Assembly (NCBI GenBank): GCA_037893245.1
Contig: JBAIAA010000603.1
Coordinates: 124,001-188,000 of the forward strand
Source: Crossaster papposus
Taxonomy: Eukaryota > Echinodermata > Asteroidea > Velatida > Solasteridae
Reading direction: 5' to 3'
DNA: 64,000 bases
A program made the translations under genes and the position numbers. Numbering within the stretch: the first letter of the stretch is position 1; each line of letters starts with the position of its first letter. Below the pieces are notes generated by a model. It was not told the DNA's origin and ran no database searches. It saw only the letters and a list, made by a program, of their open reading frames with translations. Below are positions 1 to 64,000 of the stretch, in pieces.

Positions 1-835
1 GAGAGGAGTTTGGTGCACCTTGCATATGGGTATGGACAACTATATATATACTCAAAAAAAAGGAGGAAGGAGGAATTGCCGGGGGGGTTGGGGTATTTTT
101 TTATTAGAGGTCAAAGGTTATTGACCCCTGCCTAAATCACTAAAAATTATATTTCAGCAACAAAATATGGTATATAGATGATCTTGGTGTCAAAATGCAC
201 AGAATTACAAAAGAAGATGACATAAAATAATTATTGACTCTTGGGACCAAATCCTGACCTCCGAAAATGAGGTCAAAGGTCAAACAACTTTTTTTTTTAC
301 TAAAATGTCATTATTATCACCGGTAATAATCAATCAGTGAGTGAACTAAAAACAAAAAGACCACTGTTGCAAGACACAAACCAGTCATCGCGTCGCCAAA
401 ACCAGAAAATGTCTAACCCAATTGGCCTGCAGACGTTTGATGTATTTGCCTGTCCACGAACTCCAACCACTGACTGTCATCTAGCAGATATAATGTGAAT
501 AGAACTGACCCCCCAGATGCGTGTCTTACACAAAAAGGGAGAAAAAGAGTTAAGAATTACGCTCTGGAGAGGCCAGTCAAACAACTACTCTCTGGCATAC
601 CCACTAGATAACGTACAATTACAGATTTATCTCTGCAGACCAGTCACAAAAACACCCCCCTCTTATCCCTAGACTTTATAGGCACTCAACACTATTGTAA
701 CCTACCCCCCCCCCCCCCCCCCCCCTTGAAAACTAAAAGGAATTCCTGAGATTCCGGGAACACAATGGTCAACACAAAAGAGGGGGTGGGGGGTTTCTCT
801 GCTTCATATGTTCATTCTAGATTGTTTGAAATAGT
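1..835. other. non-coding stretch, poly-C tract
   Basis: No reading frame or family match is visible. A run of about 20 C lies at 706-725, and short AGGTCAAAGGTYA-type motifs occur at 110-120 and 270-280. The right edge runs into a degenerate LINE. Confidence 0.5.
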
Positions 836-973
836 TTGGGTAGTTTTATTGACATGAGATGACCACCATGCTTGTAGATTTATGCTGGAATGCTGTCTGC
901 TCCAGGAGCTTTACCAAAAGATTTATGGCTTTGTTCACCTCGTGCAGCGATGGCAGTTTACCAAGTACTTGTA

Positions 974-1374
974 CAATAAGCCATTTGCGCGTGACCTCGA
1001 GTTAAATTTAAATAATATCTGGTACACTGACTTGTTCACACAGCTTGGCACAGTTTAACTTTAAATTCTCCAGACCAAAGACAATGTTGCTATATCACGT
1101 GATTCGGGGCAAGCTTTTGCATAGTTACGTAAGAGACGCTCAGCACCAATACATTGTTTACAATGGGTGAGAATGACAAAAAGACTAGACCATTCCAGAG
1201 CTGGGGGTTGCTAGCGTATGACGCGTAAGGCTTGCCGGCCCCGAATCACGTGATATAGCAAAAGCGTCTTTGGTCTGGAGACTTTAAAGTTAAACTGTGC
1301 CAAGCTGTGTGAGCAAGTCAGTGTACCAGATGTTATTCAAATTTAACTCGGGGTCACGCGCAAATGGCTTATTG
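974..1374. mobile_element. foldback (long inverted repeat) element nested in the LINE
   Basis: The arms 974-1118 and about 1230-1374 are inverted copies, from CAATAAGCCATTTGCGCG on the left to its reverse complement on the right, including the shared block CGAATCACGTGATATAGC. The loop of ~110 bp codes for nothing. It sits between linker and reverse-transcriptase parts of the surrounding LINE, so it inserted later. No clear target duplication was found. Confidence 0.85.
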
Positions 1375-1979
1375 GGCGCTGTTTGGTGGAATTGATTGCA
1401 TCGTTGTACATAGAGGATTCCAGGTTTAAAAGAGAATTGAAATGCTCAGCCAAGCGGTCTACTATTTATTTTTATGTCAGTGCACAGTTTACAGTTTATT
1501 ATCGTCGACTGCATGCAGACTGCTGGTGTAGACCCACCTGACCAAAGGACCATAAACAGCATTCAAACCCTCAAAGAAACGCTTTTGTCATGCCTGTCGA
1601 CTGCTTCCTGTTACTCCTTGGCTTTATCTTCCTACCATTTGCCCAAGCTTGGTTGGCACTGTACGCTTTGTCTCCAGGTACCTTTCTTAACACCTAACGT
1701 ATTTTCACAAATGAAAACAGAGTGGGCAGTGTGTATACTGTCAAGAAGTTCGCCTATGTCCTCGTCATTTGCATCAAAGCAGTACTGGTGTTTCCTCTTT
1801 ACAAAACCCAGAATTTCTGGGGCTGTATTATGTCATATACCGTAAGTATTTCAAAGATTCCTCTGCGTTACTAGAATCTGAATCATCATGACCAGCATCA
1901 GCTGTAAATGCCTCTGCAGTTTTCTGCTGCAGTTTGTCTCTTGTTTTTGTGTATTTAAAACCTGCAACACTCAGCTTTT

Positions 1980-2433
1980 TCAGTTGGTTCCTTCAAGTTG
2001 GGTGGGATGTTGAGGGAGTGACTTGATGAGGTAAGAGGATTGCAGAAAGGGTGGAGTGCTTGGTAATGGGATTGTGGGACAGTATCCCTTGTTTAATGTC
2101 TTTTTTTTTAATTGCTCCGTAATATTATTTCTGTTAATATGAATATGTAAATATAAGTATTTTTTCACTGTTTAGCTAAATTCATCATAGTTATTTATAC
2201 ATTTATTGTTAAATACATTTAATGTTATTCTGTGTGTCACAGTTTTCAAGTTAGGATCGGTAGGCTTTCAAGTGAAAGTGTTTTATTATACTTTTGTCGG
2301 TCCTGGCCAACTTGGATAAGGTTGTTTTTGTTTTGTTTTAATGTTAGTGTAATTTGGAATTGTATGTTGTTCATTTATGTTTGTACCTCTTGTTGAAGGC
2401 CGAATAAATAATAATAATAATAATAAAGATTTG
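1980..2433 (+). mobile_element. truncated retroposon 3' end with (AAT)n tail
   Basis: This block interrupts the minus-strand LINE between its endonuclease end and its linker, and itself ends on the plus strand with GGCCGAATAAATAATAATAA and further AAT units, the usual look of a 5'-truncated retroposon tail. It has no coding match. Confidence 0.55.
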
Positions 2434-3429
2434 TGTTTAAGCTGTAACGACACCTGGCTTCTCACGAGTCTATAGTCTGACAAGCAGTATGCACCTCATT
2501 GATCGTGTGTTAATGACATCTTTACAATATGCTTGTCGGGCAATAACATAGTCAATTATAGATGTCACAGTTTTGAGCGAGGGTGCATTCAAGTACAAGA
2601 ACGAGGGTTTTATACTTGTTGGTCTGTTGGAAGACTGTATTGGTGATGACAAGCTGATGTTCTGCACACTTTGAAAGAAGCAGAAGCTTATTTGAGATAC
2701 ATTTCATAAATACCTATTATTGTATTCCATGTACCACTGTCACATCCCACTTTCGTATCGAAGTCGCCTAGTAGAATGAGCTTGTCACTATGTGGAACTG
2801 CATGGAGGACGTACCGTACCGAGTTATTCATAGAATGCTTGTTTTACGTCATCTGTCTGGGACATTGTTGGGGCATAAGCACTGATGATTGTTGCAAAGC
2901 TATCATTTTAAGTTCTAACGCGCATGTGTCATGTGTCTGTCATGCCTCTTGGTAAAGTATTCAGGTTGCGAGCAATTCAGTAAAATGTGTAACCAGTTCA
3001 TATTTCTTTCAGGTGTGACTCCGATAATCTGGTTTTGCTGAGGACAGCAATGTCATTGTCGTAGCGCTTGAGAGTTTGGGCAATTAGAGCAGTCCACGAT
3101 AGTGTCCTGACATTCCATGCACCAATATTTAGAGTGTATATCTCTTCTTATTTCGACCGCTGATTAGTGGATGTCTAACCAGGTGCGGCTACCCGGCCAA
3201 AACTAGTATTTTTCTAACCTCTTCCTCTTATTGAAAGAGCAGCGCTACTCCTAAATAGGTCTTTTCTGTCATCCTGAGAACACGAAGGCGACATCTGCCC
3301 AACTTGTCGATCGTTGTGGCTAAAACATTTCAGCAGCATCCTCTGCCTGTTCCCGTTACCATTTCCTCATCGATACTTGGCTTCCACACACAAAACTCAG
3401 AAATTAAGTAACTCATCATTGATAAATAA

Positions 3430-3640
3430 CTTTAATACACAAATGAAAGGATTTTGATGGAAACGTTGTGCGTATAGTCTCTTCCCACTGTCTGCATCGT
3501 GCAGGCGAATGTGCGCCACACTGGTGCAGACACTGCCACAAGTGTGGCACCCTGCACGATCCCAGGTTGGATTTTGGAGTGTTTTTCACTTAGATGGAAG
3601 GGTAATACATGACTAAGGAATTTCATCTATTCTAGAAGCA
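3430..3640 (-). mobile_element. possible 3' end fragment of another LINE
   Basis: On the minus strand, 3570-3480 reads CHTCGSVCTSVAHIRLH, a CxxC...H zinc-knuckle pattern like the one at the C-terminus of many non-LTR retrotransposon ORF2 proteins. Only this short block supports the call. Confidence 0.4.
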
Positions 3641-3762
3641 CATTGACAGTTGGGGCAGATATGCCCTCATACGTCCTAAAGGCATTATGCTTAGTTCATA
3701 CTATTTAACCCATAGCTGGGTCAAGGTTGTTACGCGCTGGAGAGTATAGACTGCTATTTTTG

Positions 3763-3940
3763 GCTAACGAGTTTTACGTACCCGGGTTTGTGATCAGAGT
3801 TGTCCTTCTCTTAGTCATATTGAGGACTTTGATCACAAACTCGGTTAGAGCTCGTTAGCCTGAGTTGTCCTCCTAGGCATATTACCGACCTATGCTAACG
3901 AGCTCCACCTACCCGGGTTTGTGATCAGAGTTGTCCTTCT
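3763..3940. repeat. direct and inverted repeat cluster
   Basis: The block GCTAACGAG...TACCCGGGTTTGTGATCAGAGTTGTCCTTCT occurs at 3763-3809 and 3894-3940. An inverted partial copy lies between them (3826-3860, TTTGATCACAAACTCGG...GCTCGTTAGCC), so the first copy can fold into a hairpin. Function unknown. Confidence 0.7.
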
Positions 3941-4623
3941 AGATGGAATGGCAACCAACCTTACGAGTTCACCTATATACCCGAAGCAGCCTGGATATAG
4001 CGCAGGAACTTGCTGACACCCTCTGCTATTCAGTAGAAACAGGACTGGCACGAGAAGCCAGACACGAGGATTTAGCCAGGAGAGGCTAATGGTGAGACGC
4101 AGAATGAAATGGGATACTTCAGTGGGGATGGAGCGGCTCAGTTCTACATTGCAGCACATATTGTTAACTGCATGCGTGCGGATTGTCTCGGGCTCTTAAT
4201 TATCTAAATTGGAAGGTCAGTTTAAAACAAGGCTTGTAGGGCCAACAAGTTGGTAATAACTTTAAAGAAGACATGCAGTCGAACATCTTCATTACGCAAT
4301 TTTTTGTTTTAAATTAATAGATTTATGTGTATTAAATGTGAATAAGAAGCAAAGCTAGTTCTAGTGTACGTTTAGTGTGGTAATTTGCCGCCCAAAAAAT
4401 GAGCCCTCCCCCCCCCCCTTTTTTTTTTTTTTTTAAAGTTTCGCGGCCACTTAAAATGAGTGACGTAAACCGAAGCAGAACCCAGACAAATTTGCGATAG
4501 TCGGTACCCCACGTCTAGGTACGAGACGGGTTTGCGTGGATATGATTCGCGTACGCTTTGTGCACACACACGTAGATACACACAGTCGGCACACGCACGC
4601 TGTACAACGTAATCGAATTTAAC
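3941..4623. other. non-coding stretch
   Basis: No recognisable gene. It contains a C-then-T homopolymer run at 4409-4434. An 89-codon minus-strand frame covers 3890-4159 but has no family signature. Confidence 0.45.
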
Positions 4624-4766
4624 ATGGACGATAGTGAAAGTTCTTCCTCGGTTATTTTAGTGAATCCGACGAAAATAGTACTGATTCGTCTGATTCGAAT
4701 CACAGTATTTCTTATTCAGACACTGAAGACACTAAGCGCTCTAGGTCGAAGCACAACCGCTCAAAA
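4624..4766 (+). pseudogene. remnant of a serine/acid-rich N-terminal coding exon
   Basis: An ATG at 4624 opens MDDSESSSS; after one frame change the text continues YFSESDENSTDSSDSN and then a basic stretch (KRSRSKHNRSK) before TGA near 4766. The dense Ser/Asp/Glu composition in one frame is unlike the surroundings and suggests former coding sequence. It resembles in style the acidic N-terminus of the P2X7-type gene at 29.0-29.3 kb, but no cysteine-rich domain follows, so the identity is open. Confidence 0.35.
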
Positions 4767-4873
4767 TGATTGCTGCAGAGGGCCGAGAATCACTATAGGC
4801 CTGCCTGGACCACTTTGCTCTGTACCCCTAGAACTCTGGGTCTCCCGACACCCGTAGGGCAGAGACCCACAGA

Positions 4874-5062
4874 TGGAGAGGGTTTTTACAGGTTAACCGC
4901 CGTTAAACAATAGAAACCGTGCACAAATTTCGGGCAATAACTCCATACTGCCGCACGGTCTACCCCAACCAAAAATGTGTAAGAGTACTTTATCAACTCG
5001 CCCAGCTGCTGCCCACCAAAAACCGGTCAAATCTCGACCAATTTCTGTAAAAAAGTGAAAAC
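4874..5062 (-). repeat. dispersed repeat, inverted partner at 22.6-22.8 kb
   Basis: The reverse complement of this stretch matches 22603-22790 closely, sharing GGTGGGCAGCAGCTGGG, GTGCGGCAGTATGGAGTTAT and TTTAACGGCGGTTAACCTGT. It has no coding content. The family is not recognised. Confidence 0.8.
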
Positions 5063-5107
5063 TTTCCAGTATTTATTGATCTTCATTTGATACACCCTCT
5101 CACAAAA

Positions 5108-5218
5108 AGGGGGGTGGGGGGGGGGGGGTGTGGAGAGGAGTGGAGGTGGGGAGTGGAGGTGGGGAGGAGTGGAGAGGTGAGGTGGAGAGGTGGAGAGGAG
5201 TGGAGAGGTGGAGAGGAG
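5108..5218. repeat. GA-rich low-complexity tract
   Basis: Poly-G followed by irregular GGTGGAGAGGAGT units. Reading frames here are composition artefacts. Confidence 0.85.
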
Positions 5219-5988
5219 TTATTCTCATTTCACCTTCAACTTCTTTACTTCCGATTCTTAATCACCCTGACCGCTAGGTTATAAAAGGGAGGGCGTTGAC
5301 ACCAGGGACGTTACGGGAGAGTGGCCGTAAATGAGCGGCGTGTATATGTCACCTTTATTCTCACTGGGCGCAACCAGAAGCGCCAAGGGTACCAGACGTA
5401 TAGGTGTTAGATCAATTATGACAAGTTCAATCTCAAAAAAGTCAAGAGAATCGGTCCTTGATTTCTGACAACAGTTGATGTCTGCCGCCTGTGTCTGGAG
5501 TCGGGTCTAAAAATGTGCATGGGATTGAAGACCCAAACGATTATGAAGGGAATACATTGCAAATGCAAGTATAGAGGTATTCCAGCGGTGGCAGCTTTTT
5601 TGATGTTATCCCTTTATACAAACCAAATGGCTGCCGAAATGGCTGCCGTACCCCGAGTCAACTCGTACTCCGAGAATATTTATACAAGAAAAGTATATAC
5701 AAAGTTATTTTGTTTGCATCAATTTTATGTAGGTCAAGCTATATCATTTTAATAAATATAATGCGTTTGTCTTATCCCACAGTTATCTTAAGAAGTACAT
5801 GTACCGCTAATTGCAATTTAAAGTAAATCAAATAATTATGAAGACAACAATCCTGTACACAAAACCATAATGGTGCATCTTTACGTGCACGAGGGTACGA
5901 GTTGACTCAAATACGACTTGACTATCAATTTTGGGGTATGAGTTAACCTGGGTACGATTTGACCCATTTCCAACAAAATCCACTTTGA
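5219..5988. repeat. non-coding stretch with GTACGAGTTGACY motif copies
   Basis: No gene is seen. Four imperfect direct copies of GTACGAGTTGACY lie at about 5895-5965, and an inverted copy (GAGTCAACTCGTAC) lies at about 5656. Another occurs at 28884. Confidence 0.5.
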
Positions 5989-8187
5989 GTTATTAGACGA
6001 AACAAGAAGATATGAGTGAATCAGAAGATGATGAAGACTTGCCACATGACCCAATTGAAAATGAGCCTGCAGATGTCATTGTGGACACTGATTCTTTGTC
6101 AACAACATTCATCTTAGGATTGAGGGGAAAGTATAAACTCAATCATGAGGCATGCAGTTATGTTGCTGAGGAAACACAGAATGTACTCCGATTAGCAAGA
6201 GAAAATTTACAGAAGAAAGCAAGAAATCTGTTGCCTGAAGTACAGGAAGCTAAACTAGATGGTATTTTTAGTTCTTCAGAATTGGAACAGTCATTCAGTT
6301 TTATCCGAAACATGGCCAATCTGAACTCCTACATTAAATAAAATTTTGATCTTGTTGAACCAGTGGAGCATGTGATGGGAAGGAAACCAAACGGCAAAGT
6401 GCAGAGCGTTCAGTATGTCAGTATTCTACAGACACTGCAGGCCCTTTTAAAGGATGATAATATTTTTGCTGAGGTAATCCAGAGACATCAAAGTGACCAA
6501 TTACATGTAGTTAGAGACCATTGTGATGGTTTGAACTACCAAAGTCACTCACTGTTTTCACTGCCAAGTCCAACTATCCAGGTTATTCTTTACAATGATG
6601 ACTTTACAGTGGCTAATCCCATAGGAAACCGAGTTAAGCAGCTTAAGTTTTCTGGTTTTTATTTTTTTGTGGGGAATATGCTGCCACAAAATCGGTCTAA
6701 GCTGTCCTCTATTCAGCTTGCTCTTTTGTGCCAGTCGGAGATAATTTCACAGTATGGAATGTCTCGCGTAATAAGTCCTCTAATTGAAGATTTGAAAACC
6801 CTTGAGACTGTTGGTGTGGATGTTGAAAAGGACGGTGTCGTGCATACTTTTAGAGGAACCCTCTCTATGTTCGTCGCAGACAACTTGGCTGCACACGGCA
6901 TTGGGGGCTTTCAGGAAAGTTTCAATACTCGACGCTTCTGTAGGTTATGCAAAGTCACAAAGACAAATGTTAAAAACTATTTTCGGGATGTTGACCTTGT
7001 TTCAAGAAGTAGAGATTCTTACAATGAACAAGTTGAAATAGTTCGGCAAATGCCAGAAGTTGCTTGCATATATGGGGTGAAAAAGGACAGTCCATTGAAT
7101 GCGTTGGATCATTATCATGTTGTAGATGAACTTCCTTCAGATGTGGCTCATGACTTGTTTGAAGGTGTAATTCCAGAAGTCATGAAAAAGGTAATTCTTC
7201 ATTGTGTCGAGGAAGAATATTTCACACTGCAGTTCTTAAACGAAGAAATCAAGAATTTTCCGTATTCGGGAACAGACAAGACAAACAAGCCTTCTAAAAT
7301 GGCAACACAGGTTGCCTCATTCAGTGTAAAGCAGAAAGCTGTACAGTCTTGGTGTTTTCTTCGTCTCTTGCCTTTGATGGTCGGAAGCAAAGTACCGGTT
7401 GGTGATGAAATGTGGGCAGTTCTTTTCTTACTTGAAGAAGTAGTGCAATTGTGTACTGCACATACAGTGGATCCAGCTCTTTGTGATTTCCTTGCTGATT
7501 GAAATGTTTCTGGAGAAATACTTCACTCTATTTCCTGAAGATTCTATGAAACCCAAGTTTCATTATATTATCCACTATCCCAAATTGATGCTAACATTTG
7601 GCCCACTTGTCCATTGTTGGACACTAAGGTTTGAAGGAAAACACTTGTATTTCAAAGAACTGTCCCACCACACCAAAAACAGACGAAATCTTTCAAAGAC
7701 ACTTGCAACCAGACATGAATACTATCAGGCATGGATGAGAGCTACTCATACAGGTTTTGTTGATGCTGTTGAGCACACTGGTGGGAATTTGTTGCTGGTA
7801 CGGCTGCTGTTACGACCAATACAGGAAACACTTCAGCCACTGCTTGGGGACAATAAATTCGTTTATGTTGCAAAGAAAGTGCAGTGTAACAACACATGGT
7901 ACAGTCAAGGTTTGGTAGTTGCTGTAGGAACGACACCAAGAGGTTTTGTTCAGTTTGGTGTGATTGAGCTTTGTTGTCTAATAGGCGGCAGCGTATATCT
8001 TGTTTGCAAGCCAGCTACAAATACTCGATTTGTATCCCACATCCATGCTTTTGAGTTGACACTTTCTGCTAATGATTTTGTAGTGAAGGTTTCAGATCTG
8101 CTTGACCACTATGCACTCGGTGTCTACAATAGTGACAACGGTAAAATAGTTGTGCCACGTCATCATATAAATATTCCTGAGTTTTGA
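5989..8187 (+). pseudogene. tnp2-like (CACTA/EnSpm-related) transposase pseudogene
   Basis: One long frame opens with an acidic N-terminus (ATG at 6012; a TTAG acceptor-like site at 5985-5988 and an upstream in-frame stop suggest an exon start). It stops at TAA 6339-6341 and carries on in the same frame at NFDLVEPVEHVMGRKPNGK to 7502. One base is then lost in ..CDFLAD/LIEMFLEKYF.., and the next frame runs to 8187. In order it shows VILYNDDFTVANPIG (likely first catalytic Asp block), the MFVADNLAAHGIGGF block, a CxxC stretch (RFCRLCK), DVAHDLFEGVIPEV, and the C-terminal RFEGKHLYFKELSHHTKNRR block. These match the tnp2-type proteins common in fish and marine invertebrate genomes. One nonsense change and one frameshift make it a recent pseudogene of about 725 codons. 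N-terminal zinc-finger exons usual in the family were not found upstream. Confidence 0.8.
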
Positions 8188-8913
8188 AGGTATGCAGGTA
8201 TCACTGTTGATTCCTGGTGGTCATAGATAGTAACCTAGCTGCGCAGTTTTATCACATATGTCTTGCAAAGCTCATTGCATGATACTAGATAGTCCAAAGT
8301 TGTTTGTGCTGCATCCAAAGCTTGAGAGTAGTCAATAAAGGACATGTAGACTGGGAAATTAATTTCTATAGATTTCTCTATTATGATTCTGATGTTTGCT
8401 ATCTGGTCTCTTGTGCCCGGCCCTTCTTTTCACAAAACCTGCCTTTTAATTCTGGAGGGCCATATCTTACGTTGCATGTAATTGCTTCATAAGCGTCCTC
8501 TCACTATAATAACATAATTATAAAAAGCTCTTGCTTGCATACGTGCTACAGGAATGTAACTCCACCTCCCTGCATTTCTTTTTAAGGAAGGACTTATTAT
8601 TGTTCTACGCTGAATTCTGGTCAGATCCTTATACTGTCTTTCTCGGATTGTACACCCCTAATTGCCTTCATCATGTTTATCTTCTGTCTTTCATCTGATA
8701 GTTCAACAACTTCAGACATGTACATTCAGACAGCAAAAAAATCCAGGTTACTGGAGAACATATTGCAAATGCATATATACTTCCAGGCATGTGATCCAAT
8801 GTGTACAACCGCAATCTGTTGACAAGAACTGATATATGTGATTACGTTACTTGGTCAAACAGTACTAAGTATAAGTCATAAAGTGAGTCTGAATCACTAT
8901 TTAATAATCTGAA
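8188..8913. other. 3' flank of the transposase pseudogene
   Basis: An AATAAA at about 8334 could be its polyadenylation signal. Nothing else is recognised. Confidence 0.4.
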
Positions 8914-9264
8914 TTATAACACCTCACTCACAGATTCTGTGTCTTGATTGGCCGAGAGTGCGGCACGTGTCACTTGCTCTTTTTACTATTTTTTACTTGT
9001 GCTATCCAAAAAGACTATACCACGCAAAAAGGACTATGCGCATAGCAACACACAAAATATGCGCATAGCAACAAAAGCGTGACTAAAACCCAGACGTGTG
9101 TTTCGGTGCATTGCGTAAACATTGCTCTAGTCACCTTCGCACCCGTTCATCAAGGCAACAAAGTACACGTATGATCGAGAGACGTATAATTAGGAGATTT
9201 TTTTGTCATTACTATACTTTCCGGAAGCTTAAATTGTGCAGAAACTGTGAGTGAGGTGTTATAA
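8914..9264. mobile_element. MITE A, copy 1
   Basis: It begins TTATAACACCTCACTCACAG and ends with the near-perfect reverse complement CTGTGAGTGAGGTGTTATAA (about 25 of 26 bases pair). It is non-coding, with ATGCGCATAGCAACA duplicated inside at about 9036-9075. A shorter copy is at 10940-11128 and one end lies at 22112. Confidence 0.85.
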
Positions 9265-9266
9265 AA

Positions 9267-9428
9267 CAAATATTGACTGCTTTATTTCGCGGTATAGTAA
9301 AACTAGCCTCCCTCGGTGATCCATGGAGCATTCTATTTTCCCTCGGCTTCGCCTCGGGAAAATAGAATGCTCCCTGGATCACCCCGGGAGGATAGTTTTA
9401 CTATACCACTCAAAGCAGTCAATATTTG
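9267..9428. repeat. 162-bp palindrome (unit B, copy 1)
   Basis: CAAATATTGACTGCTTTATT on the left pairs with AAAGCAGTCAATATTTG on the right. The arms continue inward through GGTATAGTAAAACTA, GGTGATCCATGGAGCATTCT and TTTTCCC to a centre near 9347. It directly abuts MITE A; the same A/B pairing recurs in mirror order at 10.8-11.1 kb. Confidence 0.9.
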
Positions 9429-10261
9429 TATACTGTTGACATTTTTAGATTCCTGTTTATCTACGGCAATCAACAAAAACAAGTTGACATGTCATTAGAG
9501 GATGAGGGGAGCAAGGTACATGTTGGGGACATAAAGAAGCAGGCTTGCCAGTTGTTCACCCTCCAGAAGGCCCAGGTTAAGCTATGGGATAGGACATTCG
9601 AGGACTGGGTCGATGCAGACAATGACCAGGAAGAAGTGCAAAACAATAGCAAAATACTGGTAGATGTTGCTGAACACTAAGTCACGGCCGAAGATCCAAC
9701 TCCTGATGTTCCAGCAACACTTCCACCTTCTTCATTTAGGTACGCTCGAGATTGTTCCAGACTATTAAAACAAGTATCCAAGACAGAGGTGTAACAATGT
9801 TCTAGTTTTATGTCAGGAACTACATACATTGTACAATAACTTTGATTTATTTGTATATTTTAACTTCAGAGGACATCAGGCAGAGTCATCTTCTATCAAC
9901 TGGACGGGAAGGTACAAACTACCCGATTTTCCATGCGAGGTCAGCAGTCCTGGAGGCAATCTACAGCGGTGTGAAAAAAAATACATAGTAAGCATTGTTT
10001 TAGATTTTAACACATTACATATAACAACCTTTTCTAATTTAAATATTATTATAACTTTGGATTGGATTGAATTTATGAGTACAGTACTAATAATAGTCAG
10101 CAGCTGTAGTCTGCACATTCTAAAATTACCAATAGCTAATCTGTTACTGTTTTAGTATTCAGACTATACTTTCTTTAATTTGAATTTGCTATTCACTGAC
10201 AAAATTCACATTATTAGGAAAAGGCAAACAAAACCAGAAATAAGGAAATGTTCAGGTCGGG

Positions 10262-10480
10262 TGAGTCAGATTGGCACGGTGCATGTTATAATATACTCTC
10301 CTTCGGTTTCCACTGCTGTGGCCGAGGTGCGATTCCTGCTGGACCACACGTGCATTTTAGTTTTCAGTCCTTACCTGATTCTGTGTGTTTTCCCCAGAAT
10401 ATTTTTGGGGGGTTTTCCTCCAATCTCTCAAACTGTAATTTCTTCTTATTGTCTTCTCAGTCTATAATGTTTCTTCATGC
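10262..10480 (+). mobile_element. tRNA-derived SINE, diverged copy
   Basis: A B-box-like GGTGCGATTCC lies at 10326-10336. It is followed by GGACCACACGTG and a TTTTCCTCCAATCTCTCAAAC block. The layout and words parallel the SINE at 22.2 kb (GGTTCGATTCC, GGACCATATGTG, TTTTCCTCCCTCC..AATCAAAC). It sits in an intron of the SAMD3-like pseudogene. Confidence 0.6.
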
Positions 10481-10804
10481 ATGTGAGCTATAGGGTGCCT
10501 ATTTCTAGGGCACTTTTAAAGAATCCTTGGATTTATTACCAGAAATAATTATAATCAGATTCGCTTCTGTCAATCAGATCAACTTCTTGTTGTTAAGAAA
10601 GAATATTGAAACTTTGATACAATTCTATATTTATATGTCTATACTTAGGCTATATATATACTATATTTATATGTTTTATACTGCAGCTACCCAACATCAG
10701 CTCAATACAACCACCTCATTGGTGTTCTCTTCGAACGGTTCCCCAAGTTGGCCAAGCAGCCAAATATGTCATTGGACACTGCATCGGTAAGTTTGAACTA
10801 TAAA

Positions 10805-10938
10805 CAAATATGTACCGAGTGGTGTAGTAAAACTTGCCTCCTGAGGTGATTCATGGAGCATTGTTTTCCTTAATAGGCAAAGCTATGAAGTACAGAGGGA
10901 GTTTTACTACAACACGAAATAAAGCAGTAAATATTTGT
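10805..10938. repeat. palindromic unit B, copy 2 (degraded)
   Basis: The outer arms (GTGTAGTAAAACTTGCCTCC...GGGAGTTTTACTACAACACG) and the ATAAAGCAGTAAATATTTG end match unit B at 9267-9428 in reverse order. The central stem is mostly lost. Confidence 0.75.
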
Positions 10939-10939
10939 T

Positions 10940-11128
10940 TTATAACACCTCGCCTACATATTTTGCTTGGTTTCAAAAATGTAATATACTTTAAATCTAA
11001 ATACAGTTAAAATGAACTTCTATTTCAATACAACATTTGTGAAAAATGTATTTGCTCACTAATCCCAAACCACCTTTTCCATGGATGCTATTTGGCCGTG
11101 CATATAATTTGTGGGTGAGGTGTTATAA
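10940..11128. mobile_element. MITE A, copy 2
   Basis: It starts TTATAACACCTCGCCTACA and ends TGGGTGAGGTGTTATAA. It is a shorter relative of 8914-9264 and directly abuts palindrome B on its left, the mirror of copy 1. Confidence 0.75.
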
Positions 11129-11192
11129 TGTAATCGATTTGGATAAATATAGATTACTTCTGAAATGGGTCACAACTTTTAATAGGATTCTA

Positions 11193-11335
11193 CTTTTACC
11201 TCTAACACCTCCCCCTCCCCCTCCCCCTCCTCCTCCAAAATTAAAATGACTTTCTTATGCACCCCCTCCTCCATAATTTAATTGACTTTCTTATGCACCC
11301 CCCTCCTCCAAAATTAAAATGACTTCCTTATGCAC
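11193..11335. repeat. CT-rich tract and ~46-bp tandem repeat
   Basis: CCCCCTCC runs are followed by three copies of AAATTRAAATGACTTYCTTATGCACC with CCCCCTCCTCC linkers. It lies in an intron of the SAMD3-like pseudogene. Confidence 0.8.
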
Positions 11336-14300
11336 AAGCTGTAGTGCAGCCTAATGTCATTGTTTCTTTCAATTAACAGACTCTCTGGAAATACAGACTT
11401 CTGTATAAATTTGCGAATTCACGTAGACGTGATGACAACAAGATCCAAGTGGTCATCAAACATAAGAGAAAGCCGGGGAACAACCCACTATTTGGATCAC
11501 CTAGTGCCAAAAGACAACCACCACAATGGGGCATTGCAACTATATCAACCATCCAGACCTTCTTCTGAGGACGATGCTTCCATTCAAGCACACATTCACT
11601 GGATGCAGCAAGAAACATCGAAGAGGAAACCTAACTATTAGCGAATCCAGTTAGCAATGTCCATGACCCTCTCTGACCGGCGTCAGCTCATCACAAAGGA
11701 AGGAGCATCACTGAAGAAGATACAACAGACGTATCCTTGGCTCTTCGATGAAGACGAGGTCCGTTTCTTTTGTGCAAATTATAAATTATAAATTATAAAT
11801 ACATGTATGTTGATAATCAGAACTCTTTGTCATTAAATATACAAATGTTTAATAACGTCATGGCTTTGTTTACATATGCACTTTCCTATGGAAGTAAAGT
11901 CGGAACACCAGACGATGTAGGGACAGACTCGCTCGTAGGAAAGCGCACATGTACACATATAATCTAAACTGATATAATCTAAACTGCTGTTAACATGTTT
12001 TAAAACATGAATCTAAACAACCTTTGAACACAACAGTGTATGGGTAATTCCTAATGATTTGCAAGGCTATTTGCCCATACACATGGATAACATAGTGCTA
12101 GAAACCTAAATAAAACTTTAACGACATCACATTAAAAAACATAAAGGTCAACCATAATCTTGTATCACAGGCACTTTGCACTTGGTGATAATCAATAATT
12201 GACAGTAATGCACGGTGCTGTAATTGTGACGCCCTGTTTCAAAATAGGGCTATATTCAAGTATTTAAAATATGTTTTGAATATACAATTTATTATCACAT
12301 ATTCGAAAGTGCTCGGTCAAGAGGTGACACAGACATTCCCTACATCAGACTTTATTACAATGTGTGATACATGTACCGTAAAATCCCTGTTTTAATAGAT
12401 GCAGACTGAGTTCGACGCCTTAGAGAAGAACAAGAGGGACCTCACGATCTTTTGCAGGCAGGTCTACAGAAGTATGCAACTCCGATTCTCAAGATTTACA
12501 GGGGTTCGAAGAAGATGAAACCCCTTCTTGTGCAGGCACTGGAAGAAGTTGGATTACAGCGCGAGGAGAAAAGTCGAAAAGGTACAAAAGCCTAAACTAG
12601 CCCAATGGCCTGCACTTGTCACAAATTGACAATATAACCACACAACTTAATTTTTATTTTTTTTTGTAATTTCCTAGACACCTCACATTTTTTAATAGAA
12701 AAAATGCTATTCAGATATTTTGTTGGTCAAGTATTCGATATAACAGCGTAGCCTTACAAAACTTGTTTTAGCATTAAACCTTAAGCATATGGCACTCTAA
12801 AAGGACAATGCCACCTAGACCGTTACAGTTGTGCGCACAAATTTAATTTAATTTTGTGTGCACAACGGCATGTTCAAGTGTGTACAGCAAAACAGCTTTG
12901 GAGAAAGTGGCATGTGTCCAAAATATCCACTTCATGTATAACTTGAAGGAAATTAAACTGTGTGTGCTATCTTTTAATTTGTATATAATAGCCCCTCCCT
13001 AATGAGATTTGAAGGTTTGCATGATGAAATGTTAATAAGATAAGTTGTTTGTGAGAGCACATCGTGGCAAATCTCTGTGTGGCTCTCAAATTGTCTTTCT
13101 CAAATGGTCTTTTGCTTAATATATTTTTTAATAGAGGCTACTTACATTACTGCAGCTCTGGCTGTTCCATCTCTGTTGAAGGAGGACGTTGACAATCTGA
13201 TGGTTCTTGGAGAGGATTCGGATTTGGTAAGTTTTATTGGGAGGTTTACAGAATTGACCTATCGCCGTTGAGAGTTAGCTTGAAACGCGCAGTTGCAATT
13301 ATGTGGAATAATTGCATAAAAGCTATCTGACCGGATACAGGAGTTGTCTTAGATTTCTGAGAAAACTTTGCCCACGTGTACGTGCAGACTTTCGTGAGAC
13401 AACTAATTGCAAAAAGTCACTTGTTAATGTGTATCTGAATAATGCAGACTTCCCAGACCCCACTCACATATTTTAACATTCGAGAATAGGAAAAACTTAA
13501 GAAATATGAACAGAACAAACGGGCCGATGAGCATTTGCATTAAATTTGAAATGCATTTGCATATATTGCGTTTCAACGAACCGGGCATATAATGTGTATG
13601 TAGCCAAATAAATGCCTGTATATTTAGATTTTTTTCAACAGACACTACGATTGGATAATGGTCCTGAACGGTGAAAGGTCAATTCCATAAAGAAACAAGA
13701 ATTTAATGAAAAACATAAGCCACATTGCATAAAATCTTGAACGGATAGTTACTGGCTTAGGTGATTTCAAACAATGGCAATTGTTTTCAACAGAAACAGA
13801 ACAGGCACATATATTGGCCCATATAATTGTTCAAAATCATCCAAGCAGTATTTGCGGTAATTATGGCCTGTGCTCCGTGGCTTCTTGATCGTGTCATATT
13901 TTTGATGTACAATGCAATGCATGTTATTTTATTACATATTTAGGCTTTAGATGTGTCTTTATCATTGGAAAATTATAGAGATTGTGGTATAAAAATTAAT
14001 GCATGACCTTGAACCATTATGTTAGTGCCCCGCTCGGCTGCGGCCGCAAGTTCGACTCGTGTTATGAGTAGCATTAGAGCAGTACTGTGGGTATAGGTGG
14101 AGCCGGGTCTCGGTGATGATTTTTTTTAACAATCCTTGAAATATGCTTTGTACCCCATCAACTTTTTTACTTTTCCACATTGCTAGGGAAAATCCCTTCC
14201 TTTGGTTTTTGAGTGAGTAAGAAACAATCATGTGTCACTTGATGACACCAATTTGATTCCTGAATTAATTTTGTTTGGTACAATTCACACATGTAAATTT

Positions 14301-14705
14301 TGCAAGGTTTCAAGATTTTGGCAACACAGTATTCTTTTTAAAAATATTCTCATATTTTTCAGATATAGCTTTACGTATATCATGCTTAATACTCAATTGT
14401 TTTCTTCTTTTCTTTTATTTTGTCAACAGAAGGATTTTCCAATAATTCGGGGAGATGAAAGTAATTTCACCTCATGTACTACTTTTGATGTGGTGATTGA
14501 TGGCATAGTTGTTAGCAGCTCCACTAACCTACTTATGGCCCTCTCTGTGTACTTGGCAGGATTCTATGTCATCAACTTGGCTTATCCCTCGTGTCTTAAA
14601 AAGACATGTACTTTTTTCCAGAAGGTGATCCTGAACATCCAAGATAATCAGAAGCCTGAACGAGATGTTGTATCCTTACTGGAGAAGCTTACACTAAATA
14701 ACTAA

Positions 14706-16396
14706 GAAATCAAGATATTTCTTAAGATTGATGTTCAAATGTTTTAAAGTTGTATGTGCATAGTTTGGTTCATGTTTCCACATGTTTCACAAAACATTAA
14801 GCAATGCTAACTCCACTTGTGCAACATTTAACTTTGCGCAATATTTAAGAAAATGTACATAGTAAGTTTGTGACTTATGAAACAAATAATGGTGTAACTT
14901 ATACAATTACATTAATTGACATAAGTTACGGCACAGAAACTTTGAATGAACCATTTTATTATCACCTTAACAAAACATTCGTGGCATTGTTGTTTATTAA
15001 CCTGTGTTGCTGTGTATTTTTAAAGAAATTTGAAGAAAAAAAATGAAATTCAAAATGGTAGGCAAAGGGGATTCAAAGCCTGTTTTATGACAGAACCGAA
15101 ACAATTGAAGAAAACAAGTTTCCTTGTCCAAGATGTTAAAGTTATGTAAAATGTTACACATCTTCGCAAAGTTGTTTGAAATTGACCGTTATTTAATAGC
15201 AGTGCAACATATTTGTTTCTAAACCAGTTCATGTAGAAATCTGTGTATACGCGCAAAGTTTTTCCCAGAATTTTAAACCGATGATGGATAAACCTTTACA
15301 TGTAAGGCCGTAAATATATGTCAGCGACAAAGGCCGGAAATATCAGGGTGTGCTACCCACAGATACTGACACGAAATCGAGGGTGTGAAAAACAATCCCA
15401 GATTCCTGGTACGAACTGGTTTAAATCCTAAGCATGGCACATGTTAAATACTTTTATTAACCAGCTGATAACGATTAGAAGGTTTTAAACCATTGGTATT
15501 ACCAATTAATTGTTCTTAAACGTCTTTTTGATTTATTTAAGATTACAAATTGAGACGATGATAATGGTAAAAATTTGTTGTCCTTTTCAGGAAATTTCTA
15601 TGCATTCTTGCTTGAAAAAAACATGTTGAGAATGTAGTGTCAAAAGAGGTCATAATGGGGAAAAATGTACAATGTAATTAGATGGCCACTCAAAGATCTG
15701 GGTAATCATAATAATATGGCTTAGAATTAATGTTATGGATGTTTATATTGAGGTTTGATATTAATCATTGAGACTCAAAATATTTGGTACTTCAAATGTT
15801 TGATAAAATAAAAGCTGATTAGCCAAAATAACATACGAATGTTGTAAACTTCTAACAGTTTTGTTACACTCTTGTACATCATTTACAAATGTAAAATGTC
15901 ACAAACTTTGAACCAAAATATTTGTCATGGATGATCTCAAAAACATGCGTAGAAGTGGCTTTTGACCAAAGTGTGGCATTCGACAAACAATAATCATGCA
16001 ACTATGTGTTAAAGAAGACAATGGGTCTTTTTACAAGCGCTCTCATTTTATCCCCAAATGTTTTAATTGGAAAATTATTTATTGGGATTTACCCATTGTT
16101 CAAATATACTGCGTGTTACAGCAGCTGTATCTTTTTGAGAGATGTTGAAAAAATAAACAGTATTAACAAACAAAAACAGAAATCTTTGTGTTTCTCTTGG
16201 AGGTGTCATCATAATTCTGCAGTGGTAGATCCAAGGAGCTTAACATTGGCACTGTGACCCAATCCATCCAGTAAGCTAAACATGTCCTAACACCGTGCTA
16301 TACTTGGATCTGCCACTGCTACAAATTTCAGTATGTCAGATTTCTGGAATGACAAATGTTAAATCATCAAAGCTCATTAGTCACTGGACTACAGTG
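14706..16396. other. non-coding stretch
   Basis: No gene recognised. It holds one dispersed repeat (15255-15420) and otherwise unremarkable AT-rich sequence. Confidence 0.5.
15255..15420. repeat. dispersed repeat related to 36.69-36.86 kb
   Basis: It shares with 36690-36860 the order TTTTCCCAGA, GATGRATAAAC, AAGGCCGGAAAT, GGTGTGCT and a CTGGTRCGAA block. It is diverged and the family is unnamed. Confidence 0.6.
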
Positions 16397-16588
16397 TGAT
16401 TAGTCAGAAGTTCAATTACAAGTCGCTTGACTAACAGATTAGTCGTATCAGACATGATCCTATCCTTGTCATATGACTAATTCGGTTAGTCAGAAGTTCA
16501 ATGACGAATCGCGAAAGTCACTTGACTAAGAGATAAGTCGTATCAGACATGGTCCTATCCTTGTCATAGGACTACTTTTATAAGTCGG
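16397..16588. repeat. 96-bp tandem duplication
   Basis: TTAGTCAGAAGTTCAAT...CTTGACTAA...TAGTCGTATCAGACATGRTC...CCTTGTCATA is present twice, offset by 96 bp. Further TTAGTCA fragments continue to about 16680. Confidence 0.85.
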
Positions 16589-16724
16589 AGTCTTGACTGA
16601 TTTAGTTAGTCATCAACAGTAGGTGACTAATTTAGGTAAGTCGTACGAGACATTGCTCTGGACAATTTCTTTTTAGTCAAAATGACAAACTAATTTTTAG
16701 AGTGTACACACACACACACGCAAG

Positions 16725-17125
16725 TGGGTAAATGCCGTCAATAGGGGACGGGGCATTGTCCGACCGTCTTTCCTCTTTTGTTTGTACTCTAACGTTTTCG
16801 GATGATCGCCATAGGGTTTGCACACGAGTCTGAATCGGGGACCTTTGCGGAATAGGGGACCCCATTGTTCCCTTTGTCCTATACGTCCCCTATTTCAATC
16901 AAAAACAAACGCACACACACAGCTCTGTTTTGACCGGCAATCGTGGACGGGGTATTGTCCGACCGTCTTCCCTCTTTTGTTTATACTCTAACGTTTTTTG
17001 ATGATCGCCATAGGATTTGTACATGGGAAAAGATCGTGGACGTTGTGTCAATCGTGGACCCATTGTTTGAATCCATATTCTTTTGTCCGACGACCACGAT
17101 TGCCAGTCAATACAAACGCACACGG
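16725..17125. repeat. ~200-bp tandem duplication
   Basis: GGACGGGGYATTGTCCGACC...CTCTAACGTTTT..GATGATCGCCATAGG starts at 16744 and again at 16943, each ending with AAACGCACAC. Frames crossing it are not gene-like. Confidence 0.8.
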
Positions 17126-18067
17126 CACACCAAGTCGTGAACCACATAACGATTGAGGCTCGATATTGTGTTTTCCTTTATTCCTATGTTATACCCAATC
17201 CCCATTGCTTTGCGCTTGCACCGTCGATCGAGGACCGAATTTTTCCATTTATACCGCCGACCGAGGGGATTTTGTTTCCTTTGTTCTCCTTTGTGTCTCG
17301 CCCCTCGGTCGTTATGTGGTACCAGAGCTGGCAGGCCCGCTGGAACACATTTTTTCCCGGGGGTGGGTACTTTATTTGATAAAATTGTCGGCAAGCGCGA
17401 AGCCATTACGGCGTGGGGTCCGGGAGCTTTGAGTTTATAGATGCTCTGTGGTGCAATCTGAGCGTTTAATTGACACTTTTACTGCATTTGTAAAGTGTAA
17501 AAGATATTTCAAAATTTCGTTTTTTGGGGACACTTTTGAACAATTTTGTAATAATTTTGTATGCTGAAACTTCTTAAAAAGATGACGGATTCCAAAATAT
17601 CGCTGAATACCTGTAATCCACGACTCAACCCAACTGTTAAGTAATGAGTATTTTATGTATTTTATGGTGCCCTTTATGGTGTGTACAAACAAACGAGTGT
17701 TATTCCCATCATAAGACCCCAGAGCTATTTTGTCATAAATTATGCAAGGTCTCAATAAAGCACTCTTCAGCTGAAATGCACTCTGTAGTGATCTCACAAT
17801 TTTGTTGAGTTTACCCTGGATTTGGGGGAGACCCTGAGATTTCCTGAGATTTTATAATTATAGTTTTCCATTTTTATAGATCTTTATTTTTGATCACGTA
17901 AGTATTCAAGTACTTATGATAAGATGTGCGTATATATACTCTCAAATATAGGGGTGCTTTAGTATTGCAGCACCCCCACCCCAAAATCCGTCCTAGGGGG
18001 GCGGCAGCACCCCCTGCACCCCCAGTTCCCGCGTGCCTGACGAGGGGAGTAGGCCGAATGGCAGAAA
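17126..18067. other. non-coding stretch
   Basis: Several overlapping short frames at 17.1-17.44 kb reflect local composition and no family is recognised. 17990-18030 is C-rich. Confidence 0.4.
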
Positions 18068-18993
18068 CGTTTCAGTGTAGATTTTAGTAACAGGTTCCTT
18101 CTGGGGCTGGGAATTAGATACCACAACACTAATTACAGATAAGCTAGCAATCTGTATCATAATCTTGATTTTCATTTTTTGCTACTTTATGCCCATTTCG
18201 TGGTAACAACATCAGGTCACATATATCATTTTAACTATTTTAGGGTAAAAAGATTACTAAGCAGCTCATCCACCAAGATCTTTTATCAGAGCAACGTGGT
18301 GCCTTGTTCTAAAATAATGGAAGATCAAGAAAGTCCAGCATCATCCACACGATGTCACTCTCCACCAGTGGGGTCAGACTCGACAAGTGACCCAGAAACA
18401 TCTTGTCCTATCGCCGATTGGATTTATCAAGTCGTGTTTCAAGAGCAAGAACGGCACTCCTCGTCAGCCGTCCATCTGTGCCTTTTCAAGAGCCAAGCTG
18501 ACGGCACTAAAAGAGGTCTTCCCCAATCAGGAGCATTCCGTCCAGGGTTTAAGCCAATTTTCCCACATTTGGTGAGTCTCAAGACAGTCAATATGTAGAT
18601 GTAGATGGTACCAAGGAAGTGTAGGATACTGTAGTTCTGAAGATGTTTTTAGATTCGGCCATCAGCCAGATTTGCATTTTCACAATAACTGTTTCTTCCC
18701 AATGGCACATTGTATATTCTAGCTAATTTTGAATGTTATCACACTAACAACTGACAGGTATGGGTGGGATCAAGTCAGCTAGTGAAACCATATATCAGGC
18801 CAAAAAAACCAAATAAATTAGTTTCTCATCCTCGCGCACATCCTTTTTTGCTGCTGCATCAAAACAATTTGTTTATATTTGTATTTGTTTCGCATCGTCA
18901 CTTTTCTCCCGATCTTAATTGTTCTCGTTTGCATTTTTTTTAGAAGAGTGAAGCCTTATTATTATCATATGACGCGACACTATACAGTGTGGC
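18068..18993. repeat. duplicated segment, copy 1 (TRMO 5' region)
   Basis: From CGTTTCAGTGTAGATTTTAG to CACTATACAGTGTGGC this segment matches 47259-48189 at high identity, with small indels, through upstream sequence, the TRMO-like exon and part of the following intron. Flanks differ, so the borders are sharp. Confidence 0.9.
18317..18571 (+). pseudogene. TRMO: TRMO-like exon (tRNA adenine-37 N6-methyltransferase), broken copy 1
   Basis: The ATG at 18317 opens MEDQESPASSTRCHSPP. Relative to the 47.5-kb copy, five bases are missing after the codons for SDSTSD (about 18391), shifting the frame. In the second frame it reads LSPIGFIKSCFKSKNGTPRQ, PSICAFSRAKLTALKEVF and HSVQGLSQFSHIW. These are the opening blocks of the TRMO/YaeB family, which methylates N6-threonylcarbamoyl-adenosine 37 of tRNA using S-adenosylmethionine. 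The exon ends in TG before GTGAGT (18572), splitting a Trp codon as in copy 2. No second exon follows; the duplication ends at 18993. It keeps Cys in PSIC where copy 2 has Trp. Confidence 0.85.
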
Positions 18994-20689
18994 AGGCCTG
19001 GAATTACAATTACAATTTGTTTAGGGAAAGGCCACTTTGGCCTTGGAGTATTCAAAATTTGGGAGGGCACCAAGGCCAGTAGGAAGGGCGCCAAGGCCAA
19101 AATTTGAAAATAAAAAGGGTATGTCGCTGTATATACATGTACCACTAAAATAACCAGACGAAGTCCGTGGACCCATTACCCCTATTTATTTCGCACACCG
19201 CTGATGCAGGCAGGTGAAAACTAAAGCAAAATACACAAAATAGTTATTATTAAGCATTATAATTTAAAGAAATACAAATGTGCAATAAAATAATTACATT
19301 AGGTTTGGAGAAAATTGGGCAGCACCTTGTCGGCAAAATCAGTTACAGAGGAGCAACAATCAATCAGTTATGAAAATAAAGAAACCCGTATATAAACTTA
19401 CAATCGTTCCCGGGGTAAGGGATCGTCCGCACACACAGCGAGATAAACAGGAATTTACGGCGGCATTCTGGGGTGCTGCACAAATAATAAATACACGTAT
19501 ATAATTCAACAAATACCACTATCATTCTAGTAATTTGCAATTACTAACCCAAACTAAGAATTATTATTTGTTTCCCCGACGCACCATGAACTGAAGGGCG
19601 TTGGCTCTGAGGAATGTTCGGATATTTATAGTGTACATTAAAAGGCTTATAAACTTAGAAGGCAAACAATTTAACAGCAATATAAACCTTAAGATAAATG
19701 CTTCCATGTAAATTACATCTTCGGAAATAAATATGATATAAATCAAAGGTAAAAATACTTACAAATGGTTGACTACAGAAAGAACGAAGTGAGTTGGTTG
19801 GGAGCGTGAACGCAACTGACTCAATCCCCCCCGCGCGCCTCGGTGGTTAAGGGGGGCAACCAGAAATTACGTAATTACATACCAAACATGCTCAGACCTA
19901 CGGCTTATGCAAATAAGAGAACAATCATTTAACAGATGGAAAAATACATAGCGGTGACGATAACAGGGTACGAAGGCCATTTAGTTATGAAAGTTATAAA
20001 ACAAACAACAACCAACGGCGAACTACTTTGTTGATTCATTACTTAAACACTAAAACAGGCCTCTTTATTGAACAAGTTTCCAAGATAATAACTATTGATC
20101 CGTTGAACATTGTTACTCTATTAAATTCTTGTAGTTTAATCCGAAAAGTTTTGGACGGTGAAGGGATTCATTCACTAAAAAAGTTTTTCTAGTCATGCGG
20201 TGCAACAATTCCACCAGAAGAGGGCGTTCAAACAACAGAGAGCGCCCTCTGTTGGTCAATGTTTTTATTTTAGACTGGTCCCTTGTTTAAAGACGTCGGG
20301 TGTTCGTGTACAACGCGAACGGGTGCCGAGAGAGTCGCGAATGCGTTGAACGCACTGACCTCTATACATGGACAGATCATCATTGTTCTATTTTGAAGTC
20401 GGCATGCGGAGAAGTGCAACATGGCGGACCCACGACGTCACTCTGTGAGCCAATGAAATGTCTAGAGCTGTTTTCCAAACCCCCGGCTTTGGCTTCGTCT
20501 TCGGCTTCGTCTTCGGCTTCGTCTCCATTCCGCCATTTGAAGCCCATACCAAATGGAGGCTTTGGCTTTGGCTTCATCAAGCGGCTCCATTTTTGGCTAA
20601 TTTATGAAGCCTGCCGAGGAGGTGACTTCGTGGAGGCTTCGTGACGTAATGTCACGTGATACAAGCCAAAAAATGATCTCAAAATAAAA
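18994..20689. other. non-coding stretch
   Basis: No gene seen. 20490-20580 is a GGCTTYGTCTTC-rich low-complexity patch whose frames are artefacts. GAGGGCGTTCAAACAACAGAGAGCGCCCTC near 20222-20251 contains a short inverted repeat. Confidence 0.45.
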
Positions 20690-20781
20690 GTCGGCGACGG
20701 CCGCCATTGTTTTTTGACTGGCGGCGCGGTGTCTGCTAAATGCTAATTTGAGAGGAAGTTTTCACCGACAATTCACCGTAA
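20690..20781 (+). promoter_or_regulatory. possible promoter / first-exon end
   Basis: GC-rich sequence with GGCCGCCATTG (a YY1-like core often near animal transcription starts) is followed by CACC before GTAAGT at about 20778, a good donor. No downstream exon could be tied to it. Confidence 0.2.
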
Positions 20782-20953
20782 GTTTAATGATTTTTGTATA
20801 AGAAATTTACCAACTCAGATCAAGTGCAAATTGTTCGTGTATAAACCATCATACTATCTGTGGGGCCTAAGGTCAAAAGGAAACATTTCCAAGTGTTATC
20901 TACCGTTTTAATTTTACCATTTGGAATAAGCCAATTTGGTATTCCAACTGCAC

Positions 20954-21562
20954 ATGCGCACATTTTCCCTTGACGATATTTCTTTCGATATAAACATTTC
21001 ATCGATTGCGTGCAAAAGCATAGCGGGGTACCAGCAAATTTCAAGAGATCGTCGTGTTTTAAAGTTACTAAGTAACATATTTTTGTTTACGTTTTGGTGT
21101 TTTCAGCCGCTTTGTGTGGCCAAACTTTTGTTCGAACAAATATTATTTATTTTTTTCGATTTCACAAGAAAATGTAAAAAATGCGGATTTGGTTACCACG
21201 TCCCCCATAGCCTTGTGTGCATTTGTCTGCCGTGTTTGTATCACTTGACCTCCTTGAGAAAAATTGTTGAATCTTGTTGTGCACATGCGCAGTCGGAACT
21301 CCAAAGTGGCTTATTGGAGGAAAGAAGATTTTACCCGCACTGGTCAAGCTGCCTGGTATTTGCAGTGGGGATAGTGGCTATTGTTACGGCAGGCGGCCTT
21401 CTGGCTTCTTTTGACCAGAAACTATTGATTGACAACGTGTTCCACAAGTCGGTATATGATGAGAAGAGCAGTTATGGGTGTAGCCTAACGTTAGGCATGG
21501 ATTTATTCGCAATTTCTGTTCCATTTAGATCATTTGAACAGCCGGCACCCATGCGATTCTGA
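20954..21562 (+). CDS. hypothetical 202-codon open frame
   Basis: The frame stays open for over 600 bases in AT-rich DNA, which is longer than most chance frames in the window. The first ATG is at 20954. It contains two hydrophobic stretches (around residues 40-70, and VFAVGIVAIVTAGGLLASF near residues 130-150) and a KCKKCGFGY CxxC patch. No family is recognised and no splice context supports it, so it may be a chance frame or a worn mobile-element frame. Confidence 0.2.
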   Translation: MRTFSLDDISFDINISSIACKSIAGYQQISRDRRVLKLLSNIFLFTFWCFQPLCVAKLLFEQILFIFFDFTRKCKKCGFGYHVPHSLVCICLPCLYHLTSLRKIVESCCAHAQSELQSGLLEERRFYPHWSSCLVFAVGIVAIVTAGGLLASFDQKLLIDNVFHKSVYDEKSSYGCSLTLGMDLFAISVPFRSFEQPAPMRF

Positions 21563-22111
21563 GAATCGCATGGCAAGCCATAACAATATCCAATTTAACT
21601 GAACACATTATTAGACCTCGTTGTCACATGCATGTCATTACAAAAAATAATTGAAAATAGTTTCAAGTTCAATAACATAATGTCATGTAGACTCTGAGTT
21701 AGGCTAGGGCTACAATGGAAATATTGCTGGAGTTTTAGATATAGAATGTACTTTGAAATGGTCAGCTATAAATCTCAACATGTCAAAAGCTTTAGAGCTA
21801 GACATTCCAGTTCTAAACCTCATTATGACATGTGGAGATTCGCCATGGGGTAAAACTGGCTTTAGAATTCAAGCTAGAAAGATAGGCCTATCCGAACACA
21901 TTTAAATAAAATATTTATTGCAAATGAGTGAACCATATAAACTTACTGTAGTTTTAAAACAACTTGATACATTATTTTTCTCCCAACTCAATTCTGTAAA
22001 CAGGGAAGGAGGAACTTTATTGAGAAAAGTTCATGCGGGCTTGAGATAACAAATAGGATCCAGAAGGCAAGGAGATGCTATCAGAATGTGAACGAGTAAG
22101 TGGGATACATG

Positions 22112-22190
22112 ATTTATAACACATCATCCACAGATTCTAATTGGCCAAAATCAAGTTGCATGGCAATAAGGTGTTTGACGGTAATGCGCC
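22112..22190. mobile_element. single end of MITE A family
   Basis: TTATAACACATCATCCACAG then ATTCTAATTGGCC matches the left end of the 8914-9264 element (ATTCTGTGTCTTGATTGGCC). The rest is lost where a SINE follows at 22193. Confidence 0.6.
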
Positions 22191-22192
22191 AT

Positions 22193-22430
22193 CATGGGTG
22201 GCATGGGTGGCTTGTGTGTAAAGCGCTTGCCTCTCACCAATGTGGCCCGGGTTCGATTCCCGGCCCGGACCATATGTGAGTAGAGTTGTGCGTTGGTTAT
22301 CTCCTGTGCCACAAGGTTTTTTTCCAGGTCATCCGGTTTTCCTCCCTCCTGAAAAATCAAACACTTTCGATCTCAGGCTGTGCTCCATAGTCGTATATGA
22401 GTCAGTGTGGCCGGCTGCCGTAGGCACCTT
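22193..22430 (+). mobile_element. tRNA-derived SINE
   Basis: A head GGGTGGCTTGTGTGTAAAGC with GCTTGCCTC is followed by CCCGGGTTCGATTCCCGG (B box at 22250-22260). A non-tRNA body with TTTTCCTCCCTCC comes next. The same head, inverted, ends the spacer of the satellite array at 49.8-64 kb. Confidence 0.75.
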
Positions 22431-22602
22431 TAGGTGCCAGCGACTCGACAACTTTGGAAAACAGCCCTGTCATCGTTCAGAGATCGAGAAGCCATGTGGT
22501 TGGTCCGCACTGACCCCGGCCGGGGTCACGGTACCAATTTCATTGAACGTCGTTATCCGCCATCTTGTAACAGTCGCGTTTGCGGAACGAGCATAGTTTT
22601 CA

Positions 22603-22790
22603 CCTTTTTTACAGAAATTGGCCGAGATTCGACCGGTTTTTGGTGGGCAGCAGCTGGGTGAGTTGATAAAGTACTCATACATATTTTTGGTTAGGGTAGA
22701 TCGTGCGGCAGTATGGAGTTATTGCCCGAATTTTTTGTGCACGGTTTCTATTGTTTAACGGCGGTTAACCTGTAAAAACCCTCTCTATCT
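22603..22790 (+). repeat. dispersed repeat, inverted partner at 4.87-5.06 kb
   Basis: It matches the reverse complement of 4874-5062 over its whole length with few differences. It is non-coding. Confidence 0.8.
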
Positions 22791-25700
22791 ATGGCCGGGA
22801 TTTGAGGGTAAGGGGATTGAGGAATATCAATGAATATGCTTTAAATCAAAAGATCGGTACTGAACTCAAATAATTTGGTAAAAAAAGTAGGGAAATAAAT
22901 ATATTGTGACGTTTTTACTCTACTTGTGCATATATGGGCCCATACAACAATGTGTAGGGTATACAATGTGCAAAACCATATTGATACATGTACCTAATTA
23001 CAATGCACGCTATAGGCTAGAACTTGTGTCCAACATCATGGTTTTGGCTGTTTCATTAATTGAACATTCTGTCTTTAAAAACTAAGCTGGCAATAAGCTA
23101 TTTTGTACTCAATCTCTAAAATTATAAAACGTAACAATTCTGTAATTCAACTTCTGTTGGCCGGTATGAATGACTGAGGTGCCATTTTGCTCAGAAAAAT
23201 TAGCTACACCCTACTGCACTGATAACATTATCAGCCTAATTTGCTCAAATGTTTGAAAGCTGGGACCAAAATAATGCCCTTTACGTGATTGAGTCTCGAC
23301 CAATCAGAAGCTATCATCAACTCTCCTAGTAGTAGGCATTTCAGGTGATTTTTTAATTGCTTTAGTGACACACCCATTTATAGCGAGGATGAAAGAGGTC
23401 TCAAGCATTCCACCAATGTAAAAAAAAAAAAATCGGGCAAGCGGTTCTCAAAATACAGAAATTTTAATAATGCAAAAATTGGTTCAAATTCTCGCTAAAG
23501 GTCAAAGGTCACCTTATATTTTTCTTTATAAAGGCAATGGCACCATCAAGAATGTAAATATTACAGTATTATCTCTCTTAACTCCAAAACGGTTTATTCA
23601 ATGTTGTTCATATTTGGCACAATTATTACTTATATTGTTGCGCTCCAATTAAAAGCAAGATTAAGATATTAAAATAATGTTTAATTGCTCATTTGCATAT
23701 TTAATTACCAAAATGTTGAAAAAAAAGAGATTTGTTGCCGCATTTTTAGTACTACATGTATTATTAATGTGAAGCACGTGTGAAGTAAGTCTTTCTAGCA
23801 GGGACAAACCACCGACAGAATAAAAGATTCTCTAAAAAGAATAAATTATCTAATTTGCTTAATTAATTAATGATAAGTCTTGTTACAGTAACGTATTCCT
23901 TCTATTTATTTGAAGAAATCATTCATAAAATATCAACGATGTAAACTGACAACAATTTTAAAAATACTAAACAAATATATCAATTAACTTTTTAAAACAA
24001 AATTAGATGTGGACTCATTCTTTATTTGATGGTTTAAATAATCTACAGTACATAACATAGTCCAGCCAGTCCATTTGAGTAATAAAAATGCATCAGAAGG
24101 CCGAAGTAAGAAGAAGTCGAGTCCCAAACAATAACAAAACAAATCCATAGCGCAATAGGTTCACGACAAAAATGGGACGTTTTTGTCCAAAAAAAATACA
24201 TAACATAACATTATTCGTTTTCTGACATGTAAATACACAATATGTATAAAATGACTCTCTTCCTTCAAGTTCAATATGTAAATATCTTTTTTATGTATCA
24301 ATAAGATTTAGGGGATGAAAATTGGTGACTTTTGTTAACGACGACCGTAAACAAATTGTACGTGTTCGGTACCCAACCTTCCACAGTATCATGTGTATGA
24401 AATTGTCTTGCGGTAACCAGTCTACTGACAAAAAACTGAACAAAACCCGCTGTACAAAAGTACAGTTTGGGAGGCCGTTTTAGAACCAAAACTACTAAAA
24501 ACTTAAATTCTTATAAAGAAATATATTTTCTACTTTCTGAAGAAGTTCTGTGTGAATAAAATAACGAACTTTTGAGATAATTTGATGTAAAAATTTGTCT
24601 TTCGCGCCGTTTGAAAACTGCTGGTCCGATCTTCAAAGAACAAACGCGGTGGGTAAGAGCACTCTTCTTCTTCCGGAAATTACCGATCACGCGCCGATGT
24701 CAGGAACCTAACGCTCCATATTGGTCAATAAAAAAACTAATAGTAAATCGAGTACGACCGAGCGAAAGCCGAAAGGCCGTTCCACGCACGATCGGGCTCA
24801 CTTCTGGCGCTGTGCAGGCAGTTTTTTTCCCACACCACGTTTTATTTTAACTCATAACTAACGAACTACTAGGTCGTTTGCGCTGATTTTTCGGCAATAA
24901 TCCCGTAAGATATGAATTATTACGATCACCATACGATTATGATCATATATTTTATAAAACCTGAGATACAATTTAATATATTTCGACATAATTTGTTTGT
25001 TCTGCAACGTTGTGTGCGTGGGGCCGTGTGTGCGGTTACCACGACTGGTTTTGTGACGTCACTGAAATGCCTACTCCTAGGTATTTATTCATTATAAGTA
25101 ATGTGCCGGCTTGGGTTTGGGTTAACCAGTTTGCGCCAGGTGTATTTTTAAGTTACCGAGACCACTGGCAAGTGGCCGGATTATTTTTCATTAAATAAAA
25201 TATTTTTTTCATTCAGTAAAATATTCCTGTTTTGATAATGCATCTACATGTACTACAAGATGCCAACACTTAGTTTATTAGCACCCCTATTTTCTTTGTT
25301 TTTGCCAACATTCTGTTGCCTAGGGCATTTTTTTCCCTGCAGTCAGGGCTTGATATTACGTCAACCGCTACCCGCCATAACATCTGACGCGTGTATAGTC
25401 ATCAGTGGAACTACACACCGGGTCGGGGATGTGTGTACTCGGTATACAAATATTTGAAAGCCCAATTTTGCATGTACATGTATGTATACGTCATCCGGCC
25501 TGAACTGGTTAAATACTCTGATGTCTGGATGCGCGGATGCAAGAAATAAAGTTAATAATAGACCTGAGACCCAATGACATCATGGCTTTATTTACTCTAG
25601 GATTCTCGGCTTTATTTACCCAAGGACTCCTCGCACTCGCACTCGTACTCGCACGCAATTCACCCGTTAACACATGTATCTACTCGGCCATTGTCTGAGG

Positions 25701-26334
25701 ATTTACGAGGTCTCGCAGTTACGCGAGAGGATTTACGGGGTCTTGCAGTTACGCGCGAGCGCTTCCGAGGTGCGTGAAGAACGAGCACTTACGAGGAAAG
25801 TCATCCATGCATAACAAAGACTTTGTGTGATTCCCAAGTACGTGTAGTGGCCCATTTACCAATCGATCCGGCTTTTCAGTTGGGACAACTGTTCTGAGTG
25901 ATTGTTGCGCTACACAAAAGCCCAATTGAGAGCCCAATTTTACTGTGAACATGGAGCTATAAAAAGGTTATTGGTTGAGTGCCAAGGAACGACCTACATT
26001 TATTGTCATTATAATTAGTGCACCGTGCTTCTTTTGTGGGATCTTGTTGGGTGCTCTACATGTGCATGTATGTCCATTGTGTCGGTGAGTTTTAAAGCTG
26101 AATGACAAAGTATTTTTGATCTCTATTCGTATTATTGAGCGGTGTATTCGGAAGGACAAAAAACGTTGGTGAGAATGAGATCGTGCAAAAAAAAAGAACT
26201 TCCAATCATGTCCTTTCTTCTAACAAATTATCTTTTTCATTGGTTGTAATTGTATGCCACAAAGAAACATTCCCCAGCCAATTAAAATTCCAATGTGGTG
26301 GTCGCCCACATGTTGGCTGGCTTGCTTATCAAAC
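22791..26334. other. non-coding stretch
   Basis: No gene or known repeat is recognised. There is a poly-A run at 23419. A short duplicated patch lies at 25699-25755 (GGATTTACGRGGTCTYGCAG twice) beside CACTCG-type repeats at 25629-25650. Confidence 0.45.
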
Positions 26335-26752
26335 TTAAAGACCTACTAAAACGGTTTGAAAATGCAAAAAAAAGTAGTTTACCTTGTTAATGTTGTTTCA
26401 AAGTTCCCTGGAATAACATGTTTTGATTTTTTTGATGCTTGTTTATACCGTGAAATTATGAATAAAAACCAGGTGATTCTATCTCGTTTTGATCAAACTT
26501 TCTTCATTTTACTCCCAGAGGGCGCTACATAATACAGCGTCGCTGGTTCCCTGTCCAAAACCAACATGAACACAGTTCGAGGTACGAAAACCCGTGCATA
26601 TCATGACGCGTCAAGTGGTAGCAACCAAAATATCATGTACACGCGGCGCTGCCATTAGCCACATGGTACGGTATATACTCGCGTAATGTCCGTGCAGCGC
26701 ATGGAAATGCAATCACGATTTCGCTTTTTATTAATTTAGTGTATCAATCATC

Positions 26753-27078
26753 ATGCCTAAACATTGTGTGATTGGCGGGTGCACGAGAACCTCGGCAAAG
26801 AATCGGGACGTGAGTTTATTAAATTCCCGAAAAACGAGAGAATTTGTAGGGAGTGGGTTAGTTTTGTGTGCACTACTCGTGCAGATTTTAAATTGTCCTC
26901 CGTTTATACGGAGTGGTCCACAATTTGTGGCAAACACTTTGATGACGACTGCCAAGAACAGTCGTCTTGGGTCAAGCGACAGCTCGGCATGAAGGCGAGG
27001 GCATTGCCTAAAATTAAATCTCCAAGTCCAACCACACCAACCATACGGAAAATAGAGATAACAACCCCTTATTTTTAA
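26753..27078 (+). pseudogene. THAP-type zinc finger frame with one frameshift
   Basis: The ATG at 26753 gives MPKHCVIGGCTRTSAKNRDV, the start of a C2CH THAP DNA-binding domain with its first CxxxxC pair. The text then continues one frame over: IKFPKNERICREWVSFVC, SSVYTEWSTICGKHF (the second Cys and the His) and MKARALPKI, the AVPT-like end of a THAP. The shift lies at about 26812-26820, where one missing base would explain it. The tail after the domain is only ~25 residues, so nothing but the DNA-binding domain is present. Likely polyadenylation AATAAA near 27293. THAP domains occur in host regulators and in P and Kolobok-type transposases; its place inside a TTAA-flanked unit favours transposon origin. 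It could be intact if the missing base is a sequencing error. Confidence 0.7.
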
Positions 27079-27597
27079 TGTGCACCGAAATCCTTATGTG
27101 CCTGTAGCAAATTTGTAGTACGAACATTTAGTACAAAAACTACATACATGACACTGACAGTTGAATTACCGATTTAATTATGAGAATAAATCTTTCTAAA
27201 ATGGACCGTTTTGTACGGAATGAAAAGTTCAAGTGCCAATATTCCTGGTTAAGCTTCCCCATAATTTTTTGCACAGAAAATGACAATAGACAAATAAAAA
27301 AATTCTGATTAATCCACAGTCACAGATGTCTATATGCAATTAATTTATTCAAAAGTAGAACTTGTCTTTGGGTACAATATTTACTTCACAACTAACATTT
27401 GGACACAAAAGTCTATGAAGTACATGTACCTTATCTACAAGAAAAAACAAAAAACATAAGATTTTAAGATCGTATTTTAGACTTTAGCCCAACTGTGTAC
27501 ATTTTTTTTTTCTAATAGGAAGGCTAGGATGTGACGTGTTACATGATCGACCCACATGAATTTAAATTTTTAATCATGGGTGAACCATGTTTAAATT

Positions 27598-27924
27598 TTA
27601 AAGGGATCGTATACATTTGGTAATTACTCTAAATATTAATGGCATTAAAAACTTACTTGGTTTAGAAACTTTTTTCTTCGAAGTACTGCGGTTATTGAAA
27701 AAGATCCCTTTTTTTCCCCAATTTTTTTGAATCTGAGCAGCGTTACTGCAGTGACGTTTCTCAGACTGTATTCCAATGCAGATTATTTTTCCTGCGTGGA
27801 CAAAACTGCTCAAGATTTTCAGCAATATCGCTACCACCTTTTGAAATTAATTTTGTACAGACTAGTTTTATGATATATATCTATAACTATATAGAATGGA
27901 AACAAACAGACACGATCTCTTTAA
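27598..27924. mobile_element. TTAA MITE (Kolobok/T2-like), copy nested downstream of the P2X7-type gene
   Basis: TTAA at 27598-27601 then AGGGATCGTATACATTTGG; the far end is CAAACAGACACGATCTCT then TTAA at 27921-27924. Interior words such as TCTGAGCAGCG, ATTCCAATGCAGATTATT and ATCGCTACCACCTTTT match the 35.7-kb copy in reverse orientation. TTAAAGGRR ends are those known from T2-type MITEs. It stops 29 bases from the stop codon of the minus-strand gene. Confidence 0.8.
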
Positions 27925-27952
27925 AAAGGCATGACGCTAAACTTTGGGGGGC

Positions 27953-29314
27953 CTAATCCAACTGCGGATATCGAAATCCTTTGTATTCGCCATCTGCACT
28001 AGGGTACGTTCGACGAATTTTGTCCATGATGCATGATGGCAGTGCAACTCTATTATGCCGTCCAAGGTATCCCCAACACCAGCGAACTACTTGACGATAT
28101 CCCACGTGGCGATATTTCCTGTGTGAAAAAAAAAGTGAAAGTGAAAAACCAAACGTGCGAATGATCAAGACAAAAAGAGATCAATTCTGGGCACGTATGT
28201 AACAAACTCCACACAGTCCACAGGGTCGGTGGCAAACAAATTCTTCGGTCAGAAGTAAAAACCAATATCGCCCCCCCCCCCCCATAAATAAATAAAAATA
28301 AATAAAAATAAATAAAAAAAGACAATCAACTGTACATACTGGTCAAGAGTGCCCTGGACAGCGTTTCTCCCATACTGTGTCTGGTACTGCATGTGTGCTG
28401 TATGAAGTGTTGCAGGATGTAGACAGCAGGCGGCAAACCATTCATGTTCAGAGATGCAGGAATCAGCGTCATCCACACTCGCGTCAATTTCGACCATCTT
28501 GGCACATATTTGTGGAACCTCCTTGCAGCATGTGTTGTTGATATGCACCGGTTGCAACACGCAATGTCCACAACTGCACCTATTGTTCAAAGTTTTACAC
28601 GCAAGGCAGCAAAATTAAAAAACATGTGATTTTGTGAGAAGACCGTGCATGTAATTTATTGAGAAACATTTACTGCCCGATATAATTTTGTGTGAAAACA
28701 TTATAATAGAGGTGGTCATATTATATAATTAACTTATCTGAACATGTGTGGCAACGCTCAATATTGAGAAAGTCATACCCCCCCCCTCAAAAACTTGAAT
28801 TTGTTTATAATTCGCTGCAATGCACAGTTATGACACGCCAAGTACATGTACATACATGTACATACATGTACATGTACATCATGGTACGAGTTGACTGTTG
28901 TTCAACGAGTTAAACCAAACATTTCCGCACGCGCGACTGCGAGCATGTGAGAGGGGCCTGGACTGGAGAGTACATGGTCAGGTATTGTCTAGGTTATACG
29001 TTATTTCAATGGAAACATAACAATGTGATTTACCAGTCTGTGTTGAGAAGTCGATCTTGTCCGCCAAACGGTACTTCAATTTCAGCGTCGCCGTTCGGTT
29101 CGTCAAGGGCTCTAGCCGGCTCGAAGCGGTATGGCTCTGCACCGCGTACGACTTCGATTACATTTACATCCCCCTCCACGCCCTCGGCCTCCACCTCTTC
29201 ATTTGGCGAACTTATGTCTGATGAATCGTCTTCACCAACGTAGCTGGCACCCGATGAATAGACGACATCCTCGTCAATGCTGTGTTCTTCCCAGCTTTCC
29301 TCGCTTTCGGACAT
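27953..29314 (-). CDS. P2X7-type ballast (cysteine-rich C-terminal) domain protein, three exons
   Basis: Exons on the minus strand are 29314-29034, 28579-28340 and 28118-27953, with GTAAAT and GTATGT donors and AG acceptors. The sum is 687 nt, 228 residues plus TAG, with no break. Exon 1 is acidic (MSESEESWEEHS...) then EPYRFEPARA. The first junction rebuilds LLNTDW-CSCGHCVLQP; exon 2 continues NNTCCKEVPQI, CISEHEWFAACCLHP and MQYQTQYG; exon 3 gives KYRHVGYRQVVRWCWGYLGR, LPSCIMDKIRRTYPS and FRYPQLD. This is the order of Cys/His blocks in the intracellular ballast of P2X7 receptors, which binds zinc and guanine nucleotides there; stand-alone versions without the channel are common in invertebrates. 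No membrane segments are present, so it is presumably intracellular. Its own role is unknown. It lies inside the TTAA-flanked unit, opposite the THAP frame. Confidence 0.9.
28264..28320. repeat. poly-C and (AAATAAAT)n simple repeat
   Basis: A C run is followed by TAAATAAATAAAAATAAAT units, inside intron 2 of the P2X7-type gene. Confidence 0.9.
28849..28890. repeat. TACATG palindromic microsatellite
   Basis: GTACATGTACATACATGTAC and further copies. The same unit recurs across the window, for example at 39664-39690. Confidence 0.85.
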
Positions 29315-29750
29315 TTTTGTTATAGTTTAGTAAATATACTGACAAAAAACTAGAGCGGCACGTTTCAGAATTGTTTCAATACTGAAACTGTGTATACATG
29401 TACTGTCTATAATGTGCATGTACATGTACAACACACCACGTACTATGCATGGTATACACAGTATGTAAACCAGCGCAGCGCTTTACGTACGTACCTATCC
29501 TGTTTCGAGTACCACCACCTACGTCATCGTTTTGTCATACATTATGCATGATATGTAAATGAATTGATGACGACAACATTGTTTTAACGAAAGGCTTTCT
29601 AGACCGAGACAAAGGGGTCTTAAAAGTTGCTATTTTTGATAAGTAGGACAACATCTAAATGCACATTTTATTAATATATGTGAAGAATAGCAACAGTTAA
29701 TGCTAGTATCAAGGTAAAATCAAGGTTTTTCAAACCATTTTAGTAGGTCT

Positions 29751-30515
29751 TTAATACATTTTGTAGGTCAGCTGTCAATCATTATCTGGATTTCTTGAGC
29801 CTACTTGGATTATATTCAAAATATTAGTTTGGGGGGGTCTTGGGGTCCTGGGGTCCTGGATCAGGATTTTGTATCACCTTGATTATATTCTTATTTATTC
29901 TTGGCTGTAGGCCTATTGGTTTGGTGGAAGTTTTTTAAAGCTATCCTTGTAATTTACGGGCCATAAAATAGATCGTTTTTGTTAAATACATGTACATGTA
30001 CAAGAAAAACGGAAAATAAATCGTATTAAATTTTTCCCTTAAATCCGTTTAAAATTATTTAGGTGTTAAGGTCCCGTTTTTTGGGTTTTTTTTTTTTCCA
30101 ACAATGAAACCAGAAATAAATGTTATTAAATAAACTTCTGAAATTTATTTCGCTAGCCTCGTAATTTAATGGTCCGGTGTTTGTTGATTTTATTAGATAC
30201 CAGAAAAACCAAGAATAAATTGTATTATTATTTACCCCTGAAATCGGTTGGGGAAATGTTTAGGAGTTCATACAAATAAGTCTTTAAGTACCCTTTCCCC
30301 CTTTTTTCTATAAAAAGACAATAAAGACAATTTCAAAATTAACCGTAGGAATATATTTTGGATGACTAGGGTTTCGTAAATAAACAGGCTCAGAATTGTT
30401 AACAACTTTTTATTTGTACATCTAAATATATTTTGTAAATGATTACGGCAAACTTTTGTAAAAGTACTCGCATCCAATTTAATGACCATCGGTTAGGCCA
30501 AGAGATAAATACAAC
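29751..30515 (+). repeat. unnamed dispersed repeat R, copy 1
   Basis: From TTAATACATTTTGTAGGTCA to a GGTTAGGCCAAGAGATAAAT end it parallels 31455-32590 in the same orientation and 44640-45510 in reverse. Two internal halves resemble each other (CGTAATTTAYGGKCC...AATAAATYGTATTA...GGGGAAATGTTTAGGAG). Short frames in it are not conserved between copies. Confidence 0.8.
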
Positions 30516-31454
30516 TTATATTAGAAAATTGTGCGATGTTTCAGTATATGTACATTTATTTGGTGAGAATAGACACCAGAACTGCACATTTCCTCTGGCT
30601 TTATTATTTTCAGCTACCTAATTATTTTACCACTTCTAGTACTTGCCTTTTCCCCAAGTTGTGTAAAATAATCTCTCTACTGGGAGAACTACCGAATCCT
30701 TTTGTGGAGCCTGTCAATCAAAACCTATTCTTCACAGTCATCAAAGCTTAACGCTGCCTCCATAACGCCGGGGCCGGTTTCCTTTGATTTATTTAGCCAA
30801 TCAAGAACGAGTCATGGGGGCTATGATTGGTTCTTCAATAACAGAGGGTGTCTTTGAAAGGGCTCGAATTATTATCCGCGGGCAAAAGCAAAGGATGGGG
30901 GGCGTGGGAAAGAAGGAGATTGTGTTTGCTCGTGGTGTCTGACAATTGTGTAGCTGACAAAAGCAAAGTCAGACATTGAATGGTTTAATGTGGGGTGCGC
31001 TCGTTGATCCACGGTTGATGATTGGTCGAGGCAATATGGCTATTAACTGTGGAGCTCTGCCATGACAATCTTGCGGTCATCAGACGTCCCCAAGCAATGC
31101 CTGGGGATTTAAACGGAATGAGGAAAGGAGGTGAAATTTTCAAGTTGACGTTTTTAGTCTGACATCGCGGACTCGCTGAAGGTGGAAGTTGGAACATTTT
31201 TCTCTATCCTGTAGTGAAATAAGACAGACAAGACCTGGATTAATAAATACACACTTTTGTTGGATTGTTGGATTATGTTTACCAACATTAAAAGCCGGGG
31301 CTGTCAAGTTAGAATGGACGAGGAACTGTGTTGCACAAATCTACAGTCCCGAGTCTATTATCTGACTGAACCTGATTCTTAAAACAACAATAGAGTTGTA
31401 ATGCAAAGTAGACGCATGCGCATCAGTGAAAACTGAACGGCACTTCAAGACTTT
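30516..31454. other. non-coding stretch
   Basis: No gene or repeat family recognised between the two direct R copies. Confidence 0.45.
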
Positions 31455-32590
31455 TTAATACCATTTGTAGGTCAGCTGTCAATCATTGTCTGGTTTTATT
31501 TCCCCAAGTGGAATATATTCGGAAAATACTCCCAACTAATTCTCCCGTGGTTTTATTTTATTCCCCTTCAACTACCGTATCATAGCGTTTATTATGTAAA
31601 ATTACACCACAGAACCACTTATAAATTAAATTTCCACATCTATTTTACGGACAAATTAAATATTATGTGTTTTAATAAATAAAACCCAGCAGCATATTTA
31701 TTAAATTTGAATAAATTTGAACTCCTTATGATGTGTAAAAAATCATTCAAGACTGAAATACACGCTTCTGGGAGTAAGTTGCTGGGATAAAACCTCAGCT
31801 CGTCCATTTTAGGGGACAATGCACGACAACAAATAATAGTACCCGTTTTCGATGAAAATCATGCAGTTTTTTTCTGGGTTTTAATTTAGAGTATTTAAAC
31901 TATTCATGGTCCAGTGTTGGTATTCTGGGGTCCGCCATCGGGATTTTGTACCACCTCGATTTTATTCTTGCTTATCTTTTCTTGGCTCGTATGGGTTTTG
32001 TGATTGTTTTTAAAAGCTAGCCTTGTAATTTACGGGCCATGAAATAGATCGTTTTGTTAAAGACAAAAAAAAGGAAAATAAATCGTATTAAATTTCCCCC
32101 TTAAATCTGTTGGAAAAATGCTTAGGAGCTCAAAATATTAGGTGTTAAGGTTCAGTTTATTCTTTCTTTCTTCCTTTAAAAAACCCAATGAAACCAGAAA
32201 TAAATTGTATTAAATAAACCTGGAATTTATTTCGCTAGCCTCGTAATTTATTGGTCGGGTATATGTCGATTTTATTAGATATCAGAAAAACCAAGAATAA
32301 ATCGCATTATTATTTACCCCTGAAATCGGTTGGAGAAATGTTAGGAGTTCATTCCAATAAGTCTTTAAGTACCCTTTCTCTTCTTTTTTTCTATAAAAAC
32401 ATGGACAATTACATAATTAACCTAAGGAATATTTTTGTTTAGGACTGGGGTTTCCTAAATGAACAGGCTCCGGGTTTTAACATGTTTTTATTTGTACATC
32501 TTAATACTTTCTGTAAATCAGTACGGCAAGGTACAAAGGTACTTACAGCCAATTAAGAGATCTTCGGTTGGGTTAAGAGATAAATAAATT
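31455..32590 (+). repeat. unnamed dispersed repeat R, copy 2 (longest)
   Basis: Same family as 29751-30515 but with an extra ~340 bp (about 31530-31870), part of which is also in copy 3. At its start it reads CTTTTTAATACCATTTGTAG, holding a TTAA where copy 1 meets the end of the 3.4-kb TTAA-flanked unit. Confidence 0.8.
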
Positions 32591-33288
32591 CGCTCGATAA
32601 ATACACCGACCAACGCATTTTAAATAAATTTTGTATCTGCCAGGCATGGGTTAGTGTAAGTAAATACAATGTATCTTTGTTGGAGATAAGCGGGCCGGTA
32701 CAACATTCTATGAGTACCACTTTGTGTTGAGAGAACGTCTGCTCTGAAAGAAGAAAGTCAACACCCAATGACAATAAAGATTTGTTTAACTGGACTTCAT
32801 GATTGGATAACGATCTTGTCACTGGGGAGTAGTGAGCGGTGCTAAGGCTTTGATGTTGGTCTTTTCAAGAAACTCGGTCGGGTCATCAGATCACTCAGTT
32901 ACTTGGGGAATCCTGCGGTTTACAGTCTAGTCTGCGAAATTCAGTGTACATACATACAGGCGGTCGTTCGAACATGAAAACCCAAACTGGAATTTCACGG
33001 GTCAGTGATCACCGCTCGTACGGTCGTTGCATCTCGCTCGACACACGCGGGAATTTTCGAGCGGGTTCGAGCGAGTTATAATGCTGAGGGTTTTCGAGAC
33101 GGTAAGAGTGATTTCGAGATCTCGTAAACACACTTAAATGCACGTACCTGCATGTACTCGCTCGCAAATTAATGGGAACTTCAATTTAATCACCACTGTA
33201 TCTATTTATTATTATCTATTTATCTATTAATATTTGAACTATATTTACCCTTGATTTCACTATCTAAAACCAATCTGAAACTACTCAC
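32591..33288. other. non-coding stretch
   Basis: No gene recognised. 33010-33130 is rich in TCGAG words. Confidence 0.4.
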
Positions 33289-33358
33289 CTTCCCGCTCCT
33301 ATTCACGACACCTTCCCGCTCCTATTCACGACACCTTCCCGCTCCTATTCACGACACC
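33289..33358. repeat. 23-bp tandem repeat, three copies
   Basis: CTTCCCGCTCCTATTCACGA plus CAC, starting at 33289, 33312 and 33335, without visible differences. It lies directly outside the inverted arm at 33.37 kb. Confidence 0.95.
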
Positions 33359-33369
33359 CTGCTTTGTCG

Positions 33370-33655
33370 TTGATTTCGAAGGGGATTTTGACGAAAATTT
33401 TTAAAGGGGTATTCCAAAAGGGAATTCCAAAGGGGAATTCCGAAGGGGAATTCCAAGGGAAATTCCGAGGGAAATTTTGCTAGAATTTTATAGAGACCGC
33501 CTTGCTATAGAGACCGCATTGTAGTTGATATAAACATCTGTTTAATGTTGATTTTTAATTGATGTAGCTGTACTGAACATTATCCTAAGGGCCATCAGCG
33601 AGATCAAAGTGGCTGTTTAGTCCATCCAAAGTGAAGTAAAGGCCAATCCATATTC
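33370..33655 (+). repeat. inverted-repeat arm with short GGAATTCC minisatellite, left
   Basis: A few GGGGAATTCCRAAGG units (33410-33475) are followed by about 170 bp of unique sequence containing TATAGAGACCGC twice and CCTAAGGGCCATCAGCGAGA. The whole arm occurs inverted at 40450-40735 with very few differences. Confidence 0.9.
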
Positions 33656-34957
33656 TAGGTAGGTCATGTCTCATTGCATTTTGAAAAAGAATCTTAGAAT
33701 ACAAAGCCTAAAACACTTGCCAAACTTTAGTTTCTGTGCAGTACTCACTAGATTTAGAGAGGAAATCTGCAGCAACACCATCAATGGTTAGACTTTCTAT
33801 TTACACCTTTAAATTTGTGGCATTTTCGGAGCTGAAACTGCATTTATTTGGTAGGGAACTACTTTACTGAACGCTATCCATGGATTTGTATTCACACAGG
33901 ACCTATAATTTCCTAGAAATAAAAGGAACTGGAGCCTGATAACAAAGTTGGTCGTACCCCAACTCGTTTATGTACAAAACAATATGGAGCAGACTTTGTT
34001 TAATCCTAACGCCACCTACAGTTATTTAAAAAAAACCTGTTTTAGTAAACTATGCAGTATAATCTCACCACACTATGAGAATTTAGTAGTATTTTGTAGG
34101 AGAGTGTACTGCACCCCAAATGAATGGCATTAGGAGTTTAGGGTTAATGATTTTATTTTGACCTTACGGGATTTACAAGATTGTATAACAGCTAAAAACA
34201 ATTACGGGTGAATTTTGCTTATCTTATGACCACAGTCAGACTCAGATATTCACGGACTCTGTTTGTCCATTTTTTTTACCCTTTATTGACAAAGCCTCTC
34301 ATGGCTTTGAATATAAGTACATGTAATTTTGAACATTCTTGCATATTGAAACCTATTCTAAGCTAATTGAAATGTAAAAATCTTATGTTTTGGCTTGGGT
34401 AGCTATATGTTGGTTATTAGGGGCAATGAGAAAGCCAAAACTTTAGCAAAAGAAGCTCTTAATATGAATACACACCTACCGGTACCTTTAGTTTTCTTAT
34501 ACAGACCTACATGTAGCTAAAAGTTAAAATTAGCAAATAATCAGACTTAAGGCAGGTTCATACTTCAAGATAAACGATAAACTGCAATATAAAAGTACTT
34601 TAATGTTAGAGACCAAAAATACTCTATTTGAAAAAGAAAATGCCTTGTTAAGATCCTTGAATTCCTGAAGGGAATAGGTCTTTTTAAGAAAATTGAAATA
34701 AAACCGATTACATGTATGTTGAATTTTATGGGCTAGGTGTACTGTGGCAATTATACGCTTGGCCGAACATCAGGGTGGGTATTAAACCAGGTGCCAATTT
34801 CATGTAAGCACAAACATTTGTCTTACAGTACATGAACAACAGTTCATGAAACAACATGAAACAACATTTGCAAAATGGCTTAGATAGAATCCATTACTTT
34901 GTGCAAAGACATGATATAAATGGTGTACATTTAATGGGCCAATTTACTAGAAAGTGT
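33656..34957. other. non-coding stretch
   Basis: Inside the inverted-repeat pair. No gene recognised. Confidence 0.45.
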
Positions 34958-35310
34958 CCTGAATCCACCAAAATCCAACAAGTTTGTCATGCAAAAACTG
35001 CTGGTGTCTCGAGTACATCAGAATTATCCACCAGTATACATTCTGGAGATATCCTGATTAATCCATAAAAAAATAGATTCTGATGGATTCAGGATACCAT
35101 GCTGGTATTAAATATTTTGTAGTGTGTTTCTCTATAGAGTCCATTATCTCAAAATCAATTTTGCAGTACTGCAAAATCCTGTAGTATAATAATAATAATA
35201 TAGTCAATTTATATTGCGCCATTATCCACCCTAATGAGATGCTCAAGGCGCATTGCTGGGCTTATTATCCTGAGCTTATTATCCTGAATCCATCAAAGTC
35301 CCCCAGTTTG
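34958..35310. repeat. cluster of ATCCTGAATCCATCAAAATCC motifs, with inverted copy
   Basis: Direct copies lie at about 34958 and 35274, and an inverted copy (TGATGGATTCAGGATA) at 35081. A second cluster of the same motif lies at 39443-39665. They may be ends of a small MITE family. Confidence 0.6.
35185..35262 (-). mobile_element. SINE 3' end fragment
   Basis: On the minus strand it reads GCGCCTTGAGCATCTCATTA...TGGCGCAATATAAATTGAC then TATTATTATTAT, the usual 3' end of tRNA-derived SINEs of this type. Confidence 0.65.
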
Positions 35311-35695
35311 TTCAATATGAAGGTATACTGAATTCACTGAACTCCTTCAAAATGGGAAATGAATTTTTAATTGGTTGCTCTCGTACAGTTACAGGGTGTT
35401 CCCAAAAGTATGGTGCAAGTGGAATGTTTTAATTTGGCACAAACCCTAGAGAGATAAGGTTAAACCCAAACTCCCTAGGGTGTGTGCAAAATCATATTGA
35501 TTTTGGTGGATTTGGGAGGGTTAAGGTTTTAACATTCAGCATTCGCTTTTGATGTTTGTATAGGCATTAATAAGATAACTAAATTAGCTTTCAAATGCAG
35601 TTTGTTTCACCATATTTAATTTTGTCAATTCAAAGATATGTTGGATCAACCACCAGCACTCCAAATCGAGTGTGTGCCAGTTAAAGAAAGAACGC

Positions 35696-36084
35696 TTAAA
35701 GGGATCGTATACGTTTGGTAATTGGAACCAACTGTTTGTTTCAATCCTATATAATTATATACCATAAAACTAACCTGTAAAAATTTCATTTTAAAAGGTG
35801 GTAGCGATTTTGAGATATTGCCTAAGATCTGGAGCGGTTATGTTCACGCAGGAAGAATAATCTGCATTGGAATACACAATCTGAGAAACGTCACAGCAGT
35901 CACGCTTCTCAGATTGAATTTTTTGGGGATAAAAAGTGCTATCTTTTTCCATAACTGCAGTACTTCGAAGTGAAAATTTTCTAAAAATGCATTATACTAT
36001 CCGAAGCTGCTGCACTTCTTACCAAGTAAGTTTTTATTGCCATTTATTTTTGGAGTAATTACCAAACGTATACGATCCCTTTAA
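35696..36084. mobile_element. TTAA MITE (Kolobok/T2-like)
   Basis: TTAA, then AGGGATCGTATACGTTTGG, and at the other end CCAAACGTATACGATCCCT, then TTAA. The inverted ends are perfect over at least 19 bases. It is non-coding, 381 bp without the TTAA. The second copy is at 27598-27924. Confidence 0.9.
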
Positions 36085-36169
36085 GTGCCAAACGATACTA
36101 GTATTGTACACATATGTGATTGCGTAGGGGCTGAGAGGCTAGTCTATATACAAGAGTGAGGAATTAAGC

Positions 36170-37700
36170 GTTCTCTACCTCAGCAGTCTTCCCTTTTATT
36201 TTATTTGCTATTCTTCTATCTATTCTCCACCTCCCTCCCTTCTTCCCCACCTCTTTCTAGGGGCGCCTGCCAGATCAGCTTAGAATTCGTCCTGGTTAGC
36301 TTAGGTAGGGTTAGAGGCGCCTGACCCCTGGAACGGTCAAAACCTCAACGATGTCACCAGGGGTACATACACACAGATCCCCTGGTGACGGGAAAGGCGT
36401 ATCCCCAAACTTGGGTTTGGGCTCTGGCATGGTGTTCTGTCTTTTTCTACATTTATCTATTTTACTTTCTACTTCGGTCCCTTCCGGACCCTCTTAAGTG
36501 CGGCATCATGCTTGCATTAACATCGCTGTAAGCCAGGTTTAGATGCCTGCACCAAACTATCCAGCATTTGCCACTCTTGGTTGGAGATAAGGATGATGAA
36601 TTTCACTAGGTTGGATCGGAGGGGAGCAACTGGACCCTTGTCAGAACCAAGATGACTACAAAAGCCGGTAAGAAATTAACCAGTACGTGCCAGTGGAAAT
36701 TTTCCCAGATTCAAAAACGGATGATGCATAAACACGTCACAAGCAAGGCCGGAAATGTCTGTCAGTAGCGAGCAAGGCCGGAAATGCGTCGGTGTGCTTC
36801 CTGGAAACATTGGCCTGAACATCGGCTTGGTGATATTGAAATAATCCTGGTGCGAAGAGCCAACCAGGACTAAGTTATGGTTATATAGCCTCCTCCAACA
36901 CGCCCTGCCAGCACGGTGTGAGTAGGCTACTACCTTTACCAATGATGGAGATGAGACAAATGAGAGGTTGCTATGCCCAAGACCCCAATAGGACAAACTC
37001 TGCTTATAGAGTTAGGGAACAGGGTGCTAAAGCTTCTCTGGCAGATTGCCAGCTCATGATGGGCTAGATCCCAACCCGCAAGGAAGACCTAGCTCTGACA
37101 AGGGACCTGAATGCAACCACAGTACATTTACTGAGTTGCACATTTGCATAATGTAAGATCCCTGCGCACTGATGAAAGTCTAGATGCTCTACTGGAGTAA
37201 GTAGAGGAAAACAACTGGCATGTATTAGGCCTTGCAGAAACCAGATGGCCAGAAAACGATATTAAACTAAACTGTTAGCACATCTTATACAGCTCAGCAG
37301 CCACCAAAAGAAGTCTAAAAAAAGTGTGTTTTCTCATTAATGAAAACGTCCAAAGCAGTTGGCCAGGCACTTGGAGATAATGATAAGACGACTTGCACAA
37401 TAATTATGGGCGACTTTAATGCAAAGGTGGGATTAAGGAAGGATCTGGAAGAGAAAGGTCTATAGGCCCATTTGGAATGGGAAAAAAGGAATTAGAGGGG
37501 AGAAGGATTACTGGATTTTGTAGCAAACAGGAATCTCTTTATTGGAAAAACATTTGTTCAGAAGTTTCTAAAGAGATACTTGACATGGGAGAGCCCAACT
37601 GCAATCTCATTACTACACAATAAGCGACAGGAAGGATATACAAGTACTGATGGATGTAGCAACAGTCCCAAATGTGGGCATTGAAAGTGACCAACGCCTG
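36170..37700 (+). mobile_element. degenerate non-LTR retrotransposon, endonuclease part
   Basis: From about 37130 the plus strand reads HNVRSLRTDESLDALLE, HVLGLAETRWPEND, then after a gap TIIMGDFNAKVG, LLDFVANRNLFIGKTF and KRYLTWESPTAIS, the ordered blocks of an AP endonuclease domain, with stops and shifts. 36170-36670 (GGGGCGCCTG, CCCCTGGTGACGGG) looks like its 5' region. A block at 36690-36860 is a dispersed repeat shared with 15.3 kb. It breaks off before any reverse transcriptase. Confidence 0.7.
36690..36860. repeat. dispersed repeat related to 15.26-15.42 kb
   Basis: It has the same word order as 15255-15420, with GCAAGGCCGGAAATG present twice here (about 36742 and 36773). Confidence 0.6.
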
Positions 37701-37994
37701 AAGATGTTGAATTGACTTAAGTAGACAGTTCTTCTTTTAAGAATACTGACAAATGCTGTCCACATACATGTAGTTAGGATTTGGTCTTCCTCTAGATCAT
37801 CTGCCATGGGAGGGAGTCTAGAGCACCAAGTTGTTGACAGCAAGCTAAATGTGCCTATCCCATTGTTTCATAGCACATATCACCATGATTACTGATAATG
37901 TGTAGCATTACTGGCAATATGAACATTCTCTGAACAGTCTGAGTATGGTTTCCATGAATGTGATGTCTTTTCTATGCTACATGTAAGAAAAGTT

Positions 37995-38614
37995 AAGAAT
38001 ACCCCAACATCAGGGCGACACTTGTGGTATAAATCTCCCGCTATCGGTGAAGACGTAATCCCATACATGTACTTCACTTAGGAAGCCCACTGCCTAGATT
38101 TCCACACTTTATTTACCTTTGCTTTATATTGCTCGCTAAATGGTAATTAAACTCATAATTGTGGAGTGCCATGGCCTCGTGATCTGGAGCATTGAATTCG
38201 CAATCTGTGGGTAAAGCTACAGGTTGTGGGTTCGAGTCCGGCCTGGGGACTATGGTGCATAAGTGCCCTTGGGCGAAGCACTTTTTCGCTAATTCACACC
38301 TACCGGTACCCTGCAAGAATACCCCAACATCAGGGCGACACTGGTGGTATAAATCTCCCGCTATCGGTGAAGACGTAATCCCATACATGTACTTCACTTA
38401 GGAAGCCCGCTGCCTAGATTATTTCCACACTTTATTTACCTTTGCTTTATATTGCTCGCTAAATGGTAATTAAACTCATAATTGTGGAGTGCCATGGCCT
38501 CGTGATCTGGAGCATTGAATTCGCAATCTGTGGGTAAAGCTGCAGGTTGTGGGTTCGAGTCCGGCCTGGTGACTATGGTGCATAAGTGCCCTTGGGCGAA
38601 GCACTTTTTCGCTC
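37995..38614 (+). repeat. 320-bp tandem duplication including a SINE head
   Basis: AAGAATACCCCAACATCAGG starts at 37995 and again at 38315, and both copies run into the SINE head with GGTTCGAGTCC (38229-38239 and 38552-38562). Only the second SINE is complete, so the duplication followed SINE insertion. Confidence 0.9.
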
Positions 38615-38872
38615 ATTGCTTCTCTCCACCCAGGAGTAAATGGGTACCTGCCTGTGAGGGCGGAGATGGTTGTTATTAGCTGCTTTGTGCCGAAATGGCA
38701 GCATTGAGCTGTATACTCCCCAGGGAGCTGAGATTGTATTTGGAATGGGCCCAATGCACATCGGGGGATAATTACACAGTGCTTTGAGTATACTACATGT
38801 ACTAGTTCTGGTAGATATGTGCGCTATACAAAAAACCAGTATTACAGTATTATAATTATTATTATTTATTTG
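38485..38872 (+). mobile_element. tRNA-derived SINE, full length
   Basis: tRNA-like head (GCCATGGCCTCGTGATCTGG, B box GGTTCGAGTCC), a body with GTGCCCTTGGGCGAAGCACT and CCAGGAGTAAATGGGTACC, and a tail GTGCGCTATACAAAAAACC ending TTATTATTATT. A 5' half copy lies 323 bp upstream through tandem duplication. Confidence 0.85.
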
Positions 38873-39442
38873 GAAGTACATTGTAATTAATATAATGTTC
38901 TTAGGGTGTACATTGTACATACTGGAACAGGGTACCAGATTGAAGAAAATAAAAAACACAAAATAGCATTGAGTTACCCTTTTACGCTAACAACACCTAT
39001 TACTACAAAAGAAAATTCTACAAAATAAATACTCTTGCTACACTGGCCTAGAAGTGATTGATTAGTATTTTGTAGTACTGTTCTCCAAGGACATTAGGGT
39101 TAAGGAAACCCACTTAAACTTTGATGTTGAAGTTGCTTGGTAATACTGCTACATTGGTGTGAGTCATACAGCGTGTAAAATGAGCTTATGGCTTTAGGGT
39201 GTAAACTGCAAGTGTTGTGAGCATCATTGTTGAACTAGAAATATTTGTGTGTGTAACCTAGCTTTTATTTTGAAAATGTCCCATGTGCAGCTGACATTCT
39301 AAATTGTTCATTTGACAAGTAGCATATTTGAAATGTTGATTACATAAGTACCTGATCCTATAATCACAAAACTGCCATGCCTAATCCTGATGTTTGCTAC
39401 AAGTACATGTACATGTAGTATACCCCTCAGTGGTACTTTAAA
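38873..39442. other. non-coding stretch
   Basis: Nothing recognised. Confidence 0.45.
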
Positions 39443-39690
39443 CTATCCTGAATCCGCCAAAATCCACCAGCATAGTCATGCACACAAAAGTTGGTGTTGG
39501 TGATTACTGATTGCTCAATATATGGTACATGTATCTGAATCCATCAAAATCCTGCAGTATCGCTAGGCTTAAAATCCTCAATCCATCAACATTTTCCAGT
39601 ATTCAAGATAGAATCCTATATCCGCCAAACTTCTCCACAGCAGGAAATGTTGATGGATTCAGGTACATGTACATGTACATGTACATGTAG
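39443..39690. repeat. second ATCCTGAATCC motif cluster and TACATG repeat
   Basis: At least four diverged copies (about 39443, 39530, 39573 and 39610) and an inverted one at 39650 are followed by GTACATGTACATGTAC. Confidence 0.6.
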
Positions 39691-40118
39691 GTTAGGTTTA
39701 AACTAATAGATCAATGGGCCATAAAAACAATATTATAGCAATATTGCTTATAAGCTCGAAGCACCGAGCAAAAGCTTATCAAGCAAAAGCAAAAGCAATT
39801 GCTTAAAAGCATATACATGTAAATGTGACCATCCGCGACAAAAGGGCTGTAAAGTCGCCAGCTTATTTTGAGAAAAGGACCATTAAAATATGTGAAAGAC
39901 AATAAAAAACCAAGAATTTTCATATTCAGCGTTATTTGTTATAGCTAACCATAAATACATGTACCAACTATGTCTTGTTATACTTAATTTTAAAGCTTAT
40001 TTCTTGTAGATTTCATTTCTTTAAATATCTCAAAACATCAAGATGCCTACTTTACAGCCCTTTCGTCGTGGACGGTCACATAATAGTCAAAGCGAAAAGT
40101 TATTTTGTGTATTATATA
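39691..40118. other. non-coding stretch
   Basis: AAGCAAAAGCAATTGCTT-type patches at 39775-39805. No gene seen. Confidence 0.4.
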
Positions 40119-40250
40119 TAAAGGGGGGGAGGGAGGGGGGGGGGGAGGGGGGGGGGGGGGAGGGGGGGGGGGGGGGGAGGGGGGGGGGGGAGGGGGGGGG
40201 GGAGGGGGGGGGAGGGTGGGGAGGGTGGGGGAGGGTGGGGGAGGGTGGTG
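40119..40250. repeat. poly-G / GGGA microsatellite
   Basis: Over 120 bases of G runs with single A or T. It is a strong G-quadruplex candidate, and frames across it are artefacts. Confidence 0.95.
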
Positions 40251-40449
40251 CAAACTTTAAACCCCAGTAGTAGGGCTACAGTGCACGACCATTGAAATAT
40301 TTTTTTCATATAAGAGAAATTTGTTATATTCATATTGTGCTCCAGTTCCTCATATTTCTGGTAAATATTACTCCAGCTTGTGACACAAGCGGTAAGTCAA
40401 TGTTGTCATCCATGGAGAGCTTCAAACTTATACAGCCTCTCTAGAATCT

Positions 40450-40735
40450 TCCTGTTGGCCTCTACTTCACTTTGGATGGACTAAACAGCCACTTTGATCT
40501 CGCTGATGGCCCTTAGGATAATGTTCAGTACAGCTACATCAATTAAAAATCAACATTAAACAGATTTTTATATCAACTACAATGCGGTCTCTATAACAAG
40601 GCGGTCTCTATAAAATTCTATCAAAATTCCCCTCGGAATTTCCCTTGGAATTCCCCTTCGGAATTTCCCTTTGGAATTCCCTTTTGGAATACCCCTTTAG
40701 AATTTTTTGTCAAAATCCCCTTCGAAATTCTCTTT
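40450..40735 (-). repeat. inverted-repeat arm, right
   Basis: Reverse complement of 33370-33655 with few differences (for example CTTGTTATAG for CTTGCTATAG). Its outer side merges into the long GGAATTC minisatellite. Confidence 0.9.
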
Positions 40736-42183
40736 GTATCCTCTATCAGGATGCTTCAGAATTCACTTTCGGAAGTCTTCTTCCCTTCGGAATTCCCCTT
40801 AGGAATTCTCCTTCGTAATTCTTTTTCAAAATCCTATTTGGAATCCTCCGTAAATATTTGGAATTCTCCTTCGGAATTCTTCTAAGGAATTCTTCTCCGA
40901 AATTTTCTTTTGAAATTCTTCTTAAAAAATTCTCCTTAAAAATTCTTATTCGCAAATCTCCGTCACAATTGTTCTTCGCAATTCTCCTTCGCAATTATTT
41001 TTCCAATATTCGTTGAAATCTTCTTAGAAATTATCCTTCAGAATTCTCCTTCGGAACAATTTTTTGGAATTGTTTTTCAAATTCTTCTTTGAAATGCTTA
41101 TTAAAAATCTTCAGAAATCTTCTTCAGAAATCGTTGGAGAACTTTCAACTTCTCCTTTGGAATTTTCTTGTGGAATTCTCCTTTGGAATTCTCTTCAGAA
41201 TTCTCTTCAGAATTCTCTTCAGAATTATCTTCAGAATTCTCCGTCAAATTTCCCTTATAAATTCCCCTTGGAATTTTCGCTTGGAAATTACCCTTCAAAA
41301 TTCCCCAATCTCCTTCGAAATTCTCCTTTAGAATTCTCTTCAGAATTCTCTTCAGAATTCTCCTTTGGAATTCCCCTTCGAAATCCTCTTTTGGAATTCT
41401 TCAGAATTCTCTTTCGGAAGTCTTCTTCCCTTCGGTAATTCCCCTTCGGAATTCCCCTTAGGAATTCCCCTTTGGAATTCCTCTTCGGAATTCCCCTTCG
41501 GAATTCCTCTTCGGAATTCCCCTTCGGAATTCCCCTTCGGAATTCCCCTTCAAAATCTTTTTTTTAAATCCCTCTTTGGAATCCTCTGTAAATATTTGGA
41601 ATTCTACTAAGGGATTCTCCTAAGGAATTAGTCTCCGGAATTCTCCTAAGGAATTCATCTTCGGAATTCATCTTCGGAATTCTCCTTAAAAATTCTTATT
41701 CGGAAATCTCCTTCCCAATTGTTCTTCGCAATTCTCCTTCGCAATCATTTTTCCATTATTCTTTCTTCTTCGGAATTCTTCTCAGGAATTCTTTGAAATC
41801 TTCTTAGAAATTCTCCTTCAAAATTCTCCTTCAAAATTCTCCTTCAAAATTATTTTTTGGGATTGATTTTTGATTTTCTTATTTGAAATCCTTATCAAAA
41901 TTATCTTCGGTATCCTTTGGAATTCTCTTTCGGAATTCTTCTTCAGAATTCTCGTTCGAAATTCTCCTTCGGAATTCCCCTTCAAAATTTTCCTTAAAAT
42001 TCCTCCTTCGGAATTCTTCGGAATTCTCTTTCGGAAGTCTTCTTCCCTTCGGAATTCCCCTTCGGAATTCCCCTTAGGAATTCTCCTTCGTAATTCTTTA
42101 TCAAAATCCTCTTTAGAATCCTCCGTAAATATTTGTAATTCTCCTTCGGAATTCTCCTAAGGAATTCATCTTCGGAATTCTCC
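40618..42183. repeat. GGAATTC-rich minisatellite, ~1.6 kb
   Basis: Irregular units of about 15-18 bp of the form TTCGGAATTCYCC, many with an EcoRI site. A larger period is visible: CTTTCGGAAGTCTTCTTCCC occurs near 40755, 41410 and 42030. The left arm at 33.4 kb holds only a few such units. Leu/Phe/Ser-rich frames here are not genes. Confidence 0.9.
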
Positions 42184-42238
42184 ATATAATTTACAGCCCT
42201 TTATAGGCCTATAACTTTCTTTCTTTTATACATACGTT

Positions 42239-42443
42239 TTGTTTTTTCCTTTTGATCTCTGGAATGTTCTAGCTATATTGGGGGCAGCTAGTGATTGGCC
42301 AGACATCTTTGCAACTGGCCTCCTCTCTGCTTGTACACCTTGCCTCCATTTGAATAATTTGTTTCTGTTCGTTCTCTATCAGGCTCTGTTTCTTGTTGGT
42401 GGCACAAAGGGCACGTATTATGCTGGAAGTGTCAACCTAACTT

Positions 42444-42480
<37 letters not shown>

Positions 42481-42481
42481 C
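42239..42481 (+). mobile_element. possible retroposon 3' end with (CAA)n tail
   Basis: GGCACAAAGGGCACGTATTA...CTAACTTACAACAACAAC with a dozen CAA units, the look of a truncated retroposon tail. No coding match. Confidence 0.35.
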
Positions 42482-42622
42482 GTGGTTTACCACCACGCAG
42501 TACACAACTTGACAACACGTCTATTAAAACAAAAATGTAAATAAATCAGATTTTAAAGATAATCGGCAGTCATAATTGGTAGGTAGATGCATGTATGTAT
42601 TTTGTTTAGGTGTACTTTCCAG

Positions 42623-43530
42623 GACGAGTATCACGTGATTCATTGTTGTCCCAGATCTGAAACCAAAGTAAATTGTAGCCAGCCTATAATCCTCCAATGT
42701 TGATATCCAAATATAATTTTGGCCGCTTGCATTTTAGGTACACTTTTCAATAAAATCCGCATTAAATTAACACATTTTACGGTAAAACTACATTTTTAAT
42801 GGCTCTTGGTCACGTGATCTATCTAATTCATGGATCTGAAACCAAAATAGAATGTAGGCATGGTATCTCTCTTTAAGATGTCATCAACAATTTCACTGCT
42901 TCTCTTGCAGTGCTCGGTACACTTTGTCTCAAAGTAGGGCTTATATAGATTGAAATACTGCAAAATGCTTTGCATTGTATTTTGTTGAATGTCATGCGCT
43001 ATTTCAATGACGAGTATCACGTCGTGACGGTCGTGATTCGTTGTTTTCCCAGATCTGAAACCAAAATAATTTGTAGCCATAATCTTCCAGTCCATTGTTG
43101 ATATACCGGTATACAAAGATTATTCTGGCCACTTGCAATGACACTTTTCAATGAAATCCGCATAGTACCCAAATTAACAAAATAATGTTGCGGTAAAACT
43201 ACATTTTAAATGGCCCTTGGTCACATGATTTACCTACTTCATGGTTCTGAAACCAAAATAGAGTGTAGATATGGTATGTGTATCTCTCTTTAAGATGTCA
43301 TCAGCAATTCCACTGCTTCTCCTGCAGTGCTCGGTACACTTTGACTCGAAGTAGGGCTTAGATTGAAGTACCGCAAAATGTTTCGTTAAGCGTCATGCGC
43401 AATATTTCCAGGACGAGTATCATGTGATTCATTGTCTGAAAACAAAATAATTTGTAGCTAGCATCTAGTCGCCCAATTATTGACCCCAACAGTAATTGTG
43501 GAAACTTGCACTTTAAGTACAGTTTTCGCT
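42623..43530. repeat. ~390-400-bp tandem repeat, 2.3 copies
   Basis: GACGAGTATCACGTGATTC starts at 42623 and recurs, slightly changed, at 43009 and 43412. CAGATCTGAAACCAAAATA, TCTCTTTAAGATGTCATCA and GCAGTGCTCGGTACACTTTG follow in the same order. Copies differ by point changes and small indels. Confidence 0.9.
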
Positions 43531-43647
43531 GAAACCCACTTTTAAAAACAACGTGTCTTGTATTAGCCTCCGTATAATTGAATACGCTGCTGAAATGAGC
43601 GTCTGGAATATCAGGCCGAATACGCGGCCAGTTCCACTCTGGTTGAT

Positions 43648-44151
43648 TTAGGCCGTGTCCGAAACGGGTGTCTAGAGCTACGGCTAGGTCTATTGTCTAC
43701 GGCGGCCATTTTGTAGTGCTGTCTGAAATGCCGTCTAGAGCTACAGCTACGGCTACAACGTCACAGAAATCTAGCCGTAAAAGAAGTTGTCTAACTCGGG
43801 CAAAACAAAATGGCGGCAGCACTAACGTTAATTTTGGAGCAAATATTTGTTTATTTTTCAACGATAGTGCATTGAATTGAAACGACAAATACGACAAATA
43901 CGTCAATGTCAGCAGGTATTTCGACTGGCTGAAACAAACATTGCGTAACATCTAGCAGACGAAAATTGTTGTAAATTCTTACGTCGTAATTTCACAAACA
44001 CTAATTCAAGCATCGCTTGGGGGCACAATAACTAGCCGTAGGCTCTACCGTAGCCACGTCCGAATTCCATTTGCCTTAGCGCCTACGTAGACGTAGTTGT
44101 AGCTGTAGACGTAGACCGTAGCTCTAGACACTCGTTTCGGACACGGCCTTA
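43648..44151. mobile_element. TTA-flanked MITE (PIF/Harbinger-like)
   Basis: The 498-bp element 43651-44148 starts GGCCGTGTCCGAAACGGGTG and ends with the inverse CACTCGTTTCGGACACGGCC. TTA stands directly on both sides (43648-43650, 44149-44151), a 3-bp duplication usual for PIF/Harbinger. Sub-terminal parts are rich in GCTACGG/GTAGACGTAG words on both sides. The interior is non-coding. Confidence 0.85.
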
Positions 44152-44639
44152 TACACAGCCACCGTCGTTAAGGTACGTTGTCCTAAGCGGCATGTTTCCT
44201 GCGGTGCGTTGTTGCACACGCTTGTTGTGGTCGGATCATGGAGGTATCGGCGTCCATCGTGTGAATAGGCCTACTACATTCTCCATTAAAAAAAGGTTAT
44301 CAACCTTAAACCTTTATCATGCTTTTAAAATAACTCGGGCAGTTTTGTTGTCACCGGTGAGGGGCAGTTTTGATAGCTTTCGTGACGGATGCAAATTAAA
44401 TCTTCCCGCAAGATCAGCGATTACGACAAGCAGTGTGGGCTAGGCTGTAGTGCCGTGCCGCGCCGTGCGCCGGAAATTTTCCCACACGCGCGCTTTCGTG
44501 ATCGTTTAGTCGTACAATGCAGTTGCGTAATAACATCGGTGGAATAAGTTAAGCTACTTTTCACCGCGCAGTGCCGGCGTAAATATCTCGTCTGAACGCA
44601 AGCATTTTTTGGATTAAGAAATTCTTATCTACTGGCCTC
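44152..44639. other. non-coding stretch
   Basis: A GC-rich patch with GTGCCGTGCCGCGCCGTGCG near 44450. No gene seen. Confidence 0.4.
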
Positions 44640-45510
44640 GATGTACAAATAAAAAGGTGTTAAAAAACCCTGAGCCTGTTTATTTACGAAACCCTAGTCA
44701 CAAAAAAAAGGTTAATTATTCAATTGTCTTTGTTTTTATAGAAAAAAAGAAGAAAGGGTACTTAAAGACTTATTTGTCTGAACTCCTAAACAATTTCCAA
44801 CCGATTTCAAGAGTAAATAATAATACAATATATTCTGGGTTTTTTCCGGTATCTAATAACATCGACAAACACCTGACCATTGAATTACGAGACTAGCAAA
44901 ATAAATACCAGGTTTATTTAATAACATTATTTATAGTTTCATTGTTTAAATAAAGAAAAGAAAAAAAAAGAAACGGGACCTTAACACCTAATATTTTGAG
45001 CTCCTAAACATTTTTCCAACAGATTTAAGGGACAAATTTAATACGATTTATTTTCCGTTTTTCTTGTATTTCACCAAAACGATCTATTTCGTGGCCCGTA
45101 AATTACAAGGCTACACTTGTAGCTTTTAAAAACAGTTACCAAACCTATACGAGCCAAGAATAAATAAGCAAGAATAAAATCGAGGTGGTACCAAATCTCG
45201 ATGGCGGACCCCAGGATACCAAAACTGAACCATGAATATGTGAAATACTTTAAATTAAGACCCCAAAACAAAGGCATGATTCTCATCGAAAATGGGTGTG
45301 ATTATTTGTTGTCCTGCATTGTCCCTAAAATGCACGAGCTGAGGTTCTATCCCAGCAACTTACTCCCAGAAGCATGTACTTCAATCCTAAAGTGAATTTC
45401 TACACATCTTAAGAAGTTGTTATTCAAATTTAATAAATAATCTGCTGGGTTATATTTAATAAAACCATGATATTTACTTTGTCCCTAAAATAGATGTGAA
45501 AATTACAACC
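44640..45510 (-). repeat. unnamed dispersed repeat R, copy 3 (inverted)
   Basis: The reverse complement matches 31650-32560, including GATCTATTTCGTGGCCCGTA and the TCGAGGTGGTACCAAATC block. It is missing the outer part of the other copies. Confidence 0.8.
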
Positions 45511-46399
45511 AATGAAAAAGAGAAGTTGTAAGAAGGACATGATGGGTTTCTTTTTTATGGGATGGTTTATTTTTGATGTTGGTAATTATGCACCAATAAT
45601 GCTTGGGAAATGGTGACTCCTCTGGTCAAAATTTATTTCAAGTTATCATTCCAGCTAAAAATGGTAAATATTAGATTTAAATTTTTTTTTTTATAAAAAT
45701 CGGGCTTCATATTGCCACAACATTAACAAAAAATAGGTAGAAATTGGCCTCGGATTGCACCAGAGAGCACCTAAGAAACCTAAAAATTGCAGGGCCCTTA
45801 AACGGGCCCTGAACCCCTGCCGCAGGGACTTCGCGCTACGCGCTTGTGATGTACGCTTCGCGCACATGCTCCGCACTTACATGTACTCAAATTTTTACAC
45901 ACCCAACTTTTTTTGGTACACACCCAATTCACAAAATCCTGCCTAAGACCTTGGTCTTAAGCACATAGACAAAATTAGGCGTCTTCAAACTAATGCACCA
46001 GATTATTTCTATGTTGCTAGCATTGGTTGCTAGGAAGTCTTATTTCTAACGTGTAGTTCATAATCCGAGTTCTTCGTCCTCTGTTTTGTAAAAGTGAGGG
46101 CGCTGTTCAAAACATAAGATGGCAGCGCCCTTAATCGGAAGGTAATGATCGCGCGTGCATGGTGAGGAATAAGTTATTGCTAAATATTATATAACAAGGC
46201 CATACATTGCACAATTTCAAAGGTTAAGGCCGTTTTCCAAACCTTAGCTTAGGCTCCGTCTTCAGCTGCGTCTCCATCTCCATCACCTTTTGGCTGCAGT
46301 TACTCCATTTCAAATTGTCAGATTGTACGGTGTCGGTGGCTGATCTCCGCCAAGATATTTTTTTAATTACAGCGTTGTTATTAGCATAGAGCAAGGTTA
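45511..46399. other. non-coding stretch
   Basis: No gene recognised. 45790-45850 contains GGGCCCTTAAACGGGCCC and GCGCTACGCGC-type short palindromes. Confidence 0.4.
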
Positions 46400-46829
46400 T
46401 GTTATTAGTATACCACCCTATACTACTAGCGTTATACCACCCTATACTAGTGTTATACCGCCCTAATACCGCGTTATACTGCCCTAATACCGCGTTATAC
46501 CGCCTTAATACCGCGTTATATATCGCCTTAATACCGCGCTTTATACCGCCCTAATACCGCGTTATACCGCCGTTATACCGCCCTAATACCGCGTTATACC
46601 GCCGTTATACCGCCCTAATACCGCGTTATAACGCCCTAAATACCGCGTTATAACGCCCTAAATACCGCGTTATAACGCCCTAAATACCGCGTTATAACGC
46701 CCTAAATACCGCGTTATAACGCCCTAAATACCGCGTTATAACGCCCTAAATACCGCGTTATAACGCCCTAAATACCGCGTTATAACGCCCTAAATACCGC
46801 GTTATAACGCCCTAAATACCGCGTTATAA
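46400..46829. repeat. 22-bp palindromic minisatellite
   Basis: The regular right half repeats TACCGCGTTATAACGCCCTA plus AA with a 22-bp period. The left half has shorter variants (TACCGCCCTAATACCGCGTTA). Each unit holds the perfect palindrome GCGTTATAACGC. Confidence 0.95.
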
Positions 46830-47258
46830 CATACATCACATGTTTAGTTTACGTTGTCAAAATCACGTTGACAGATTGCGACCTGATTGTCTAAGTTTAT
46901 TGCAGAAAATCTACTCATTTTGTATTTTCTTCCTCCATGCAGTTTGTCACACAATATTTAAAAAAACTAATAAGGCCTGTGTCAGGATGTGAATCTTCAA
47001 TTCTTGCAGATTAGTTCAGTTTAGTTTGCACTGCCTGTATCCAAATCAATGGTGGCCACACACGCTATTGAAGGGGAACTGACATTGCACCCTCTTCTGT
47101 TCTTTACTGTAGAACAAACTGATGAGATGGTGTATCTTGGTCAACAACTTGACATGTCATCAATAAAATGCCAATGTTTCAATTGGCAATTGTTGGTTTG
47201 TTTTATTTTGAACTGTTACAATTTCATGACATTTTAAACAAGTGGTAAGTTTCTTTTG
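46830..47258. other. non-coding stretch upstream of TRMO copy 2
   Basis: Short frames only, with no family recognised. Confidence 0.4.
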
Positions 47259-48189
47259 CGTTTCAGTGTAGATTTTAGTAACAGGTTCCTTCTGGGGCTG
47301 GGAATTAGATACCACAACACTAATTACAGCTAAGCTAGCAATCTGTATCATAATCTTGATTTTCAATTTTTGCTACTTTATGCCCATTTCGTGGTAACAA
47401 AATCAGGTCACATATATCATTTGAACTCTTTTAGGGTAAAAAGATTACTAAGCAGCTCATCCACCAAGATCTTTTATCAGAGCAACGTGGTGCCTTGTTC
47501 TAAAATAATGGAAGATCAAAAAAGTCCAGCATCATCCACACGATGTCACTCTCCACCAGTGGGGTCAGACTCGACAAGTGACATGAACCAGAAACATCTT
47601 GGCCTATCGCCGATTGGATTTATCAAGTCGTGTTTCAAGAGCAAGAACGGCACTCCTCGTCAGCCGTCCATCTGGGCCTTTTCAAGAGCCAAGCTGACGG
47701 TGCTAAAAGAGGTCTTCCCCAATCCGGAGCATTCCGTCCAGGGTTTAAGCCAATTTTCCCACGTTTGGTGAGTCTCAAGACAGTCACTATTTAGATGTAG
47801 ATGGTACCAAGGAAGTCTTTTCCAAGGTCCTCATACACTGTTAAGAGGGATACTGTAGTCAGCCAGCTTTGCATTTTCACAATAACTGTTTCTTCCCAAT
47901 GGCACATTGTATATTCTAGCTAATTTTGAATGTTATCACACTAACAACTGACAGGTATGGGTGGGATCAAGTCAGCTAGTGAAACCATATATCAGGCCAA
48001 AAAAAAAAAAAAATTAGTTTCTCATCCTCGCGCACATTCTTTTTTTGCTGCTGCATCAAAACAATTTGTTTATATTTGTATTTGTTTCGCATCGTCACTT
48101 TTCTCTCAATCTTAATAGTTCTCGTTTGCATTTTTTTAGAAGAGTGAAGCCTTATTATTATCATATGACGCGACACTATACAGTGTGGC
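47259..48189. repeat. duplicated segment, copy 2 (TRMO 5' region)
   Basis: Partner of 18068-18993, same orientation. The identity breaks at GTGTGGC on the right, a few bases before a MITE-like inverted repeat. Confidence 0.9.
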
Positions 48190-48918
48190 CCATAAAAACA
48201 AAAAAACATACTTCCACTACCCTGAGACCACAACTACCTTTTCCAGTGGATGGAGAATCTTTGTAGAAGAAAAAAGATACCAAATATCTTGATTTAGGCT
48301 AGTAGTTTTAGCACCACACCGTGTTTTGTAAAGCACAGTCGGGGGGTCTTTTCGCACCGAAATATAACTAGCTATTTACTTTACAAAATAGCGTCTGGAG
48401 CTAAAATTACTAGCCCAAATCAAGATATCTTGGTATCAGTTTTCTTGTAGAAAGATTCTCCATCCATTGGTATAGGTAGTTTTGGCCTCATGGAAGTGGA
48501 AGTATGCTTGTTCGTTGAGATATTATGCTTGTTGGCTTTTTTGGGGGCCACCCTGTGTAAGTTTCTCTATACAAACACATCAAGCCAACGTCAAGCTCCC
48601 CAAAAATGTCCCCATCTTCCGCTTTTAAAAATAGTTAGGACGAGAAACATTTTTTTATTTGGCCTAACAGACCAGTTTTCACTGGTTGCGATGAGTTACC
48701 ACTCAGCAATTCAGAATCAAGAACCATTGAGTTTTAGGTAAAATAAGTCTGGGACTTCACCAACTTCAATAATTGCGCCCCAAATTGTATGTGTAATTTG
48801 CAGGATACTATTCATCTTCCACAAGAATGGTGATGGGAGGTTCAACAAGGCCAAAGTGAAGCTGCCTCGTTTAGACGGAGCCAAGGTTGGGGTTTTTGCA
48901 AGCCGCAGTCCCCATTGA
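47508..48918 (+). pseudogene. TRMO: TRMO-like gene, two exons, ending in the satellite array
   Basis: Exon 1 (47508-47767) is open: MEDQKSPASSTRCHSPP, LGLSPIGFIKSCFKSKNG, TPRQPSIWAFSRAKLTVL, EHSVQGLSQFSHV and the first two bases of a Trp codon before GTGAGT. Exon 2 follows AG at 48802-48803, completes Trp and reads ILFIFHKNGDGRFNKAK, VKLPRLDGAKVGVF, ASRSPH, then TGA (48916-48918) where the family has Arg in SPHRPNPIG; after it PNPICLTLAKLDRIQG continues in frame and dissolves into the tandem array. The family makes N6-methyl-t6A37 in tRNA. The CGA-to-TGA change, Trp for Cys in PSIC, and the array instead of the remaining domain show it is not functional. An intact gene is expected elsewhere. 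An upstream exon may start after TTTTAG at about 47434 but its frame is unclear. Confidence 0.88.
48207..48506. mobile_element. foldback MITE in the TRMO intron
   Basis: The arms CATACTTCCACTACCCTGAG... and ...GGAAGTGGAAGTATG are inverted copies for about 105 bp each, including TGGATGGAGAATCTTTCTAC-like and ATATCTTGATTTRGGCTAGT blocks. The central ~90 bp is non-coding. It is absent from the first TRMO copy and lies just beyond the duplication border. TA stands next to both CTTCCAC ends, so a mariner-like origin is possible. Confidence 0.8.
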
Positions 48919-49820
48919 CCCAATCCTATCTGCCTGACCTTAGCCAAGCTGGATAGAATCCAAGGTATTCATAACCCCATCGACCCAATCCTATCGGCCT
49001 GACCTAGTAGCTAAGCTGGATAGAATCCAAGGTATTCATAACCCCATCGACCCAATCCTATCGACATGACCTAATAGCTAAGCTGGATAGAATCCAAGAT
49101 GTTCATATCCCCATCGACCCAATCCTATCGGCCTGACCTAATTGCCAAGTTGGATAGAATCCAAGGTATTATATCTCCATCGACCCAATCCTATCGGCCT
49201 GACCTTAGCCAAGTTAGGTATAATCCAAGGTATTCATATCTCCATCGATCAAATCCTATTGGCCTGACCTTAGGTAAGCTGGATATATTCCAAGGTATTC
49301 ATATCCCTATCGACCCAATCCTATCGACCTGATCTGATAGCTAAGCTGGATAGAATCCGCAGTATTCATATCCCTATCGACCCAATCCTATCGACCTGAC
49401 CTTAGCTATTATACTCCAAGGAATTCATATCCCCATGCGGCCCAATCCTATTGTCCTGACCTTAGCTATTAGAATCCAAGGTATTATATTCCCATCGACC
49501 CAGTCCTATCGGCCTGACCTTAGCTAAGCTGGATAGAATCCAAGGTATTCATATTCCCATCGACCCAATCCTACCGGCCTGACCTAATAGCTAAGCTGGA
49601 TAGAATCCAAGGTATTCATATCCCAATCGACCCAATCCTATCGGCCTGAGCTAATAGCTAAGCTGAATAGAATCAACGGTATTCATAACCCCATTGACCC
49701 AATCCTATCGGCCTGACCTAATAGCTAAGCTTGATAGAATCCAAGGTATTTATATTCCCATCGACCCAATCCTACCGGCCTGACCTAATAGCTAAGCTGG
49801 ATAGAATCCACGGTATTCAT

Positions 49821-50109
49821 ATAATAATAATAATTGGGGAGGCTAATCATCCTTACTCGCAGCTGGTGTGCTGAATTGCGAAGGATGCAAGTGACACCCA
49901 ATGACTTTTCATGTGTCGCGTCACATTACAGAACCATTTTTTCAAAAGAACCTAAAAACAAATGTAAACATTGGTTTTTATGTTGAGTATTTCCTAACGT
50001 TTCCAAAAATGTATAGTTTAGCAAATCTACACAAACAGTGAACGAAACTTTCAATATGTACATTATGAACCTGACTTGGAGGCAAGCGCTTTACACACAA
50101 GCCACCCAA
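49821..50109 (-). mobile_element. retroposon-like spacer in the array, first copy
   Basis: On the minus strand it begins GGGTGGCTTGTGTGTAAAGC, identical to the head of the SINE at 22193, and ends CCTCCCCAATTATTATTATT, an (ATT)n tail. The middle has no B box, so it is a diverged or chimeric SINE. It interrupts a monomer between GGTATTCATAT and CCAATCC. It recurs in every higher-order unit; unit starts (TATTCAT) are at 49814, 50159, 50763, 51238, 51715, 52321, 53190, 53803, 54284, 54891 and then every 606 bp. Confidence 0.75.
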
Positions 50110-53100
50110 CCCAATCCTATCGGCTTGATCTGTTAGCTAAGCTGGATAGAATCCAAGGTATTCATATAATAATAATAATAATTGGGGAGGCTAATCATCC
50201 TTACTCGCAGCTGGTGTGCTGAATTGCGAAGGATGCAAGTGACACCCAATGACTTTTCATGTGTCACGTAACATTAAAAAACCATTTTTTTCAAAAGAAC
50301 CTAAAAACAAATGTAAACATTGGTTTTTATGTTGAGTATTTCCTAACGTTTCCAAAAATGTATAGTTTAGCAAATCTTCACAAACAGTGAACGAAACTTT
50401 CAATATGTACATTATGAACCTGAGGCAAGCGCTTTACACACAAGCCACCCAACTCAATGCTATCGGGTTGATCTGTTAGCTAAGCTTGATAGAATCCAAG
50501 GTATTATATTCCCATCGACCCAGTCTTATCGGCCTGACCTTAGCTAAGCTTGATAGAATCCAAGGTATTCATAACCCCATCGACCCAATCCTACCGGCCT
50601 GACCTAATAGCTAAGCTGGATAGAATCCAAGGTATATCCCAATCGACCCAATCCTATCGGCCTGAGCTAATGGCTAAGCTGAATAGAATCAACGGTATTC
50701 ATAACCCCATTGACCCAATCCTATCGGCCTGACCTAATAGCTAAGCTGGATAGAATCCACGGTATTCATATAATAATAATAATTGGGGAGGCTAATCATC
50801 CTTACTCGCAGCTGGTGTGCTGAATTGCGAAGGATGCAAGTGACACCCAATGACTATTCATGTGTCACGTCACATTAAAGAACCATTTTTTCAAAAGAAC
50901 CTAAAAACAAATGTAAACATTGGTTTTTATGTTGAGTATTTCCTAACGTTTCCAAAAATGTATAGTTTAGCAAATCTACACAAACAGTGAACGACACTTT
51001 CAATATGTACATTATGAACCTGACTTGGAGGCAAAGGCTTTACACACAAGCAACCAACCCAATCCTATCGGCTTGATCTGTTAGCTAAGCTTGATAGAAT
51101 CCAAGGTATTATATTCCCATCGACCCAGTCCTATCGGCCTGACCTTAGCTAAGCTGGATAGAATCCAAGGTATTCATATTCCCATCGACCCAATCCTACC
51201 GGCCTGACCAAATAGCTAAGCTGGATAGAATCCACGGTATTCATATAATAATAATAATTGGGGAGGCTAATCATCCTTACTCGCAGCTGGTGTGCTGAAT
51301 TGCGAAGGATGCAAGTGACACCCAATGACTTTTCATGTGTCACGTCACATTAAAGAACCATTTTTTTCAAAAGAACCTAAAAACAAATGTAAACATTGGT
51401 TTTTATGTTGAGTATTTCCTAACGTTTTCAAAAATGTATAGTTTAGCAAATCTACACAAACAGTGAACGAAACTTTCAATATGTACATTATGAACCTGAC
51501 TTGGAGGCAAGCGCTTTACACACAAGCCACCCAACCCAATCCTATCGGCTTGATCTGTTAGCTAAGCTTGATAGAATCCAAGGTATTATATTCCCATCGA
51601 CCCAGTCCTATCGGCCTGACCTTAGCTAAGCTGGATAGAATCCAAGGTATTTATATTCCCATCGACCCAATCCTACCGGCCTGACCTAATAGCTAAGCTG
51701 GATAGAATCCACGGTATTCATATAATAATAATAATTGGGGAGGCTAATCATCCTTACTCGCAGCTGGTGTGCTGAATTGCGAAGGATGCAAGTGACACCC
51801 AATGACTTTTCATGTGTCACGTCACATTAAAGAACCATTTTTTCAAAAGAACCTAAAAACAAATGTAAACATTGGTTTTTATGTTGAGTATTTCCTAACG
51901 TTTCCAAAAATGTATAGTTTAGCAAATCTACACAAACAGTGAACGACACTTTCAATATGTACATTATGAACCTGACTTAGAGGCAAGGGCTTTACACACA
52001 AGCAACCCAACCCAATCCTATCGGCTTGATCTGTTAGCTAAGTTTGATAGAATCCAAGGTATTATATTCCCATCGACCCAGTCTTATCGGCCTGACCTTA
52101 GCTAAGCTTGATAGAATCCAAGGTATTCATAACCCCATCGACCCAATCCTACCGGCCTGACCTAATAGCTAAGCTGGATAGAATCCAAGGTATATCCCAA
52201 TCGACCCAATCCTATCGGCCTGAGCTAATGGCTAAGCTGAATAGAATCAACGGTATTCATAACCCCATTGACCCAATCCTATCGGCCTGACCTAATAGCT
52301 AAGCTGGATAGAATCCACGGTATTCATATAATAATAATAATTGGGGAGGCTAATCATCCTTACTCGCAGCTGGTGTGCTGAATTGCGAAGGATGCAAGTG
52401 ACACCCAATGACTTTTCATGTGTCGCGTCACATTACAGAACCATTTTTTCAAAAGAACCTAAAAACAAATGTAAACATCGGTTTTTATGTTGAGTATTTC
52501 CTAACGTTTCCAAAAATGTATAGTTTAGCAAATCTACACAAACAGTGAACGAAACTTTCAATATGTACATTATGAACCTTACTTAGAGGCAAAGGCTTTA
52601 CACACAAGCCACCCAACCCAATCCTATCGGCTTGATCTGTTAGCTAAGCTTGATAGAATCCAAGGTATTATATTCCCATCGACCCAGTCCTATCGGCCTG
52701 ACCTTAGCTAAGCTGGATAGAATCCAAGGTATTAATATTCCCATCGACCCAATCCTACCGGCCTGACCTAATAGCTAAGCTGGATAGAATCCAAGGTATA
52801 TCCCAATCGACCCAATCCTATCGGCCTGAGCTAATAGCTAAGCTGACTAGAATCAACGGTATTCATAACCCCATTGACCCAATCCTATCGGCCTGACCTA
52901 ATAGCTAAGCTTGATAGAATCCAATGTATTCATAACCCCATCGACCCAATCCTACCGGCCTGACCTAATAGCTAAGCTGGATAGAATCCAAGGTATATCC
53001 CATCGACCCAATCCTATCGGCCTGAGCTAATAGCTAAGCTGACTAGAATCAACGGTATTCATAACCCCATTGACCCAATCCTATCGGCCTGACCTAATAG

Positions 53101-55500
53101 CTAAGCTTGATAGAATCCAATGTATTCATAACCCCATCGACCCAATCCTACCGGCCTGACCTAATAGCTAAGCTGGATAGAATCAACGGTATTCATATAA
53201 TAATAATAATAATTGGGGAGGCTTAATCATCCTTACTCGCAGCTGGTGTGCTGAATTGCGAAGGATGCAAGTGACACCCAATGACTTTTCATGTGTCACG
53301 TCACATTAAAGAACCATTTTTTCAAAAGAACCTAAAATTAAATGTAAACATTGGTTTTTATGTTGATTATTTCCTAACGTTTCCAAAAATGTATAGTTAG
53401 CAAATCTACACAAACTGTGAACGAAACTTTCAATATGTACATTATGAACCTGACTTGGAGGCAAGCGCTTTACACACAAGCCACCCAACCCAATCCTATC
53501 GGCTTGATCTGTTAGCTAAGCTGGATAGAATCCAAGGTATTCATATTCCAATCGACCCAATCCTACGGCCTGACCTAATAGCTAAGCTGGATAGAATCCA
53601 AGGTATTATTCCCAATCGACCCAATCCTACCGGCCTTAGCTAATAGCTAAGCTGAATAGAATCAACGGTATTCATATCCCAATCGACCCAATCCTATCGG
53701 CCTGACCTAATAGCTAAGCTTGATAGAATCCATGGTTTTCATAACCCCATCGACCCAATCCTACCGGCCTGACCTAATAGCTAAGCTGGATAGAATCCAC
53801 GGTATTCATATAATAATAATAATAATTGGGGAGGCTAATCATCCTTACTCGCAGCTGGTGTGCTGAATTGCGAAGGATGCAAGTGACACCCAATGACTTT
53901 TCATGTGTCACGTCACATTAAAGAACCATTTTTTTCAAAAGAACCTAAAAACAAATGTAAACATTGGTTTTTATGTTGAGTATTTCCTAACGTTTCCAAA
54001 AATGTATAGTTTAGCAAATCTACACAAACAGTGAACGAAACTTTCAATATGTACATTATGAACCTGACTTAGAGGCAAAGCGCTTGACACACAAGCCACC
54101 CAACCCAATGCTATCGGCTTGATCTGTTAGCTAAGCTTGATAGAATCCAAGGTATTATATTCCCATCGACCCAGTCCTATCGGCCTGACCTTAGCTAAGC
54201 TGGATAGAATCCAAGGTATTTATATTCCCATCGACCCAATCCTACCGGCCTGACCTAATAGCTAAGCTGGATAGAATCCACGGTATTCATATAATAATAA
54301 TAATTGGGGAGGCTAATCATCCTTACTCGCAGCTGGTGTGCTGAATTGCGAAGGATGCAAGTGACACCCAATGACTTTTCATGTGTCACGTCACATTAAA
54401 GAACCATTTTTTTCAAAAGAACCTAAAAACAAATGTAAACATTGGTTTTTATGTTGAGTATTTCCTAACGTTTTCAAAAATGTATAGTTTAGCAAATCTA
54501 CACAAACAGTGAACGAAACTTTCAATATGTACATTATGAACCTTACTTGGAGGCAAAGGCTTTACACACAAGCCACCCAACCCAATCCTATCGGCTTGAT
54601 CTGTTAGCTAAGCTTGATAGAATCCAAGGTATTATATTCCCATCGACCCAGTCCTATCGGCCTGACCTTAGCTAAGTTGGATAGAATCCAAGGTATTTAT
54701 ATTCCCATCGACCCAATCCTACCGGCCTGACCTAATAGCTAAGCTGGATAGAATCCATGGAAAATCCCAATCGACCCAATCCTATCGGCCTGACCTAATA
54801 GCTAAGCTTGATAGAATCCATGGTTTTCATAACCCCATCGACCCAATCCTACCGGCCTGACCTAATAGCTAAGCTGGATAGAATCCACGGTATTCATATA
54901 ATAATAATAATTGGGGAGGCTAATCATCCTTACTCGCAGCTGGTGTGCTGAATTGCGAAGGATGCAAGTGACACCCAATGACTTTTCATGTGTCACGTCA
55001 CATTAAAGAACCATTTTTTCAAAAGAACCTAAAAACAAATGTAAACATACATTGGTTTTTATGTTGAGTATTTCCTAACGTTTCCAAAAATGTATAGTTT
55101 AGCAAATCTACACAAACAGTGAACGAAACTTTCAATATGTACATTATGAACCTTACTTGGAGGCAAAGGCTTTACACACAAGCCACCCAACCCAATCCTA
55201 TCGGCTTGATCTGTTAGCTAAGCTTGATAGAATCCAAGGTATTATATTCCCATCGACCCAGTCCTATCGGCCTGACCTTAGCTAAGTTGGATAGAATCCA
55301 AGGTATTTATATTCCCATCGACCCAATCCTACCGGCCTGACCTAATAGCTAAGCTGGATAGAATCCATGGAAAATCCCAATCGACCCAATCCTATCGGCC
55401 TGACCTAATAGCTAAGCTTGATAGAATCCATGGTTTTCATAACCCCATCGACCCAATCCTACCGGCCTGACCTAATAGCTAAGCTGGATAGAATCCACGG

Positions 55501-58500
55501 TATTCATATAATAATAATAATTGGGGAGGCTAATCATCCTTACTCGCAGCTGGTGTGCTGAATTGCGAAGGATGCAAGTGACACCCAATGACTTTTCATG
55601 TGTCACGTCACATTAAAGAACCATTTTTTCAAAAGAACCTAAAAACAAATGTAAACATTGGTTTTTATGTTGAGTATTTCCTAACGTTTCCAAAAATGTA
55701 TAGTTTAGCAAATCTACACAAACAGTGAACGAAACTTTCAATATGTACATTATGAACCTTACTTGGAGGCAAAGGCTTTACACACAAGCCACCCAACCCA
55801 ATCCTATCGGCTTGATCTGTTAGCTAAGCTTGATAGAATCCAAGGTATTATATTCCCATCGACCCAGTCCTATCGGCCTGACCTTAGCTAAGTTGGATAG
55901 AATCCAAGGTATTTATATTCCCATCGACCCAATCCTACCGGCCTGACCTAATAGCTAAGCTGGATAGAATCCATGGAAAATCCCAATCGACCCAATCCTA
56001 TCGGCCTGACCTAATAGCTAAGCTTGATAGAATCCATGGTTTTCATAACCCCATCGACCCAATCCTACCGGCCTGACCTAATAGCTAAGCTGGATAGAAT
56101 CCACGGTATTCATATAATAATAATAATTGGGGAGGCTAATCATCCTTACTCGCAGCTGGTGTGCTGAATTGCGAAGGATGCAAGTGACACCCAATGACTT
56201 TTCATGTGTCACGTCACATTAAAGAACCATTTTTTCAAAAGAACCTAAAAACAAATGTAAACATTGGTTTTTATGTTGAGTATTTCCTAACGTTTCCAAA
56301 AATGTATAGTTTAGCAAATCTACACAAACAGTGAACGAAACTTTCAATATGTACATTATGAACCTTACTTGGAGGCAAAGGCTTTACACACAAGCCACCC
56401 AACCCAATCCTATCGGCTTGATCTGTTAGCTAAGCTTGATAGAATCCAAGGTATTATATTCCCATCGACCCAGTCCTATCGGCCTGACCTTAGCTAAGTT
56501 GGATAGAATCCAAGGTATTTATATTCCCATCGACCCAATCCTACCGGCCTGACCTAATAGCTAAGCTGGATAGAATCCATGGAAAATCCCAATCGACCCA
56601 ATCCTATCGGCCTGACCTAATAGCTAAGCTTGATAGAATCCATGGTTTTCATAACCCCATCGACCCAATCCTACCGGCCTGACCTAATAGCTAAGCTGGA
56701 TAGAATCCACGGTATTCATATAATAATAATAATTGGGGAGGCTAATCATCCTTACTCGCAGCTGGTGTGCTGAATTGCGAAGGATGCAAGTGACACCCAA
56801 TGACTTTTCATGTGTCACGTCACATTAAAGAACCATTTTTTCAAAAGAACCTAAAAACAAATGTAAACATTGGTTTTTATGTTGAGTATTTCCTAACGTT
56901 TCCAAAAATGTATAGTTTAGCAAATCTACACAAACAGTGAACGAAACTTTCAATATGTACATTATGAACCTTACTTGGAGGCAAAGGCTTTACACACAAG
57001 CCACCCAACCCAATCCTATCGGCTTGATCTGTTAGCTAAGCTTGATAGAATCCAAGGTATTATATTCCCATCGACCCAGTCCTATCGGCCTGACCTTAGC
57101 TAAGTTGGATAGAATCCAAGGTATTTATATTCCCATCGACCCAATCCTACCGGCCTGACCTAATAGCTAAGCTGGATAGAATCCATGGAAAATCCCAATC
57201 GACCCAATCCTATCGGCCTGACCTAATAGCTAAGCTTGATAGAATCCATGGTTTTCATAACCCCATCGACCCAATCCTACCGGCCTGACCTAATAGCTAA
57301 GCTGGATAGAATCCACGGTATTCATATAATAATAATAATTGGGGAGGCTAATCATCCTTACTCGCAGCTGGTGTGCTGAATTGCGAAGGATGCAAGTGAC
57401 ACCCAATGACTTTTCATGTGTCACGTCACATTAAAGAACCATTTTTTCAAAAGAACCTAAAAACAAATGTAAACATTGGTTTTTATGTTGAGTATTTCCT
57501 AACGTTTCCAAAAATGTATAGTTTAGCAAATCTACACAAACAGTGAACGAAACTTTCAATATGTACATTATGAACCTTACTTGGAGGCAAAGGCTTTACA
57601 CACAAGCCACCCAACCCAATCCTATCGGCTTGATCTGTTAGCTAAGCTTGATAGAATCCAAGGTATTATATTCCCATCGACCCAGTCCTATCGGCCTGAC
57701 CTTAGCTAAGTTGGATAGAATCCAAGGTATTTATATTCCCATCGACCCAATCCTACCGGCCTGACCTAATAGCTAAGCTGGATAGAATCCATGGAAAATC
57801 CCAATCGACCCAATCCTATCGGCCTGACCTAATAGCTAAGCTTGATAGAATCCATGGTTTTCATAACCCCATCGACCCAATCCTACCGGCCTGACCTAAT
57901 AGCTAAGCTGGATAGAATCCACGGTATTCATATAATAATAATAATTGGGGAGGCTAATCATCCTTACTCGCAGCTGGTGTGCTGAATTGCGAAGGATGCA
58001 AGTGACACCCAATGACTTTTCATGTGTCACGTCACATTAAAGAACCATTTTTTCAAAAGAACCTAAAAACAAATGTAAACATTGGTTTTTATGTTGAGTA
58101 TTTCCTAACGTTTCCAAAAATGTATAGTTTAGCAAATCTACACAAACAGTGAACGAAACTTTCAATATGTACATTATGAACCTTACTTGGAGGCAAAGGC
58201 TTTACACACAAGCCACCCAACCCAATCCTATCGGCTTGATCTGTTAGCTAAGCTTGATAGAATCCAAGGTATTATATTCCCATCGACCCAGTCCTATCGG
58301 CCTGACCTTAGCTAAGTTGGATAGAATCCAAGGTATTTATATTCCCATCGACCCAATCCTACCGGCCTGACCTAATAGCTAAGCTGGATAGAATCCATGG
58401 AAAATCCCAATCGACCCAATCCTATCGGCCTGACCTAATAGCTAAGCTTGATAGAATCCATGGTTTTCATAACCCCATCGACCCAATCCTACCGGCCTGA

Positions 58501-61500
58501 CCTAATAGCTAAGCTGGATAGAATCCACGGTATTCATATAATAATAATAATTGGGGAGGCTAATCATCCTTACTCGCAGCTGGTGTGCTGAATTGCGAAG
58601 GATGCAAGTGACACCCAATGACTTTTCATGTGTCACGTCACATTAAAGAACCATTTTTTCAAAAGAACCTAAAAACAAATGTAAACATTGGTTTTTATGT
58701 TGAGTATTTCCTAACGTTTCCAAAAATGTATAGTTTAGCAAATCTACACAAACAGTGAACGAAACTTTCAATATGTACATTATGAACCTTACTTGGAGGC
58801 AAAGGCTTTACACACAAGCCACCCAACCCAATCCTATCGGCTTGATCTGTTAGCTAAGCTTGATAGAATCCAAGGTATTATATTCCCATCGACCCAGTCC
58901 TATCGGCCTGACCTTAGCTAAGTTGGATAGAATCCAAGGTATTTATATTCCCATCGACCCAATCCTACCGGCCTGACCTAATAGCTAAGCTGGATAGAAT
59001 CCATGGAAAATCCCAATCGACCCAATCCTATCGGCCTGACCTAATAGCTAAGCTTGATAGAATCCATGGTTTTCATAACCCCATCGACCCAATCCTACCG
59101 GCCTGACCTAATAGCTAAGCTGGATAGAATCCACGGTATTCATATAATAATAATAATTGGGGAGGCTAATCATCCTTACTCGCAGCTGGTGTGCTGAATT
59201 GCGAAGGATGCAAGTGACACCCAATGACTTTTCATGTGTCACGTCACATTAAAGAACCATTTTTTCAAAAGAACCTAAAAACAAATGTAAACATTGGTTT
59301 TTATGTTGAGTATTTCCTAACGTTTCCAAAAATGTATAGTTTAGCAAATCTACACAAACAGTGAACGAAACTTTCAATATGTACATTATGAACCTTACTT
59401 GGAGGCAAAGGCTTTACACACAAGCCACCCAACCCAATCCTATCGGCTTGATCTGTTAGCTAAGCTTGATAGAATCCAAGGTATTATATTCCCATCGACC
59501 CAGTCCTATCGGCCTGACCTTAGCTAAGTTGGATAGAATCCAAGGTATTTATATTCCCATCGACCCAATCCTACCGGCCTGACCTAATAGCTAAGCTGGA
59601 TAGAATCCATGGAAAATCCCAATCGACCCAATCCTATCGGCCTGACCTAATAGCTAAGCTTGATAGAATCCATGGTTTTCATAACCCCATCGACCCAATC
59701 CTACCGGCCTGACCTAATAGCTAAGCTGGATAGAATCCACGGTATTCATATAATAATAATAATTGGGGAGGCTAATCATCCTTACTCGCAGCTGGTGTGC
59801 TGAATTGCGAAGGATGCAAGTGACACCCAATGACTTTTCATGTGTCACGTCACATTAAAGAACCATTTTTTCAAAAGAACCTAAAAACAAATGTAAACAT
59901 TGGTTTTTATGTTGAGTATTTCCTAACGTTTCCAAAAATGTATAGTTTAGCAAATCTACACAAACAGTGAACGAAACTTTCAATATGTACATTATGAACC
60001 TTACTTGGAGGCAAAGGCTTTACACACAAGCCACCCAACCCAATCCTATCGGCTTGATCTGTTAGCTAAGCTTGATAGAATCCAAGGTATTATATTCCCA
60101 TCGACCCAGTCCTATCGGCCTGACCTTAGCTAAGTTGGATAGAATCCAAGGTATTTATATTCCCATCGACCCAATCCTACCGGCCTGACCTAATAGCTAA
60201 GCTGGATAGAATCCATGGAAAATCCCAATCGACCCAATCCTATCGGCCTGACCTAATAGCTAAGCTTGATAGAATCCATGGTTTTCATAACCCCATCGAC
60301 CCAATCCTACCGGCCTGACCTAATAGCTAAGCTGGATAGAATCCACGGTATTCATATAATAATAATAATTGGGGAGGCTAATCATCCTTACTCGCAGCTG
60401 GTGTGCTGAATTGCGAAGGATGCAAGTGACACCCAATGACTTTTCATGTGTCACGTCACATTAAAGAACCATTTTTTCAAAAGAACCTAAAAACAAATGT
60501 AAACATTGGTTTTTATGTTGAGTATTTCCTAACGTTTCCAAAAATGTATAGTTTAGCAAATCTACACAAACAGTGAACGAAACTTTCAATATGTACATTA
60601 TGAACCTTACTTGGAGGCAAAGGCTTTACACACAAGCCACCCAACCCAATCCTATCGGCTTGATCTGTTAGCTAAGCTTGATAGAATCCAAGGTATTATA
60701 TTCCCATCGACCCAGTCCTATCGGCCTGACCTTAGCTAAGTTGGATAGAATCCAAGGTATTTATATTCCCATCGACCCAATCCTACCGGCCTGACCTAAT
60801 AGCTAAGCTGGATAGAATCCATGGAAAATCCCAATCGACCCAATCCTATCGGCCTGACCTAATAGCTAAGCTTGATAGAATCCATGGTTTTCATAACCCC
60901 ATCGACCCAATCCTACCGGCCTGACCTAATAGCTAAGCTGGATAGAATCCACGGTATTCATATAATAATAATAATTGGGGAGGCTAATCATCCTTACTCG
61001 CAGCTGGTGTGCTGAATTGCGAAGGATGCAAGTGACACCCAATGACTTTTCATGTGTCACGTCACATTAAAGAACCATTTTTTCAAAAGAACCTAAAAAC
61101 AAATGTAAACATTGGTTTTTATGTTGAGTATTTCCTAACGTTTCCAAAAATGTATAGTTTAGCAAATCTACACAAACAGTGAACGAAACTTTCAATATGT
61201 ACATTATGAACCTTACTTGGAGGCAAAGGCTTTACACACAAGCCACCCAACCCAATCCTATCGGCTTGATCTGTTAGCTAAGCTTGATAGAATCCAAGGT
61301 ATTATATTCCCATCGACCCAGTCCTATCGGCCTGACCTTAGCTAAGTTGGATAGAATCCAAGGTATTTATATTCCCATCGACCCAATCCTACCGGCCTGA
61401 CCTAATAGCTAAGCTGGATAGAATCCATGGAAAATCCCAATCGACCCAATCCTATCGGCCTGACCTAATAGCTAAGCTTGATAGAATCCATGGTTTTCAT

Positions 61501-63984
61501 AACCCCATCGACCCAATCCTACCGGCCTGACCTAATAGCTAAGCTGGATAGAATCCACGGTATTCATATAATAATAATAATTGGGGAGGCTAATCATCCT
61601 TACTCGCAGCTGGTGTGCTGAATTGCGAAGGATGCAAGTGACACCCAATGACTTTTCATGTGTCACGTCACATTAAAGAACCATTTTTTCAAAAGAACCT
61701 AAAAACAAATGTAAACATTGGTTTTTATGTTGAGTATTTCCTAACGTTTCCAAAAATGTATAGTTTAGCAAATCTACACAAACAGTGAACGAAACTTTCA
61801 ATATGTACATTATGAACCTTACTTGGAGGCAAAGGCTTTACACACAAGCCACCCAACCCAATCCTATCGGCTTGATCTGTTAGCTAAGCTTGATAGAATC
61901 CAAGGTATTATATTCCCATCGACCCAGTCCTATCGGCCTGACCTTAGCTAAGTTGGATAGAATCCAAGGTATTTATATTCCCATCGACCCAATCCTACCG
62001 GCCTGACCTAATAGCTAAGCTGGATAGAATCCATGGAAAATCCCAATCGACCCAATCCTATCGGCCTGACCTAATAGCTAAGCTTGATAGAATCCATGGT
62101 TTTCATAACCCCATCGACCCAATCCTACCGGCCTGACCTAATAGCTAAGCTGGATAGAATCCACGGTATTCATATAATAATAATAATTGGGGAGGCTAAT
62201 CATCCTTACTCGCAGCTGGTGTGCTGAATTGCGAAGGATGCAAGTGACACCCAATGACTTTTCATGTGTCACGTCACATTAAAGAACCATTTTTTCAAAA
62301 GAACCTAAAAACAAATGTAAACATTGGTTTTTATGTTGAGTATTTCCTAACGTTTCCAAAAATGTATAGTTTAGCAAATCTACACAAACAGTGAACGAAA
62401 CTTTCAATATGTACATTATGAACCTTACTTGGAGGCAAAGGCTTTACACACAAGCCACCCAACCCAATCCTATCGGCTTGATCTGTTAGCTAAGCTTGAT
62501 AGAATCCAAGGTATTATATTCCCATCGACCCAGTCCTATCGGCCTGACCTTAGCTAAGTTGGATAGAATCCAAGGTATTTATATTCCCATCGACCCAATC
62601 CTACCGGCCTGACCTAATAGCTAAGCTGGATAGAATCCATGGAAAATCCCAATCGACCCAATCCTATCGGCCTGACCTAATAGCTAAGCTTGATAGAATC
62701 CATGGTTTTCATAACCCCATCGACCCAATCCTACCGGCCTGACCTAATAGCTAAGCTGGATAGAATCCACGGTATTCATATAATAATAATAATTGGGGAG
62801 GCTAATCATCCTTACTCGCAGCTGGTGTGCTGAATTGCGAAGGATGCAAGTGACACCCAATGACTTTTCATGTGTCACGTCACATTAAAGAACCATTTTT
62901 TCAAAAGAACCTAAAAACAAATGTAAACATTGGTTTTTATGTTGAGTATTTCCTAACGTTTCCAAAAATGTATAGTTTAGCAAATCTACACAAACAGTGA
63001 ACGAAACTTTCAATATGTACATTATGAACCTTACTTGGAGGCAAAGGCTTTACACACAAGCCACCCAACCCAATCCTATCGGCTTGATCTGTTAGCTAAG
63101 CTTGATAGAATCCAAGGTATTATATTCCCATCGACCCAGTCCTATCGGCCTGACCTTAGCTAAGTTGGATAGAATCCAAGGTATTTATATTCCCATCGAC
63201 CCAATCCTACCGGCCTGACCTAATAGCTAAGCTGGATAGAATCCATGGAAAATCCCAATCGACCCAATCCTATCGGCCTGACCTAATAGCTAAGCTTGAT
63301 AGAATCCATGGTTTTCATAACCCCATCGACCCAATCCTACCGGCCTGACCTAATAGCTAAGCTGGATAGAATCCACGGTATTCATATAATAATAATAATT
63401 GGGGAGGCTAATCATCCTTACTCGCAGCTGGTGTGCTGAATTGCGAAGGATGCAAGTGACACCCAATGACTTTTCATGTGTCACGTCACATTAAAGAACC
63501 ATTTTTTCAAAAGAACCTAAAAACAAATGTAAACATTGGTTTTTATGTTGAGTATTTCCTAACGTTTCCAAAAATGTATAGTTTAGCAAATCTACACAAA
63601 CAGTGAACGAAACTTTCAATATGTACATTATGAACCTTACTTGGAGGCAAAGGCTTTACACACAAGCCACCCAACCCAATCCTATCGGCTTGATCTGTTA
63701 GCTAAGCTTGATAGAATCCAAGGTATTATATTCCCATCGACCCAGTCCTATCGGCCTGACCTTAGCTAAGTTGGATAGAATCCAAGGTATTTATATTCCC
63801 ATCGACCCAATCCTACCGGCCTGACCTAATAGCTAAGCTGGATAGAATCCATGGAAAATCCCAATCGACCCAATCCTATCGGCCTGACCTAATAGCTAAG
63901 CTTGATAGAATCCATGGTTTTCATAACCCCATCGACCCAATCCTACCGGCCTGACCTAATAGCTAAGCTGGATAGAATCCACGG
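55501..63984 (+). repeat. 14 consecutive 606-bp higher-order units
   Basis: Each unit is one spacer (~290 bp) plus five monomers, two of them with the distinctive CCATGGAAAATCCC and CCATGGTTTTCATAACC joints. Starts are 606 bp apart from 55501 to 63985. Rows compared 6,060 bp apart are letter-for-letter the same. The two units before (54284, 54891) differ only by one and four inserted bases in the spacer and by internal monomer content. Confidence 0.95.
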
Positions 63985-64000
63985 TATTCATATAATAATA

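Follow-up and report, generated by a model that had tools for sequence, protein, structure and literature searches.

The window analysed here, a stretch of 64,000 nucleotides of Crossaster papposus DNA on contig C603, runs into a mostly non-coding satellite that, judging from its sequence, very probably originated at the junction of exon 2 and intron 2 in a functional TRMO gene. TRMO is an ancient, conserved gene for a tRNA-modifying enzyme. For human TRMO, m6t6A methyltransferase activity has been reported (PMC4132733). The satellite monomer of 65–67 bp spans the 3'-terminal 55 nt of TRMO exon 2 and continues for about 10 nt into intron 2, thereby including the splice donor, and both intact TRMO genes found in the assembly carry a short array of it in intron 2.

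Regarding its architecture, the array on C603 starts with an irregular proximal part of 14 monomers without insert (48910..49822, plus strand), followed by a higher-order array in which groups of monomers are separated by an insert of about 280 bp (49823..64000, plus strand) and which continues beyond the window to about C603:225180. With 52.3 kb in all, the array exceeds the 15 kb given as its minimum length in the preliminary description. The array of ~65-bp monomers described there was recovered only in part: the monomers are indeed mostly 65–67 bp long, with additional forms of 58–60 bp (TRF reported 67-bp units from 48909), but the insert joins them from 49823 on and the dominant unit becomes 606 bp, neither of which was mentioned there. 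Among 84 higher-order units on C603, 60 were exactly 606 bp long and 33 were identical, and from 55467 to 64000 (plus strand) the 606-bp units are fully homogenised. With its long head-to-tail repeats of a short unit and its homogenised higher-order structure, the array is a satellite.

The insert is a putatively SINE-headed element, the head of which is dispersed in the genome. It consists of non-TRMO sequence and joins the monomers into higher-order units in the copied arrays. Its first copy (49823..50104) has an ATT-rich tail and a head that, on the minus strand, is identical to a SINE-like sequence at position 22208 over 26 bp, after which the identity ends. At 22208, a tRNA-like head with A and B boxes was seen by eye (GGTTCGATTCC); ARAGORN and Rfam reported nothing on the window, no tRNA match was obtained for the insert, and its only two Rfam matches (E values of 5.4 and 8.4) were at chance level. 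A 28-mer of the insert head occurred 1039 times (backwards-read control 0), and 33 of the first 100 places listed were on contigs without satellite seen.

The uniformity of the array, i.e., 100% identity at lag 606 from 55467 on and one 606-bp sequence present 33 times, might also be explained if the assembler had expanded a modest intronic minisatellite into long perfect arrays. We consider such an artefact very unlikely, as the identical units are broken irregularly by variants of 611, 607, 409, and 816 bp, headers with private differences are present on many contigs, and insert and monomer were each counted thousands of times. The exact copy number of the satellite in the assembly may be wrong.

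The first monomer (48910..48974, plus strand) comprises 65 bp, of which 55 nt belong to exon 2 and 10 nt to intron 2, with the donor GT at 48965. The in-frame reading HRPNPIGLTLAKLDRIQG, already described for the monomer from the letters, proved to be real. It is found unchanged in the monomer that opens the array of each intact gene; the first monomer of the window departs from these by a TGA and a Gly to Cys exchange. As to the claim that the satellite was seeded from an exon, the origin in exon 2 was borne out, but since the monomer holds about 10 intronic bases, the seed was the exon–intron junction and not the exon alone. Comparison of the exon end of the intact gene on C217 with positions 1–48800 of the window on both strands gave at best 30 of 55 identical bases, while the 52-kb array of C603 contained 87 positions with at least 45 of 55; based on these comparisons, a chance similarity of the monomer to the TRMO exon is excluded.

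Many monomers have kept the donor-like CCAAGGTAT (with 180 exact occurrences in the array on C603), and the reading HRPSPIGLTLAKLDRIQG was obtained for 77 of 425, which would fit a coding repeat with monomers as exons giving a repeated peptide, as in exon-repeat genes. This reading was rejected as very improbable, because most monomers of the C603 array contain a stop (336 of 425, leaving 89 stop-free, with 15 codons read in each) and the one 606-bp unit examined contained no YAG preceded by a run of pyrimidines, a crude pattern for splice acceptors. In addition, the 67-bp form shifts the reading frame and the 280-bp insert interrupts the array. The satellite is, by its predicted reading, mostly non-coding.

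Mapping of an intact TRMO gene in the same genome, suggested in the preliminary description, yielded two four-exon copies, one on C217 (390 aa) and one on C162 (393 aa), whose reading frames were obtained by joining the exons by hand at the splice sites. In both, TrmO_N was detected over its full length (profile positions 1–116 of 116, E value of 4e-42, 143.4 and 143.6 bits), and TrmO_C was matched with E values of 9.7e-6 and 4.4e-5, the scores of 26.1 and 24.0 bits being just below the Pfam cut-off of 27.1. A match to exon 3 was confined to these two copies (46 rows examined). They differ by a dS of 0.083 and a dN of 0.023, and the C217 flank is present at C162 in the same order at 88–91%; unrelated paralogs were therefore rejected, and the two copies may be two haplotypes or a young duplicate. 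In each of them, intron 2 contains a short monomer array starting at exon 2. The ~280-bp insert is absent from both arrays; a search of the gene loci gave a single 30-bp match (83%, E value of 0.006) to the insert tail at L009:8565, outside the array. The proximal array of the window is collinear with the C217 array: the monomer order scored 77 against a shuffle mean of 102.8, with 1 of 2000 shuffles scoring as low, though for several monomers of the window the fit to two or more C217 monomers was equally good. The intact gene with a short intron-2 array, as on C217 and C162, is the founder type.

Satellite copies far outnumber those of the gene, and one contig with satellite (C821) showed no TRMO exon, so that the satellite might be thought older, with the TRMO gene captured by or inserted into it and the exon reading coincidental. 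This is extremely improbable, considering that the exonic part of the monomer encodes TrmO motif residues aligning with solved bacterial and archaeal TrmO-family proteins, that the first monomer is required as coding exon sequence in both intact genes, and that the comparisons of the exon end given above exclude chance similarity.

In the window, the array is headed by a copy of the 5' half of TRMO (all features on the plus strand unless stated). Its 5' flank/5' UTR region (47083..47507) was duplicated together with the header and is 93.2% identical to the C217 gene over a 440-bp alignment, with shorter matches extending upstream to about 45954. The coding part of exon 1 (47508..47767) is open, and intron 1 (47768..48803), bordered by GT and AG, contains pieces that align to C217 and C162; within it lies a palindromic element (48189..48560, self-matching in both orientations), which we labelled MITE-like and which was found in both intact genes too. 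Exon 2 (48804..48964) is a broken copy with checked borders, which passes in frame into the first monomer (GVFASRSPH, the stop, PNPICLTLAKLDRIQ, and the donor GT), in agreement with an array start inside TRMO exon 2 as first described. Both intact genes have CGA (Arg) in place of the in-frame TGA (48916..48918) and GGC (Gly) in place of TGC (Cys, 48931..48933). The TRMO identity given in the preliminary description was confirmed: translated exons 1 and 2 give the TRMO N-terminal half and matched TrmO_N (E value of 1.2e-15, 58.1 bits, cut-off 26.8) and the TrmO structures 7btu (2.8e-19) and 1xqb (2.7e-16) in the PDB.

Since this copy has kept exon 1 and most of exon 2 intact, it might be taken for a functioning gene and the true founder, its exon 3 lying on the far side of the array. 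This is extremely improbable and was rejected on the TGA and on exon 3 not found on C603; against it are also the Gly to Cys exchange, 3 synonymous and 6 non-synonymous differences from C217 besides the stop, and the 2.8 kb following the array, in which there was no match to the C217 gene region or to the window. The claim that founder and satellite are still joined here was thus not upheld: the window copy is a broken 5' half-gene and one of 42 exon-2 copies, not the founder.

These 42 exon-2 copies were found besides the two intact genes, and 14 of them were read, all 14 being broken and then followed by satellite. Eleven of the 14 aligned header copies share the TGA and the Cys, and the other three are frameshifted. 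In the tree, all 14 header rows formed one clade (98/96) with C217 as the nearest sequence at 96.7–97.6%; the tree is unrooted with three lineages, and the order of the C217/C162 split and the header duplication rests on distances. Header and array recur on 15 contigs, which are unplaced, with six headers spaced 85–180 kb apart on C351, and TRMO exons were present on 17 of 18 contigs with satellite seen (both gene contigs counted). A genome-wide count, also proposed earlier, revealed 4012 occurrences of an exact monomer 22-mer and 4284 of an exact insert 21-mer (backwards-read controls 0 for both); a degenerate monomer pattern, which caught 34 places, was used only for listing contigs. Extrapolation from sampled array sequence (127 kb, largely from the vicinity of headers) gives an estimate of 3.3–3.5 Mb of satellite in the genome. 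One exact 24-mer of the monomer gave no match to viral contigs.

Taken together, the following course of events may be proposed. A segment made up of the final 55 nt of exon 2 and the adjoining ~10 nt of intron 2 would first have been tandemly repeated within intron 2, a structure visible in both intact genes; such an intronic array should be spliced out because its first copy continues to serve as the end of the coding exon and carries the first donor. The 5' half of the gene and the array would then have been copied elsewhere without exons 3–4, with loss of the reading frame seen in the headers. The putatively SINE-headed element, sitting in the copied arrays and not in the gene's own array, would have joined at this stage, and monomers and insert would have been amplified into higher-order repeats, the commonest on C603 being 606 bp, presumably by unequal exchange or rolling-circle-type amplification plus homogenisation. 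Recurrence of header and array across contigs would form the last step.

Most likely, the satellite has no role beyond that of a structural, selfishly spreading repeat. Transcription from the TRMO 5' region retained in the headers may be possible. In a wider, improbable reading, the TRMO 5' flanks would act as promoters at the heads of the arrays, of which there are up to 42; satellite RNA would then arise by TRMO transcription running on into the array, and small RNAs from the exon-bearing monomers could act on the living TRMO gene. If true, satellite copy number would be coupled to a tRNA-modification enzyme.

Several known systems are comparable. Satellites derived from transposable elements (PMC9659126, PMC12628747) likewise go back to a short piece of a longer functional element that became tandemised and spread, and a putatively SINE-headed insert takes part in the TRMO satellite too, but the TRMO monomer stems from the border between a conserved exon of an enzyme gene and the following intron and not from a mobile element. 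Derivation from a gene locus is shared with satellites from the intergenic spacer of rRNA genes (PMC5615363). In the Drosophila simulans clade, one study (PMC8794474) describes Y-linked exon duplications and amplified gene families, which are similar in their many partial, often dead copies and in extra exons adjoining a functional gene, though the units described there are exons or genes, unlike the TRMO satellite with its 65-bp junction repeat and a higher-order unit that contains an insert. Among the matches listed from the open-licence literature, in the portions seen, no case of a satellite from an exon or coding gene was noticed.

Satellites derived from 5S or tRNA genes also stem from gene loci. 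The source genes of rRNA, 5S, and tRNA satellites were already multicopy RNA genes, whereas TRMO encodes a protein and two intact copies of it were found in the assembly. Long tandem higher-order arrays that contain gene pieces are also known from the macrosatellites D4Z4/DUX4 and RS447/USP17 and from NBPF/Olduvai exon repeats, where each repeat holds a coding unit that may stay open; the TRMO satellite, in contrast, has a 65-bp unit that spans a single exon border, and the majority of its copies are closed.

The origin of satellites is an old question, because the founders are usually gone. Here, intact gene, starter array, half-genes, insert, and homogenised product are present in one assembly, and the steps can therefore be ordered by sequence. 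The case also suggests that a satellite can arise from an enzyme exon under constraint when the duplicated segment extends across the splice donor, because the extra copies then lie in the intron and escape selection. A testable rule follows on the places in which satellites of this kind could originate.

Upstream of the half-gene, the window harbours a second TRMO fragment (18068..18993, plus strand), which comprises exon 1 and the 5' part of intron 1 only, is 94.2% identical to 47259–48189, and has its reading frame shifted by a 5-bp deletion.

The window contains two TRMO exons, exon 1 (47508-47767) and exon 2 (48804-48964), which, once joined, translate to MEDQKSPASS...FSHVW followed by ILFIFHKNGDGRFNKAKVKLPRLDGAKVGVFASRSPH, a stop, and PNPICLTLAKLDRIQ, corresponding to the N-terminal half of TrmO; m6t6A methyltransferase activity has been reported for human TRMO (PMC4132733). 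The TRMO identity, based in the preliminary description on knowledge of the family, was borne out by translated search, as the part before the stop matched Pfam TrmO_N (1.2e-15) and the exon 1-2 reading matched the structures 7btu, 1xqb, and 2nv4, with the HRPN-IG stretch within the alignment. The start of the array inside exon 2 was likewise confirmed, exon 2 passing directly into the array, most units of which measure 65-67 bp. Compared with both intact genes of the assembly on contigs C217 and C162, TGA replaces CGA (Arg) at 48916-48918 and TGC replaces GGC (Gly) at 48931-48933; exons 1-2 differ from C217 by three synonymous and six non-synonymous changes, the stop being extra. Since the window copy carries this TGA, and the exon 3 search of the assembly contigs (46 match rows) gave no hit on the window's contig, C603, the copy is broken and does not qualify as the founder gene it had been taken for.

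Searching the whole assembly (1.02 Gb, 1841 contigs, with the window at C603:124001-188000) revealed TRMO exon 1 in at least 55 and exon 2 in at least 44 places (136 match rows); exon 3 gave matches on C217 and C162 alone. Joined by hand at the splice sites, the exons of these two contigs each yielded a full four-exon protein of 390 and 393 aa, respectively, with a complete TrmO_N domain (4e-42) and a TrmO_C match slightly below the Pfam cut-off (9.7e-6 and 4.4e-5). Substitutions between them (dS 0.083, dN 0.023; 10 synonymous and 3 non-synonymous differences in exons 1-2) suggest purifying selection. Because the downstream flank of C217 recurs at C162 in the same order with 88-91% identity, the pair are either haplotypes or a recent duplicate. 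Each gene carries a short array at the start of intron 2, with 21 anchored monomers in C217 and 12 in C162, and the two arrays terminate at an identical sequence, ATGCTAATTAGCTGAG. The C162 array is interrupted by an insertion of about 2.5 kb (positions 3384-5953 of the gene locus) with 598-bp inverted repeats at 90.8%. Neither intron-2 array contained the 280-bp insert found in the copied arrays.

The proposed origin of the satellite from exon 2 held in a sharpened form, since the monomer joins the terminal 55 nt of exon 2 to about 10 nt of intron 2 and so includes the splice donor AAG/GTATTC. Within window 1-48800, the best match to the C217 exon end reached only 30 of 55 bases. Read over 15 codons from the anchor, 336 of the 425 monomers on C603 bore a stop and 89 were stop-free, and the 67-bp form changes frame; the peptide reading is mostly fossil.

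Aligned by units, the 14 proximal monomers of the window and the 21 of C217 scored 77 (shuffle mean 102.8), with one of 2000 shuffles as good, some window units matching several C217 monomers equally. Distinctive monomers corresponded in order, namely the first, second, and third, a 60-bp CATGCGG form, and a 58/59-bp form. In a tree built on exon and intron segments of 16 copies (14 headers, i.e., broken 5' halves preceding an array, plus C217 and C162), all headers formed one clade (98/96) adjoining C217. They were 96.7-97.6% identical to C217 and 94.2-94.9% to C162, the intact genes sharing 95.7%. As the tree was rooted at its midpoint, a lineage order with C162 further out is suggested rather than proven. 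Eleven headers were of A type (TGA and Cys) and three of B type (frameshifted), and insert-bearing arrays follow both. We place the founder at the intact gene and not at the window copy. We infer that a duplication spanning the splice donor left the first copy as the exon end, the others falling in the intron, where the array, being spliced out, would be free to grow. Copying of the 5' half would then have lifted the coding constraint, and unequal exchange could have homogenised and enlarged the array. The record of steps from gene to satellite is unusually complete.

From window position 49823 onward, about 280 bp of other DNA separates groups of monomers. On the minus strand, the head of this insert shares 26 identical bp with window 22208-22233 (E 8e-8), and its end consists of ATT repeats. 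A 28-mer of the head occurred 1039 times genome-wide, 33 of the first 100 listed occurrences lying on contigs where no satellite was seen. By eye, window 22195-22400, which has this head in common, looks like a tRNA-derived SINE with a GGTTCGATTCC box. Because ARAGORN and Rfam found no tRNA in the window and the insert gave no tRNA match, we call the insert just "SINE-headed", by appearance and dispersal.

The C603 array spans 52,272 bp with 85 inserts. Among the 84 insert-to-insert units (348-1485 bp), 60 measured 606 bp and 10 measured 611 bp, lengths varying more toward both array ends. A single 606-bp sequence was present 33 times, and from window position 55467 identity at lag 606 was 100%. 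The genome-wide count suggested for the monomer gave 4012 exact occurrences of a 22-mer, and an insert 21-mer gave 4284 (backwards-read controls 0). Scaled by 155 occurrences of each k-mer in array samples totalling 126,883 bp (the equal counts are coincidental), this amounts to about 3.3 and 3.5 Mb of satellite, respectively, rough figures because stretches near headers are over-represented in the sample and the homogenised unit lacks the 22-mer. Among the matches listed, 17 of 18 satellite contigs, C217 and C162 counted, also carried TRMO exons; on the other, C821, none were found. Where a contig held several TRMO copies, they shared orientation, e.g., six headers spaced 85-180 kb on C351.

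In the available text of four reviews (PMC5615363, PMC12628747, PMC6947457, PMC9659126), satellites are traced to transposons and rDNA spacers, and a conserved enzyme exon does not appear there as a source. A related phenomenon, reported in PMC8794474, is the duplication of exons adjoining functional genes on the Drosophila Y. Our literature search for exon- or gene-derived satellites brought no comparable case to notice. Macrosatellites and Olduvai repeats offer further comparisons.

The window header has kept its TRMO 5' flank over at least 425 bp (47083-47507, 93.2% to C217), so that transcription into the arrays may be possible. Just upstream of the header lies a 22-bp minisatellite, GTTATAACGCCCTAAATACCGC (46452-46830, about 17 copies), matches to which also precede several other headers. 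A second, frameshifted TRMO copy (18068-18993) contains just exon 1 and the 5' part of intron 1 and matches 47259-48189 at 94.2% identity. On several contigs, comparable exon-1 places lie some 29-37 kb away from A headers, which hints at a larger block being repeated.

Elsewhere in the window, inverted 274-bp repeats (33373-33646 and 40455-40728, 96.7% identity), both overlapped or adjoined by 13-bp AATTCC-type minisatellites, are possibly the ends of an element of about 7.3 kb. Further features were a long degenerate 13-bp minisatellite of GGAATTCCCCTTC type (40784-42183), a 123-bp G-rich tract (40123-40245), and a 323-bp tandem duplication (37995-38617, 97% identical). Two long open frames of 386 and 247 aa at 6342-8184 perhaps belong to a transposon or a domesticated gene. 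Outside the window, the mitochondrial COX1 on contig C1841 was translated under several genetic codes, of which code 9 (AAA = Asn, ATA = Ile) gave a plausible reading, a sign of an echinoderm. Another COX1 match lay inside a 682-aa open frame on contig C8 (G000:C8:5208663-5210009), which exceeds 5 Mb and is perhaps a bacterial symbiont or contaminant.
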